Below, in pieces: positions 1 to 64,000 of a DNA stretch of 64,000 nucleotides (its first letter is position 1; every line of letters starts with the position of its first letter). The position numbers and the translations under genes are program-made. Source of the stretch: Rhytidiadelphus loreus (lineage: Eukaryota; Streptophyta; Bryopsida; Hypnales; Hylocomiaceae); NCBI GenBank assembly GCA_947034895.1, contig OX344763.1, forward strand, positions 51,149,025 through 51,213,024, written 5' to 3'. Below the pieces are notes generated by a model, which saw only the letters and a list, made by a program, of their open reading frames with translations, was not told where the DNA came from and did no database searches.

Positions 1-143
1 CTCCAGGGTCTTTTCAGAAACCCCAGACACCCCATATCCGTCAGGTCATCCTCCAGTTGGTGGTGGTATTCCGGATTCTCAGGGATTTCCGGATTGATCA
101 TCCGGGCCGTGATCCCTGACTTCCGTACACTAGGCCCTGCCAT
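1..143 (-). CDS. Gag-like protein, 5' part, cut by window edge
   Basis: On the minus strand an ATG at 143-141 opens a frame that runs off the window start without a stop. The peptide contains MAGPSVRKSGITARM and then LEDDLTDMGCLGFLKRPW. The latter matches LMEDLVTLGCAGLIDKPW in the gag-like protein of the element at 14317-17776, so this is another copy of the same gene type in the opposite orientation. The function is not recognised beyond this relationship. A capsid-like (gag) role is inferred only from the element context. Because the window ends here, the full length and any breaks cannot be judged. Confidence 0.6.
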   Translation of the reverse strand, partial: MAGPSVRKSGITARMINPEIPENPEYHHQLEDDLTDMGCLGFLKRPW

Positions 144-620
144 AACAACTGCCATACTCTATCCTCACTTCTGACTCACTTCTGCTAAGTTTCCGCTAAT
201 CTTCCGTTAAGTTTCCGTCGCCTGATCCGCTAAGTTTCCGCTAATCTTCCGTTCCACTTTCCGGTGCAATCGGCACCGGCCTCCCCTTCTCTCCTTAACG
301 CGTTCCTATCTCACCACACTTTCACTCACTAAGCGCCATCGCGATAATCACGCGGAGAAAGAGGGACAATGAAGCAAACAGCGGGGGTTAAGTAGCTTTT
401 CGGCCTGGCGTTCCCGCAAGTTCCCTAGCCGGACTAGGCCCTAGGGCCTACTCGGCCGGAACTTTCCGGTTTCCGGATTAGGGTTAGGGTTTCCGGATAG
501 GGTTTCCGGAACCGACTGTAACCCTAATTACAGTTTAAGGTTTTCCGTAAAGCCTCTAATTTCTATTTCCGGTTTTAGGCTTCCTATTCCCTACCCATTA
601 CGGAAATTTTGAAAATTTCT
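1..620 (-). mobile_element. Edge of a CCGGA-rich gag-like element, minus strand
   Basis: Bases 144-620 upstream of the partial gag-like gene are dense in TTCCGG/CCGGAA words, as is the complete element at 14317-17776, and very unlike the AT-rich DNA that follows. The stretch contains GGATTAGGGTTAGGGTTT (two telomere-like units) and several TTTCCGGAT words. The outer end of the element is not resolved; GC content drops near 600-620. No terminal repeat could be found because the rest of the element is outside the window. Confidence 0.5.
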
Positions 621-735
621 ACTCTATATAATTACTATTGTTTATTGTTTCTGTCAATGTAGATAATGCGTACTCCCACAGACCGTGTCAAAGCCTGAGC
701 ATGAAATGCATAAACAAAAAAAACTAATACAACTT

Positions 736-750
736 AGGTCGACTCGACCT
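736..750. repeat. Copy-1 palindrome a (perfect)
   Basis: AGGTCGACTCGACCT, a perfect 7+1+7 palindrome about 290 bases upstream of the copy 1 ATG. No counterpart was seen at this position in copy 2. Confidence 0.85.
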
Positions 751-868
751 GATCCCGAACTCTAGAGATTACCAAATCTTTCACACAAAGAAGAGACCAA
801 GATAAAATTCAAAATAATTCAAGAATATAATTTCTAAAATAAATGAGGAATTTAGAATATAACAAATC

Positions 869-883
869 AGGTTGATTTGACCT
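869..883. repeat. Copy-1 palindrome b (both CpG changed to TpG)
   Basis: AGGTTGATTTGACCT. Compared with the copy-1 consensus, both CG dinucleotides read TG, while the remaining arm bases are intact. It looks like a site decayed by cytosine deamination on one strand. Confidence 0.7.
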
Positions 884-975
884 AAAAAGTATCAACAATA
901 GACCCGACCAGTCCTCAGCAATAATCGAAACAATCGGATATTGAAATATTGGAGCTCCATCTATGAATGGAGAAA

Positions 976-996
976 TTTAGATCGGCTCGACCTAAA
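976..996. repeat. Copy-1 palindrome c, 30 bases before the ATG
   Basis: TTTAG + ATCG, spacer GCT, CGAC + CTAAA. It corresponds in position to 8059-8079 in copy 2: in both copies it lies just upstream of an AG acceptor followed by the ATG, so it is probably intronic. Confidence 0.85.
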
Positions 997-1025
997 TATG
1001 TTGGACAACTCACTTGTTGTGCAGT

Positions 1026-2465
1026 ATGGACGTTCAAGTGCCAAAACTTGAAGCCTTCTTCAAGCGATCCCAACGTGAAAGAGAAGAAGATGATGGAGAT
1101 GACATCGACAACGAAGGAGAATACTGGGAGTACCAGAACCCTGAAAAAATGCAATATTGGAGTCTAAAGATGATTCCCTGGAAAAATCTGATCTGCTTCA
1201 CTTACATGTATGTAGACAGTGAACCATATTACTCTGTCTCATTTGAAGAGAAGATCAAGGATATCGCTCCAGACACTGGTACCATTGTAAAAATTCACTG
1301 TGTGACGGCATTGTCTGGGGTACCGGAGAAAGAACAATACCATTTCACATTCATTGTAGACTCCGCAAAAATTCCATTCAACATCACGCCCTTTTTAGTT
1401 ACGCTTGAGCCCACAGAGTATAGAGATGAGATTCCAGAGTTGGAGAAAAATATTGACGATAACTTTTTTAGGTCCATTGCTGGTAAGACATTCATTGGGA
1501 AGACATTGTGTAACAGACTGAGGAAGATGTTCACCGATTTCACTGTGCTAGCAACAAAGCTGGAGTCGAAACGAAAAGAAATGGCACCCAGATCGGTATC
1601 ACAGGACGTTCCAAGCCAAGGAGGAGAAGGACAGGGTTCATTGGGTACCCCCAGCACACAGTCCAGCAGAGGAACAAGAAGAATCCTCAATAGCGCGACA
1701 CCTCCGCCCGGGCCAAGAAAGAGCAATCTGGCGTCCAGTTCATCGAAGAGAGTTGCAGAGCTGAATGCGGATGCCTCCGCCAACATGGAACCTAGCTTCG
1801 CCTCCGAAGTGACCGATGTTCCCGAGGCGCACGATCCAAAAAGGAAACACGATTACAAGAAATCGGCGGAGGCGTACAAAAACTACTAGGCAACATGTAC
1901 TGATGCGTACATATGTGAAATAGAAGAAAAGAAGTCGATCCATATCTCACAATTGATCGCGGCGCCAGCAAAGATGAATATTAGAAGCCACGAAGATCGA
2001 CTGGCAACGGACATGTTGCACTTTCTAGTACATATGCCAGATCATACTACGAAGCAGACTCTATGCGTGATGCCAACAAATCAGGCACTAAAACCCAGTA
2101 AAGAGTCGTGGGAGGAAATAAAAAATGGGGAGTTCTTTTTAATTAATGGTCAGCACAACGTGACGGCCAGCAAGAAGATGGTGGACATGAATTTAGACGA
2201 GTCCATCGTCAAAAACTTCCGGCAGTGGGATTGCTACGTGGTGTGGTCTCAAGATACTGCAAAACTGAGGGCCATCTCTACCTATTATAACCGAGTAAAC
2301 CATTTCATAGCGATGAAGCCGTCCTGGTCAACAAATATCCTAGGAGCCAGAACTGTTTGGGAGGCAATGGGAAGACCAAGGAACCCGAAGGATGCCAACC
2401 CAATCGGAACGCAATCAAATGCTCGAAGAAATGCTGAGAACAAAGCGAACAAAGCGAAGTTTCAG
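1026..2465 (+). pseudogene. Copy 1 exon A: N-terminal domain and DGQHR/ParB-like motif
   Basis: The start is the ATG at 1026, because copy 2 aligns from its own ATG (MDVQVPKLEAFF versus MENQIKALEMYF). The first ~190 residues hold a conserved domain with EYWEYQ, SFEEKIKD, QYHF and LEPTEYRDEI, which I do not recognise. A basic Ser/Pro linker follows. From about 1953 comes a region with NGQH at 2145-2156 inside FFLINGQHNVTASKKM, then YYNRVNHF. The NGQH-x-x-x-A pattern resembles the DGQHR and ParB/sulfiredoxin-like fold (DndB-type proteins), known in bacteria as DNA-associated regulators. TAG at 1887-1889 replaces the Trp of copy 2 (KFWSTC), so it is a nonsense change. The exon ends FQ and is followed by GT at 2466. 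Confidence 0.65.
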
Positions 2466-2525
2466 GTAGCTAACAAACTGCCTGCTTCAATGATATGTGA
2501 ATGTCGTTTTAGAACATGCTAGCAA

Positions 2526-2546
2526 TTCAGATCGACTCGACCTAAA
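2526..2546. repeat. Copy-1 palindrome d, in intron A-B
   Basis: TTCAG + ATCG, spacer ACT, CGAC + CTAAA. It lies inside the intron 2466-2568 (GTAGCTAAC ... GTTCACAG) and matches the position of 9581-9601 in copy 2. Confidence 0.85.
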
Positions 2547-2568
2547 TGTGATTGTATGATGTTCACAG

Positions 2569-3921
2569 GAATTTGTGAAGGCTATGAACAAGCGATTTGC
2601 GATGTTGGATGTTGTCAAGTCGCAGAGAGCATCCCGAGGGAAGGATGCTGAGGAGAAGTTGCAGATTAGGAATGAACTGAAAATCATAACCGCTCCAGAT
2701 CCTGTATTTGCATTGTGGAGCGAAGTCATTTCCAGTAACGCTCATGGCGAACTCATTGACCTCGACACTCTTGTCAAATTTAATAAGAAGGCAGGGTGGA
2801 AGTCAGAGTCAAGAAATCTGACGCATGAATTTTTTAAGTGGCTTGGCAACCTCTCGTACGACGACATGGGTAAATTGGCGAAGCACATTCTTCGCCAAGA
2901 CAGAGTGAAGAGAAAGCACAGTCACCCGAAGGTGACAATAAAATAGGCATCCTCCGTTTTGGAAAGCTGTTATACATACAAGGAGTGGATTGAGCGCCGA
3001 AAGAGGAAGTACCTCGTGAAGAAGGAGTTGAACAACATTGACCCCAGCCTAGGCTTGTTGAACGCCTTCAATGAACTCAACACCCAAAAGTGGAGAGAGT
3101 TCAAAAACAATCGCTCCATTACTAGAGCGACGATGAATGTTCTTCTGGAGCAACTAGGGGATGACTACTGGAAAGAGGCCAAACAGACGAAGTCACGGAA
3201 TAAGAAGACAAAGGTTATTTCACCCTACGCAACAGAGTTCTTTAAGGTCTTCTTAGCTCAGCGTGCAGCATTTGTAAAACCCATTGCGGTGGCGCATTAC
3301 CGACCATATGACATCAACAGGGATGAACACTCGAATTGGCCTGTACGTGCGTGGACGGAGAGCACTTTGTCTGGGATAAAATTCGGCATATTAGATTTTC
3401 GATACACTCCAGTTGTGCTCAACAAAAGCAAATGCACTCCAGCGATGCCGTATTTTTTTGCGGTTATGAATTCGTTTCAGGCAATGAAGAAGCCCTTGCT
3501 TCATGAAATTCAAACCTGGCTCTTCATCTGTTCTGATCTAGTTGAGCAAACTCAAGCCTTGCACTATATACAGAGCGATGTGGTCCTCAAGACATACCAC
3601 ATGGATTACGCGGACTACGTGCCAGCGAAGCATGAACGAATGGGAGATTATTCTGTGAGTAATAGCAAGGCAGTCAAGAAAGTGTATTTGACCTTTCTGC
3701 AGCATCCGGATAAGGCAACAATCATTCCTCCCAAACCAGCCTACCGTGCTCCCAACACCAACGTCTTCAATAAGCCGCGGGCATACAATGAGTTGGAGTA
3801 CCGCATTCACAATACTGAGTTGCGCATGGAGTTTTACATAAACATCCTTAGGCGCTACTCAATCGGCTGTAGGAGTGTCATGTCATTGTTTGCAGGGGCG
3901 AAATTCACATGCGCTGCAATG
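2569..3921 (+). pseudogene. Copy 1 exon B: conserved central region
   Basis: The exon opens with EFVKAMNKRFAMLDVVK, aligned with VFEKAMYVRFSMIDVVK of copy 2. Further shared landmarks are LITAPDxVxxLWSEVI, FFKxLGNLSYDxxxKLAKH, KEWxERRKRK, LGLxNAxNE, GHYRPYE/AHYRPYD and ELEYRIxNTELRMEFY. An in-frame TAG at 2944-2946 (after VTIK) interrupts it; copy 2 has Ser there. The exon ends after GCTGCAATG and is followed by GTATGT. The length (~450 residues) and the even distribution of conserved Trp, Tyr and charged residues suggest a folded region, but no family is recognised. Confidence 0.6.
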
Positions 3922-3931
3922 GTATGTTGTA

Positions 3932-3952
3932 TTTAGGTCGAGTCGAGCTGAT
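3932..3952. repeat. Copy-1 palindrome e, 13 bases after a splice donor
   Basis: TTTAG + GTCG, spacer AGT, CGAG + CTGAT. It lies just inside the intron that starts at 3922, as 11064-11084 does in copy 2. Confidence 0.85.
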
Positions 3953-4070
3953 TATTGCGTGGATAGTATATTGTGATTTGAATTCCTACGTCGATTCATT
4001 CAAATAACAGGGATATGGAGTTCAGCAATTTAATGCTGATTATCTGAATTACTGTGCAGTCTTTGAGATG

Positions 4071-4091
4071 TTTAGGTCGGCACGACCTAAA
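4071..4091. repeat. Copy-1 palindrome f, before exon C acceptor
   Basis: TTTAG + GTCG, spacer GCA, CGAC + CTAAA; both nine-base arms pair perfectly. It lies about 50 bases upstream of the exon C acceptor, like 11160-11180 in copy 2. Confidence 0.9.
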
Positions 4092-4142
4092 CTGCATGAA
4101 TCATCAATTCACTAACATCCAATATTTGAATTGCCTGTGCAG

Positions 4143-4890
4143 ATGCTAGGGCTTAATGTCTACGCCGTCGGGACATCTGACGAGTTGGATCCTTGGACAT
4201 CAATTGTCAATCTGGGAAAATCGTTAGACAAGAATGACTTTCTTCCGGGGGGATACTACGTGGACGAGATGTACCACAGTAGGAAACCTGGTGGTCCTTC
4301 AATGCCATTATCGTCTAAGAGAAGGCATAAGTCTACATGGAATTTGACACAGACTCCTTCATCGCAACCAGGGCCATCACAGCGAGAGAGTGTTGATTTA
4401 GACACTGACGACGACAATTCTGATGACTTTGTGCTCAAGGAGGATTACACTCCCATTAATTTGTCCCAGAATGTGGGGACATCATCTGCGTCGTCAGGGC
4501 AACCGGTTCGCGTGGAAATGGTCGAGACTCAGCCATCGAGCACGCTACCACCCGTGCACCATGGGAAGCGGAGGAGGGCCGCCTTCGACCAGGAGGACTA
4601 CGGTTCGCAAATCGCACAGTTGTGAGCAGAGAGGCCTGATGTTCTACCGCCGCTTCCCCCGACAGAACTCGTCCCAGACGTTCCTCCCCCACCTCCCCCG
4701 AGCGACATTGTCCCCGACACTCCAGCGCCACCACCCGAGATTGAATTGGAGGCTACTGGAACGAGGGACTCGATTGTATCACCTGAAGTGGATCCTTCCG
4801 TCTCTGTTGATTTGGATGTCGTTGTGGACCGATCACCAATAAATGTTGACCAGCGAAATGTCCATTCGGATGAATCAGATGAAACTGCAG
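4143..4890 (+). pseudogene. Copy 1 exon C: Ser/Pro/acidic segment
   Basis: The start (MLGLNVYAVGTSDELDPW) aligns with MSNVNVFATGMGTQSAWW of copy 2. The rest is low-complexity: Ser/Thr-Pro rich, an acidic DLDTDDDNSDD run, a KRRR basic patch that could act as a nuclear signal, then poly-Pro (PPLPPTELVPDVPPPPPP). An in-frame TGA at 4623-4625 interrupts it; CGA to TGA at a CpG is the simplest origin. The exon ends CTGCAG with GT at 4891, exactly as copy 2 does at 12250. Function is likely a disordered linker or activation-type region. Confidence 0.5.
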
Positions 4891-4926
4891 GTTGATCAAT
4901 ATAATCACTCAGTGAAATTTTGTAGT

Positions 4927-4947
4927 TTTAGGTCGTCTCAACCTGAT
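4927..4947. repeat. Copy-1 palindrome g, in intron C-D
   Basis: TTTAG + GTCG, spacer TCT, CAAC + CTGAT. It lies about 37 bases after the donor at 4891 and corresponds to 12293-12313 in copy 2. One CG reads CA. Confidence 0.8.
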
Positions 4948-5137
4948 TTGTATTAAACGTAGGTGTAGTTTTTAAATCAGAGACAAATACTATTTTTTGG
5001 TGAATTAAAACTCTTTGTGAATGGAACGACAAAGTTCATAATTTTGATCAATATGTCTTGTATTGTATTGTCTGTTTTCTGCGGAATTAATATAATATGT
5101 TCTTACATTTCCCTTTTTCTATAATTCTAAATGGCAG

Positions 5138-5414
5138 GCCCAGTTGCTGTTGATGTTATGCCTTCCTCCTCCAATCTCATTCCAAATGAAGAGCATGATG
5201 TTCTTCATGTTGATCACGATGATATTATGGACGTCCCCAGGAAGTCACGGAGTTGCCAGCCCTTGAAGTAAAAATCCTACCCTCAGCAGAACCGGAAGTT
5301 GAGAATGATGATTTAGTCTTTCCCGAGATTATGCTCGGGGAGGTCGCAATTCAGCAATCTCCAATGAAGGTGTCCGATGTCGTCAAAATGTCGCGGGACT
5401 CAAATCCTAATCAG
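5138..5414 (+). pseudogene. Copy 1 exon D: acidic linker
   Basis: It begins after GGCAG at 5137 and joins exon C in phase (Gly codon split after its first base), as in copy 2. The peptide is acidic and disordered-looking (HVDHDDIMDVP, then EVENDDLVFPEIMLGEV). A one-base deletion near 5235 moves the frame. Resuming in the next frame gives a clean run to the GT at 5415. Confidence 0.5.
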
Positions 5415-5593
5415 GTATTACTTCTGTAACTGTAAATTAAAATTGCCGTAATCTCGATTGTCATACTCCATGCAATAGCCAGAGTTCATCTTTTTTTTTC
5501 TTTTTTTTCATTCATTTTGTATTTTGGCGTTCGGTTCGTAAATGTGTCAATGCAGGCTAGTAACTGGCTGCACATTTGTATCTTTGATAGCAG

Positions 5594-6388
5594 GGTCCGG
5601 ATCCTCCACGTCTGCGTGGAGAGCCGTCAAGGGAGGGAACTATTCCATCCAGGTCCGGGGTGACGGAGAAGTGGCTCAACGTCATCCTTGACCTGAATGG
5701 GATTTTATGTGCGACTACAGATTTGAAATCGAAGGGCTATTATAGTCACGTATTAGATCCTTCGCAGGGCCAGTCGGCGACAAATCCCACCATTCTGGGA
5801 TCAAAAGAAGTTCATGTGAGGCAGCACTGTTCTCAGTTCCTGAGTGAATTAGGAAAGATAGCTACTATTTCAGTGCGGAGCTCCATGGTTATGGCCAACA
5901 CTGAACGCGTAGTCAAGCATCTTTTCGATGGTCTACAGAGCCCCATAATTGTACTTGCTCAAGACACCTGCACGACTCTTAAGTGTAGGGATGGCTTTGG
6001 AAGGGTCGTTACTTTCAAAGAGTTGGGTACAAATAAGGACCTCTTCCTCAAGAACTTGAGTGCCTTGTTCAATGGCTCACGTGGGAATTTTACGTCGGAT
6101 AATACTATCATAGTGGACGACAGTCCAAGTAAGCAAATCATGAATAAGAGCGAGAATGTAATTCTCCCTGAAACTTGGACGAACAGGGGGAATGATCCTA
6201 AGGATACGTTCCTCTTGGATGTCCTACTGCCGTGGTTGAGGCGCCTTCACTGCAGTCGTGAAGTTGGCCTCAAATCATTTAGGGCTAATAGTTCGGCAAA
6301 AATTGGTCGGCGAATGCTATGCGACGAGCGCAATAGGTGAGAATACAACAGGCTCATGGACGTGGTTAGAGTGTCTAAGACTCTGACA
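5594..6388 (+). pseudogene. Copy 1 exon E: FCP1-type HAD domain
   Basis: After an AG acceptor at 5592-5593 the frame is open through WLNVILDLNGILCAT, where Asp-Leu-Asn-Gly at 5690 stands at HAD motif I. The nucleophile Asp is kept, but the usual second Asp is Asn. IIVDDSPSK at 6113-6127 is the C-terminal Asp-Asp motif, and KDLFLKNL holds conserved Lys residues. The order and ~200-residue size fit NLI-interacting/FCP1-like phosphatases, known to act on phosphoserine in RNA polymerase II tails. Catalysis here is uncertain because of the Asn. The reading stops at TGA 6338, where copy 2 has CGA (Arg); reading through gives EYNRLMDV, matching EYENLMEV. The same TGA overlaps an AG-GTGAG donor consensus. 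Confidence 0.65.
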
Positions 6389-6444
6389 TGAGTCTGATAA
6401 TCGTATTAGGCAATTATTTTAGGGCCATTTCAACGACTACGAGG

Positions 6445-6465
6445 ATTAGCTCGAGTCGACCTCTT
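6445..6465. repeat. Copy-1 palindrome h, between exons E and F
   Basis: ATTAG + CTCG, spacer AGT, CGAC + CTCTT, the most degenerate of the set. Its position matches 13194-13214 in copy 2. Confidence 0.65.
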
Positions 6466-6730
6466 TCGAGGACTACCAACCTTAGATGGAGTGAAACTGT
6501 TTTATAGATAGTAGTCGATTGTGGTTGATTTCGACTTCCTTGTACATATTGTGATGTTTTTAATAAAACTGGAAAGCATTTCAATTTCAAAATGTCTTTG
6601 TCTTTTTGTTTCAGGCGATGTCATTTGCCTATATTAGTTGAGTAATTCTCAGTTCTCATAATGTGATGTTTTCATTGTGGACCCTCTGTGTCTTCAATAT
6701 GAATATTTTTTGAATGTTTTGTTTTTACAG

Positions 6731-7275
6731 AGTATTTGTATCTTCACGTCCTCAGATCCGAATGCAAGTCTTGAATGCGCGCGTCGGTAGATTCAATATG
6801 GGAATATGGACAGAATGCAATTCTGAGCACTGGGAATTTCCTATGCTCTGCTGCAACCGCCAATTCCACTATGGATTTCTCTCTGAAGTCGGTGGATGAC
6901 GATGTCGTTGACAGTCCGCCAAGTAGAACTCCTCGTCCACCGAAATCATGCTCCCCTTCTCCCCTTCGATCTAGACCTCCATTCATGTCTCAAGTGTCGC
7001 TGATTGCTTCAGAGAGAGTGCCACAAAGATGATTGTACGAAGAAGCTGGAACCTCAGTTCTCCCTATGCTGCAGGAAGAGGTGCCTGGAAAAATTGTAGA
7101 AAATGTGGTCGTCCCTCCTTCTCGTAGACCACCACATCCACAAGACAGTGTTAGGTCCTCTGGCGCGCGGAAGTCGAAGATTCACGATGGAACACTGCCA
7201 ACTCGGCGCATACCCCCATATTTGGACACATGGAATCGAAAGCTCATTCAGCTCCAGAAGCGGCAGATGCTGTGA
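6731..7275 (+). pseudogene. Copy 1 exon F: Ser/Pro-rich C-terminal tail
   Basis: It starts after TTTTTACAG. From 6775 the peptide DSIWEYGQNAILSTGNFLC aligns with DSILDYGQYVILNTGNFLC of copy 2, followed by the shared CSPSPLRSR. TGA at 7030-7032 interrupts the frame, which continues to 7275 (RKLIQLQKRQML). The first bases of the exon are in another frame, so one more indel lies near 6770. No family is recognised. Ser-Pro dipeptides suggest a phosphorylatable tail. Confidence 0.5.
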
Positions 7276-8058
7276 GAGTACAAAAAACGAGACAATGGAT
7301 ACAACCGGGGTCCGGAGATCTTTCGGGCGATGGAAATGTTGAAGAGTAAAACACACATGTAGTACCTGTTCATATTGTTCATGCACGGTCTACACATTCA
7401 AAGAAGTTGTGTAGTTACTGTATAGAACTCAAAGTAGTGCATTCATGGTGCTCTACTATTTTGTAGCTAATGAGCGAACTTAAATTGTTAATAGCACTTG
7501 GAATCACATATGTTCTAAGGCAACGAGTGGAGTATTATGCGCTACTGTCTTCTCTAGTATGCAAAGTAATCGTTACAAGAAGGTATTGAAGCCGCTTTAT
7601 AGTGAATCCGGGGGGGATATGAGGGTTTGTTTATATGGTTTCCGGGCTACTGCTTTGCAGAGTACTTCTCAGCTGTTGACTTCAATGGTTCCAAGACCTT
7701 GTGGTCATGGGCTCATATACCATGATATACTCTTTGCACACTTCAAAATCACTACATAGTATGGGAAATGGGAATGCGGTACTTCGCGGCCTGGAATGAA
7801 ATCTTAGGCAATGCTTTTTATCCCGCACGTTTTATTATGTGTTCATCCATTGCGTGTATATTTTATGGAAATCTTCTTTTGTTGATGGTGCATAACACAA
7901 TCACTGCATTGTTCTATGAAATATATATTGTTTGGGATGCCAATCAATTGCTTTTGTCGTGATCATTGAGAAAATAGACTCCCATTTCATTGGAAAACTC
8001 TCATTTTAATGAATATAGTGTTGTAAACACAAACTCGCACACAGTGTACCCCGTGCAC
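7276..8058. other. Spacer between the two gene copies
   Basis: About 780 AT-rich bases with no supported gene, presumably the 3' end of copy 1 and the 5' leader of copy 2. Several short frames exist but none shows conservation or codon bias that I can see. Confidence 0.4.
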
Positions 8059-8079
8059 TTTAGCACGGTTCGCGCTAAA
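8059..8079. repeat. Copy-2 palindrome a, upstream of the ATG
   Basis: TTTAG + CACG, spacer GTT, CGCG + CTAAA. It lies 48 bases before the ATG at 8128 and upstream of a TGATGTAG acceptor-like sequence. Confidence 0.85.
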
Positions 8080-8127
8080 CAACAAACATATCACAAATTA
8101 TCTCACTCCTTTGTCGTGTGATGTAGA

Positions 8128-9574
8128 ATGGAAAACCAGATCAAGGCTCTGGAAATGTACTTCAAGAAGTGCGAAGTCCAGCTTCACGAGGACGATAAAA
8201 GTGCGAACGATAACCTCATCAAAGGAGAATATTGGGAGTTCAAAGAACTAGAGAGAGTAGAATCATGGAGCTTCTTCATGATTCCTTTCATAAACCAAAT
8301 CTGCTTCTTTTACAAGTTCAGGAATGCACAGTGCCACCTACAGCTTTCCTTCCACGAGAAAATTAAGGATGTAGAAGCTGACACGCATCCCATGATCAAA
8401 GTCAAATGTATGACAATAATACCTGGATCTCGCCGACAGGATCAATACCATTTCGCTATTTGCATTAACTCCGTCTTGATTCCCTTTCATCTCAGTCCCT
8501 TCCTATCGAGTCTCGAACCAACTCCCTACCGCGACGAGATCAAAGAGCTCGAAAAGAAGCTGGATAACAACGAGTGGAACAATGCCAATGGGACTCCTCT
8601 TTCGTGGAAGAAACTATGCAGTAAAATCCGCATGCTCTTTAACAATTCACACGCTCAAGGGAAAGATGGAGATGCAACAAGAAAATAACAGACCTCGATC
8701 TGTATCAAAGGAGATCATGAATACCGGAGTCAGCCAGACATTAAAACTGAAGATTAAGCAAGAGCCCGGTGCTAGTTGAGGTCAGAGGAAGCCTGCGACG
8801 CCAGCGTCCAAGGCCCAACCGCGGAAGGGGAAAAAAGCTGCTACCCCAACCTCCAAAAAGACAAAGCCACCAAAGGAATCCGAAACATCAGAGGTGGCAG
8901 AAGGAAGTTACGTGGACGAAATGGAAAATGTGCCACACTCTCGGGCAACAAAGAACAAACCTGACTACGAGCACGTCAGCCAGGTGTACAAGAAATTTTG
9001 GAGCACCTGCGACGATGCTTATATCTTCGCTCTCGATGAGAAGAAGGAGATCGACATTTCCCAACTGATTGAGGCACCTCCGACATATAATGTCCGTTCC
9101 AAAGAAAACCGCATTGTCGAAGACATGGTGAATTATCTACTCAACATACCTGACAAGAGTACCAAACAAACACTATGCGTTATGCCCGTCGGCTTCAGCC
9201 ACAAGCCAACAAGGTGGGAGGACATTGAGGATGGAATATTTTACATCATCAACGGACAACATAGTGTTGAAGCAAGCAAATACATGTTCGATGACGACAA
9301 CGTGGACGTGGATGAGAGGGAGCACTTCCGTAAATGGAACTGCTTCGTTGTGTGGTCACAGGACGCTAAGAAGTTGCGAGCCATCTTCGCGTATTACAAC
9401 CGAATAAATCATTTTGTGGCGGTCCAACCATCGTGGGCGACCAATATCCTCGGAGCACGGAAAGTGTGGGAAGACATGGGAAGGCCCGAGGATCCAACGC
9501 AAACAAAGTCCGTTGGATCTCTAGCGGCCACAAGAAGGACCGTCAAGAACCGGCATAAGAGAGAAGCATTCCAG
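8128..9574 (+). pseudogene. Copy 2 exon A: N-terminal domain and DGQHR/ParB-like motif
   Basis: ATG at 8128 opens MENQIKALEMYFKKC, with the conserved EYWEF, SFHEKIKD, DQYHF and LEPTPYRDEI marks of copy 1. A one-base shift near 8645 changes frame. The second frame runs through a Lys/Ala/Pro-rich basic linker, reads through TGA at 8777-8779, and enters SQVYKKFWSTCDDAYIF. It then reaches IINGQHSVEASKYM (NGQH at 9251-9262), WNCFVVWSQDAKKLRAIF and YYNRINHF. The NGQH loop and the following NR-I/V-N segment are the points shared with DGQHR/ParB-like proteins. The exon ends AFQ, followed by GTGCGT at 9575. Confidence 0.65.
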
Positions 9575-9580
9575 GTGCGT

Positions 9581-9601
9581 TTTAGCGCGAGGCGCGCTAA
9601 A
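9581..9601. repeat. Copy-2 palindrome b, in intron A-B
   Basis: TTTAG + CGCG, spacer AGG, CGCG + CTAAA; both nine-base arms pair perfectly. It starts six bases after the donor GT at 9575, inside the intron 9575-9689. Confidence 0.95.
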
Positions 9602-9689
9602 CTGCAACATTAAAAATTCATTTCATTAATTTCTCGGGATATATGAACATGTTTTCAACTCTGATGACATTTCCTTAAACATGTTTCAG

Positions 9690-11044
9690 GTGTTCGAGAA
9701 GGCAATGTACGTCAGATTCTCCATGATTGACGTTGTGAAGAATTTGAAAATCTCAAAAACAAAGTCGAAGGAGGAAAAGCTAAAGCTAACCAACGAACTG
9801 AGACTCATCACGGCTCCCGATGAGGTGTACAGACTCTGGAGCGAGGTGATCACCGCTGCCGCGCACAGAGAACTCTTCAACCCCGACACGGACATGATGT
9901 TCAATGAAAAACCGGGTTGGAATCCCGAGAGTTGCATGTTGAATCGTGAATTCTTCAAGCACCTGGGTAATTTGAGCTATGATGAAATAGCAAAACTTGC
10001 TAAACATCTGCTGAATCAATCGGGAGGAAAACGCAATAATGCTTACCCGAAGGTCACGGTCAAGAGTATCACCTCAGTCCTAGATGACTGCTTTAGCACC
10101 AAGGAGTGGGTTGAACGTCGTAAGCGGAAGAACCTCGTGATCAAGGAGCTTCATGAAATCAAACCTCAACTTGGGCTCATGAATGCTCGTAATGAGATCA
10201 TCAATGAGAACTGGAAGGCCTTCAAAAAGGAACGATTCTTCTCGAGCGCCACTATGGATGTACTCCTCGACAAACCAGGAGAAGCCTACTTTGGCAAAGC
10301 GAAGAACAAGTCTTCAAGAAACAAGACGATCACTGACCTGTCCCAGGATGCCTATGATTTCTTCAAGATGTTTCTCCTGCACAAATCAAAATTCGAGAGA
10401 CCAACAGCAAGTGGTCACTACCGGCCCTATGAGTACCTCGGAAACAGTACTAAGGAATGGCCAAAGAAGGTGTGGATTGCGGAGACTAGAAACTATCTTG
10501 CGTTGGGGGTGATTGACTTCAGGTCCTTGCCAGGAATTGAGAAGAAGGAGAGTTCTACGGTGGACAAACCGTACTTCGTCGAAGTACTCGTGTCAATGGA
10601 GGTGAAAAAAAAACCTGCACTTGAAGATGTTCCATCATGGTTCTTCATTTGCGGTGACGAGAAGGAGCAAGCCCAGGTTTTCAAATATATTGAATTTAAC
10701 GAGGTTCTCGAATCGTATACGATTTCGTACTCCGTGTACTCTGTTGGGAAGAACGATCGCCTCGGAGATCTTCCTGCAGTGAAGACGCCGAAGAAAGTGT
10801 TCTTGATCTTCTTGCAGGATCCCCAAAACGAAAACACGGTGGAAATTCCAGAGGAATTCGAGTGTCCGGAGATGGCACGATACTTGAAAGGCTGAAAGCG
10901 CGCGCTTACAGTGAGCTTGAGTATCGGATATACAACACCGAGTTGAGAATGGAATTTTACTTGTGGCTCGTAAAAGCCTTCTGCAAGAGTGGCATGTCAA
11001 TCTATTCTGCTTTCACTGGGGGGAAACTTACGTGCGCGGCCGTG
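9690..11044 (+). pseudogene. Copy 2 exon B: conserved central region
   Basis: It runs from VFEKAMYVRFSMIDVV to KLTCAAV before GTAAGT at 11045. One uninterrupted frame covers most of the ~450 residues shared with copy 1 (WSEVITAAAHRELF, FFKHLGNLSYDEIAKLAKH, KEWVERRKRKNLV, SGHYRPYEYLG). A single-base shift near 10890, after EFECPEMAR, separates the final block ARAYSELEYRIYNTELRMEFY. There is no TAG at the position where copy 1 has one. No family was recognised; long-range conservation across two decayed copies implies the region was under selection before decay. Confidence 0.6.
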
Positions 11045-11063
11045 GTAAGTAATGTGGCTGCAC

Positions 11064-11084
11064 TTCAACGCGAGTCGCGCTAAA
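11064..11084. repeat. Copy-2 palindrome c, after the exon B donor
   Basis: TTCAA + CGCG, spacer AGT, CGCG + CTAAA, 19 bases after the donor at 11045. Counterpart of 3932-3952. Confidence 0.85.
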
Positions 11085-11159
11085 CAAACATGTGAATGTC
11101 AGTTGATCTGAATGATAATATCACTCAATTTATGTTTTCGCATTAGTACCAGCTGCCGA

Positions 11160-11180
11160 TTTAGCGCGGGCCGCGCTAAA
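11160..11180. repeat. Copy-2 palindrome d, before exon C acceptor
   Basis: TTTAG + CGCG, spacer GGC, CGCG + CTAAA; both nine-base arms pair perfectly. It lies 52 bases before the exon C acceptor (CTTGGCAG ending 11232). Counterpart of 4071-4091. Confidence 0.95.
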
Positions 11181-11232
11181 GCGACTGGTCTTTCTTGATA
11201 ATCGAAATAATCATTTGATTTTGTCTTGGCAG

Positions 11233-12250
11233 ATGAGTAATGTGAACGTCTTCGCCACTGGAATGGGTACTCAATCAGCATGGTGGGAAGACATTTGTAG
11301 AAAGGCAATGACACTAGATATAGCGGACTTTCTTGACAGTGGGTACGCGAGGGCTGCTGCAGCTGGTCCAAGTACTACACCCCCCTCTGCGAAGAGAAAA
11401 CTGAGGTCGTCTCAGACATCCGAAATGAGTGATCCTCTGTGGAGGGAGGTTCCACGCTATGATGATGTTGCATCTGATTCGGAATCCGATGAGGAGGAGG
11501 AAGACATCGACGAAGATGGACCTCTGGGGATCGATGAAATGGCAACTCCTACAAGTCGACCATCGATAGATATACCTGGTTCTTCGGCGAGCTCTATGTT
11601 ACCTCCATTGTTTGGGACGCCGAGGACTGCTACTCCGTTTGGGCGGCCACATAAAAAGAGGAAGCACAATTCAATGTCAAGTATCGCGCAATAGTTGGCT
11701 GAGATTTCAGCGCAAAATGCAGTTTCCTTGGCTAATCTACAGCAACAAACTCAGTTGATGCAGCAACAAAACGAGCTTGCACTGGCGCAGTTGAGGGCGG
11801 AACAGATGAAGGAGAGGGTTGAAAACCTTGAAATGCACAAGCGTAATCAAGAGTGGATGCAGTTGGAGTCTCAAACCAACCGAGAGCTAGCCCAACAAAA
11901 TAGAGAAATGCTGCAGATCTTGATCAAGAAGGTCGGGGTTGAGCCGATCGCAGCGTTGCCACCTCCTGCCGAGACTCCAGTGTTGGAGCTGCAAGGTCTG
12001 GCGTCTGGCTCTAACGTCAGCAATGCCTCCAGTTCGTCGCTGCCTGTGCCGGTGTCTCCGCCACTTCCCAGTAGTGCACCGGAGTCTCCACCTGCGTTGC
12101 CGATCGATGATGATCCTGTTCATAACCTCTCATCCCCGAAGGCTGCACCAATTTTGCCCTCAGAGACGGACATTGGGCATAACCTATCCAGTGATGCTTC
12201 CGAGGTGGAGCTTGGAAGTGATGCCCTGCCCACCGAAGATCAACCTGCAG
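11233..12250 (+). pseudogene. Copy 2 exon C: acidic, Gln-rich coiled-coil and Pro-rich segment
   Basis: After ATGAGTAATGTG the peptide aligns with copy 1 over NVFATG ... ADFL. It then has an acidic run (SDSESDEEEEDIDEDG), a basic PHKKRKH patch and a Gln-rich helix (NLQQQTQLMQQQNELALAQL, continuing to LIKKVGVEP) that looks like a coiled coil. A Pro/Ser tail follows. TAG at 11692-11694 sits between SSIAQ and LAEIS; CAG to TAG is the obvious origin. The Gln-rich helix is absent from the shorter copy 1 exon. It ends CTGCAG with GT at 12251. Confidence 0.55.
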
Positions 12251-12292
12251 GTTCTGCCCAATAAACACTTAGTCATCATTGCCTTGTGTAGA

Positions 12293-12313
12293 TTTAGCGT
12301 GGCTCGCGCTAAA
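12293..12313. repeat. Copy-2 palindrome e, in intron C-D
   Basis: TTTAG + CGTG, spacer GCT, CGCG + CTAAA. It lies 42 bases after the donor at 12251. Counterpart of 4927-4947; one CG reads TG. Confidence 0.9.
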
Positions 12314-12502
12314 CTGTTTGGTAGAGATTGATCTCAAATTTTGTAAATAGGAGCAGTAATCGATGCTTATCGAACATTCATGGTAGAGGCATTAGTTCTG
12401 GTTTGGACGATTCTGGACTCAGTTTTGTATTGTAAGAGACAGTTATCTCTGAAAATGTAATATATATCTCACAAAGAAACTTTTCCAAATCGTGAATTGC
12501 AG

Positions 12503-13096
12503 GCCATGTGGATATGGAAAGTTGTCCTGAGGTCTATGTCCTCCCTTCTACACAAAATGAACTGGTGACGACATCACATTTTGAAACTGAGGATGATAAT
12601 CTAGTCACGACAGTTGAACTCCTAGAACTCGATGACGATACGTCACCTCTTCCTCGTTCTGGGGCAAGACTCCTGCAAGACTATTAAGTGCAGGGATAGA
12701 GCCGGAAGGCTGACCTCTTACAAGGAACCAGGAACAAATAAAGATTTGTTCCTTAAGAACCTAGATTTCCTCTTCTCAGGCTTCTACGGAAATTTCACTT
12801 CTCAGAATACAGTGATTGTGGATGGTAGTCCGCGCAAAGATATCATGAACAAGCCTGAGAATGTGATATTAGCGGATTCTTGGAGCAACCGAGGAAACGG
12901 TGACAAAGACATGTTCCTTCTGACGGTCCTTCTTCCTTGGTTCCAACAATTGCATGTCAACCGCAGCAATGGTTTGAAGTCCTTCAGAGAGAATAAAAAA
13001 TGGAGGATTGGGAGACGGATGCTGTGCGAAAAACGAGGTCGTCGAGAGTATGAAAATCTTATGGAGGTCCTCCGTGGGTCAGCTAGTGTTAGTTAG
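12503..13096 (+). pseudogene. Copy 2 exons D/E fused: linker and truncated HAD domain
   Basis: After TTGCAG (ending 12502) the linker reads GHVDMESCPEVYVLPSTQ ... LLELDDD. Then, without an intron, it joins LVLGQDSCKTIKCRD, which matches LAQDTCTTLKCRD deep inside the copy 1 HAD domain. The first ~100 residues of the HAD domain, including motif I, and the D-E intron are missing, and the junction near 12645-12655 shifts frame. VIVDGSPRKDIM at 12818 has Gly where copy 1 has the second Asp. A phosphatase is therefore not expected. The end (RGRREYENLMEVLRGS) is intact to TAG 13094. Confidence 0.6.
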
Positions 13097-13193
13097 ACGT
13101 GTTTTTGGAGGTATGCAGCTAGTCGTGTTTTTAGAGTCCAGAGAAATTGTATCGAATGTAATACGCTTATTTTGGCACATTTCTCTATTGCAT

Positions 13194-13214
13194 TTTAGCG
13201 CTGCTCGCGCTAAA
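13194..13214. repeat. Copy-2 palindrome f, between exons E and F
   Basis: TTTAG + CGCT, spacer GCT, CGCG + CTAAA. Counterpart of 6445-6465. Confidence 0.9.
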
Positions 13215-13342
13215 ATGTAGTTGGGATAATGTTTTCCGTGAAATTTAATGGCTTATTGATGTATCTGAAGGTCAAGCATAACCATCTATACTTATGATGC
13301 GTTGACAATTCTACGGCTAATTCTGTTTTTGTTCTCTATCAG

Positions 13343-13867
13343 ATGAGAAACGGGTCTACCAGTTCCAGGATTATTGAGATTCTTCCGTGTCAAGCGTCCG
13401 AGGACTCTATTCTCGACTATGGACAATACGTCATACTTAATACGGGGAATTTCCTTTGCTTGGCCCCGACTATTAATTCCACCATAGACTTCTTTGTCAA
13501 GCACGTCGAAGACGGTGTGGTAAACAGACCCCCTGACAAGAGGCCGCGCTTGCCAATTTCGTGCTCACCATCTCCTCTGCGCTCTAGAGTAGCCAGGGAT
13601 TCGTCAACGTCGCCAACTATTTCTGAGAAAGGGATGCAGAGGAAGCTTTACGGAGATGCTAATTGTTTGATGACGACACCAGAAGTGAAAGTCCATACGC
13701 CAAGTGACCCGCTCTCGTTTGAAAAAAAAACTAGACCTGCTGGCATTCGACCTCTGCTTCCACGTTGCCGTGCATTGTCTCAATCAGCAAGATTAAAGAG
13801 AAATGCGGAGAGGTCATGTAGTACTCAGTCCTCCACTCTTACTTGGGACTCTTGGGAGAGAAGGTAA
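13343..13867 (+). pseudogene. Copy 2 exon F: Ser/Pro-rich C-terminal tail
   Basis: It starts after CTATCAG with MRNGSTSSRIIEILPCQAS, and DSILDYGQYVILNTGNFLC aligns with copy 1. CSPSPLRSR is shared. It ends STLTWDSWERR before TAA at 13865. This block is a single open frame in copy 2. The hAT pseudogene begins only a few bases later on the other strand, so the gene's 3' end is abutted or truncated by it. Confidence 0.5.
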
Positions 13868-13870
13868 CTA

Positions 13871-14316
13871 CTAGCACAAAAAAGACAGCATATGCGTCAA
13901 GAAGGTGCAGGTGTCCGGGGGGGGTACAGTCATGGGCCTGAAATTATCACACTCGTTCCAAAACGCTTCTGAACGAATGTCCTCTCGCACCACCCGTGCT
14001 TGACGTTGAATATTGTGCCCATTCCTTCTAGACGCCAAAGATAGCTCAAAAGGCTGATATTTCTCGTCTCCCAGCAAGAGGTGCAATGCTTGCTTGACCT
14101 CCACCAAACGGTCTATCATGAGGAAGTGAATAGCAAAGCGTATACAGCAAGGAAGTTTCAACGACTTATTCAGTGAGTACTTCCGAAATAGAGCCAAAGT
14201 GAGATGATACTTCTTCACAAACACCACAATCTGTTTACATCTTGCCACCCAAATCTTCACACGTGGATCCTTCCCCCAATCTTCTACAAGTAAATCCATA
14301 ATGTGTGCAGCACATC
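13871..14316 (-). pseudogene. hAT transposase, 3' part (split by insertion)
   Basis: On the minus strand the peptide reads CAAHIMDLLVEDWGKDPRV ... CCIRFAIHFLMIDRL, the block that follows GC in plant hAT/DUF659 transposases. It is the continuation of the segment at 17777-18790. Rejoining the two at the ACATC duplication restores Met-Gln-Gly-Cys-Ala-Ala-His in frame. The C-terminal dimerisation region typical of hAT proteins is not present: similarity ends near 13937 and the frame stops at 13871, next to gene copy 2. The protein would cut and paste hAT DNA, but this copy cannot be functional. Confidence 0.8.
14312..14316 (+). repeat. Target-site duplication ACATC (left)
   Basis: ACATC precedes the element start TGTTG at 14317 and recurs immediately after the element end at 17777. 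Removing one copy plus the element restores the hAT reading frame. Confidence 0.9.
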
Positions 14317-14863
14317 TGTTGCAACGTGATTTCTGTTTTCTTCTTAAGTTATCTAAAAATTTGGATCAGAAGTTCTTGGCAGGAACTCCTATCTGGTTTA
14401 CAGATAAGTAAGAATCGGAAATTAAGGCAGGAATGAAGTAAGGTAGCTAACCGGATAATAAATCTGAACCGGAATAGTTCGGAACCGGAATAATTCTGAC
14501 CGGATTAGATTAGGTCAACCGGATTAGGGTAACCGAATTAGTTAATGATGACCTAATTTGGCGGCACTGGCAGTATATAAGGGAGCGCCCTACCAGTTAG
14601 TTCCCTTTTTTCACAACCTGTGTGTAGGAGCCTTCTCACTACTAGAGTTGTTGTTGTGCTGTCCAGTTGATGTTTTTGTCAGATCTGTGAGGAAGAGTGA
14701 AACTATTGATTGTTGTTTTTGTGCGCTGCGGGGTTGGAAATCCGCAGTTGCAAAGTTGTCGCTTTCCGGTTATGCGCTATGAGGGAAAGTGAGATACGGG
14801 ACGTGCGGCTAGGAGTGGAAAGAAAGGTAGAATCGGTAAGAAGTTTTTGAGCGGAGTGCGTCC

Positions 14864-16488
14864 ATGCCGCAGTTACGTAGGCCTTGACAGAACATAGCCA
14901 CGGCGGAGATCAAACTGAAGAAGGTGATTCCGGTCATCACCGCATGGGAACTGGAAAAGGCCACTCTCATGGAGGATCTTGTCACTTTGGGCTGTGCGGG
15001 TTTGATAGATAAACCTTGGGGGTTTAAAGAGGAGAAGGTAGTTCGGGAGATATTGGGGAAGGTCTCGAACGCCTTCGACAACACCGTCAGAGGCAATCCA
15101 GGCCGCTGGACGGAAGAGAAATGGAGGTATACGGTTTCCAGTCAGGAGGTTTGGGTACCGCCAACCGGAAGGACGAGTACATTAAGGGGAAGTTTGCGGA
15201 ACCAGCCAACCTGAAGGACGGATTCGCGGTGGAAGATTGTGTGGATGAGTGGAACCGGAACTTACTCAAGTTCCTGATTCCGATCTTCCATCCGGAGCGG
15301 CCGACGAGGGTAACAGTGACCCTCGGAAACACGATCTTCGGTGCGCTTTCCGGTCAGCGAAATGCGGATTGGGCCCGGGTACTAAGCGACCTGGTGAACA
15401 ATCTGGTACCCCGGAAAGGGAAGAGTAGGCCAACACCTCTCTCTCCCTATCTCCTTCACTTGTATCACCATGATTAGGTCCTGACGGAGACGGAGGAGAA
15501 GACCTGGAGAGCTCAGGAGTCCATCTTGAAGTACGGGGAGTCGGAGACCGACGAAGAACTGGAAGACGAAGGGACGGAAACTGAAGAAGAAGACACGGAG
15601 GTCGAGGATGAGCATTTGAAGCGGGTGAAGAGGCAAAAGATGACGCCTCCACACGGAAGAGGTACACCGACCCGGGAGACAGCAGAACCGGAACGGAAAG
15701 CGAACAAGAAACCGGTAACCGGAGAGGGTAGCTCGACCGACCTCTTCAACACTCTAGTGTTAGCCATCGCTGACATCCGTGTGGACTGGGAGTGTAAGCG
15801 GATTACACTCGAGAAGATCGGGAAGCTGGCAGAAGTATCACCGGATCGCCAACTGCCCAAGGTAATAGCGGACCTCATCAGTAATCCGGGCGAGGACCGG
15901 AAGCTGAGGGAGGACAATCGTCGACTATAGAATGAAGTCGACATGCTGAAGGAGGAGATTGCCACCTTCAAGGAAGACATGACCGCCACAAGGGAGATGG
16001 CGGATGCGACCCAGAAGACAGCAAAGCTTATGACCGAAACATTCGGGGAGTCCGGAATGGTACTAGCAAAGGCGAAGCTGTTTGATGAAGGGTGGCTAGC
16101 GGACAAGAAGCCATCCGGTTCCCGGATGGTCCGGATTCTGTCAGACTTCTCCGAGAAGTTGGAGACGATTTTGATAGGAGCTCGAGAAGCTGCGGACCAG
16201 ATGAGCCGGAGCAGCGTGAGGTTGACCGGGACAGTACTCTCAAGGAGTCTCCGCTTGTCGGATCTCTGCTTGCCAGAGTTACTTCCGGAAGGTGTGGACG
16301 TCACTCTTCAATCGAAGAAGGAGCGGTCGGTGGCGAGAACTGGATTGCCAGAACTTATTGAGGTGGAATCATCAACAGAGAAGCCGGATCCTGCTACTAG
16401 TGAGCGAGTCCGGAATTTGCAGGACATCTTCAATGAACTGCCGCCAGAGCCTGACAGTGACGCACCGAGGGCAAGTATGGGAGTTTAG
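14864..16488 (+). pseudogene. Gag-like protein of the inserted element
   Basis: ATG at 14864 opens MPQLRRP, then TGA at 14885, then QNIATAEIKLKKVIPVITAW and LMEDLVTLGCAGLIDKPW, the block shared with the partial gene at 1-143. A one-base shift near 15115 leads to FQSGGLGTANRKDEYIKGKF, DEWNRNLLKFLIPIFHP and RVTVTLGNTIFGALSG. After TAG at 15475, an acidic run (ETDEELEDEGTETEEED) and a basic patch follow. After TAG at 15928, a helical segment (NEVDMLKEEIATFKEDM) runs to the end at 16488. Both TAG codons look like former CAG. Gag-like is inferred from position and composition; no zinc knuckle is visible. Confidence 0.55.
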
Positions 16489-17776
16489 TAGGAGTTCCCC
16501 TTGTTGGTAAATATTTAGATGTGTAATCGGATTGTTAGTAGTAACCGGACCGGATTAGTTTCTGGTCTGTTAGTTAGGAACCGGAGTCGTTCCCGATTTT
16601 AGTTAGGGTTTTGTAACCGGATCAGATCCGGTTTTGACGGCGAATCTTATCCCGAAAGTTTTGCGCGGATTTTTTGTGCGGACTTTCTGGGATGCTTTTG
16701 CGCTTTTGGAACTTTTCAGTGTATATAAATTCATTCTCTGAGATGGAGAATGGGAGTCATTCCATTGTTTAAACTTCTTTTGTATTTTGTATTGCTTCTT
16801 GCTTGTATGATCTCCCAAAGATTGGCAGGACAGATTTGTGAGGAGTTAGGAGTGCATTTAGAGTTTGACTTTGGGTTTCTCCCTTTGGTGTTTGTGTTCC
16901 GGTTTCTTAGTGCATGTGGGCAGGTAGTAAGAGTTGGGAGTCTATTCCAGTGCCTCAGTTTTATTGAGATTCAGTATTCCGGTTGAGAAAGTCGTTGCTA
17001 GGCTAGGCGAATAGGGAAGGGATCCTTAGGCGCGCTAGAACTCCTGGGTAGGGGATCCGGTTGAGTGTCCGAACTCTTGTGAGGTCTCATTGCTGTAGTG
17101 GCGAATGGAAGAATCTTTGTAGAATTAGAACAGACGGATAGACTTATAGTCGCCTTGCTTCGTACTACCAGAACGCCGCACCATTGTCGTTGTAATATGA
17201 GTGGATCGTACGGGGGGTCTTTGTGTGACCTGTAGTCCGGATCTGTTTCCGGGTTACTGTGAAAGATCAAACCGGATCCGGATTAGAATAGGAGAGTAGA
17301 GTAGAAGAAGTGGGTCTTCAGCCACTATAAGTCACGGAAGGAGCGGCGGGCCTGCCACTCTCAAATTCAAGCGGTGACCCCTCTGATGGTAAAACAAAGG
17401 CAAAATTAAACCGGATTGGTTACTGGATCGAGTGGAAGTAGACCAGAAGTGAGAGGTCTAAGAGTTGTACCCAGGACCGGAAGTGTAAAGGTCTTGGTTT
17501 GTTGCAAAGTGACGGACCAGATTACTTCCTGGTCCGGATTACGTCCAGGACCGGAAGATTGTAGGAAGTCCGATAGTTATTTCTGTGGGTTTTGTTGTTT
17601 CCGGTTGCAGGAGTAGGACCGGAAAGGTGTTGTTGGAGACTGACTTAGCTTAGAATCGTAAATAGGGTGAATACTTCACAGAATCTCGTGGGTTCGATCT
17701 TTAAAGTCACTTTTGTTATACTTTAGAGTGGTTTTTGGTAGTATAACATGGGAATTGCTTATCCTGTACTGCGACA
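16489..17776 (+). other. Non-coding 3' part of the gag-like element
   Basis: About 1.29 kb without a supported gene. It is rich in AACCGGA words, has TATATAA near 16723 and GGGTTCGATC near 17692 (reminiscent of a polymerase III B box, without a tRNA fold around it). It probably holds the element's 3' untranslated and terminal sequences. Confidence 0.4.
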
Positions 17777-18790
17777 ACATCCTTGCATATACATGTGAGG
17801 ATACCTTTCTTTCAACCTTGCCAAGGTCTCTGTCATTACCGAGGCATTGTCCGTACATAGTTGCACAACATTTGAAGAGCCAACTTCATCAATGTATTTT
17901 GCCATGACATTCGTCGTGTAAGCAATGTCCTTCTTCTCTCCAGTGGTGTCAACCAATCCCAAAAAGACATCACCGGCAGGGCAAACAAGCATTACATTCA
18001 GCAAAGGGCGAGTGTTCGTATCAGACCAGCCATCTGAACAAATTGTTGCTCCGTAATGGTTGATAGAGGTCTTTGTACGCTCAGAGACCATCGTCTTCAC
18101 CGCATCCAACTTATAGTCTATCATCTTCATACGCACCGCATTGTAGGATGGTGGTTGGTAAGCAAATCCAACTGCTGTAGTTTCCTTCACCGCTTTCACA
18201 AACCCAGGATGACGAACAACGTTGAATGCAATGTTTGCTTCATAAAAAAAAGATGCCCACAACTTGTTTAACTTTTGTCTAGTCCCCACCTGGAATGCCT
18301 CATCCATACTCCATTGACGAGAAACCTGAGGCATAGTCCTCCTTGTTTGAACCGTTGTCGGTGTGGAATCTACAGAATCCGGATTATTAGGCGTTCGGTG
18401 ACTTGGTCCTGCCTCATCTGGAGGCCCCACCACAATAGGCTCGTCCACAGTAGGTTCTTCAACTGACTTAGGAAGAAGTCGAACCTCCGAATCCGAAACT
18501 GCCGCCTCTACCTCATCCAAAACCATGGCTTTTGGAACAACTCTTCCACAATTCCGAAACTTGTGCAATACCGCATGCGGAATTCATGGACAACGCTCAG
18601 ATGTGGCCGTACCACCATATCCAAAGTGACTGAATGCCCTCTTCCGCACGAAAACTTTTGTCCAACCGCAAAATACACATGATCTCGAGTTTGCGCTCAA
18701 GCCGTCTTCTACTTCCAAGTGCAACCAAGGGTCCCACTCTTTTGTAGCCCTTCTTGTATCGCTTAGCGACGCTCTCCTTCAAACATCACG
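17777..18790 (-). pseudogene. hAT transposase, 5' part with BED finger and DUF659-like block
   Basis: The minus strand encodes SQVSRQWSMDEAFQ-type linker sequence, then FAYQPPSYNAVRMKMIDYKL, ATICSDGWSDTNTRPLLNV and VVQLCTDNASVM, ending at MYMQGC where the 14317-17776 element is inserted. This is the DUF659-like N-terminal half of plant hAT transposases, with acidic residues in CSDGW and CTDNA. Upstream (18590-18715) a BED zinc finger is recognisable (CIL, then VFVRKRAFSHFGYGG ... SERCP), but a missing base near 18675 and TGA at ~18588, probably former TGG, break it. No ATG-started intact frame exists. The GC-rich array at 19036-19249 lies ~250 bases upstream. Confidence 0.8.
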
Positions 18791-19035
18791 GTCCGCCATA
18801 TGGAAGATCTTCAATGAAGATCACCCAAAAAAACAGTTACCAACTGAAGTAACCAATCGAAAGAAGTTATGACAAAGCCTCAGGATTCTTTCGAAGCCCT
18901 TGAAACAAAGTGGTTGCCCCCCGAAGACTTAAACGTACGCAAGAAGCCTCTTTCGAAGGTTCCAGACAAGAGTTTGTCAACGGAGCAAGGTGAAAAAGAA
19001 ACTATAACCCTCTGGCTTTTATAGTCCCATCGCCC

Positions 19036-19249
19036 TTCGACCCGAGGTCGCTCTTCAGTGACTACCCAGCTTCTGTCTACCTGTGGTTGCCATATGGACG
19101 ACCGCGGGTCCATGACGACTTCACATAGGGCACATGCGGGTAAGGAGGGGCGACCGCGAGTACGGAGGGGGCGACCGCGGCTCAAGGGGCTAAAAAAAGT
19201 CGACCATGGGTCCAACAGGGGATACAACAAGGGCGACCGTGGGTCTTGA
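19036..19249. repeat. GC-rich motif array I, upstream of the hAT gene
   Basis: Irregularly spaced GGCGACCGCGGGTC-like words (for example near 19100, 19149, 19172 and 19230), with one inverted CGACCCGAGGTCGC at 19039 on the gene-proximal side. GC-rich in an AT-rich setting. Confidence 0.8.
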
Positions 19250-19506
19250 ATAAGGCGAACTGGTGTTGAAGATGTTAGAACTGAACTTTAGATAAAGTTT
19301 GTAAAAATTTCATACTAATTTCATTTCATATTATTATACTACTAAAATCATAACTTCCTCTGTAATATCACAAATGCTAGGGTTTAATTGTAGGGGCTTA
19401 TGCTTGCTACTCTACACATTTATTGTATCACATAATTATTACTATATTAGTAAAAAAATTATATATTTGAATAAGATGCATGATAAGAATTACAATAAGG
19501 CTTTAA

Positions 19507-20377
19507 CCCCTAAAGGACCATCATGTTTATGGGCCCAAAACTGCTTCAAAATACTCATCCCCAAAGCAAGGTCAAAATCTTCATTAATAATTATTTTTTA
19601 ACAAATCTAAGCATAGGATCTTTTAGTTGATTTGATTTACCACATTGTCTTAGAATTTGAGACAAAATATCCCCACCAATTGCAAGTTCCATGTGCCTAA
19701 ACTTCAAAATGTAGGCTTTTATAGCCCTTCCAAAAGGTGAAATTTATTCTTTCAACATTTTTAGAAATGAAGACATATGTGCTATAACTTGTGCATTTAG
19801 TCAATATGTTGAAAAATGGGTTGAGAACATATGCAAACAAATTTAACCGAAAAAATGGAAGGTGGTACTAAATGAAATAAAAAACTAATATCCTAATAAC
19901 TCTTACAAGAAATCAAAAATTGTTAATCCCAATGGTGAGAACGTTCTAATTAACAATTATTATCCTTTATTTTTGTTTTTACTGTAAAAATTTAAAAATT
20001 GAGAGCTATAGACAACTTTATATGTTTTTTCTACCTTCATTGCCCGCAAAATAAAACTCCTCATAACTTTTGCCTCATTATTCCGAATTAAATGGTTCAA
20101 ATACTTTTGAATAGGTATCAATCTATACAATTCCAAGAAAACTATAGATATTTTTTGAGGAATATATTTTTTGCTACCCGGTTTGACATTCAAATCAGAA
20201 AATTCCTTCTAACTTTTGCAATATTGATCAAAATGATATGAAACAAAGCTTCACACGTAGATTATGATGAGTAGCAGACATCCTAGAAATTTCATGCTAA
20301 AATTCCAAATTTAGAATTCAATAGAAGCTGACCAAGTTTTCAAAAAGCACAAAGTGGGCTCCTTGGTCCTTTAGGGG
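19507..20377. mobile_element. TTAA element 1 (CCCCTAAAGGACC ends)
   Basis: TTAA + CCCCTAAAGGACCA at the left and TGGTCCTTTAGGGG + TTAA at the right form matched 14-base inverted ends with a TTAA target site (19503-19506 and 20378-20381). There is no coding capacity. Ends and target fit piggyBac-type (or Kolobok-type) non-autonomous elements. Confidence 0.75.
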
Positions 20378-20503
20378 TTAAATTTCAATTTAATTTCAAT
20401 AAGGCTTTATCATAAAACAAGTTTTTCTTTTCAAGATTCAACAATTACATTAGATGAATGACAAATTTGTTAGACGATAAAAGGGTTCAAAATTCTTTGT
20501 TAA

Positions 20504-21430
20504 CCCCTAAAGTCCCAAACCCCGTTTTGGGGGATTATAGATATTTTGGGCAGCTCACTACGGATGGAATTTTCATTTTTTTTCTTTGAAATTTTCACAG
20601 AATATGTGGTCGAGGAGTATCTTGAAGGCCCAACAATTTTCATAACTTTTGGTTACATAGTTCAAAAGTTATTGCATGATATGTGGTTTTGTTTGAACTT
20701 CGGGCAGTTCGGGCAGACCTGAAAAAATCACTTTTTTAAGAAAAATAAATTTGAAATTGGTTCTTTAGGTTTATATGTATCTAGAAAGCTTTGAATCATT
20801 CCATTTGGATTAATGAGGTGAAAGTTATGAGGAATTTTAGTTTGCGGGCAATTGTAGATTCTTGACTATAAAATAAACTTTGGAATCCTTTATTTAACTC
20901 AATTTTCAATATTTTTTGAAAAAAATAAATATGTAGGATGAATATTCTTTATTACAACATTACTACCGTTGGGATTGTCATTTTTTTAATTTTTTAATTA
21001 AATTCTTAACAATTTAGTGTTTTAAAACATTCTCTACTTCTATCTACTTACTATTTTTTTCCTCTATGTTGTACAATTCCAAACGATTTGAAATTTTTTT
21101 AGCATTTAGTCAACTTGTCTTGAAGAATGAAACAAAATAGGCACAACCATTTTGGAGATTTTTTCATACAAATGTGACCTTGTGAAGTGCAGCTGCCCGT
21201 ATTTTCACAGGGCCAAAAAATGGATTTTTATTAATTCAAACGCTAATACCTTGCAATCTACATGGTGGAAATTTCTGAATTTTTTTTTACATCTTCTCAA
21301 ACCACTCTACTACAAGATCCTACGGTTACATGTGTAAAATTTTGTTTTTAAAAATGAAATTTGGTACTTGCACTAGACATGATAGTTTTGGAGCTTTTTT
21401 GGTGGAAACATAGTCAAAAACCTTCAGGGG
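20504..21430. mobile_element. TTAA element 2
   Basis: TTAA + CCCCTAAAGTCCCAAA at the left and CCTTCAGGGG + TTAA at the right (21431-21434). The internal AT-rich sequence resembles the element at 35208-36164 (shared TTGCAATCTACATGGTG word). Non-coding. Confidence 0.65.
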
Positions 21431-21434
21431 TTAA

Positions 21435-21972
21435 TCTAGAATATGGACGTCGGAGCGCTTTAGGGTTAAAGTGCATTCGATGGACACGCCTAAAAATTTG
21501 TAGTTTAATAAATTGCATTTCTCATGTCCTGCATTAATGCAATGGATTTACCATTTTTTGAAAACAAATAAAAAAATTTAGTCCTACATTTCTAGCTAAT
21601 TGCACATCACATTTCATACAATCACCATGAATGCCAAAAAATAATGTCTATGCAAAAAACATTAAACCTTTTCAAATATGAGGGGCCTTTGCTAGTTTTT
21701 AATCTAGTGATTCTTATCAAGGCTTTCAAATCTTTTTCTCAACAAGTTCTTACATTCATACAGTAATGACTTCATTTACCAAAAAACACATTTTAGCAAC
21801 ATCAAATAGAAACACACATTTGACATACTTGTGGGTCAAAAGAAGCAAAAAAATTCATACCAAAATTATATATATATATTCACATTTAGAAAATAACAGA
21901 ATCATTCCGATATCTACCACCCTAGTCAGGCAATATCCATATATAGTTTGCAGACCTTGACTGCCACATTCT
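21435..21972. other. AT-rich spacer
   Basis: 538 bases of AT-rich DNA downstream of the minus-strand gene. Nothing recognisable apart from a stray CTTTAGGGTTAA near 21460 that may be an older element end. Confidence 0.4.
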
Positions 21973-23556
21973 TCATTGCTCATTTGTGGGCTCTTTTAAG
22001 GCCTTCTCCTTCAACATTTGTTGTTTCGCAAGCTCCTCGTTGCGACGCTTGGATTCAAAATAAGTTGGAACGAATGACTTGTTCGTGATAAAAAATTTCT
22101 TGACCAGTCTATTCAATGAAATGTAGGAATTTTTCCATTGAATGCTCTTCTGATATTCGTCTTCCAACATCTTCAAAGAAGCAAACATATTCTTCAATTC
22201 ACCTATTTCTGATGGTGAGGTTTGTTGTTGCCCATCCATAGACGCCACATCCAACTCCAAAGTTCTAGCAAGGGGGCCTTTATCTTTGATGGAATGGAGG
22301 TGATTCAACCGAGATCGGGCTGCTTCCAAATTTTGCCTTGCCTCGTTGCCCCGATTCTCTTCAATCCTGCAAGCTTCCATGATTTTGTGTAGTTCTATCT
22401 TTCTAACTTGCTTTGGATTGGAACTCGATCCTCCATCTTGCCCTTTATTGAAGTTCAAATAGAAGTCTTCCAACTTGACCATTTCGTCTTGTTGAACAGC
22501 CAAGCGATTGATGCCGACATCTATTAGATCTTCTAAGCTGCGCACATCATTAGTCTCAATATCATCTGTGGTCCAGTCTTGTAGAATCTGACACTCCAAT
22601 TTGACTCCTTCAATTTGAGCAAGCAGATCCTTCAATTGTGCCTTGTAATATTTCTTCATTGATTTCGTGCTGCTACGGTCATTGTATACAATATCTTCTG
22701 GCTCTCCTTGGTTTTGCACCTCTGGGATCCAGTCATCAACTTCATCCTCATACGGCTTTAACATTAAGAGCGGTGTATATTGGGGTTCAAGCTCAAAATA
22801 GAAATCATCCTCAGCCATTTCTCTCAAGCATGCATTCACATGTCTCTCCACTTCATCTATTCCGGGATGAGAGACATGCCCTGGTTCCATTGATGCAAGA
22901 GGTGTCACGTCCATTGCTACGTCCCCTCTTACATTCCCTCCTTCAAATACTACCAAGGCTGTATTTTCGGAGAATGTTGCTTCTGCCATAGGGGACCCAG
23001 GATCTGAAAAATCTTCTTCCATGGAGTCGTCCGAGCTTGACCATTGGTAGTCTTCATCTGGCACTCCTTCTATAATGTGCTTCTTAGGCCCCAATCCATC
23101 TCGTGGATTTTTGGAAAGATTTGCCCTTGGAATGTCTTTGGCGGTTGGTATGGACAACTTCTTCGAGGCCTTCATGCTACGCCAATCCACCGTTTGTTCC
23201 AACTGCAACTCTGCATACACCATTTGGCAAATGCCCAATGAAACTTCACTCCGTGGGACTTTCTCCGTTTTATACAACCATCGGTACACTTCGATACATT
23301 GTTGTACAAATGCATTATCCTTGCAATAATGAAGATTTGCAAGGTTTTGATTCAAATGAATCTTGTGCCGATAGTAAGGGAAAAGTTTGTCGATGTGACA
23401 CCATCCCACAAACGTCTTACACACTGGCAAGGTCCAATCTTCTTCCACATTGCGCCATCCTCGAAAAGCCTTGCTCGCAGGGTCAAGTAGGACTCGTCGA
23501 TTTCTATCGTGGCGCTCTCCTTTTTTCTTTGTCTTCTTCACTTTCGGAGGGGCCAT
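21973..23556 (-). CDS. FKGW/WCHIDKLFP-family protein with coiled coils (member 1)
   Basis: A 527-codon uninterrupted frame starts at ATG 23556. The basic N-terminus (MAPPKVKKTKKKGERHDR) is followed by a ~120-residue domain: RVLLDPASKAFRGWR, W, GWCHIDKLFPYYRHK, LHYCKDNAFVQQC, VYRWLY, VDWRSMK. Two other genes in the window (32306 and 38900) share it in the same order. The conserved Cys/His/Trp pattern suggests a structured, possibly DNA-binding domain, but I do not recognise the family. The rest is acidic and then helical with heptad-like runs (YYKAQLKDLLAQIEGVKLECQ cut by Gly; QNLEAARSRLNHLHSIKD), consistent with coiled coils. It is one of the few intact frames here. A GC-rich array lies 320 bases upstream. 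Confidence 0.65.
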   Translation of the reverse strand: MAPPKVKKTKKKGERHDRNRRVLLDPASKAFRGWRNVEEDWTLPVCKTFVGWCHIDKLFPYYRHKIHLNQNLANLHYCKDNAFVQQCIEVYRWLYKTEKVPRSEVSLGICQMVYAELQLEQTVDWRSMKASKKLSIPTAKDIPRANLSKNPRDGLGPKKHIIEGVPDEDYQWSSSDDSMEEDFSDPGSPMAEATFSENTALVVFEGGNVRGDVAMDVTPLASMEPGHVSHPGIDEVERHVNACLREMAEDDFYFELEPQYTPLLMLKPYEDEVDDWIPEVQNQGEPEDIVYNDRSSTKSMKKYYKAQLKDLLAQIEGVKLECQILQDWTTDDIETNDVRSLEDLIDVGINRLAVQQDEMVKLEDFYLNFNKGQDGGSSSNPKQVRKIELHKIMEACRIEENRGNEARQNLEAARSRLNHLHSIKDKGPLARTLELDVASMDGQQQTSPSEIGELKNMFASLKMLEDEYQKSIQWKNSYISLNRLVKKFFITNKSFVPTYFESKRRNEELAKQQMLKEKALKEPTNEQ

Positions 23557-23878
23557 CACGGTAGATTGGGCTGGAAATGAACTTAGCCAAAATCTAACAA
23601 AGGGCTACACTATACGAAGAGTGTACTGGCAACTCTCTAACGACCGCAAAATTTAATTTCGGTAATTACATCAACACTTGTGCATTCAAAATATGCCAAC
23701 AACTGTATTTTCGAAATCACTGAATCCCTATAGTACGTGTCGGTGCATAGGATGTGGTATAAGGGTTCAAGACCCTACGTTCTAGCGCACGTGCATGCAT
23801 CTAGTCGCTTCAAGGCGGATGGAAGATAGAGCGCAGCGCTAGAAGTGACCAAAAAGAAATGCGGACCGGCTTTTTGTA

Positions 23879-24058
23879 CCCGAAGTCGCCCGGGGCGACT
23901 GCTCAAGGGCGCGCGCGCAAATCAGGGTGACCACAGGTCTAACCAGGGCGACCGCGGGCCTCAGAAGAGTGACCGACTGTCCCAGAACGAAACAGGGCGA
24001 CCGCGGGTGCCACAAGGGCGACTGTGGGTCAGAATGGGGCGACCGCGGGTCAGAGCAG
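23879..24058. repeat. GC-rich motif array II, upstream of member 1
   Basis: About seven GGGCGACCGCGGGTC-like words in one orientation (for example near 23946, 23997, 24015 and 24037), about 320 bases 5' of the ATG at 23556. Confidence 0.85.
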
Positions 24059-25976
24059 TCATGTCACTGCGAAAAAACAATTAATGAAATTGCCACCAAT
24101 TTCCCTATTTACATAGGAGGGAATCCATTTGAATTCAAACTTTTCAGTTCTCCCCCTAAATACCCTACGCTCGGGTCAGATAAGTTAAAAATCAATTCAA
24201 AAATAAATAAAGAAGGCATGGAATGAAATTTTCAGAAATTATAACCTAGCATAAATTGAAATGTCAAAACATCTTGATGAAAATAAATTGAAATCTCAAA
24301 ATAAATCTTGATGAAAAATGAAAAATGAAAAGTAATAAACATAACAAGGTCATTGTTTTATGAATGTAAAAAATCAATATAACAAATTAACTTACTGACT
24401 TTAGTTGTCTTTTCCCCTTAAGAGCTACACTATATTCACAGAAAATGATTCAATGTCGTAAAAGATGTGAGAACCTTGCCATTACAAGGGGCAAGGGGAT
24501 TGAAATGTGAGGCTACAAACCTTCATTGTTATGTAAAGCTTACTTATGTTAAATGTTTTGTCAAGAATGTATGACCTTGCTATTACAGATTCTAACATCA
24601 ATCAAGATTTGATAAAGTCCAAAGTAATGGTAATGTAGTTTAGTTGTAATACTACTAAAGTTAATGAAATATTCCATATTTCATATAGTTATATGATGAA
24701 ATCCAAAAATTTCAAAATTGATCTAATGAAAGGGAAATTCAGTGAAAAAAAAATGATTTCGAATGAAGTTAGATGAACCTGACCCCAAGGTACGGTACTA
24801 TACAAGTAACCCTGAATTGCCCAAGTCATGAAAGTTTGATGATTGCCCAAATAAATGAAATGGGGTATTCCATCTCAACCCCATACCAACTAAATGAAAG
24901 AAAAAAAAAGGTGGTGAGAGCTTGTTCATTTGAATGAAATCAAGTGAACCCAAATAAATGTAATGAGGTATTCCACCTCAACCCCATACCAACTAAATGA
25001 AAGAAAAAAAAAAGGTGGTGAGAGCTTGTTCATTTGAATGAAATCAAGTGAACCCAAATAAATGTAATGAGGTATTCCACCTCAACCCCATACCAACTAA
25101 ATGAAAGAAAAGAAAAAAGGTGGTGAGAGCTTGTTCATTTGAATGAAATTAAGTGAACCCAAATAAATGAAATGAGTTTAAAACCAAGTACTCCCTATTA
25201 ACTCCAAACTATTTGATTGAAGTAAACACTTTTACATTTCATAATATGGGATATGCTCCACCTAAATTGGTCCATATCAACTTTCATCTTTAATTGTATA
25301 AAGTTATAAATCAATCATCGTACTAATGAACTCTAATTCTTCTTAAATTATTTCTAATTTTCGAATGAAATGAAAGCATTTGGTTTCCATACTTTATCCT
25401 TCCACCAAGTGGGTTCAACAATTCATTCATGAAACAAGTGAAGTATTTCATTTTTTAGAGTAAGGAAAAGACATATTAGAAGGGGAGAAAATATGTCAAG
25501 CAGACGCCCTTCAATATATTAGAGTTTTCATTGCAAAATATTAGTAGTCAACTCCAATTCTTTTTTAGTTACATTAAACATAAAACTAAACTTTTGCATT
25601 GAATATGACATGTTTTGCTATGTAGGTTTGCAGGTGGGATGTTTGAATAGTTCACCTTTATGGAACTATAGTGACGAAATATTGGCAAGAAATACACTAA
25701 GTACAAATATAATACAATCCAAAATATAAATATAAAAGTGATTCTTCCACGAACATATATATAGAAGAAATTTGTGCCATCAGAATTATAGTATTGGGTA
25801 CAAAATTTAGGCTTAGGGTATAGCGTATTGGTTTTGCGAAGACCTTTTACTCCACTAAATAATACACACCATAGAATTCTACCTAGGTGTATTCTGACAT
25901 TAGAGATATAATCAAAACACCCTACATCATAAATGTAAAATTCAATCTATATTGGTGGACATCTTCCCTGACCATT
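24059..25976. other. AT-rich intergenic region with a short tandem repeat
   Basis: 1.9 kb without a supported gene. It contains a three-unit, ~105-bp tandem repeat at 24845-25165 (listed separately) and otherwise unremarkable AT-rich sequence. Confidence 0.5.
24845..25165. repeat. ~105-bp tandem repeat, three units
   Basis: Units carry CCCAAATAAATG, GAGGTATTCCACCTCAACC and GGTGGTGAGAGCTTG. The last word recurs near 24910, 25014 and 25119, giving a period of about 105 bases. Confidence 0.85.
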
Positions 25977-26628
25977 AGGGGCGACCGCGGGTCTGGAGCA
26001 TGGGTCCGCGGGTCTGCGGGGATGCAACCTTTTTTCTGGATTTCAAGAGCGACCGTGGGTCTAGGCGAGTGTAGGTGAGGGCGACCGCGGGTCGAGGAAG
26101 GTGAAGGAGGACCTTGGGGTCCCCTTTTTTTGGACTTAGGGGCGACCGCGCATTTGGGCGATTGTAGGTGTAGGCGACCACGGGTCGAGGAGGGTCAGCA
26201 AGGATTTCAAGTTCTCATAGTTTTTTACTTCAGGGGCGACTACGCATCAGGGCGACTGTAGATATAGGCAAACGCGGGTCGAGGAGGGTCAAGAAGGCTT
26301 CTCATAGTTTTTTACTTCAGGGGCGACCGCGCATCTGGGCGACTGTAGGTATAGGCGACCGCGGGTCCGGCTGGGCCGATTCCTGGGTTGACCGCGGGTC
26401 GAGGCGCTTGAAGGTCTGGGCGACCGCGGGTCCGGCGGATTCTAGGTTCAGTTGCCCATTTCCAGACCTGCGGTCGCTCGGACGAGACCCGCGGTCGCCC
26501 ATGAATCGGCCCAGCAGACCCGCGCTCGCTGATACGGACCCGAGGTCGCCCCTTAATCGAAGCCAATGGACCTGCACGCGCCCCAGGGCGACTGCGGGTA
26601 TTAAAGGGTGCCCACACCCGAGGTCGCC
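25977..26628. repeat. GC-rich motif array III, upstream of kinase-like gene
   Basis: The longest array of this motif. Words read GGGCGACCGCGGGTC from 25977 to ~26440, then invert to GACCCGCGGTCGCCC from ~26460 to the end, 138 bases before the ATG at 26766. Several words show CG to TG or CA changes. Confidence 0.85.
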
Positions 26629-26765
26629 ATTCTTGGCCTTGCACATCGCCTTCCACCCACCTTCAAGTGGCTGGATGCGTGCTCATGGGCCAAGGTTTGA
26701 ATTTGTAGGGGGGACCCTTGCAAATTTTTTCTCTCAAACTTCTTAGTAGCGGCAAGTCGGCAACC

Positions 26766-28331
26766 ATGGCTACTCCAAGGAAGCAAATTTGGGATAGAGA
26801 TCTTGATGATCCGTCGAGGTTCCAGGTGGAAATATCTACAAGTGCATCAACAAGGGGGCCCAGTTCTTCTCAACCGAAGAAGCCAAGGACAGCCCATGAC
26901 AAGGATTCAACCTACCCTCCTCCTCGTTATTCAAACTTCGCATATAAGGTTTGCTTGGACTAGTATGAGGGCCAAACCGTACAGATTTTGGAGAGCAAGT
27001 ACTTGAGGCATAAAGGGCCAGGCATTGATGCATTGAGGAGGGATTTAGAGTCCCTAATCACAGAGCACTGCTGAAACTCCACCGATTATGGCGATGCGGA
27101 TGAAACATACTTTGGTCAATTCCAAAAATGGATGGACAATTGTACTCAAGCATGCATATTCAACACCAAGAAATTGATGGGAGAAATTCATCCTCTAGTG
27201 CCTGGATTTGCTGAAAGTGATAAGTCCAAGAAGTTTTGCAATATGATGGAATGGTGGCAAACAGCAGCAAAAAGACTTTCTAAGGCTGAATCGAGAAGGT
27301 ATGGGTGGCAAACGGATGCTTTGAGGGCTGCATTGTCTCAAGATGGTGGATCGTGTATCTTGTGGATCTACTCTACAGTGAAGGTAGTTCCCCTCACTGG
27401 ATATGACAATGAAGGTGGGTATGGAAAGGTGCACAAGGTACGTTTCGAGGGAATGAATACCATCCCAGCGAATGTACAATTTGCTGCAAAAATGTCAAAG
27501 GCCAGAAACTTGAGTGATGCGAGGGTGCAACGCTCTACAAAGGCCTTGGTATGTTCTTTGAATCATCTAGCCATCATCAAATTTTTGGCTATCCATGCTG
27601 ATACAATGGAGGCCTATACATTGTGGTGGAATGGAAGTCATTTGCGCCAATTAATTGGGCTCAACGACAAGGTGGTGCCACATGCGGAGTGGCATCAAAT
27701 CAAGTTGGTCAAGGAACTTCGAGATGACCAAAAAAAAGAAATTACATTGTATCGAAGGCATAGGGCAAAGCTGGCATGGGCCCTTATTTATGTGATGAAT
27801 CTTATGCATAGTTCAGGGGTGCTACACAACGACTTATCCCCCATGAATATTTTGCTCCACTATCCTGGATATTCAGACGAGGCTATTAACATCGGGATTT
27901 GTGATTGGGGAATTGCAAGTCGTATTCCGGAAGGAGCTCTTTTGCACTACGGTTATCAAACGGAGAGTGAAAGGCATAAGGTGATGTCTTCAAAATGGTG
28001 GGTGGCTCCAGAGTTGTTCTATCATTTTGGGCAACAAAATTCAGCAACCAGTCTTGAAAAGGTTCGACCGCAACACAAGTATTCGGTCAAATCAGATTCA
28101 TTTTCAATTGGAAAATTGTGCGAAGCAATGAAGATTCAAGACATTGTTGAAGTCGATCACGACTTATTCCCCCATGAAGATGGTTTAAGGTACTTTGCAA
28201 TGAAGGTGCGGGAGCTTTTCAAGCCAAAAGTTGATAAAAGAGCAACATATGTCCAAGTGGTGGACTCCTTGTTGGGCAAACCATGGAACATGAAGCCCCC
28301 GGAATTTATTTTCCGCGACTCTGTCTTGTAA
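26766..28331 (+). pseudogene. Protein kinase-like protein with HND and DWG motifs
   Basis: ATG at 26766 opens one reading frame of 521 codons interrupted by TAG at 26961-26963 (after VCLD) and TGA at 27072-27074 (EHC-stop-NSTDYGD). Reading through both gives a coherent protein. The kinase fold is marked by NEGGYGKVHKV (glycine loop, ~residue 215), FAAKMSK (ATP-binding Lys), VLHNDLSPMNILLH (catalytic loop, His-Asn-Asp in place of His-Arg-Asp), ICDWGIA (Asp-Trp-Gly for Asp-Phe-Gly) and VAPE. The catalytic Asp, Asn and metal Asp are kept, so the ancestral protein may have been active. From 27132 on the frame is intact, so an N-terminally shorter product is conceivable. GC array III lies directly upstream. 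Confidence 0.75.
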
Positions 28332-28585
28332 TAGCATAGGATGTTACACACTTGTAGTAGAGTATTAAAACTACAATGTTGGCATAGTTAAATGCTACCT
28401 TTTTTGATATATCCTTGTCATATATAAATATATTATAATACAAATTACATTTTTTGCCTAGTTCCCCCAAAATGTGCAAGAATTCCCCGCCCCCTCATTT
28501 TATTTTCCATTCAAGATTTGGGAAAATAATAATTTGTCTTTATTTACTCAATTCGAAGTAAAATTACATGATTAGAATCTGTAAA

Positions 28586-29237
28586 CCCCTAAATGACCCC
28601 GAGGACACAATGTGCCCTTGACCAATTTTTAAAGTTAAACAAAACCTTACCAAATGATTATTTTTAGTAGTTTATATTTTTGATAAATTCTTTTTGAAGT
28701 TTAGTTTTTGCTTCACAAATATGATTTTTAAAATGATTTATTATGAATTTTCAATTCCAAATTTTGTGCATGTGTGTCCATTGCAATCTTGCCTTTTGTT
28801 GTGTTGAGGGCTCTTGGGAATGAGACTCAAATACACTAGATCTTTGATAAAAAATCACATTAAAAATTCATTTTTCAAATTTAAAGAGTAGTTTTTGAAA
28901 AGTTACAATTTCATTGGGGTTATGCATGTTGGGCCCTTTCGCCTCATATTTTTTGGTGACCAACTTTTTAGATTTAACATGTAAAAAGAGGATTGAAATA
29001 CTTCAAATCACTTTCACAGTTTTAATACACTCGTGATCAAACATTATAATCTTTGAATCAGTAAGAGATAATGTTGAGTTTTCTTTAATAATGTTATCTG
29101 TAACATGTCTAGTTTAATTTTATATGGTTATAATTCAAAAAGAATTGATACAATTATACAAAGTATCAAAATGTTGACATTTTTTTCAATTTAGAGCAAA
29201 TTCTAGAAGCTAAGGAAATTCCAGGGTCATTTTGGGC
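28586..29237. mobile_element. TTAA-type element 3 (decayed ends)
   Basis: The left end TAAA + CCCCTAAATGACCCCGAGG and the right end CCAGGGTCATTTTGGGC + TTAA are imperfect inverted repeats of the CCCCTAAAG type. The interior is AT-rich and non-coding. The boundaries are less certain than for elements 1, 2 and 5. Confidence 0.45.
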
Positions 29238-29815
29238 TTAATAGTCGAAAATTTATATTGAATTGGTAGATGGGATTTTTAATAATAGTAATGTTGTCAT
29301 CACAATGTATTCCCTTTACATTTCTCTTATATAAACTATGTGTTCAATGTGGGACTTGAAAGACCTAAATCAAGAATTATGATGAAATAATTAATGAAAT
29401 ATTTTGATTTTGACTATGGATACTATAAATGCCCACAAACTAGTCCCATGGTACTTTTCAAGTGTTCATTAAAAATGGAAAGTGAAAAAGGTTTGAAGCA
29501 CTACACATGTAGTATTGTAGTATGGAATTCAAAAGAACTAGAACATTTATTTCAACATTTTGCCACAAACTACCGTAAGCTCGGGTTAGGTTTAGGAAAA
29601 ATAAATTTATAACATTTGAATAGGGCCTATGATGAAAAAAATTATATATATAGTATCCTATTTAGAAAGTATAGATAAAGTCATGAAGATTGATTAAATT
29701 AAATTTAAACTTACAAGAAGAACCCTATGAAGAATGAAAAATATTAATATACCAAGGTGATTGCTTTATAAATGTAAGAATCACTTGATTTAAAAATATC
29801 TTTTTGTTGTAATCT
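29238..29815. other. AT-rich spacer
   Basis: No supported gene. The word TATATTGAATTGGTAGATGG near 29253 recurs near 30497-30540 inside element 4, a small shared fragment. Confidence 0.4.
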
Positions 29816-29819
29816 TTAA

Positions 29820-31505
29820 CCCTTTAGTGACTGGTCAACCACTTTGTGGTCAATTTTGGGACTTTTGGTCAGATGCTATTCAAAATACATTCGATCACAA
29901 AAAAATCAAAGAATAACGCAATTAGAGTGTCTTCATTCGCTTCAAACAAAACCAATTTTAAGGGAATTGGAGCATTGATGAATTGACTATGAGGTTGCAA
30001 ACTCAAATGGCCTGGACCTTCAAATGAGAAGTGTTTAACAAAAATACCACAAAAATGTAAACCAAATTGTGAGATTTTTTTGTAACTTCATGTCTTGACA
30101 AGGCATAAGTGTTTCCTTTTAATCTCATGAATGCCCAAAGTAAATTTATGCATTGGTATTTATGTAGCGCAAATTCTAAAGAGTCATTCAAATCATTGAG
30201 TTTTGAGAATTAAGGAAAGCATCTCAAATTCCAACAAGGCTCTAGAAGCAATCATGATGTAGAGGTCCATTTCACTTTCTTCAATGTACCAAATCTGCAC
30301 ATTTTAGAAGGGTATTTGGGTATTTGCATTGATGACCTTAGATGCAAATTTTTAGTGAACTTAAAAAATTGGTAACTCATTTCACAAACCTTGCAAAAAT
30401 ATGAAAGAAGTCGGGTTAGATGCCTAGTAATGTACCTGTCTTTTGAACAAAATTTACTAAAAAATATTTAAAGATGTTTCATTTTCCTCAAGATTTATAT
30501 TGAATTAGTAGATGGGATTTATATTGAATTGGTGGATGGTTATTCCCTTGAGGTGGGACAAGATGGTCACAAGGTGTACACATTCGATTTGAAGAGGCTT
30601 AAAAACCAACCCCCATTAGACACTGAAAAGTGGAAACGTCTCAAGAGTCTCAAGAAATGAGTATCTCAAGTGTCTTAGACGTAGGTAATTTTTTGTCTCT
30701 CTGCCACATTTGGTTGCATACTTTGATTCAATACGAGTAGGGCTATTTTTTGCTTAAGAGGATCCAGAGGAGGAAATCTTATTAGGTTTTCTTTCTCCAA
30801 GCCTGATGTCTTGAGGAGATGAAGACTGGCAATTCTGGTTTCATGCTGTTCTCCAATGACCTTCATAAATTGCAGATCTTATAGTGTAACTTCCTAGCGA
30901 GTAGGATTTGTGATAACGCCCAAACTACTGCTAGATTGGGTAGGGGCCAATACATGTGTTTACAAGAAATTGTTCTTTAGGGTTGATCTCATTCTTTGAA
31001 AATATCTCATAGATGGGATTGAAACACAATAATCCCAATGGTGATATTGTTCTAGCAAACAAAATCAACCTTGCCCAACAATTTTTTTTTTTAAATTGTG
31101 AAAATTGCATTCACAAATGAATCCTATAAGTTATTGGTTCAAGAAGATGCTTAGATTGCCCGAAAAACAAGATTATTCATAACTTTCACATCACTAATCC
31201 AAATTGAATGAATCAAAGCTTCATATGTAGACAAAAATATGGTCTATAAGGGGAAAAAAATTACAATTTTTTTTTCAAGTTTTTATATTTTTTTTTTTTG
31301 CCCGATGAAGTGAAAATTATGTTTAGGAATTAGGATGGCATAACTTTTGTTCACGAGCACCGATTGAAATAAAAATTATATTCCCACATAGATAAGAGTT
31401 TTTTCTATCTCATGGGAAAGTTTTAAAAAAATTATTAGAAATTGAGGTCGTAGGAACCTGCCCGAAATTCATTTGTTCCCCGAGGGGACAACGGTCCTTT
31501 AGGGA
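29820..31505. mobile_element. TTAA-type element 4, carrying a coding fragment
   Basis: TTAA + CCCTTTAGTGACTGG at the left (29816) and CGGTCCTTTAGGGA + TTAA at the right (31506-31509). At ~1.69 kb it is the longest of the family in the window. Its interior shares AATCCCAATGGTGA-type sequence with elements 1 and 5. It contains the short coding fragment at 30518-30660. Confidence 0.55.
30518..30660 (+). pseudogene. Short coding fragment in TTAA element
   Basis: A 47-codon run ends at TGA 30658: IYIELVDGYSLEVGQDG, then KVYTFDLKRLKNQPPLD, then TEKWKRLKSLKK. It is hydrophilic with a protein-like composition, unlike the surrounding AT-rich DNA. No family was recognised and no ATG is present, so it is probably the last exon of a captured gene. 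Confidence 0.4.
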
Positions 31506-31784
31506 TTAAGCTCTCGAGGTTCAGATTTTGTGCTCATGATGGCTACTCTCTTGAGTTCAAAATAAATCCCACGGTTCTTATGAAGTATGGTTTGCCTGAA
31601 GCTCTGTTTTGCGTATATAGGGCTTCGTTGTGAGTGTTTTATATGATAAATTAGTACATTGAATATTGCAGTAACACCAAATCCAACCATTCTATTGGCC
31701 AGTTGTTAAAAATTTGAAAAGAAAAAAAAGGAAAAAAAAATGGGAAAAAAAGAAAAAGAAAAAAATGATCCTGGACCCCAAGAC

Positions 31785-31965
31785 CCCAGGTCGGCACAAC
31801 CCGCCCTGATATCCGCGGTTGCCCCAGGGCCTAGTACCCGTGGTCGCCCCAGTTACCCGACCCGCGGTCGCCCTAATTTCTTGCACGCGCCCTGGTTCCA
31901 CAGACCCGCGCTCGCCCTAGTGTGACTTCGGGTACTAATGCCGGTCGCCCCCACTGCAGGTCGCC
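31785..31965. repeat. GC-rich motif array IV, upstream of member 2
   Basis: GACCCGCGGTCGCCC-like words (near 31800, 31835, 31858 and 31903), all in the orientation that faces the gene starting at 32306, ~340 bases away. Confidence 0.8.
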
Positions 31966-32305
31966 ACTTCCACCTCCGTCTGTGCATTGTCTGTCAACCA
32001 CTTAGTGGCTGATTGCATGCACGGTAGTTGAGCTTGAGTGTGTAAGGGGATGTTTTGCACCTCTTTGCATCTCTTTCTTTTATCTACGCTCTCACTTGGA
32101 CCCTCACTTGCCAACACACTTCCAAACATTATTGCCACTTTAAATGTGAAACATTGCATATTTGTAAATGTGAAGTACAAGTTTGAGACTTTGGTAGTTT
32201 GACTTGGGTAGAATAAGGGCAACTCTGACTAGTAATCGACTAAGACATAGAGTCTATTAGTATTGGTTGGGTAATTTCTAACACTCTAGCAGTAAGTCCT
32301 AAACC
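31966..32305 (+). promoter_or_regulatory. Putative promoter/5' leader of member 2
   Basis: 340 bases between the GC array and the ATG. No clear TATA box. The ATG at 32306 has a good plant context (AAACCATGGA). Confidence 0.3.
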
Positions 32306-33712
32306 ATGGAGAACGAGCCACCACCATCACTCTTTCATAGCCTTGAATCCCTTACTCCGAAGCAGAGAAAGGAGCTTCGCGACAAAGAACGACAACGGGC
32401 CGGTAAAAAACACAAAAAGCGCGTGGCAATCTTGATCCATCCCAAGATCAAAGCATTCAAGGGTTGGAGAACCGAACCAGAACTTTGGAGTTATGTAACG
32501 GTTAAGAAATATGTGGATTGGTGCCACATCTCGAAGCTGTTTCCATTGAACCGTCATCGTAAACACGTGAAAACCAACAAAGTGAATCTTGCATATTGCA
32601 AGAACATAGCTTTCATGCGCAGATGCTATGAGGTATGGTTTGTTCTGTACTTGGAGGAGAAGACATTTCGCAATGATGACTTCTGCTTTTTTCTCGTGCA
32701 AATGGTCTATACAAAAGTAATATTGAAGAAGGAAGTGGACTAGACAACTTTGAAGGAGCTTCCTATTGGTGTCTGTCCTGAGGAAGCCCAATTAGTAGGG
32801 ATTAAATTACCCTAGGATTGGCAAATGATGTTGCGCCCCGTGAAGCTTGGGAAATCAGTTGTTCCCGATGAAGAGGTAGTGTGGTCAGCTACTTCAAGCG
32901 ATGATGAGCATACTCATGAATATGACGGATATTCTTTCTTGAGTGAAGAATCTGAACATGAAGACATTTCCATGGAGGATTTTTTGAAGGCATTATATGG
33001 AGGAACTGCTGAGAAGGGGAAAGATGTCGAGGATCCTATGACAATTGAAGAAGTAGGGCAAAGTGGTGGTACAAGTGGCTCTGAGGACAATGAAGAGTTC
33101 TTGCTAGCAAAAGTACGTAGCGCAACATTGACTTTGGAGGCCAAGAAAGAAGAATTGAAGAATTTGAAGGAGGGTGAGGCCAACCGTGGCTACGTGGATG
33201 AATTGAAGCTGAAATTGAAGTCCATAAATAAAGCCATTGCTAATAATGATGAAGATTTTGATTCCTTCAAGACCAAGCGCGATATGTACTTGAAGAAATA
33301 TAGAAGTGGAAAGGCTTATGTAATGGATGAGTATATGGTTTGGGAATCAAAGCTCGAAACCCTTCAACGTAGACGTCGGGTGGTAGAACAGAAAAGGCGA
33401 GCCTTGAATGTTCAAATCCAAGAAAAAGAATATATTGATATTGCTGAGCAACATTCTTCCCAAGCAGACCTTCTGGCTGTAGATCCTACGTATGGAGAGA
33501 AGGATGGAGAAATCCAAACGCTTTGGGAGTTGGTGAAGTTCCATGAAAAAAAATTGGCAATTATGAAAGATGAGGAACAAAAATTGGCTGCCAAGTGTCA
33601 GTACTATACAACTTGGAAGAAATGGGCTTTCCATACCTTCGGGATAGAAGACCAGGACGATGTAGAGGAACTGCAACCTAAGCCTAGGATGAGTGACTTC
33701 ATCATCAGTTGA
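32306..33712 (+). pseudogene. FKGW/WCHIDKLFP-family protein (member 2), two nonsense codons
   Basis: ATG at 32306 opens MENEPPPSLFHSLES and a basic stretch, then the family domain: AFKGWRTEPELWSYV, WCHISKLFPLNRHRK, NLAYCKNIAFMRRC. TAG at 32741-32743 falls in VD-stop-TTLKE, where both relatives have VDW, so it is TGG to TAG. A second TAG lies at 32813. Both are in the same frame as the downstream 295-codon run from 32825, which is acidic, then strongly helical (ATLTLEAKKEELKNLKEG; KLKLKSINKAIANNDED), and ends KPRMSDFIIS. The role is unknown; the coiled coil suggests oligomerisation. The array 340 bases upstream matches that of its relatives. Confidence 0.65.
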
Positions 33713-33888
33713 ATAAGTCACAATTAATCCAATGGACAATTGTAAATTCTTTTTGCGGCACTACAATTTTCTTTGATGTCATGTACATATGTAATATTGT
33801 ATGTCAAGTAAATAAATAATACAAGGTTTCACTGGCAATGTACAGTCTACAGTGCATATGGCTCCTTATTCCATCTTTTAAGTTTTAA

Positions 33889-34826
33889 CCCCTAAAGTCC
33901 CAACGCCTTTTTTCTGTCAAAAACCACTCAAAATTGTCATTTCTATAGCAAAGTGCAATAAAAAAATTAAAATGCTCTTTTTGGCATATCTAATCGTAGG
34001 ATATTGTACTAGACTAGTATAAGTCTATAAGAATGTGTGGAAGAAATTTCAAAATTCTTGACTTTGTAGATTGCAAGATATTTGTGTTTCAAGTGAAATA
34101 AATAAAAAAATTGGTACCTTACTCAACTACAATTCTTGGTTTTGAAGCTTCATAACTTAAAATTTTGCTCTATTGATTTTGAAATTCTAATTTTATATGT
34201 TAGATATTTGAGTTGAGACTTTAGGAAAAAAAATTAAGGAAAAAATCACTTAGTTTTCACTCATTAAAAAATTGTTAAGTAGAAGTAGGTTCAAGATTGA
34301 AAGAAAATCTAAATTGTTAATAGCTTTAAGATGGAATTGAAATACACCAATCTCAACGGTGAGATTGTTCTACCTAAAGATCTTAACCTTGTGAAACTTG
34401 TTTTTTGGAAGAAATGCAAAAATTGAGGTCAGAAATGAATCCTACAAGTTGTTTTTTCTGGAAGGTTCTCGAATAATTGCCCCCAAAACAAGATTGTCTA
34501 TAACTTTCACATAACAAGTCCAAATGAAAGAAATCAAAGCTTCCCATGTACATAAAAATATAATCTATACAAAATTATAATTATTTTGAATATTTTCCTT
34601 GAAGTTTTTTTGAAGTTTTTTTTCTGCCCGCCAAACTAAAAAAAGGGCTTCTTGTGCCATAACTTTTGCTCCTAGACTCCGATTGAAATAAAAATTATAT
34701 TTTCGGAAAGCTTATGACTTTATCTATCTTCACTCAAAATTTCAGAAGATTACATCAAATATTGAGACCGTAAGAGCCTGCCCGAAATCTATTTTGTCCC
34801 CGGAGGGGTTAATGGGACTTTAGGGG
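33889..34826. mobile_element. TTAA element 5
   Basis: TTAA + CCCCTAAAGTCCCAACG at the left (33885-33888) and GGGACTTTAGGGG + TTAA at the right (34827-34830): matched inverted ends and an intact TTAA duplication. Non-coding, 938 bases. Confidence 0.75.
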
Positions 34827-34830
34827 TTAA

Positions 34831-35203
34831 CCCACTTCCTTTTGTAGTGAGGTGCGTATAATGCAAGGAAATAGGCTTTGGGCCTTTAGGGATTATTAGT
34901 TTTGTCTCATCAATTTATACGGAGGAAATAGCGGATTAGTAGTATTGTCCTATTGTGTAATTTGGGGCTTTTGGGCCACAAATTGGATATTTTCTTGCAT
35001 TCCTTATCCAGTTATCTCTTGACATATAATTGTGTGCTTGTATTTTTTTGGATTTATGAAAATTACTAATTTCAATTTCAAAATAGGTATAAGGGGCTTG
35101 TGACTTTTTATGGAGGTGACTATAGACTTGTAGTATACTTGTTCATTTGCAGACTGTATTTCCAATTTCTATATTTTTTGACCTCAAAGAAGGGATGGTT
35201 GTC
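34831..35203. other. AT-rich spacer between TTAA elements
   Basis: No supported gene or repeat. Confidence 0.4.
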
Positions 35204-35207
35204 TTAA

Positions 35208-36164
35208 CCCCTAATAGACTACAACCCTTTTTTTGGTCAAAAGCCACTTAAAATTGTCATTTCTGCTCCATTCATCCATGAAAACAAAAAAATAGTAAAA
35301 TTTTAGAATCTAACCATAGGATCTTGTACTCTACTTACCTAAGATGATGTGATCAAAATATCAAGAAGTTTGACCGTACAGATTGGAAGATATGAGCATT
35401 CAAAGTTGGAAAAGAAAGTTTTCTTAAACTCTGGTTTGCAACTTTAGACGACTTTGTCCTCCATTTGTGGAAGTTTTTTTCACTAAAGAGTAAAGACCTT
35501 CAATTTAATTTTTTTTCTATTGGCGAATTGAGCTGAGAGATTAGGACAAAAAATTCAAAAAAAGAAGACTTTGTTTTCATTCTTTCAAAATTTATTAAAT
35601 AGATGTTGGTTCAAGATTGAAAGAAAAACTAAATTACAAATATCTCATAAATGGAAATGAAAAAAAATAATCTTAATGGTGAAATTGTTTGAGCAATCAA
35701 AACCAAGGTTTTCCCAAAAAGAAATTGGAAAATTATGAAAATTGCATTTACAAATGAATCGTACAAGTTGTTTTCCTATATGATGTATAGTTGTATGATT
35801 CCTAATGATCTCAATTTTTTCAGGCATGTATCCAAGAAGATGTAAAAAATGAATCCAAAGAGTTTCAACCATTATGGACATTCTTTCATACCAAATTACC
35901 AATGAGGCCTTCAAAAGTGCAACTGCACAAATTTCCACAGGGCCCTAAAAATAAATGAACACTTCAAATGTTAATATCTTGCAATCTACATGGTGCAAAT
36001 TTTTGAAATTTTTTCCACACATTTTGGAACGAGTTCAAGAGAACATCCTATGGTTACACATTTTTGGAATTTTTATCTTTCTTTCTTTGGATACATGTAC
36101 AACACTACAAGAAGTGGTAGTTTGGAACCTTTTTTGGTGAAAACATAGACAAGACCATTTAGGG
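35208..36164. mobile_element. TTAA-type element 6 (right end decayed)
   Basis: TTAA + CCCCTAATAGACTAC at the left (35204-35207); the right end ACCATTTAGGG is followed by TTTA rather than TTAA. The interior shares TTGCAATCTACATGGTG and nearby sequence with element 2. Confidence 0.55.
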
Positions 36165-36518
36165 TTTAGTCAGAATTACCATTGACCAAAGATTTGGAAT
36201 CCAAAGTAATATAGATAATATTCAAAATGAAAGCAATATAAAATTGCAATACGCGAATACATTCACCGCATTGAAGAATGAAGAGGAATCTTCAAATAAC
36301 TCTAAACCACAGAGAAGGATAAGCGCATCTGCATACTTTTATACCATATAGGCATTTGACCGTTCTAGTGGCCTTACATAACATAGGTTTTTGCGATAAT
36401 GCTTATCCGACTATATGTACGTAGAACTAACTAACAATCCTTACAGCTTATTCTATAAGAGTTATTTCGACATGTGAACCACTTCCTTGACCATGTGATT
36501 CACTATTTGATGGCCCGC
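36165..36518. other. 3' flank of member 3
   Basis: 354 bases with nothing recognisable, probably including the 3' untranslated region of the minus-strand gene. Confidence 0.35.
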
Positions 36519-38900
36519 CTACCTCAAGCTGATGCTTGCCACGTGTTCGCGAAGCGGTCCGTCTGCATTCAAAATAGACTCCAACATGTTGGAGTCTTTT
36601 AGAGCTTCGAGGGTCCTCTTTGTTTGTGGGGAGTGTTTTTGGAGAAGATAGTCGAGCGCCTGACTTTGGTAATAAGGCCCGTATGCAGACTCAAGGTATT
36701 GCATGTCATTCAATTCTTCTAGCAATGCATTTCCGTGGTCGACCACTCTTTTTCCTTGTAAATTCCAACGATGACCTTGCGAATGAGGACCCCACTTGAA
36801 GGATTTTGAATTGAAATCAAAATATCCACCAAGGCATTGGTAGAAAAATGCCCTCCTACCTTCATTTTGAGGGCTGCTTCCCATGAGCCTCGGAGCAACT
36901 CTAGTAATTTCAGCTGGGTCAGTTTCCCAATTGAGTTGCGAGCTGGCAATACCTTTTTCCAAATCATGTTCCGCTTGTCTCCAGCTCCAAAGCAAATCTT
37001 TGCCCCAAAATTTGGTCGCCCCCGTCGTGTCACTACTGTGCTCCCAAGAAGGTGGCATGTAAGTCTTCAAATTGAACATGGCATATAGACGGTCATGGAA
37101 GGGTGCTGAACAAATCACACAACGCCGTCTAATTAGACATTGCGTGATGAGACATTGAGGATGGTAGATATGTGCACAAGATCCAAGTGCCCATCCTCCT
37201 TCAGGTCCAAATTGCTCCAGACAAATAGGGCATTTCGTGTGGTCCAAGACAAACTGTGCGGGCTTTGGCCACAATAATTTCTGCTCCTCCTCTTTGAAGT
37301 GGCATGACTTTTGGTTTAAATGGTCCCAACCATTGCGTGTCCAATCTATTACATCCTTTTCAGGAACCATGGGCATATCATCAGGATACATGTCCTCTAA
37401 CAAAGGCCACGACGTCAGTCCGTTCTCTCGTTTTGGAGCATTTGCAATGAAGTTTTTGGAAACTTTTTCCAACTCCTTTGCAACTTGCTGTGATCTATCC
37501 ACTGAAAGAATGCAAGCAACCTTCCAATGGTAGTATGTAGCTGCCAACTCTGCCAACCGCCCTTGAAGTGTCCAGTTCTCCGTTTGAAGTTCCAATCCCT
37601 TTTCTGAGGCTACCAAGCTCGGAAGCGCGGGGAAAGAAAGAGAATCTTCGGTCTCTTGGAGGTCACATACGGGATTGGACCTATCTCCCATGATGGCAGC
37701 AGGACTTGCAATAGGGAAGTGTGCTGCCCGCTTTGCACGTTTTGAAGCAGGAGAAGGGTGATCGATGTTATTTGTAAGATCCCCTACCACCTTGTCTAAT
37801 TGCATCGGATCATGGTCAATTAAACTATCGTCCATATCCGACAAAGAAAATTGCTCTTTTTCTCTAAGGCTTTTCAGCTTCGAACATTGCTGAGAAATGA
37901 TGGTTTTCTGTTGTTTGCCTTCATCTTGCAGTTTCTTCAATGCACATTGCAAGGAGGCAATCATGGTATCTTTGGTCTTCAATAAAACCAAAGCCTGTGC
38001 CAAAGTCATAGAGTTCATCCTTGTGGCCACTTGAGGTTGAGGATCTGGAGTGGCATGAGCTACTTCCATAGTAGTGTCATCGTCCTGTCCAAAGTCAAAG
38101 ACTGTGCTGGCATCTCGTTGTGGCAAAACATCATTTGGAACAGCTGCCGATGTCAATCTAGAACCAATTTGTGTGGTAGATTGTTGCACTTTCGAAGGTT
38201 GTTTAGCTCTACGTCCTCGTGATGGCCCAGCTCCATCGTCCATCACAGCCTGCCCCTCAGAAGGGACAACAACCTCCTCAATAACTCGTGCGGTCCTAGT
38301 AATTTGAGTACCATCAGAGTCATTATCTTCTTCAGATTCCTCAATGTCTACTTCCTCAGGCTGGATAGCTTTATACGCACTTCGAATTTGTCCCAACCCT
38401 CCTTCCGGGAAAGGCAAAACACCTCTTGGTATTAAACCACTTTCTGGCTGTTGTATGTACGTGGTCTCTTTAACTGTTGTCCAATCAACCTCCTTGTTCA
38501 GTGCCACCTCAACGTATGCGCCTCGAGCAAGGAAAAGAGACACCTCATTTCTTTCAACAAACGGGGTCCGGTAGAGGGTTTGCCACAATTCGAAGCACCT
38601 TTGTGTGAAAGCCTCATCTTCACAGTACTTCAAATTGGCTTTGTTGGTGTGACGGTTATAATGATGTCGCCATGTCGGAAAGAATTTGTCGATGTGACAC
38701 CATTCAATATAATCTTCGCACATCTGCATAGTCCATGGCTCCGGCTCGTCTTCCCAGCCTTTGAAAGCGAGGTGGTTCTCGCTATTTAGTACGTGCCATC
38801 GCTTTCGGTGAATCGTGCCCCTATGCTTCCGAAGCTTGTCTTTGGTTGCCTTCCTGATTGCACCTGCCGTGCGTGCAGCAGCAAAGAGAGGAAGCGACAT
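36519..38900 (-). CDS. FKGW/WCHIDKFFP-family protein with RING finger (member 3)
   Basis: A 793-codon intact frame from ATG 38900, the longest in the window. Residues ~25-150 hold the family domain: KRWHVL, LAFKGWEDEPEPWTM, EWCHIDKFFPTWRHH, NLKYCEDEAFTQRC, LNKEVDWTTVKE. An acidic/Ser middle and a coiled-coil-prone stretch (TLAQALVLLKTKDTMIASL) follow. Residues ~557-597 form a RING-H2 finger, CPIC ... CAHIYHPQC ... CVIC, with all eight zinc ligands in order; such fingers recruit E2 enzymes in ubiquitin ligases. The ~190-residue C-terminal region has several Trp (WGKDLLWSWRQ, FKWGPHSQGHRWNLQGK) and is not recognised. It may be a ubiquitin ligase; the substrate is unknown. GC array V lies 170 bases upstream. 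Confidence 0.75.
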   Translation of the reverse strand: MSLPLFAAARTAGAIRKATKDKLRKHRGTIHRKRWHVLNSENHLAFKGWEDEPEPWTMQMCEDYIEWCHIDKFFPTWRHHYNRHTNKANLKYCEDEAFTQRCFELWQTLYRTPFVERNEVSLFLARGAYVEVALNKEVDWTTVKETTYIQQPESGLIPRGVLPFPEGGLGQIRSAYKAIQPEEVDIEESEEDNDSDGTQITRTARVIEEVVVPSEGQAVMDDGAGPSRGRRAKQPSKVQQSTTQIGSRLTSAAVPNDVLPQRDASTVFDFGQDDDTTMEVAHATPDPQPQVATRMNSMTLAQALVLLKTKDTMIASLQCALKKLQDEGKQQKTIISQQCSKLKSLREKEQFSLSDMDDSLIDHDPMQLDKVVGDLTNNIDHPSPASKRAKRAAHFPIASPAAIMGDRSNPVCDLQETEDSLSFPALPSLVASEKGLELQTENWTLQGRLAELAATYYHWKVACILSVDRSQQVAKELEKVSKNFIANAPKRENGLTSWPLLEDMYPDDMPMVPEKDVIDWTRNGWDHLNQKSCHFKEEEQKLLWPKPAQFVLDHTKCPICLEQFGPEGGWALGSCAHIYHPQCLITQCLIRRRCVICSAPFHDRLYAMFNLKTYMPPSWEHSSDTTGATKFWGKDLLWSWRQAEHDLEKGIASSQLNWETDPAEITRVAPRLMGSSPQNEGRRAFFYQCLGGYFDFNSKSFKWGPHSQGHRWNLQGKRVVDHGNALLEELNDMQYLESAYGPYYQSQALDYLLQKHSPQTKRTLEALKDSNMLESILNADGPLREHVASISLR

Positions 38901-39069
38901 TGTGACGTTGTCGTTGATGCCCGTAATTGATTGTTGAAATGAAGACCTTGTGACGATACCGAGAAATGTGATAAAGTAGAAGAAGTTAAAGTTTCAACAA
39001 ATAGGGCTCATGCATGTAGCCATGAATGGATACAAGACACTAAGCCAAAATGATGAAAAGTGTTGATGA

Positions 39070-39475
39070 AGACACGGGCGACTGAATATATAGGGGCGAG
39101 GACGGGTCGGGTGACCAAGAGTCTTGGGAGGCGCATGCGGGTAAGGGCGACCCCGTGTGTCTTTAGGCGACCGCGGATCCACTTGGAGCGCATGCGGGTA
39201 CATGTGGGGCGACCTCGGGTCAATGGGCGCGACTGCGGGTCGATAAGGGGCGACTGTGGGTCAAAAAGAGCGACTGCGGGTCAAGGGGGGCGACTGCGGG
39301 TCAAAAAGGGGCGACTGCGGGTAAAGGGGGCGACTGCGGGTCGTGAAGGGAAGACCGCGTTTCGGGTGGGCGCATTCGGCTTGTAGGGGCGACTGCGGAT
39401 CCCTTATCGCACCAGAGGTCGCCTCGAACCCGCGGTCGCCCACCCGTAGTCGCCCCTCCAAGTCATACCCGCAGG
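39070..39475. repeat. GC-rich motif array V, upstream of member 3
   Basis: At least ten GGGCGACTGCGGGTC-like words between 39140 and 39400 in one orientation, then inverted CCCGCGGTCGCC words at 39428-39460. The gene-proximal edge is 170 bases from the ATG at 38900. Here CCGCGG mostly reads CTGCGG. Confidence 0.85.
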
Positions 39476-39654
39476 TGCCCTAAAAATATGCCACGCGGCT
39501 GCCAAATAGGCTATGGTAAATAAAAGTAATTCCAGAAAAAGTCAAAGGGTAACATTGACTCTATTAGACGGACGGGGGGGGGTCTACTACCCCTATTAGA
39601 TGTCGAACAAATTTTGTCTGTCGAGTTTTCCGTCTGTCAGGGTAGACAACCCTG

Positions 39655-42600
39655 TGCATCCATTTAGACTCGGGGTTCCAAAATTTTGTGGTTTAATTTT
39701 TTTTGTTTTCATGCAAAGCATTCCCAAATTGAGCATGAACAAATAGAATTTCATGGATTCCAAGACTTTGCACGATTTGCAACTTCTACAATATATATTT
39801 TTTGAACATTTACGTATGATTTTCAAGCATTTAGACTCCAGGTTCCAAAAGTCTTTGGTTTATTCTTTTTCTTTTCATGCAAAGCATTCTCAAGTTGAGC
39901 ATGAACCAATAGAATTTCATGGATTCCAAGACTTTGTACCATTTGCAACTTCTACCATATATTATTTTTGAACTTTTACGTATAAATTCATGCATTTAGA
40001 CTCTAGCTTCCAAAAGTTTGTGATTTAATTATTTTTCTTTTCATTCAAAGCACTCCCAGCATGAACCAATAGAATTTCATGGATTCCAAGTCTTTGCACC
40101 ATTTGCAACTTCTACAATACTTTCTTTTGAACTTTCACATATGATTTTCATCGATTTAGACTCTAGCTTCCAAAATTTTGTGGTTTAATTTTTTTTGTTT
40201 TCATGCAAAGCATTCCCAAATTGAGCATGAACCAATAGAATTTCATGGATTCCAAATCTTTGCACCATTTGCAACTTCTACAATACTTTTTTTTGAACTT
40301 TACGTATGAATTTTATGCATTCAGACTCCAGGTTCCCAAAGTTTGTGATTTCATTTTTTTCTTTTCATGCAAAGCATTCCCAAGTTGAGCATGAACCAAT
40401 AGAATTTCATGGATTCCAAGTCTTTGCACCATTTGCAACTTCTACAATACTTTTCTTTTGAACTTTCACGTATGATTTTCATCGATTTAGACTCACGGTT
40501 GCAAAAGTCTGTGATTTCATTTTTTTCTTTTCATTCAAAGCACTCCCAAGTTGAGCATGAACCAATAGAATTTCATGGATTCCAAGTCTTTGCACCATTT
40601 GCAACTTCTACAACATTATTTTTTTGAACTTTTACGTATGCATTTCATCCATTCAGACTCGGGGTTCCAAAATTTTGTAGTTTAAATTTTTTTCTTTTCA
40701 TGCAAAGCATTCCCAAGCCTAGGGAGATCATTTAGAGTGTCTATTTAGAAACAACGTGCGTTAAGATTTTAGACCCCCTATCTTATATCCTAAAATTTAA
40801 ATAAAAGGAGTAAAAAAAATATCAATATATTTCCTACTTTAAAAGTTTATGTTTTGAATTATTGATTATTTTATTCGTTAATTATAATTAGTTACAAATT
40901 TTTGAAGTAAAAAAATACACTGTAGAGCTGAAAATAATTTTCACACCCCTATTTTATATAAGAAAAAATTGTTTAAAAAATGAACAAAAAATTCTTGAAA
41001 ATAACTTTCTATTTAAAGTTCATTTTTCTTGAATATTGATGCAATGGTCATTTAAATGTGTTCTCTATATTAAATATTTGAGTTGAAAAACATGCTGTTT
41101 TAGTTCATTTTTCAACCTATTCTACAAATCATTTCACATGTTATTTGAATTGGGAATTTCTGGCAATAGAAACCTACAATCATTATTAAACAAAGCTCAA
41201 AATTGTAGGTTGAAATTATAGTTTATTAAAAAGTATATAGGGGGGCAAAAAATCACTTTAACACACATGGTTACTTATAGATACACTAAGTGATCTCCCC
41301 GGGTTCCCAAGTTGAGCATGAACCAATAGGATTTCATCGATTCCAAGACTTTGCACCATTTGCAAGTTCTACAATATATATTTTTTGAACATTTACGTAT
41401 GATTTTCAAGCATTTAGACTAGAGGTTCCGAAAGTATGTGGTTTAATTTTTTCTCTTTACATGCAAAGCATTCCTAAGTTGAGCATGAACAAATAGAATT
41501 TCATGGATTCCAAGACTTTGCACGATTTGCAACTTCTACAATATATATTTTTTGAACATTTACGTATGATTTTCAAGCATTTAGACTCCAGGTTCCAAAA
41601 GTCTTTGGTTTATTCTTTTTCTTTTCATGCAAAGCATTCTCAAGTTGAGCATGAACCAATAGAATTTCATGGATTCCAAGACTTTGTACCATTTGCAACT
41701 TCTACCATATATTATTTTTGAACTTTTACGTATAAATTCATGCATTTAGACTCTAGCTTCCAAAAGTTTGTGATTTAATTATTTTTCTTTTCATTCAAAG
41801 CACTCCCAGCATGAACCAATAGAATTTCATGGATTCCAAGTCTTTGCACCATTTGCAACTTCTACAATACTTTCTTTTGAACTTTCACATATGATTTTCA
41901 TCGATTTAGACTCTAGCTTCCAAAAGTTTGTGATTTAATTATTTTTCTTTTCATTCAAAGCACTCCCAAGTTGAGCATGAACCAATAGAATTTCATGGAT
42001 TCCAAATCTTTGCACCATTTGCAACTTCTACAATACTTTTTTTTGAACTTTACGTATGAATTTTATGCATTCAGACTCCAGGTTCCCAAAGTTTGTGATT
42101 TCATTTTTTTCTTTTCATGCAAAGCATTCCCAAGTTGAGCATGAACCAATAGAATTTCATGGATTCCAAATCTTTGCACCATTTGCAACTTCTACAATAC
42201 TTTTCTTTTGAACTTTCACGTATGATTTTCATCGATTTAGACTCACGGTTGCAAAAGTCTGTGATTTCATTTTTTTCTTTTCATGCAAAGCATTCCCAAG
42301 TTGAGCATGAACCAATAGAATTTCATGGATTCCAAATCTTTGCACCATTTGCAACTTCTACAATACTTTTCTTTTGAACTTTCACGTATGATTTTCATCG
42401 ATTTAGACTCACGGTTGCAAAAGTCTGTGATTTCATTTTTTTCTTTTCATTCAAAGCACTCCCAAGTTGAGCATGAACCAACAGAATTTCATGGATTCCA
42501 AGTCTTTGCACCATTTGCAACTTCTACAATACTTTCTTTTGAACTTTCACGTATGAATTTTATACATTTAGACTCCAGCTTCCAAAGTCTGTGATTTAAT

Positions 42601-43213
42601 TATTTTTCTTTTCATTCAAAGCACTCCCAAGTTGAGCATGAACCAATAGAATTTCATGGATTCCAAGTCTTTGCACCATTTGCAGCTTCTACAATCCTTT
42701 TTTTTGGATTTTCACTTATGAATTTCATCGATTTAGACTCGCAGTTGCAAAAGTCTGTGATTTCATTTTTTTCTTTTCATTCAAAGCACTCCCAAGTTGA
42801 GCATGAACCAAAAGAATTTCATGGATTCCAAGTCTTTGTACAATTTGCAGGTTCTACAATATATATTTTTTGAACATTTACGTATAGATTTCAAACATTT
42901 AGACTCAAGGTTCCAAAATTCTTTGGTCTAATTTTTTTGCTTTTCATGCAATGCATTCCTGAGTCTGAAACAACAGAATTTCATGGATTCCAAGTCTTTG
43001 CTCCATTTGCAACTTCTACATAAATTATTTTTTGAACTTTCACGTATGAGTTTCATACATTTAGAGTGGTGGTTCCAAAAGTCTATGGTTTAATTGTTTT
43101 CTTTTCATGCAATGCATTCCCAAGTTGAGCATGAACCAATAGAATTTTATGGATTCCAAGACTTTGCACTGTTTGCGAATTCTACAATACTTTTTTTTTG
43201 AACTTTCATGTAT
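39655..43213 (+). repeat. ~165-bp satellite block I
   Basis: Tandem monomers with the constant core TTGAGCATGAACCAATAG, then TTTCATGGATTCCAAG, TTTGCACCATTTGCAACTTC and TTTAGACTC. The ATGGATTCC word recurs at 39753, 39919, 40079, 40245, 40409 and 40575, giving steps of 160-166 bases. About 18 monomers are present. A seven-monomer segment is duplicated: the sequence around 39753 is nearly identical to that around 41503 (offset 1,750, of which 586 is an inserted element). Short frames inside are not genes. Confidence 0.92.
40718..41303. mobile_element. 586-bp miniature element in the satellite
   Basis: Ends CCTAGGGAGATCATTTAG and, reverse-complemented, CCCGGGGAGATCACTTAG match over ~70 bases. 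The 8-bp duplication TTCCCAAG flanks it (40710-40717 and 41304-41311). An 8-bp target fits hAT-type miniature elements. Non-coding and AT-rich. Confidence 0.85.
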
Positions 43214-44351
43214 TAGGGTGAATGCACGGTTGGATGGCTCACTTTTTTGGTCACACTACTATTTTCAGGAAGTGCTTTGTATTGCAAGATTAAATGCACA
43301 TAGTAAACTCACATCATTGGATGTATAAATTTGTATGTACATAGAAAACTTTATTGTGTTGGACATTGTGCTTTATTTTTGTAAAGTTCATCTTAAATTA
43401 TAATAGTTATGAACTTTTGAAATTGGCATATGGACTTTGGCAAACAAGAAATGTGATTTCGTTTTGAGTTTTTTAGCAAAGAGAAAGAATATACTATTTG
43501 AATATCAACTTACCATATGTTGTGTTTTAGGTTTAGGGGCCTAAAATTCATTTCCTTTTAAGTTGAATCATTTGTAGAAGTGTACTTATGGACTTTTTAA
43601 GGGTCTATTTTCAACCTTTTTTTCCAAAGTTCATAGAAGGGTTAAGAAATTGTCTTTTTCCAAATTTTTTTGGGAAACTAGCATGACAAGAAAATGTCCA
43701 GATGGGTGTGAAGTTGAAAATACAAGTTGAAAATTTTCCAGCACTGTTTTCCTCAGTGGGCAGTCATGGTAGGATGACGTCATTTTGGTCGTTACGGATT
43801 TCATTCGTTTGGCTGGTTAGGGTTTCGTTTGGCGGGGAGGAGCATCCCACAACGGCTCCTATGAGCACATTTGATTTTAGCAATGGTTGTTCCGGTCGTG
43901 TGCGCAAAGTGTGTTCACATCTCCTCTTGTGACTGCTTTTGGCTATGGCAGATTCAATCTAAGAAGGGTTACTTCAAGAATTCAAGTATCTTTCCCACTG
44001 TTGCTGTTGTTTGTTGATGATTTCTTCGGGTTTAGGCTGTTCCTGATTTAGGGTCGATTGAGGTTGCTTTTGGCAATTACAAATTCAGTATTTCTCGGTG
44101 GAGGAGTGTTTGCGGTATTTGCTGGAGTGCTTGTCTGTGGTATTTGCTTGAGTGCTTGTCTGCGGTATTTGCTTGAGTGCTTGTCTGCAGTATTTGCTTG
44201 AGTGCTTGTTTGCGGTATTTACTTGAGTGCCTGTCTGCGGTATTTGCTTGTTTTAGGGTTGCAGTCGGGGCACCGTCAATGTCTGTAGGGTTTAGGGGAT
44301 TTAGGAATGTGAACTAGTTATTTGGGTAGAGCTCGTATTTTTTGTAATTTA
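43214..44351 (+). other. Upstream region of transposase-like gene, with a minisatellite
   Basis: About 1.1 kb without a supported gene. At 44105-44250 a ~31-base unit containing GGTATTTGCTTGAGTGCTTG repeats about five times. This is probably the promoter and leader of the gene starting at 44352. Confidence 0.4.
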
Positions 44352-45134
44352 ATGGGGAGTGCCAGAGCAGTGACAAGAAGAAGTGGGATCATACATCCTG
44401 GTCTAGATGAAAGAGCTCATCGAGAGAAGGAGCGAGAGGAGCGACAACGGCAACAAGAGTGTAGAAGACGGAAAAGGATTGTGGCAGCGTTACAAAAACA
44501 GACTGTGACAGAGGAGATCAAGGAATGGCAGAGCTCCGTTGTAACTATGTCCAGATTAAATCATAGACATGTTCGTCGCGATGCAAAAGCCATCATTGAC
44601 ATCGTCTCAGAGACTTTGAATAAATCTGGAGACTTAGTACATCAACAAGCTGTTTTGCAGGCAGTCTGGTCAAATGAACTTGCACAAGTTGTTTTGTCCA
44701 AGTCTCGCAAGCTTGCAGCTGAACTTCAGGCTCAAAAGGAAATAATATCTGGTTTGATGCAGTCACTATCGGAGGTGAAGAACGCAAGGTGTAGGGCTGA
44801 TCTTGTGATGAAACATACAATCTTGACAGCGGCAGTTAGTTCAGGTGCTTCCACATCAAAGAGGCAGAAGGTTTGTCTGTTGGGAGTTCACCCTTGCAAC
44901 GTGAGAGTAGCAATGCAACGGTGGAGTTCAATGGAGACTACAGAGCAAATTGTTTGGGCATTCTCAGTGAGAAAAATGAGAAAAGATGCCACTAGCGAGT
45001 CCGTCAAGGTAGCAGTGATGGCCTGGTGGGTTGCTGAAACACGGCCAAGTCCAAATCGTAAGGAAGTTGTAAAGCATTGGATCGCCCCCGGTGTTAGAGA
45101 GAGACACCACTGCCAGTACTTGCTTGAATCACAG

Positions 45135-45904
45135 GTATGTTTTTGAAATTCTTTGTAATTACATTTGTGAAGCACTATGTTCAACTCTGTAGACTTGTAA
45201 TGTTTGTAGAAACTTTGTGTATGTAGGTAAGGTTGTTTGGAATGAACAGGGACTTAGAAATGTTGTAGGACTTACAGGGAATCATTTATAATTGGCTCTA
45301 GAAATATTGGGTGTATTCTTAAACACTAGGAGAATGAATAGTGAGTTGCATGTGGTTTAGGATTCAAGTAAAGGATAAGGAGAATGTTGTGGCACTGTAA
45401 TGGAGTCTTCTTGAGCTCGGAAGTTATTTGGTAGCACTTATGTATTTTAGGGACGAAGTAAGAACTTGTATGTATTTCATGGGTCAGTAGGAAACTTGTA
45501 TGTGATGTCATGGTGACTGTGGGTGCATATTAAGGTCTTCATCTACTTCATGAACAAAATGTGAAGTTGTAGCGACAAGCGGTAAAAGCATAATTAAGGG
45601 GACGAAGCAAGAACTTGTATGTATTTCAGGGGTCAGTAGGAAACTTGTATGTGGTGTCATGGTGACTGTAGGCGCATATTAAGGTCTTCATCTACTTCAT
45701 GAACAAAATGTGAAGTTATAGCGACAAGCGGTGAAAGCATAATGCTTTAGGGTATGTGCTACAGCTGGCTATGGACTCGCAGGGATTTCAGGGTCTAAAC
45801 GGGATCATTTGATGAAGTATTCAGTGACTTGATTGGGGGATTTGGGTTTAAGCTATCTAAATGCATTAACATATAACATGCAACATGCGTTGTCTACCTT
45901 GCAG
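45135..45904 (+). other. Intron 1 of the transposase-like gene, with tandem duplication
   Basis: The donor GTATGT at 45135 and the acceptor TTGCAG ending 45904 leave both exons in phase 0. Within it a ~148-base segment (GACGAAGTAAGAACTTGTATG ... AAGCATAAT, beginning near 45450 and again near 45600) is duplicated in tandem. Confidence 0.6.
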
Positions 45905-47539
45905 ATGGAGTCCTACTTACGATTCCAAGAAGCAAATCCAAAGGTAGTTGTAGGTAAGCACATATTTGATTCATTCCAACCTTGGTTTGTCAAGAAACTA
46001 AAAGAAAGGAATGTTTGTTGTTGTATATATCATGTGGAGATGGAGGAGTTGAGGGTGGCTTTTAATTACATAAGAACGAAGGTTGGGCTACATCCTCTGC
46101 AGGGCTATTTATGTGATTGTGAGGATGTCTGCCTATCTACAATTGAAGGATACTGCTGTGCTAGTGCATGCATCTTCTCTGGAGTGACAGCCATGCTTGA
46201 GGCTATACTTTGCCCAAAAATTGATGACAGCCAATGGCATGCAAGGGAATGCGTTTTTGGAGAGTGTGTTAATTGAGGTGTAGATTTTTTACCCATCTGC
46301 CCAATGGAAGAGGAAGAATCCAGGGTTGCTAAAGTATGAGCAGGGAGCGACGAGCGTTGAGCATTGAGTGACGAGCAATGAGCGGTGAACAGTGGCCATT
46401 TTTAAAAAATCTTGTGAAAAATTTTAAACTTTTCACCGTGAGATGCCAATATCCATTATTTAGGATAGACACTTATAGCTATAAATGAGTTTGAAGAGGA
46501 TGAATGGGGATGAATGAATTCGGATAAAAAAATTTAGTTGACTTTGTTGGATGAAATACATCCGTTGTTCATTTCATTGGATGATGGATGTCTATTAAAT
46601 GGGATTTAAAACTCAATTGTTTATGGTAAAGATTGATGTTCAAGTACCTTAAATCAAAGGTAGAGAGGTTGCCAAAGGACCCTCCCTTTGTTAATTTGGG
46701 AGGTTATTTAAACTGTGATTAAAATGAAAAAAATTCAAAATTATTTTCTTCAAAAAAAAATTTGTATTTTCAAAAAAATCTTTAAAATAAAATTAAAAAA
46801 ACATTCAATAGATAGCTCCTTGAATCAAAGGAGTGATTTCTTGTTGCTATCTTTTTTGAGAGAAAATTTGAACTACCTTAAAAAAATTAAAATTAAAATT
46901 AAAATTAAAAAAACATCTAGTTTTTTATCAATTTAAAAAAAATTAATATTTTTTATATTAGGGCTCCTCAGAATAAAGAGAAGGCTCCTCGGTGTGAAGA
47001 AAAGGCTCCTCGGATTCCGAGGATCTCTTGGTGCAAAGAGAAGGCAACAAGAAATTGCTCTTCGGATCCGAGGAGCAATTTACTCACTAAAAAAAATTTG
47101 AATTTTCTTTTTTTTATCAAAGTGAATAAAAAAATTCTTTTGAAAAAAATTCTTTTGAATTTAAAGAAGAAAAAAAATCACAATGGAAATAACCCTCCAA
47201 ATTAGTACCAAGGTTCCTTTCAAGTTGCCAATTGAAATGAACCTTGCGTAGCTTCAAAGTTCAAAATAGTAAGATGAGTTTTGACATCAAGAATCCTAAA
47301 AGTTTTTATTCTATTTTTTTAAAATAAAAAATTGCACTCAATTTTTTTAGACATGTATTGTAATATACAAGTAAAACATTTATTGGATGGATGAAGTTCA
47401 TTCATTCATTAGATGTATGGTTGAGCTTCTTTTTATTGTAGGAGTTGCTTGACTTTCATTCATGCCCCTTTAAATGCAACATTTGATTGTATAATTGATT
47501 ATTTAAAATAAAAAAATTGAATTAAAATAAAATAAAAAA

Positions 47540-47695
47540 TCTATTTTTGTTTTTTGAAATTACTATTTTTGGATTTGACAACCCTATTTATTACTCTAAC
47601 ACATCTATTTTTAATAAAAATATTTGCAAGGAGCATTCAAATTCAATTGTTCATCACTCCTCGTTCACACTCTAGTGTCGTTGCCTTCTATGGCA
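47540..47695. repeat. Internal copy of the element's right terminal segment (1)
   Basis: Contains ACTATTTTTGGATTTGACA, CTATTTATTACTCTAACAC and CACTCTAGTGTCGTTG, matching the right end of the 7.3-kb element at 53470-53629. Confidence 0.65.
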
Positions 47696-49880
47696 CTAGG
47701 ACCCTTTACAAAAAATCCTCCATCCTTAAAAGGACAACCAAAAAAATTTAAAGAGAGATTCTTTAAGCACCAAAGGAGGTTCCTAGGATTCTAAAGACTC
47801 TCATGGCACCAAAAGACCTTAAAAATGAACTCTCAAACACCCTCAAAGAGAGTCTCTTGGTACCAAAAAATGACTCTTCATATTCCAAGAGTTTTTTATT
47901 CCAAGAGTCATCTAATGACATCTCCTAAAAAATCTCCTTAGATCCAAGGTTTGGAGTCTTCTATGGTACCAAAGGTCTATTCAATGATATACCAAAAAAA
48001 TTAAAAGAGAGGCCTTTGGCACAAAAAAAAGCTCTTCAAATTCGAAGAACCTTCCTTGGGTTCTTGGTAAAGTTCTTTACCACCAAGGAAAGGCTCCTCG
48101 GATCCAAGGAGTCATCCTTAGGTTTGGAGGAGTCTATCTTTGGAGAGCCTTTTAGCAATAACGAAGAGCTCCTCAAATATGAAGATCTTTTCTTGGAAGA
48201 GCCCTTTTTGGGTTCTTTTGAAGCCTTCTTTGGGCTAAGAGGTACCTTCTATAGGATCCAATGAATCATATTTGGGTTCCAAAGAGCCTTTTGTTGGTTC
48301 ACAGGGACCTTTACAAAGATTCCAAAGCCTTTAAATGACTCCCCTCCTCCAAAGGTGTAGAGTTCACTAGGACCAAAAAATTACTTCTTGGATCCAAAAA
48401 GCCTCTTCTAGCACCAAAAGTCTATCTAATGATATACCCCATAAATTAAGAGAGAGTCAATGGTATTAAAAAAATGACTTTTTGAATTCAAAATCTAGAA
48501 CCTTCTCTGGCACCAAGAGTCTATCTAATGACAAATGGAAAAAAATTAAAAAAGTCTTTGGCACCAAAGAAAGGCTTCTCGATCTATGTAGTCATTTAGG
48601 GTCCCTTACAACCTTCATTGAAAAAGCTCTTAGGAAACAAGAAACGGCTCCTTGGAATTCAAGGAGCTGTCCTCATGTTCCAAAGAGCTTTCCATGGAAG
48701 AACTGAATGGCAGCAAGGAAAGCCTCTTTGGATCCAAAGAGCCTTTAGGGGTCCTTTAGAGCCTTCATTGGGAGAGCCCGTGGAAACAAGGTAGGGCTTT
48801 TCAAAATCCAAGGAGCCTTCTTTGGAAGAGCCCTTTAGTATCAAAAAAAGGCTTCTTGGATTCGAAGAGCCCTCTCGAGTTCTTTAGAGCCTTTATTAGG
48901 AAAGCCCTTGGGAACCAATGAAAGCCTTCTTAGAATCTGAGGAGCCTTTCTTGGCATTCAAGGAGCCTTATTTCAAAGAGCCCATTAGCACCCAAAAAAG
49001 GCTCCTCGGATTCAAGGAGCCTATTGGGATTCTTTAGAGCCTAAATTAGAAGAGCCTTTAGGAACCCAAAGAAAGCTCTTCGGATTCCAAAGAGCCTTCT
49101 TTGGGTTCCAAGAAGCCTCCCTTGGTTTTTGAGGAGCCTCCCTTGGTTTCCAAGGAGCCTCCCTTGCAAAAAAATCTTTGGCACCAAAAATAAGCTCCTT
49201 AGAACTAAGAAGCTTTCATTTGGTTTTGAAGAATCTCCCTTGGTTTTTGAAGAGCCACCTAACTCTTTGACACCAACAATAGGCTCCTCAAATTTGAGAA
49301 GCCTCCCTTATAAGAACTCTTTGACACCAACAATAGGCCACTCCTCAAATTCGAGGAGCCTTTTTGTGTTTGAAAGACATCATTCAAAGAGCTTTTGGGA
49401 ACCAAAAGAAGGCTCCTTGGAATCAAGGAGCCTCTCTTGTAAGAATCCTTTGGCACCAAAAATAGGCTCCTCAAAATCAACCAACATTTTTTGTCTTTGA
49501 AATCCTTCATTGAAAGAGCCTTTGGGAACCGAGAGAAGGCTCCTCAGAATCGAGGAGCCTTCCTTGGGTTTTGAGAAACCTCCCTTGATTTTTAAGGAGC
49601 CTCCCTTGCAAAGAACCCTTTGGCACCAAAATTAGGCTCCTTGAAACCGAAGAGCCTTCCAAAGGTTTTAAGGAGCCTCCCTATAAAGACTCTTTGGCAC
49701 CAAAAATAGACTCCTTGGAATCAAGGAGCCTTTTTTGTCCTTGAAAGCCTTCATTGAAAGAGTGTTGGGGAACCAAAAGAAGGCTCCTCGGAATCGAGGA
49801 GCCTCCCTTGAGTTCCGAAGAGCCTGTCTTGTAAGAACCCTTTTACACCAAAAATAGGCTCCTCGGAACCAAGGAGCCTT

Positions 49881-50521
49881 CACTACTAGAAAATGGTGTC
49901 CAAATCAACAAAAAATTAACAATTTTTTGTTGATTGGCATACAATATTAACCATTTTAACAATTCTTTGTTGATTGAGATAGTACAACATCCAAATCAAT
50001 AAAAAAGTTAGCACTTTTTTGTTCATTTTGGCAAGCTCCTTATACAAATGGGGTGGTAGAAGGTAGAACAAACCATATGGGATATGTGAACCACTCATAG
50101 TCTTAATTCACATATTCCATATGGTTTGTTTTACTTTCTACCACCCCACTTGTATAAAGAGCTTGCTTTCTCCTCTCTTCAATCACCAAAGTTACCTCTC
50201 TTCTATCATCAAATTAATATAAACTTGTCTTTTTCTTTTTTATTGAAGTTTCAAAATTAATTTAATTCTCTTGTCTACATGGCAATTTTTGCCTATGTAG
50301 CATTCTCTACTGGACTGATTTTTGGTTTGCCATGTGGTGGCCATTTTTTGAGCACATTTATAAATCAATTATTATTTTATTTTTTTGACTTGATCACCTT
50401 AACAAAATGGACAACAATTTTTTGTTAAATACTATCCAAGACAACGCAACCAAGGGTACAAACAACATCAACACTTTTTTGTTGATTTCTTGTTATGGTA
50501 GTCACTATTTTTCTACTAGTG
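49881..50521. mobile_element. CACTA-type miniature element (641 bp) with long hairpin
   Basis: It starts CACTACTAGAAAATGGTG and ends TTTTTCTACTAGTG, with a 3-bp duplication CTT on both sides (49878-49880 and 50522-50524), as expected for CACTA/EnSpm elements. It interrupts the palindrome array. Inside, 50031-50090 and 50107-50166 are inverted copies. Confidence 0.85.
50031..50166. repeat. Near-perfect 60-bp inverted repeat (hairpin)
   Basis: Arms 50031-50090 and 50107-50166 differ at about five of 60 positions with a 16-base loop. If transcribed it would form a long stem of the size that plant Dicer enzymes process. Confidence 0.8.
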
Positions 50522-51745
50522 CTTCCTTGCAAGAATCCTTTGGCATCAAAAATAGGCTCCTTGAATTCGAGGAGCCCTTTTTGTCCTTGAAAGTCTTCAT
50601 TAAAAAAGCTTTGGGAACTGAAAGAAGGCTCTTCAGAATCGAGGAGCCTTCTTTGAGTTCCAAAGAGCCTCCCTTGGGAGAATTCTTTGGCACTAAGAAA
50701 AGGCTCTTCGAATTCAAGGAGCCTTATGGGTCCTTTAGAGTCTTCATGGGAGAGCCCTTGAAAACTGAAGGAAGGCTCCTTAAAATCCAAAGAGCCTTCC
50801 TTAGAGGAGCCCTTTGGCACCAAAGAAAGTCTCCTTAAATTCAAGGAGCCTTTTGGAGTTCCTTAAAGCCTTTATTGGGAGAGCCCTTTGGCACCATGAA
50901 TGGGCTCTTGGAAATCCAAAGAGAGTTCCTTGGGTTCTAAGGAGTATTATTTAGAAGAACCCTTTGACACCAAGGAAAGATTCCTAGGATCCAAGGAGCC
51001 TTTTGAGGTGCCTTAGAGTCTTCATTGGAGGAGCCTTGGGAACCAAAGGAAGGATCCTTAGAATCTTAAAAGAATCTTAAAATCTTAAAAGCCTTTCTTG
51101 AGATTTAAGGAGCCTTATCTAGAAGAGTCCTTTGCATCCAAAAAAGGATTTTGGATTTGAAGAGTCTATTGAGGTTTTTTAGAGCCTTAATTGGATGAGC
51201 CCTTGGAAATCTGAGGGATCCTCCAAATCCAAAGAACCTTTTTTGGAAGAGCCTTTAGGTTCTAAGGAGCTTTTTTGGGAGAGCCTTTTGGCAACAAGGA
51301 AGGGCTCCTTGGATCTAAGGAGAAATCCTTGTGAGAGGTCTTCTGCACAAAGGAAGATTAAGATTTCTATGGATACAAAGATCATTTGTTGGGTTTATTG
51401 GAACCTTCCTTAGGAAAGTCATTGTGGTACCAAAGAGGGACTTCTCATATTCGAGGAATCTTCCTTAGATTCTTAAGGAGCCTTCTATGGCATCTAGAGT
51501 CTATATAATATGGCATCTAGACTCTATATAATAACATACGAAAGAAAATTATAAGAGAACCCTTTGATACTAAGAAATTGCTCCTCTGATATGATGAGCT
51601 TTCTATGACACCAAGAGTCTATGTAATGCCATACCAAAAAGAAAAGCGAAAGCCCTTTGGCACCAAGGAAGGGCTTTTTGACACCAAGGAAGGGCTTTTT
51701 TATGAGGCCTTTTCTTAGCTTGAAGGGACCCTCACAAACCACAAT

Positions 51746-53470
51746 GAATTAGAGATTTTCAAATAATCTTTTTTATAAATAAAAAGAGGAACCTTTAGCA
51801 CCACAAATTGTCTTTTTAGATCCAAGGAGTCATATGATGATTTTTTTTTATTTTGTAAATATTTGAAAAAAAAATTTAATCACAATTCTTATAATCCACA
51901 AAATTAACAAGAAGAGGGTCTTTGGCACCAAGAAATGACTTCTTCCATCTGAGAAGCCATCTATTGCATAAAAAAATAATTAATTTAAAAGAAAAATTGA
52001 ATTTAGAACCAAAATAGCAATTTTTTAAACTCTTCAAATTAATAGAGGGAAGGTCTTTTTGCACCTAAAATTGACTCCTTATATTTGAAGAGCCATCTAC
52101 TATTTAGTAGTAGTTTAGATCTAGTAGCCCTATTCCGACCCTATTCTTCCCCTAATGATATCTGTCTAACAATTCATAGTCAAGACACATGTGTTTAGTG
52201 TTGGTTAAATAATGGTCAATTGGAGTAGGTGACATAGGCCTTATTGGACTAATTAGTTCAAAGTGGGAGTAGCATTTGTAAAATTGTAAACATAAAAAGA
52301 ATACATACAAAAAGACGAATGTATGGACAATGGTAATATAATTTGTGCATTGCATGTGCATGGGAGTCATAAAAAAATGAATGGAGAGAACCATAGGATT
52401 CTAAAGTATGTATTGCAATGTGTAAATAAGGCCTTTCCTAGATGGATGATGAATGGATGACATGGATGAAAGTAATCCATACATCATCCCTCTGGTAGTA
52501 CCCTTTTTGTTGCAAGAAAGGCTAGACTATTATTCTTCGACTTACCAACAATATTTGAAAGCTAAATCAACTACCTTAAAATAAAGGTTTTGTAACAACA
52601 AATTGATTTTTAAAAATTCTATTTGTAATAATTTATATTTTAGTAATTTTGACATTACTATTTTTGGATTTGACATCACTATTTATGACTCTAATATGTC
52701 TATTTTTAATTAACAAAAGTCGTATTGAGTGCTCAATTTAAATGTTTGTCGCTCAACACTCATTGCTTGTTGTTCCTCGCTCTAGCATTGTTGTCCAAGG
52801 ATGTACATATTCATAGAATAATTAATAAACCAACATCTTCAATAAAGTAAAAGTTAGGTTCCAAAGAGTCTCATCGTAAGAACAAAAAAGCTAACCCCAA
52901 TATATAGAGGGAAGCTTGAGGCTCATGAGGAGGTGGTGGAAAAAAAATTCAATTGGTCTATAAAGTCAATGTTCTTCGATGAAAGGTTTTGAAATCACAA
53001 AAAGAAATTAATGAATCGTTGTAGAATTGATTGTTATATTTCTCCAGATGAACCTTAACAGTATTATTTGGTTCCAAGGACCCCTAAACCACAATCAAAT
53101 TACAATATAGGATTAGTTGTTACATTTTTCTAAATGAACCTTGAAGATGCTATTCGGTTCCGAGGAGCATTAAACCAGCCTCAAAATAGTTAACAAAGTT
53201 TTGTGGTCAACAATGCAAATCTTAATGATTTTTGTAAATTTTTGTTTTTGAAAATAAATATTCAAAAAATTACACTCCATTTTCTAGGACATCTACTATA
53301 ATGTGAAAATCAAGCCTTTCTTGGATGGATGATGAATGGATGATGAATGGATGACATGAATGAAGTTCATTTGTACATGGATGAATGAATGTCCCTTCAT
53401 GCAACATTTGATTTCAACATTGGTTATTTTAAATTAAAAAATTCCAAATTTTTTTGCAATTTTTTCTATT
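51746..53470. other. AT-rich right flank of the 7.3-kb element
   Basis: Non-coding AT-rich DNA apart from the internal terminal copy at 52655-52797. No gene supported. Confidence 0.4.
52655..52797. repeat. Internal copy of the element's right terminal segment (2)
   Basis: ACTATTTTTGGATTTGACAT, GACTCTAATATGTCTATTTTT and GCTCTAGCATTGTTG again match the right terminal segment, in the same orientation. Confidence 0.65.
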
Positions 53471-54362
53471 TTGGATTTTTGACATTTCTATTTTGGGGTC
53501 TAACAATACTATTTATTACTCTAATATGTCTATTTTTAGTAAAAATCCTCGCAATGAATGCTCAAATCCAATCCCTCATCGCTCAATGCTCAACGCCCGT
53601 TGCTCCCCGCTCACACTCTAGCGTCGTTGGAAGGAATTAGGTACTGAACTTGTGAAGTGGAGGCATTTTGCTCTTGAAACTATCACTACTAAGAAGGGGC
53701 TAGAGAGAAAGAAGTTACAATTGGTTTACAAGGAAACAACCTCGGATGAGCTAGTAAGATACCTGAAACCAAAGCTTCAAGCGTTTGCACGTCATACTTT
53801 TGTGGCAAAATGGGAAGATGAACAATTTAAGATGTGCTTGGCCAATTTCCCGTCTAATACCATGATATTTGTCATAGATTTTGCTGAGAACTATTCTTTT
53901 GAGGTTCAAAATGAAGTTCAATCCATGCATTGGCACAGTTACCAAGTGAGTATTCTTGTATACATTTTGTGGGTAAGAAATGCACACCCTGATTCTGATG
54001 ACGAGAGCACTACGAATATTATGCAGTATCATTTCTATATCAGTGATGATAAAAAACATGACAGCTATTTTGTGCAACATTGTCTACAATTACATTGGGA
54101 CTCTGTTCTTGAGGAAGACTTCACTCCAAAAAATCATTGGATATGGAGTGACGAATGTACTAGGCAATTCAAGAGCCAAATTCCCTGGTATTTCGTTAGT
54201 CGATATCCAAAGATTACTAATGGCTGCAACTGTGTTTGGTCTTTTTTTGGATCTGGTCATGGAAAAGGACCTCACGATGGTGCAGGGGCTGTGTTAAAGC
54301 AATATATGCATAGTGCTCAACTAGATGTGCACGGCCCGAAGCTCCAAATGTTGAGACTGTAG

Positions 54363-54649
54363 TGTGGTTCCTAAGGGAGAAGTTGACTGTGAGGCCCAAA
54401 TCTTGCTATGCGGGGGAGAGAACACCAATACATTGAACGTTTTGGCACGTCCTTGAAGAGGATGTCGACAGACAGACAAAGTATGACTGTGAACCCATCA
54501 AATAATCAAGAGACGTGCATCAAATTCGGTCCGTGGGTAAATTGGACGTACATAAGCTCCTGAAAAGAAGTTTGGCATGGTTTTGCCCTCCTTGTGTTGA
54601 GTCCAATTGGGAATCCTGTGAGAATTCAGTCTAGACTGGATCTTGGGAA
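54363..54649 (+). other. Linker between transposase-like blocks
   Basis: 287 bases with stops in all frames between the DDE-like block and the C-terminal block; either an intron or decayed coding sequence. Confidence 0.3.
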
Positions 54650-55126
54650 GTGGAAGTTCTGGTTGTCCATCAACCTGGCTATGTTAGAGGGTTTCTTGGC
54701 GCTGAATTTGACGAGGAAAAGTGGGATGAGTTTGGCATCAATGGTAAATATTTTGCCTCATTATTGGAATTGGGGGATAATTTTGCGGTTTCAGCTATTG
54801 CTGATAATGAGGAGAATGTAGATTTCCATCTTCTTGTATGTACCAGGAAGATGTTTACGTGTACTGAGCCGTTTGAATGCAAGTGGAGTGAGTCATTTGC
54901 CGTTGGTGACGACATCATTCAAGGAAGATACTATCAAAGGTATGGATCAGGGGCTCAGTCTTATGTTTTTTTGAAAAATTCATTTTTGGCTCATCACAAT
55001 GTAGAGTACATTAGGGCTATTAAGTTCCCCATGCTTCAATATAACCACCGTGTTGCAGGAAACAATGCTGTTTACAAATTGCCAATCACAGTGGAACAGA
55101 CAATTGAAGAGTATGCGCAATACTAA
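54647..55126 (+). pseudogene. C-terminal block of the transposase-like gene
   Basis: An open run EVEVLVVHQPGYVRGFLGAE, then WSESFAVGDDIIQGRYYQRY, IRAIKFPMLQYNHRV and YKLPITVEQTIEEYAQY to TAA at 55124. It follows the DDE-like exon on the same strand and in a different frame, so it was probably a separate exon of the same gene. Function not recognised. Confidence 0.45.
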
Positions 55127-56395
55127 ATTCTTTTTTGAATTCTTGTACAACATTCATAATTAGAGGTGTCCAGTGTGATGGGACGCAGCGTTGCCCATAG
55201 TGTTCCATCAAATGTGTTATTGGGTGAATTGGAGTGGATTTTTCCATAATTATTTGGGGGATTTGAAAATAAACATGATTAGGGGATTCCTATAATGGCC
55301 TAGGGATGTGATTATAGTAATGATTGGGGAAATCATGATAATTTGGGTTGTCAGTTGAGTGTTGTCCTGTTGTTCTCTCTCATGAGTCATGATTGCAAAA
55401 TGAACTTCTTAAGCACTAGAGCGAAACCATAATTGCAGTAGTTTGGAGGGCGTTGTTGTCTTCTGCCCGTCGCGATTTCCAGTGCGGGGTGGTGTCAAGT
55501 GCCAAATGCTGCGCAGAGGCGACCGGCTGAAGTTAGCAGTGCGACGTGGAAAGCGTAGTGAGGTGTTGCACTTGGGAGAGAACATGCGCCGAGGCTAAGT
55601 CCGTGTAGGTGATCTCGTTGTTTGTAGAGAGGGGGATCATTTGAATCACTGAGTGAAGAGTGTTGCATGCAAGTGTTGGGTGTTGCGCTTTCTTGTTTGT
55701 AATCGCTCGAGTCAGCGTTTGCGGAGTTCAGAATTCTGGGCAAGGTGAATCATGGTAAGATTTATACATATTGGGCGCATGCTATAAGTGCATGCAAACT
55801 ATGGATCTAGAATTCAATAGCTGCATGTTCAATTCCAATCTTTGGCGCATGCTTGTGTGTTTTGCGTGGCAAGTGTAGGCATCTTCTTTTGAGTCTGTCT
55901 TTGCTTGGCTTTGGAAGCTGCTGTATTGTGCATGTGTCTGCATCATGTTTTTCTAGATTTGCTACTGTTGTTTGTCGGCTCCTCCAAGGCTTATTTCGTT
56001 GCATTAGGATTAATTTCGTTCTAAGTTTGTTGCATATGGACTATGGACTAGGTTCAAACTGCCTTTGTAGTCTTCATTTATTACGTGGGTTTGCTATTGC
56101 AAGTGTTGGACTGCTTGCGGGTTTAGGCTACGGGTGTAGTCTTGAAATTGTTCTGGGTTTGCTATTGCTACTACTCCTGGTTTTTGGTTCAGGAAGTACT
56201 GTTTGGTTTGGGGCTTCATGTTTAGGCTATGTTAGCTATTGGTGGGCAACATTGCAGGTTGATTGATTTGGTTGTAGGCATGCTTTTTCTTTTTTTTGGC
56301 ATCCCTCGTCTTAGCAGGCAAAATCCCACAATGACTAAGAGTTTGACAATGCATTGGTTCAGGACTTCAGTGACTCTATCCTCCGAGGAGTGCCG
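55127..56395. other. Intergenic region before the F-box-like fragment
   Basis: About 1.27 kb without a gene I can support. It is less AT-rich than its surroundings (55440-55700), and could contain leader exons of the next gene. Confidence 0.3.
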
Positions 56396-56860
56396 ATGGA
56401 TGTATTCATTTTGAACATCTTGCCCCGCATAGCAGCCCACCTATGGGATTTGTATCCAGACATTTCGATGCGGGAGGCACGTTTGCATGTGGGCTTAATG
56501 TTGGCAATGCGGAGTGTCAACCGTGATTGGCAGGTGGTATGCAATTCTTGTTTGGAGGGCGCTGCATTGAGGGCCACCATGATTTTTGGACATCGATTTT
56601 ATCATGGGAATTTGATGCAATACTTGCAGCTTCACATGAGACATATGATTTCCCTCATTGGACACTCCACTATTATCACTGTGGAGCACAACCCGGCATT
56701 GCTTCATGACATTGCAGAACTGCCCAATCGGAAATTGTATGAGTTGGTGCGACTTCTCCGACGTGTGAGGCGTGACTTCTTGTATTACCGTGCTTTAGGG
56801 TTACCAATTCCAATCTTTGGTTTCTATAATGCTCTCCCTACTGCAGCATGGACATTGTAG
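56396..56860 (+). CDS. F-box-like protein (short)
   Basis: ATG at 56396 gives 154 codons: MDVFILNILPRIAAHLWDLY ... LAMRSVNRDWQVVCNSC. The hydrophobic spacing and the R-SVNRDWQ-VC core resemble an F-box helix pair, which would dock a substrate receptor to an SCF ubiquitin ligase. The frame extends upstream to a stop near 56335 without another ATG, so an upstream exon is possible. The rest (HSTIITVEHNPALLHDIAEL; LLRRVRRDFLYYRALGLPIP) has no recognised repeats. It is intact to TAG 56858. The F-box call is tentative. Confidence 0.4.
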   Translation: MDVFILNILPRIAAHLWDLYPDISMREARLHVGLMLAMRSVNRDWQVVCNSCLEGAALRATMIFGHRFYHGNLMQYLQLHMRHMISLIGHSTIITVEHNPALLHDIAELPNRKLYELVRLLRRVRRDFLYYRALGLPIPIFGFYNALPTAAWTL

Positions 56861-57861
56861 CCTATGTTGTTAAAGATTTTCAGTTTTGCTCCATCTGGGA
56901 TGAGGCAATTTTGGTGTATACTAGGCAAAAGTGGTATGATAGGTTTTAGGGGCCATTTTGTGTATATAGGCAGAATTTAGACTCTAGGGTTTTGTCATTT
57001 TGTACAAAGGCAAAATTAGTGGAATGTTGTACAATTAAGCATTTTGGAAAGGAAAACTTTTTATTCAATATGTAACAAGTCAAAATTTTATACAAAAGCA
57101 CAGTTTGATTCAATATCTACATGTGGACCATTTTGTAGAAAAGCGTGGTAGCATTTGTACTGTAAAATAGAGAATTTTGTACAAGTCCAATGTAATTTTG
57201 GAATATCTTCCAGACAGTAAGACTGTACAATATTCTAAAGGCTCAAGCCATTTTAGATTTAGATCCTTCCTTGGTGTTTATGGCTCTTCAAATTGGAGGC
57301 ATGAAACCGCCACTTTTTTACAGTCAAATTTTGAAATAAAAAGGGTCCTTTGGCAGCAATGCCTGAATCTTGAATTTCCAACGAGCATCCTATGATCTGA
57401 TGCTGGGTTTGCCAAATCTCATGAGTCATTAGACAACTTGCAATTTTGGCATATGGTAGGGACATTGAATTTCCAAACAACATCTTTTTTCTATATAGAA
57501 GCCATTACTATTGTTGTGAATGAAACCTCTAAATTCAAATAACCCCTTTTATTATTAAAGACAGAATGATTCTACTAAACATATTTACATTGCTTGAATA
57601 ATATGAGTTTCAATGGATTTGAAATTAAATACTCTCCTCATACTTAATTCTAAAATAATTTACTCAAAAACATAGGAAATCAAACCAAATGTCCTTAGGA
57701 GAAGACCTCATGAAACACAAACACTTGTTGCACTACTACTAAACAATTTAACAGTATGCATAGAATCTGAGGTCTCCTATTTTATTTGTACAAACATTCT
57801 TAATTATTTCTCTAAATTTAAGAAGGAATGTGTTTTGAGAAATACATTGAAGCTGAAAGTT
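56861..57861. other. AT-rich intergenic region
   Basis: 1 kb with no supported gene; first part probably 3' untranslated sequence of the preceding frame. Confidence 0.35.
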
Positions 57862-58145
57862 TAAAAAAATGTATTATTAAATGGAAAGCCCCCTCCCCAC
57901 TATTATTTCTCTTACAATATTGAAAATAATTTTGAAACGTTTAGGGGGACTCAAAATATATTCACATTTATCCAAATGAATGAAAGTAGAATAGTGGAGA
58001 GGGGCTTTCCATTTAATACATTTTTTTGGACTCTGAACTTTAATGTATTGCTCTCGAATTTATATTCATTTCATGTAAAGAAAATAAATATAAGAGAAAA
58101 TAAGGGGGAGGGGGCTTTTCATTTAATACATTTTTTTGGACTCTA
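57862..58145. repeat. Inverted plus direct repeat (foldback)
   Basis: The arm at 57862-57905 (TGTATTATTAAATGGAAAGC, then CCCCTCCCCACTATT) is inverted at 57990-58027 and repeated again in that orientation at 58100-58140 with GGGGGAGGGGGC. It is probably a miniature foldback element with a duplicated end. Confidence 0.65.
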
Positions 58146-59527
58146 AATACTTCTTTGGTTGTAGTTGCTAGTTAGAGAACAAGATTTATTGAACTTTAAA
58201 GCACAAAAGAAGCCTAAAGCCTAAAGCCTAAACCTTAAACCCATTGAAGTACCATATACAAATTCGACTTTATACTTCTTTAGAATCCAATTTAATATTA
58301 TTTTTATGCATGATGGTTTTGAGGGTATAGGTTTTTTAGGATATACGGTTAAGGATTATGCAAATTTCTTTGTGTTACATATGGTGCGGGGTTTGGAGTT
58401 TAGAGATTCTTGCATTTTCATGTTCTTTAACTTTGAATGTCAATGGCTAAATACTCCAACAGTTCTCATTGAAATATGCTAAGTCAAATCTGGTGCTCTG
58501 GTTATTGCTTGGATTCATTCCTCTATGCTAGATCCTTTAGCACCCCTAAGAGCCATGTAACTTAGAAATTGTATAGTTCCTAGAGCCCCTCAATGAGGAG
58601 TGTTTATCAACTACATGCAAAGCCATACAAAATGCCAATACAATTCACAAGTACCATAGTGTGGACAGATACCATACTCAATTGAAGAAACATAGGGTCT
58701 CAGTCTTATTGTTCACTATCACAAAATGGTAGTTGAACCCATGCGCAACTCACATAATGCAAGCAAGTAAAACCTACACAACTCACAGAATACTAGCACA
58801 ATCTTTGATGCAAAACTCACAAAATAGAAACACATGTTCCACATCAGAACTTACAAAATGCAAACACTCGAAACCATTACAAAATCGTCAAATACCAATG
58901 GAACCCATGCCCAAAATCCTTAATTCCAGTTCAACTATTGTAAGGTAATTAAAATACCTGATGAACCATACAAAATTTCTACATTGTTAAGACTTGATTC
59001 CTCGAAGAATACTACCCTAAACTAGTTGAATCCAAGCACAATACTCAAATACACAGCTAAAACAAGCACAATACTGAAATAACTAACTGAACCATGCACA
59101 ATGCACACAGTGCCACCACCTGAACACACATAGACACGGCCACACAATGGTCTCAAAACCCTCACACCCCAAATTCCGAAACAATTGTACAGTACTCTAC
59201 CAACCACAGTATCCTTCATACTCAACAAGTTCCACCTAAACTACCATTGACATGAGACTGCATCTTTAGCCACAACGAACATGAATGGCAAGTTTGAGTT
59301 ACCTCTAGTACTTCCTCAAGAAATTTCATATATACAAGACCATTTGGCTGAACTTAGCTTTTTAAATCCAACATTTTCAAACTACCCTCAACTGCAGTAA
59401 GTTTGTAAGCTCAAAAGTTCTAAAAAGTCTTGTCCAGCTGAGTTACTATGCGTACAAAAAATAAACAAAAAATCTGGAAAACACCTTCTTTTAAATTCCC
59501 CAACTATTTTGGTGTAGCTCCCTTTGA
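58146..59527. other. AT-rich intergenic region
   Basis: 1.4 kb without a supported gene or clear repeat. Confidence 0.35.
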
Positions 59528-60300
59528 AGCTCATATTACCTTTGACACGCTCACTTGTTCTGCAACAGGCTTTTTGCCACCCCTTCCAACTCGATCCTTC
59601 TTTTCCACGTCTTTAGCCTCCCTTGGACTTCTCTCTTCCCCCGTCATTTCATTGTGGTGCTCAGCCTCCTCACCTCCTTCTGCCTTTCCATTGTCGCTGT
59701 CTGAGCCATCTTCTTCAATGCCATCTTCAAATTCGTCCATTTTTGGCTCCTCCCTTACGGAGACTTCTACCTCATCCACGGGCATAATTTTATGGCCACC
59801 CCTCTTGCGTTTTGGTAAAGGCTTCTTTAACCCACACTTAGAGACCACACTTCTTCTGTGCTTTGGAGAGCGAGAGCCTTTTCCACCTTCCCCATCAGTG
59901 CTCTTCAATTTGCTACGTTGACTACTACCTCTCCCAACTGCAGGATCTGAATCTCGTCCCTCTGTTGAAGTTTCTGTGTTGCCAAAAATTTCTTCAAATT
60001 CTCTACTGATTTTGGCGTGAAAACTTGCTCCTGAAGGCCTTCACAATTTGCATTGTCTTCGCATATTTTTTTGCGCTAGGGAGAGTTACATCTTCCTCCA
60101 TCCATGCTATTATCTTTCACCAGTACCTGCCCTCGCTTCTGGATTTGCGTGAACAACTTAAGCTTGGGGTCTGCGGTAAGTTCTAATTGATGTGAAAATT
60201 TTTGAAAGCTTCCAACTGAAGGACTTTGTGCATTTGAATGCATGGGTTGGTCATTGTTTGTCGATAATGACCTTGTGGTTCGACATGCATTTGCAACCAT
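59528..60300 (-). pseudogene. Charged, nuclear-type protein fragment
   Basis: Minus strand. A run from about 60037 to TAA 59528 reads ISREFEEIFGNTETSTEGRD, RSPKHRRSVVSKCGLKKPL, PKRKRGGHKIMPVDEVEV, then acidic FEDGIEEDGSDSDNGKAEGG. The alternating basic and acidic blocks and the PKRKR patch look like a disordered nuclear protein. Upstream (60300-60076) another frame reads TADPKLKLFTQIQKRGQVLV and continues past TAG at 60076 as QEQVFTPKSVENLKKFLATQ. The two frames overlap in different registers, so the gene is either spliced or broken. No family recognised. Confidence 0.35.
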
Positions 60301-60596
60301 CAAATAAAAAAATCGGGTGAGCATTAATGAAGTACTTGGATGAAACAAATAGGTGCTTGCATTGAGACATTGTATAATGCAAAGAACTCTCAGTATAGAA
60401 CCTGGATTCCTAAAGACACACCCGAAACTAAATTCCATTCTTTGGACAACCACCCCAATTGTAAGAACATATATGCACATCCATCCATCTTGTATGAATT
60501 CACCAAATTTCATGTAGGGTACAGTGAGGAATCTATACTGCTATATAACTGCAATGTACAACTATGACCTGATCATGAATTATATTGAACATTGAA

Positions 60597-60782
60597 TACT
60601 AGAAGAAAATTGTGTTGGAAATCACAGTTTTGCGTGGACTGAAATTTGTTGAAACCTACGTTTCCAATGCAAAAATCTGTGTTGGAATGCGTTTTAACTC
60701 AGATTTCTGCGTTGGAAACGTGGGTTTCAACAAATTTCAACCCACACAAAACTGTGATTTCCAATTAAGTTTTCTTCTAGTG
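60597..60782. mobile_element. CACTA-type foldback miniature element (186 bp)
   Basis: It starts TACTAGAAGAAAATTG and ends TTTTCTTCTAGTG; GAA duplicates flank it (60594-60596 and 60783-60785). The two halves are near-complete inverted copies (GTTGGAAATCACAGTTTTGC at left, GCAAAACTGTGATTTCC-like at right), so the whole unit can fold into a hairpin. Confidence 0.8.
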
Positions 60783-60784
60783 GA

Positions 60785-61060
60785 AGGTGCACAGTGACTC
60801 TACTGTAGTACCCTACAATACATATGAGATTCTGAACGTTGAACCCAGACTTACAAGGATGTCTTTACACCTTTATGGCCAATGCCTTAGTGTCTATGAC
60901 CTCATCATGAATTATATTGTCCAAACCTGAACATCGAAGGTGCACAGTGACTCTACTGTAGTATCCTACAACACATATGAGATTCTGAACGTTGAACCCA
61001 AACTTACAAGGATGTCTGTGCACCTTTATAGACGATGCCTTACTGTCTATACAACTATAC
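60785..61060. repeat. 164-bp tandem duplication
   Basis: GGTGCACAGTGACTCTACTG followed by ATATGAGATTCTGAACGTTG occurs at about 60785 and again at about 60949, with a few substitutions; the second unit ends incomplete. Confidence 0.8.
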
Positions 61061-61223
61061 AACCTATATGATCATTAAACACAATACTTTTCATGCATAC
61101 TTCCCACACCTGAAGCACAGTTCCTAAACCTCGCTGAAGCATACCTTAAGCCTTGTCAAAGCATTCCCATGCTTGAACCCTAAAATCCTAAACCTCCCTA
61201 AATCGTAATTCAAGCAATACAAG

Positions 61224-62750
61224 TCACTGTGATGCATGAACCGTACCTTGGAAGGATGCACCCACGTTGACGGACTTGCACAAGTTCCATGATTCTACCC
61301 GGGTTTCTACCTTTTGTCCCTGTGGCTTCCGGATCCCGGCCATAACACACCAATCTTCATAGGGCTCTACGTTGCAACCCTCAAACATACACTTTGGCTC
61401 TTGTGAAAAATGCGTATAAGCACACCAAGTATGATAAGCATGGGAGCATGATGAGAGCCTGCAATCCCACGCAGGGTCAAATCTTTTGGTGCAAAACGGA
61501 CAAGTAGAAATTTCTATCTGTACAACAGGTACATCAACTATTTGACAATCAACATAGAAAAAAAGCAAGGGGGATGGATGTAGGGAGGGGCGTTGATACG
61601 CAATCTTCATTCCCTTCAATTGCTCACTGAGAGCAACTCTATGCAACTTCCACAATTCTTGTTTCTTTATTGCAGCGCTAAATAATAAATCTGCCTCCTT
61701 GCTTTGTGCAGCAATGACCTCCTCATCCAAAGTCCCCGATGCAATGGAATCACAAAATTGGTCAATAAAACCTTGTTGTGACTCCACCTTCGTCACAGTG
61801 TCTACAAGCTCTACAGCCGCAACATCAATTTCTACTTTGTTTTGTGACTGACCACCTTTTAGTGACGCTAATTTTTTGTTTAACTTGTCATGCTCTTTCT
61901 GCAATGCAACCAACTTCGACGACGAATTCTTGAGAAGTGTTTGCTCGTACTGAACTTGTGAAGATATCCTCACTAGATCCATCCTCGCAGCATCCTTCTC
62001 TACACACAAGCGACTAACATGCGCATCCAATGTAGGAGTTTCTCTTTCTAAAAGGGAAAGATATTCCTCCCACTCCCCAATTGCCATACCTTGGACGGCT
62101 ACAGCTGACTCTAAGCCAATGGCACTTGCGGCCCTCAAATCTGAAGAGGCCAATACTCTCTGATCTAACCCTACGGCAATGGTGCGCTCTTCATCTTGGT
62201 CACCACTGCTCACCTCCACTACATTCTTATCGCCAATTTTGATGGCGTCTTGGTTTATCCTCTGCAATTGATTGCAGCAAGACTACTCCGTATGCACGCA
62301 CCAATTCATAGCTTTCTTGCCCTTCTTCTTCTCGTATGCCAGGCCCTTTGCTTCGGCAAGATTGATCAACCTCGTATTTGGCACCTGAGTACGCTGATGA
62401 GTAATCATCCAAAGCCATTCCACCCTCTTCACAAACTCAATATCTTCAGAGTACGAGTAACCGTAGCCATTGTTGCCCACCCTTTATCCAAACAACGTGT
62501 CCACTTCCGATTCATCCAAATGCACTCCAAATTTCAGTCGCTTGGGCGGTATCCCTGTGTTGCTCAAGTCATACGCCTTCTCGAATGTTGCTTGTGCAAT
62601 AGGATCTAATCTATTCCAACAAAGAGATGGTTGTTCTGCATACAATGGATCAACCCAAGAAAGCGAAGCGGTACCTTCCAGCTTCACCTTCTTCCTCCTG
62701 CTTACCTCAACCTTGCCACTCCCTAACCCTAACCCTTCCAAAAAACTCAT
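61224..62750 (-). pseudogene. Coiled-coil RING-type protein, two nonsense codons
   Basis: A single frame from ATG 62750 (MSFLEGLGLGSGKVEVSRRK) to 61224, 508 codons, with in-frame TAA at 62486-62484 (TLFG-stop-RVGNNG) and TAG at 62285-62283 (VHTE-stop-SCCNQ). Both could be former CAA/CAG. The middle has long helical stretches (LLKNSSSKLVALQKEHDKLN; AQSKEADLLFSAAIKKQELW). Near residue 418 lies a RING-like finger, CPFC ... CSHAYHTWC, then C-x4-C in KCMFEGC, atypical in its last pair. RING fingers usually serve ubiquitin ligases. The finger is related in layout to that of the gene at 36519-38900, but the N-terminal FKGW domain is absent. Not functional unless a shorter product starts after 62283. 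Confidence 0.65.
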
Positions 62751-63207
62751 TGCAAACACAAGGTACTCGAGTGCGTACACAAAGATTACTAGAATTCAAA
62801 AAATGTGAAAACAGTGAAGCAACGAATTTGAAATACAGAACCAAGCTTTGCCACGACGCCGCAAATGGCTTGACATGTGAGTGCAGTCTGAAAACAAGTG
62901 AAACCCTAGTCCACGCAATCTACCATTGAAATCAAATGGGGTGCACACGGACATCCCAGATCTGTCGCGGATTAACATCCACTTACCTCGACACCCACCA
63001 CGTCAAGCCAGGTCAGCCGTAAATGACCAATTAAGGCCCACAACTGTGCCAATTCAAGCTTTAAGGCAGCCCCAACCACCCATTTATCATCCCAACCAGT
63101 CATAAGTCTTTGAACACCCATGAACTCTTGAATTGTCACCCATGAGCCACCCAATCATGCATTCACCCATTAATTTCATGCATTTTAATTAATGTTGAGG
63201 TTTCAAA
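62751..63207. other. Spacer before satellite block II
   Basis: 457 bases with no supported gene. Confidence 0.4.
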
Positions 63208-63880
63208 TGCCTGAGATTTAATTTTTATCGTTTTGTGCAAGGCATTCCCAAATTGAGCATGAAGTAATAGAATTTCATGGATTTCAAGTCTTTGCACCAT
63301 TTGCAACTTCTACAATATATTTTTTCGAACATTTACGTATGAATTTCAAGCATTTAGACTCGAGGTTCCAAAAGTGTTTGGTTTAATTTTTTTCTTTTCA
63401 TGCAAAGCATTCTCAAGTTGAGCATGAACCAATAGAATTTCATGGATTCCAAGTCTTTGCACCATTTGCAACTTCTACAATACTTTCTTTTGAACTTTTA
63501 CGTATGAATTTTATGCATTTAGACTCCAACTTCCAAAAGTCTGTGATTTAATTATTTTTCTTTTCATTCAAAGTACTCCCAAGTTGAGCATGAACCAATA
63601 GAATTTCATGGATTCCAAGTCTTTGCACCATTTGCAACTTCTACAATACTTTTCTTTTGAACTTTCACGTTTGCTTTTCATGCATTTAGACACGAGGTTC
63701 CAAAAGTCTATGATTTCATTTTCTTTCTTTTCATGCAAAGCATTCCGAAGTTGAGCATGAACCAATAGAATTTCATGGATTCCAAGACTTTGCACCATTT
63801 GCAACTTCTACAATATATTTTCTTAAAACTTTTACGTATGAATTTCATGCATTTAGACTCGAGGTTCCAAAAGTTCATGG
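63208..63880 (+). repeat. ~165-bp satellite block II
   Basis: About four monomers of the same satellite as 39655-43213, same strand, with the TTGAGCATGAACCAATAG core and TTTAGACTCGAGGTTCCAAAA. The array ends near 63880 in unrelated sequence. Confidence 0.92.
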
Positions 63881-64000
63881 TCCATCGAGAGCAATTCCAG
63901 TTGCAAATTCAAACCAATCTGCTCACAATGAAGTGATGGGTGGGGTCACGGGTGGGGGCTTAAAAGAAGGGGTTGACCTCTCAGAAAGGAATGACCCTTT

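Follow-up and report, generated by a model that had tools for sequence, protein, structure and literature searches.

Two neighbouring gene copies in the moss Rhytidiadelphus loreus carry palindromes at matching places, built on a common frame and differing between the copies in the same inner letters, and the question this locus raises is what could have changed so many dispersed sites alike. An earlier note on the window, a 64,000 bp stretch of contig OX344763.1, described twelve such palindromes, six per copy and paired one to one by leader or intron; we find all twelve at the same coordinates, and the pairing is correct. The leader pair is 976..996 (inner tetranucleotides ATCG/GTCG) in copy 1 and 8059..8079 (CACG/CGCG) in copy 2, and the intron 1 pair is 2526..2546 (ATCG/GTCG) and 9581..9601 (CGCG/CGCG). 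In intron 2, 3932..3952 (GTCG/CTCG) and 4071..4091 (GTCG/GTCG; genome match C3:51153095) correspond to 11064..11084 (CGCG/CGCG, one outer arm TTCAA) and 11160..11180 (CGCG/CGCG), while intron 3 holds 4927..4947 (GTCG/GTTG) and 12293..12313 (CGTG/CGCG). The last pair, 3' of the NIF exon, consists of a weak site at 6445..6465 (CTCG/GTCG, the same hybrid as in L065 and L066) and 13194..13214 (CGCT/CGCG). The copy 1 leader has in addition a palindrome with GTCG in both arms at 733..753, absent from the earlier list, and a decayed one of family D3 at 866..886, whose counterpart in the related element L065 is intact. Positions 1-14000 hold 13 sites, against a mean of 0.15 and a maximum of 2 in 60 Markov shuffles of the same positions, and the remaining 50 kb of the window hold none under the same scoring rule. 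Genome-wide there are 33 perfect GTCG sites in 407 Mb and 168 perfect CGCG sites, with a control count of zero for each; the shuffles and these counts rule out a chance origin.

The proposed TTTAG/CTAAA frame is exact in both outer arms at seven of the twelve sites (976, 4071, 8059, 9581, 11160, 12293 and 13194), and the other five have one to four outer-arm changes, the most at 6445. The contrast of inner GTCG with inner CGCG had been qualified by single-base decay, but this does not describe the A that opens the inner tetranucleotide at 976 and 2526, which marks an ATCG/GTCG hybrid common to the copy-1 subfamily (16/77 of its sites) and not random decay. The letters of the 3-base spacer are not free either, since position 10 is a purine and position 12 a pyrimidine in 207 of 267 sites. 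This symmetry bears on the idea that the sites are pre-mRNA hairpins for splicing or export, which would suit the location of all near-gene sites in introns or before the ATG: positions 10 and 12 would lie in the loop, yet they keep it. Moreover, 130 distinct 21-mers show no wobble preference (54 G-U pairs against 62 A-C), and additional sites are found some 10 kb upstream, so we regard a role as RNA hairpins as very improbable.

Rather than being ordinary paralogues, as had been supposed, both copies are transposon genes of one large family. Among 1008 candidates, 103 exon-2 places in the genome were scored, and homology shows the elements to be multi-copy, recurring at distant loci. Copy 1 (680..8026, forward strand) is the 3' part of a GTCG-subfamily transposon as delimited by identity to L065 (75% over 680-941, 94-95% over 821-7974 and 98% over 7970-8026), and its relatives extend farther upstream; copy 2 (8023..13945, forward strand) belongs to the CGCG subfamily, is truncated at both ends and is 94-95% identical to L064 over 8023-13945. 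The conserved 3' terminus of the element (7970..8026, forward strand) carries TAGTGTTG at 8016-8023, in place of which four relatives have TAGTGTTA or TAGCGTTA, and TAACACTATATTCANT gives 47+33 matches against 1+4 in the control. By eye we selected seven matches on the upstream side that are consistent with candidate inverted termini containing CACTA...TAGTG. A hAT transposase adjoins copy 2; we exclude it from the element because copy-2 homology to relatives ends at 13945 and because L064 and L067 have a different 3' end. Inspection of reading frames in the 3 kb farther upstream (L069, L070) gave short frames only and no clear gene.

In the paralogues that we read, palindromes recur on a TTYAG/CTRAA frame, and the expectation that each paralogue has one inner tetranucleotide of its own holds for most subfamilies, although not all are uniform. 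The subfamily codes are GTCG, CGCG and CTCG, with ATCG added by reading through from exons into introns; each arm of such a site carries a CpG. Half-sites of the copy-1 family are GTCG in 117 of 154 cases and never CGCG, and those of the copy-2 family CGCG in 156 of 202 and never GTCG; CTCG accounts for 46/48 and 14/14 half-sites in two other subfamilies and for 31/32 in two contigs of another organism. The mixed subfamily L026-L032 has CGCG, CGCT, AGCG and CTCG together, three classes are combined in L051, and there are proteins whose read-through passes both an ATCG and a CTCG site within one intron. Among exon-1 proteins of sufficient length, 27 of 35 show read-through palindromes, and a distant protein group has them in 7 of its 11 members, where all fit CTCG; the first of these counts uses only tails past the exon end, because a peptide scan gave chance matches inside coding exons (LAKHLL, LGNLSL). 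CTCG looks ancestral, and in the tree CTCG branches lie beside both GTCG and CGCG. Thus the two codes of this locus most likely did not arise from one another by two symmetric substitutions, as had been claimed, but each by a separate change of one base per half-site. The sites recur in the same introns across the subfamilies read, and the introns are kept across species.

The codes also follow their elements across the genome. Of the 33 perfect GTCG sites, 29 have a copy-1-type exon 2 no more than 15 kb away, and the zone so defined comprises 0.13% of the genome. The 50 CGCG matches listed are all on C1; a copy-2-type exon 2 is found at this distance or less for 42 of them, none is near another subfamily only, and the remaining eight form one cluster with element-like spacing. 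Each element has about ten sites, five to six of them in the leader before the ATG, and five elements carry extra sites 9.6-10.8 kb upstream of exon 2. This arrangement, together with the CACTA...TAGTG termini, could mean that the element's own protein binds the sites for transposition or autoregulation (promoter repression, copy-number control or end assembly) and not for escape from silencing. The candidate termini and the repeated motif resemble those of En/Spm (CACTA) elements with TnpA, but the transposase of those elements was not seen here. TnpA of maize Spm, however, has subterminal repeats located at the element ends, whereas the motif here is also present in introns kept across species and far from the ends. 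We therefore think such a role possible but rather doubtful.

As to what keeps the sites alike, the earlier note had left selection with a dimeric binder and homogenisation side by side. Arm diversity is 0.049 and 0.057 in introns 1 and 2, whereas the remaining sequence of these introns has values of 0.237 and 0.185 and so varies 3-5 times more than the arms. When different sites within one element are compared, the arms are 87-95% alike and the flanks 31-37%, against 29-31% for random pairs, and this favours binder selection over homogenisation. Gene conversion or duplication among sites might produce uniformity with no binder at all, and traces of such events exist: in the leader of a CGCG element at C1:211941-212403, seven sites follow one another at intervals of 46-85 bp, L065 has an 85-bp duplication that includes one site, and flank identity slightly exceeds random. 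Nevertheless, the flanks of different sites resemble each other little more than random pairs do, which disfavours conversion, and the arms are conserved across copies from clades at dS of about 0.5; we give this explanation hardly any weight.

Selection with a binder could also involve a dimeric host factor that silences or otherwise regulates the elements, from which they drift away. RNA-directed DNA methylation (RdDM) is known to target the same non-coding DNA as the Arabidopsis transposon protein VANC (PMC10398659). Escape from a silencer would erase sites, yet the arms are conserved, and identical new letters appear at some ten places per element; a host factor seems to us unlikely.

The protein of the element is encoded on the forward strand in both copies. 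In copy 1, exon 1 (1026..2465; ORFs 996-1889 and 1890-2522, donor placed by eye) includes PH-like and ParB-N-like regions by relatives and is interrupted by an in-frame stop at 1887-1889; exon 2 (2569..3921, splice sites by eye), methyltransferase-like by relatives, has an in-frame stop at 2944-2946; and a NIF/HAD phosphatase frame lies at 5591..6340 (PF03031, E 2.8e-14). In copy 2, the exon 1 region (8128..9574) is broken in frame between 8688 and 8780, with 138 homologues of 8780-9571; exon 2 (9690..11044), also methyltransferase-like by relatives, changes frame near 10892 and has 69 homologues; and the phosphatase frame is partial (12626..13096; PF03031, E 3.4e-5). The predicted order is PH-like, ParB-N-like, DNA-methyltransferase-like without DPPY, then NIF phosphatase. 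Structural models tentatively suggest a ParB-N-like fold in the exon 1 part and predict the fold of a beta-class N6/N4 DNA methyltransferase in the exon 2 part. Profiles against PDB sequences gave weak matches only (best E 0.39 and 6.8). The exon 1 and 2 models gave no match to a helix-turn-helix of the type that reads parS, and exon-1 residues 421-470 have pLDDT below 50. None of the 41 rows of alignment A2, some of them partial, has the catalytic [DNS]PP[YFW]; a DFR stretch stands at the likely catalytic place, with D281 and R283 at least 90% conserved. Comparison of two CGCG-subfamily clades gives a dN/dS of about 0.08, a ratio that shows purifying selection on the protein; the pairwise rates were computed without the copy 1 and copy 2 frames of exon 1, and the GTCG dN/dS set left out L045, which is one codon shorter.

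On balance we lean towards the reading that these are elements of one transposon family whose own protein binds the palindrome of its subfamily as a dimer, marks only its own kind and counters host silencing. We infer that the element-encoded protein, and not another, is the binder and predict that it binds as a dimer; the anti-silencing outcome is suggested by analogy. Protein dimers would seat on the many dyads along an element, perhaps spread or cluster in the manner of ParB, and hold its chromatin open; when contact residues of the protein change, every site would change correspondingly, and such a matched change of code would split one family into subfamilies that give each other no help. 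A more specific version, which we offer tentatively, is a eukaryotic system like ParB-parS, in which a fusion of ParB, dead methyltransferase and phosphatase would spread from element-wide dyads as an anti-silencing clamp, lineages being born when the protein and all dyads switch code (CTCG to GTCG, CGCG or ATCG), with L026-L032 half-way.

The earlier note knew of no described system of this form, but VANC/VANDAL in Arabidopsis is one (PMC5735166), and self-recognition by these moss elements would be its analogue, built on different protein folds and on dyad sites. In the introns of VANDAL elements and elsewhere in their non-coding DNA, VANC binds short motifs particular to the family and removes methylation (PMC5735166, PMC10398659); in these Arabidopsis MULEs the motifs differ by family, matched to a co-evolving element-encoded protein (PMC5735166). 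Family-specific short motifs in element non-coding DNA are likewise present here, and at least one element holds them as an array. The motifs of VANC are short, tandem repetition is reported for them (YAGTATTAY, AGTTGTCC/AC), and PMC5735166 has no mention of palindromes, whereas the sites here are 21-base dyads, mostly single in introns. The protein also differs from VANC in modelling as ParB-N-like plus methyltransferase-like plus NIF, a distinction at the level of predicted domains.

The sites of bacterial ParB-parS and Noc-NBS are palindromic, and the tentatively modelled ParB-N-like fold would be a further likeness to those systems; the differences are a eukaryotic transposon as carrier, some ten sites per element, no helix-turn-helix match, and added methyltransferase-like and phosphatase parts. 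ParB and Noc are a related protein pair with different DNA preference (PMC7383237). VirB of Shigella is a ParB-family protein that counters H-NS silencing from specific sites, but it is bacterial, and a family of codes is not described in the part of the source cited (PMC10676424). Fungal DNA transposons that bear TET/JBP carry an epigenetic modifier gene, but the enzyme is a dioxygenase, and the cited part of that account does not describe family-specific binding sites (PMC12730594). The open-access literature searched yielded no account of a transposon protein of ParB type that has palindromic sites. If self-recognition by private DNA codes is true of these elements, transposons would have invented it twice, independently, here with a fold of bacterial type, and the protein could double as a sequence-specific local anti-silencer. 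The co-change of DNA-binding specificity and about ten dispersed targets is testable, and directly traceable because the dyads are clean, two letters vary, there are four or more codes, and one subfamily at least is mixed.

Among viral contigs, the sequence patterns used gave no protein relatives and phage records nothing matching P0057; the single perfect GTCG palindrome in viral contigs, in L001, we judge to be chance. Introns and NIF and DUF659 genes are eukaryotic features. L002 and L003 bear the label of a cyanobacterial MAG, but we judge them to be eukaryotic contamination because they have introns and the NIF domain, the NIF/SCP phosphatase domain PF03031 being found in L003 with an E value of 2.4e-14.

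All twelve palindromes that the earlier note placed in the two neighbouring copies are present in the window where it put them, and the observation extends further than was claimed. Copy 1 additionally owns one site at 733 and one decayed site at 866. Under a rule that scores symmetry, a TTYAG/CTRAA frame and an inner-edge CG, 13 sites pass within window 1-14000, the other 50 kb having none; the chance expectation, from 60 Markov shuffles of window 1-14000, is a mean of 0.15 sites and a maximum of 2.

The window (C3:51149025-51213024) lies in a 407 Mb genome in which the copy-2 exon-2 protein matches at least 104 times, at no fewer than 103 genomic places (scored from 1008 first-look candidates), and the copy-1 exon-2 protein at least 123 times (scored from 881). 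Across 12.0 kb, up to where the stretch read ends, identity is 97.3% between two relatives of copy 1 that sit on different chromosomes. Homology to relatives covers 680-8026 for copy 1 and 8023-13945 for copy 2, so that the copies are two adjoining elements, each damaged. The 3' end is common to the subfamilies, terminating in TAGTGTTA or TAGCGTTA in four relatives. Genome-wide, the pattern TAACACTATATTCANT occurs at 47 forward and 33 reverse places, against 1 and 4 for a reversed control; seven of these 80, picked by eye, precede an exon 2 by 12.5-16.9 kb in fitting orientation, which suggests that the elements have inverted ends and a total length of roughly 18-22 kb. The element at C4:27523911-27543025 would span 19.1 kb. 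The putative terminal letters CACTA...TAGTG are reminiscent of En/Spm elements, although a transposase was not seen in the stretches read. Contig C3 makes up about 21% of the genome's length and holds 57 of the 103 copy-2-type exon-2 places, an excess suggesting a transposon-rich chromosome or arm.

The palindrome scan covered the window, 60 loci (L004-L063), five stretches of 9-10 kb (L064-L068) and, from another organism, the two contigs L002 and L003. Class counts rest on 267 sites from 63 elements or pieces; they omit six loci already contained in the window or in a longer stretch (L004, L005, L008, L034, L035 and L036), the stretches L069 and L070, which lie upstream, and the viral contig L001. 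Because scoring takes account of CG at inner positions 3-4 and not of the two varying letters, class is not built into the scan, and conservation of the CG partly is. In the copy-2 subfamily 156 of 202 half-sites are CGCG and none GTCG; in the copy-1 subfamily 117 of 154 are GTCG, 18 ATCG, 5 CTCG and none CGCG. CTCG accounts for 46/48 half-sites in family A, 14/14 in family B, 15/20 in L068 and 31/32 in the other-organism contigs. Seven elements (L026-L032) are mixed, with CGCG (21/52), CGCT, AGCG and, in intron 3, CTCG (11/52 overall); L051 mixes GTCG, ATCG and CTCG, and some proteins translate through one ATCG-type and one CTCG-type site within a single intron. Each element read over 9-10 kb carries 10 or 11 sites, five or six preceding the ATG and the others intronic or downstream.

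Genome-wide counts of the perfect GTCG and CGCG classes gave 33 and 168 places respectively, with none in either control. The copy-1 group, counting L051, has an exon 2 at 18 places; 29 of the GTCG palindromes lie no more than 15 kb from one of these, and 30 no more than 30 kb. Of the remaining three, the first is 2 kb away from a different subfamily, the second 30.6 kb off and the third isolated. The 50 CGCG places listed are all on C1; 42 of them have a copy-2-type exon 2 within 15 kb, and none is near another subfamily only. The other eight form one cluster with no exon 2 scored beside it, whose spacings (58, 323, 120, 80) mirror those at C1:48062583 (79, 120, 323, 59). At C1:211941-212403, upstream of one element gene, seven perfect CGCG palindromes stand in a row (spacings 84, 46, 85, 83, 83, 81) that resembles the motif arrays of VANDALs. 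One perfect TTTAGGTCGGGTCGACCTAAA in viral contig L001 (13125-13145) is likely due to chance.

Database proteins are open frames that at times continue into an intron. Of 138 exon-1 matches 120 were used, 35 extending at least 12 residues beyond the exon end; translation makes a palindrome visible in 27 of these (ATCG 11, CGCG 9, CTCG 2, and GTCG, AGCG, AACG, TGCG and a hybrid once each). Seven of the 11 proteins of a distant group, made up of P0057 (with 37% identity to copy 2) and P0190-P0199, show intron-2 palindromes, all compatible with CTCG. On an exon-2 tree of 36 rows, hand-thinned from the loci, rooted for drawing only and including six outside rows without class, CTCG occupies three separate branches (the other organism, the group sister to GTCG, and L068 next to CGCG); support is 100/99 for GTCG and for the mixed group, and 91/98 for CGCG. 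Parsimony makes CTCG the most likely ancestral class, from which GTCG and CGCG each differ by a single change in every half-site, with the mixed group as an intermediate, a scheme that replaces the two changes between GTCG and CGCG proposed earlier. L002 and L003 are binned as cyanobacterial; they carry the intron-containing gene (with the NIF domain in L003), which makes eukaryotic contamination of the bin likely.

Across 22 CGCG copies, arm diversity is 0.049 in intron 1 and 0.057 in intron 2, against 0.237 and 0.185 outside the arms; third codon positions give 0.149. In a cruder comparison with fixed 100-base flanks, arms are lower in CGCG (0.058 vs 0.124), GTCG (0.058 vs 0.107) and CTCG (0.063 vs 0.125), and not below the flanks at one of 11 sites (4108); for CpG letters the arm totals are also lower (0.101 vs 0.151, 0.125 vs 0.181, 0.083 vs 0.208), though three of 11 sites do not follow this. 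Within one element the arms of different sites agree and flanks are near random, slightly above. The dyad extends into the spacer, with a purine at position 10 and a pyrimidine at position 12 in 207 of 267 sites, and mismatches show no G-U preference. Together these observations favour a DNA-binding protein with two-fold symmetry over conversion or RNA pairing. The divergence of two CGCG clades is about 0.5 in dS and about 0.04 in dN, a ratio of about 0.08; inside the clades the ratio is higher, once above 1. It is 0.07-0.38 in GTCG (10 pairs) and 0.36-0.95 in five of six pairs of CTCG family A.

The putative binder is likely a protein encoded by the element. As the dyads lie before the ATG and in introns, not at the ends only, a role in keeping the element open for expression would fit better than one in end assembly. 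Arabidopsis VANC proteins keep their elements open for expression (PMC5735166, PMC10398659), the ParB-family protein VirB of Shigella counteracts silencing (PMC10676424), and ParB and Noc are a protein pair whose DNA preference switches via four residues (PMC7383237). The system resembles the described VANC/VANDAL kind, from which it differs in its predicted protein folds and in having dyads as sites.

A DUF659 (hAT-type) transposase frame lies at 17759-18583 (minus strand; E 2.2e-26). Judged by eye, it appears to resume at 13871-14365 (minus strand), beside the point where copy 2 is cut short at its 3' end, on the far side of a CCGGAA-rich element inserted at about 14370-17745; this other piece matched no Pfam family. 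Three further frames, at 21976-23604 (minus strand), 32303-32740 (plus strand) and 36522-38993 (minus strand), have by eye a common unnamed N-terminal domain of pattern KAF.GW...W....WCHI.K.FP..RH, and one of them also has a weak RING-like finger.
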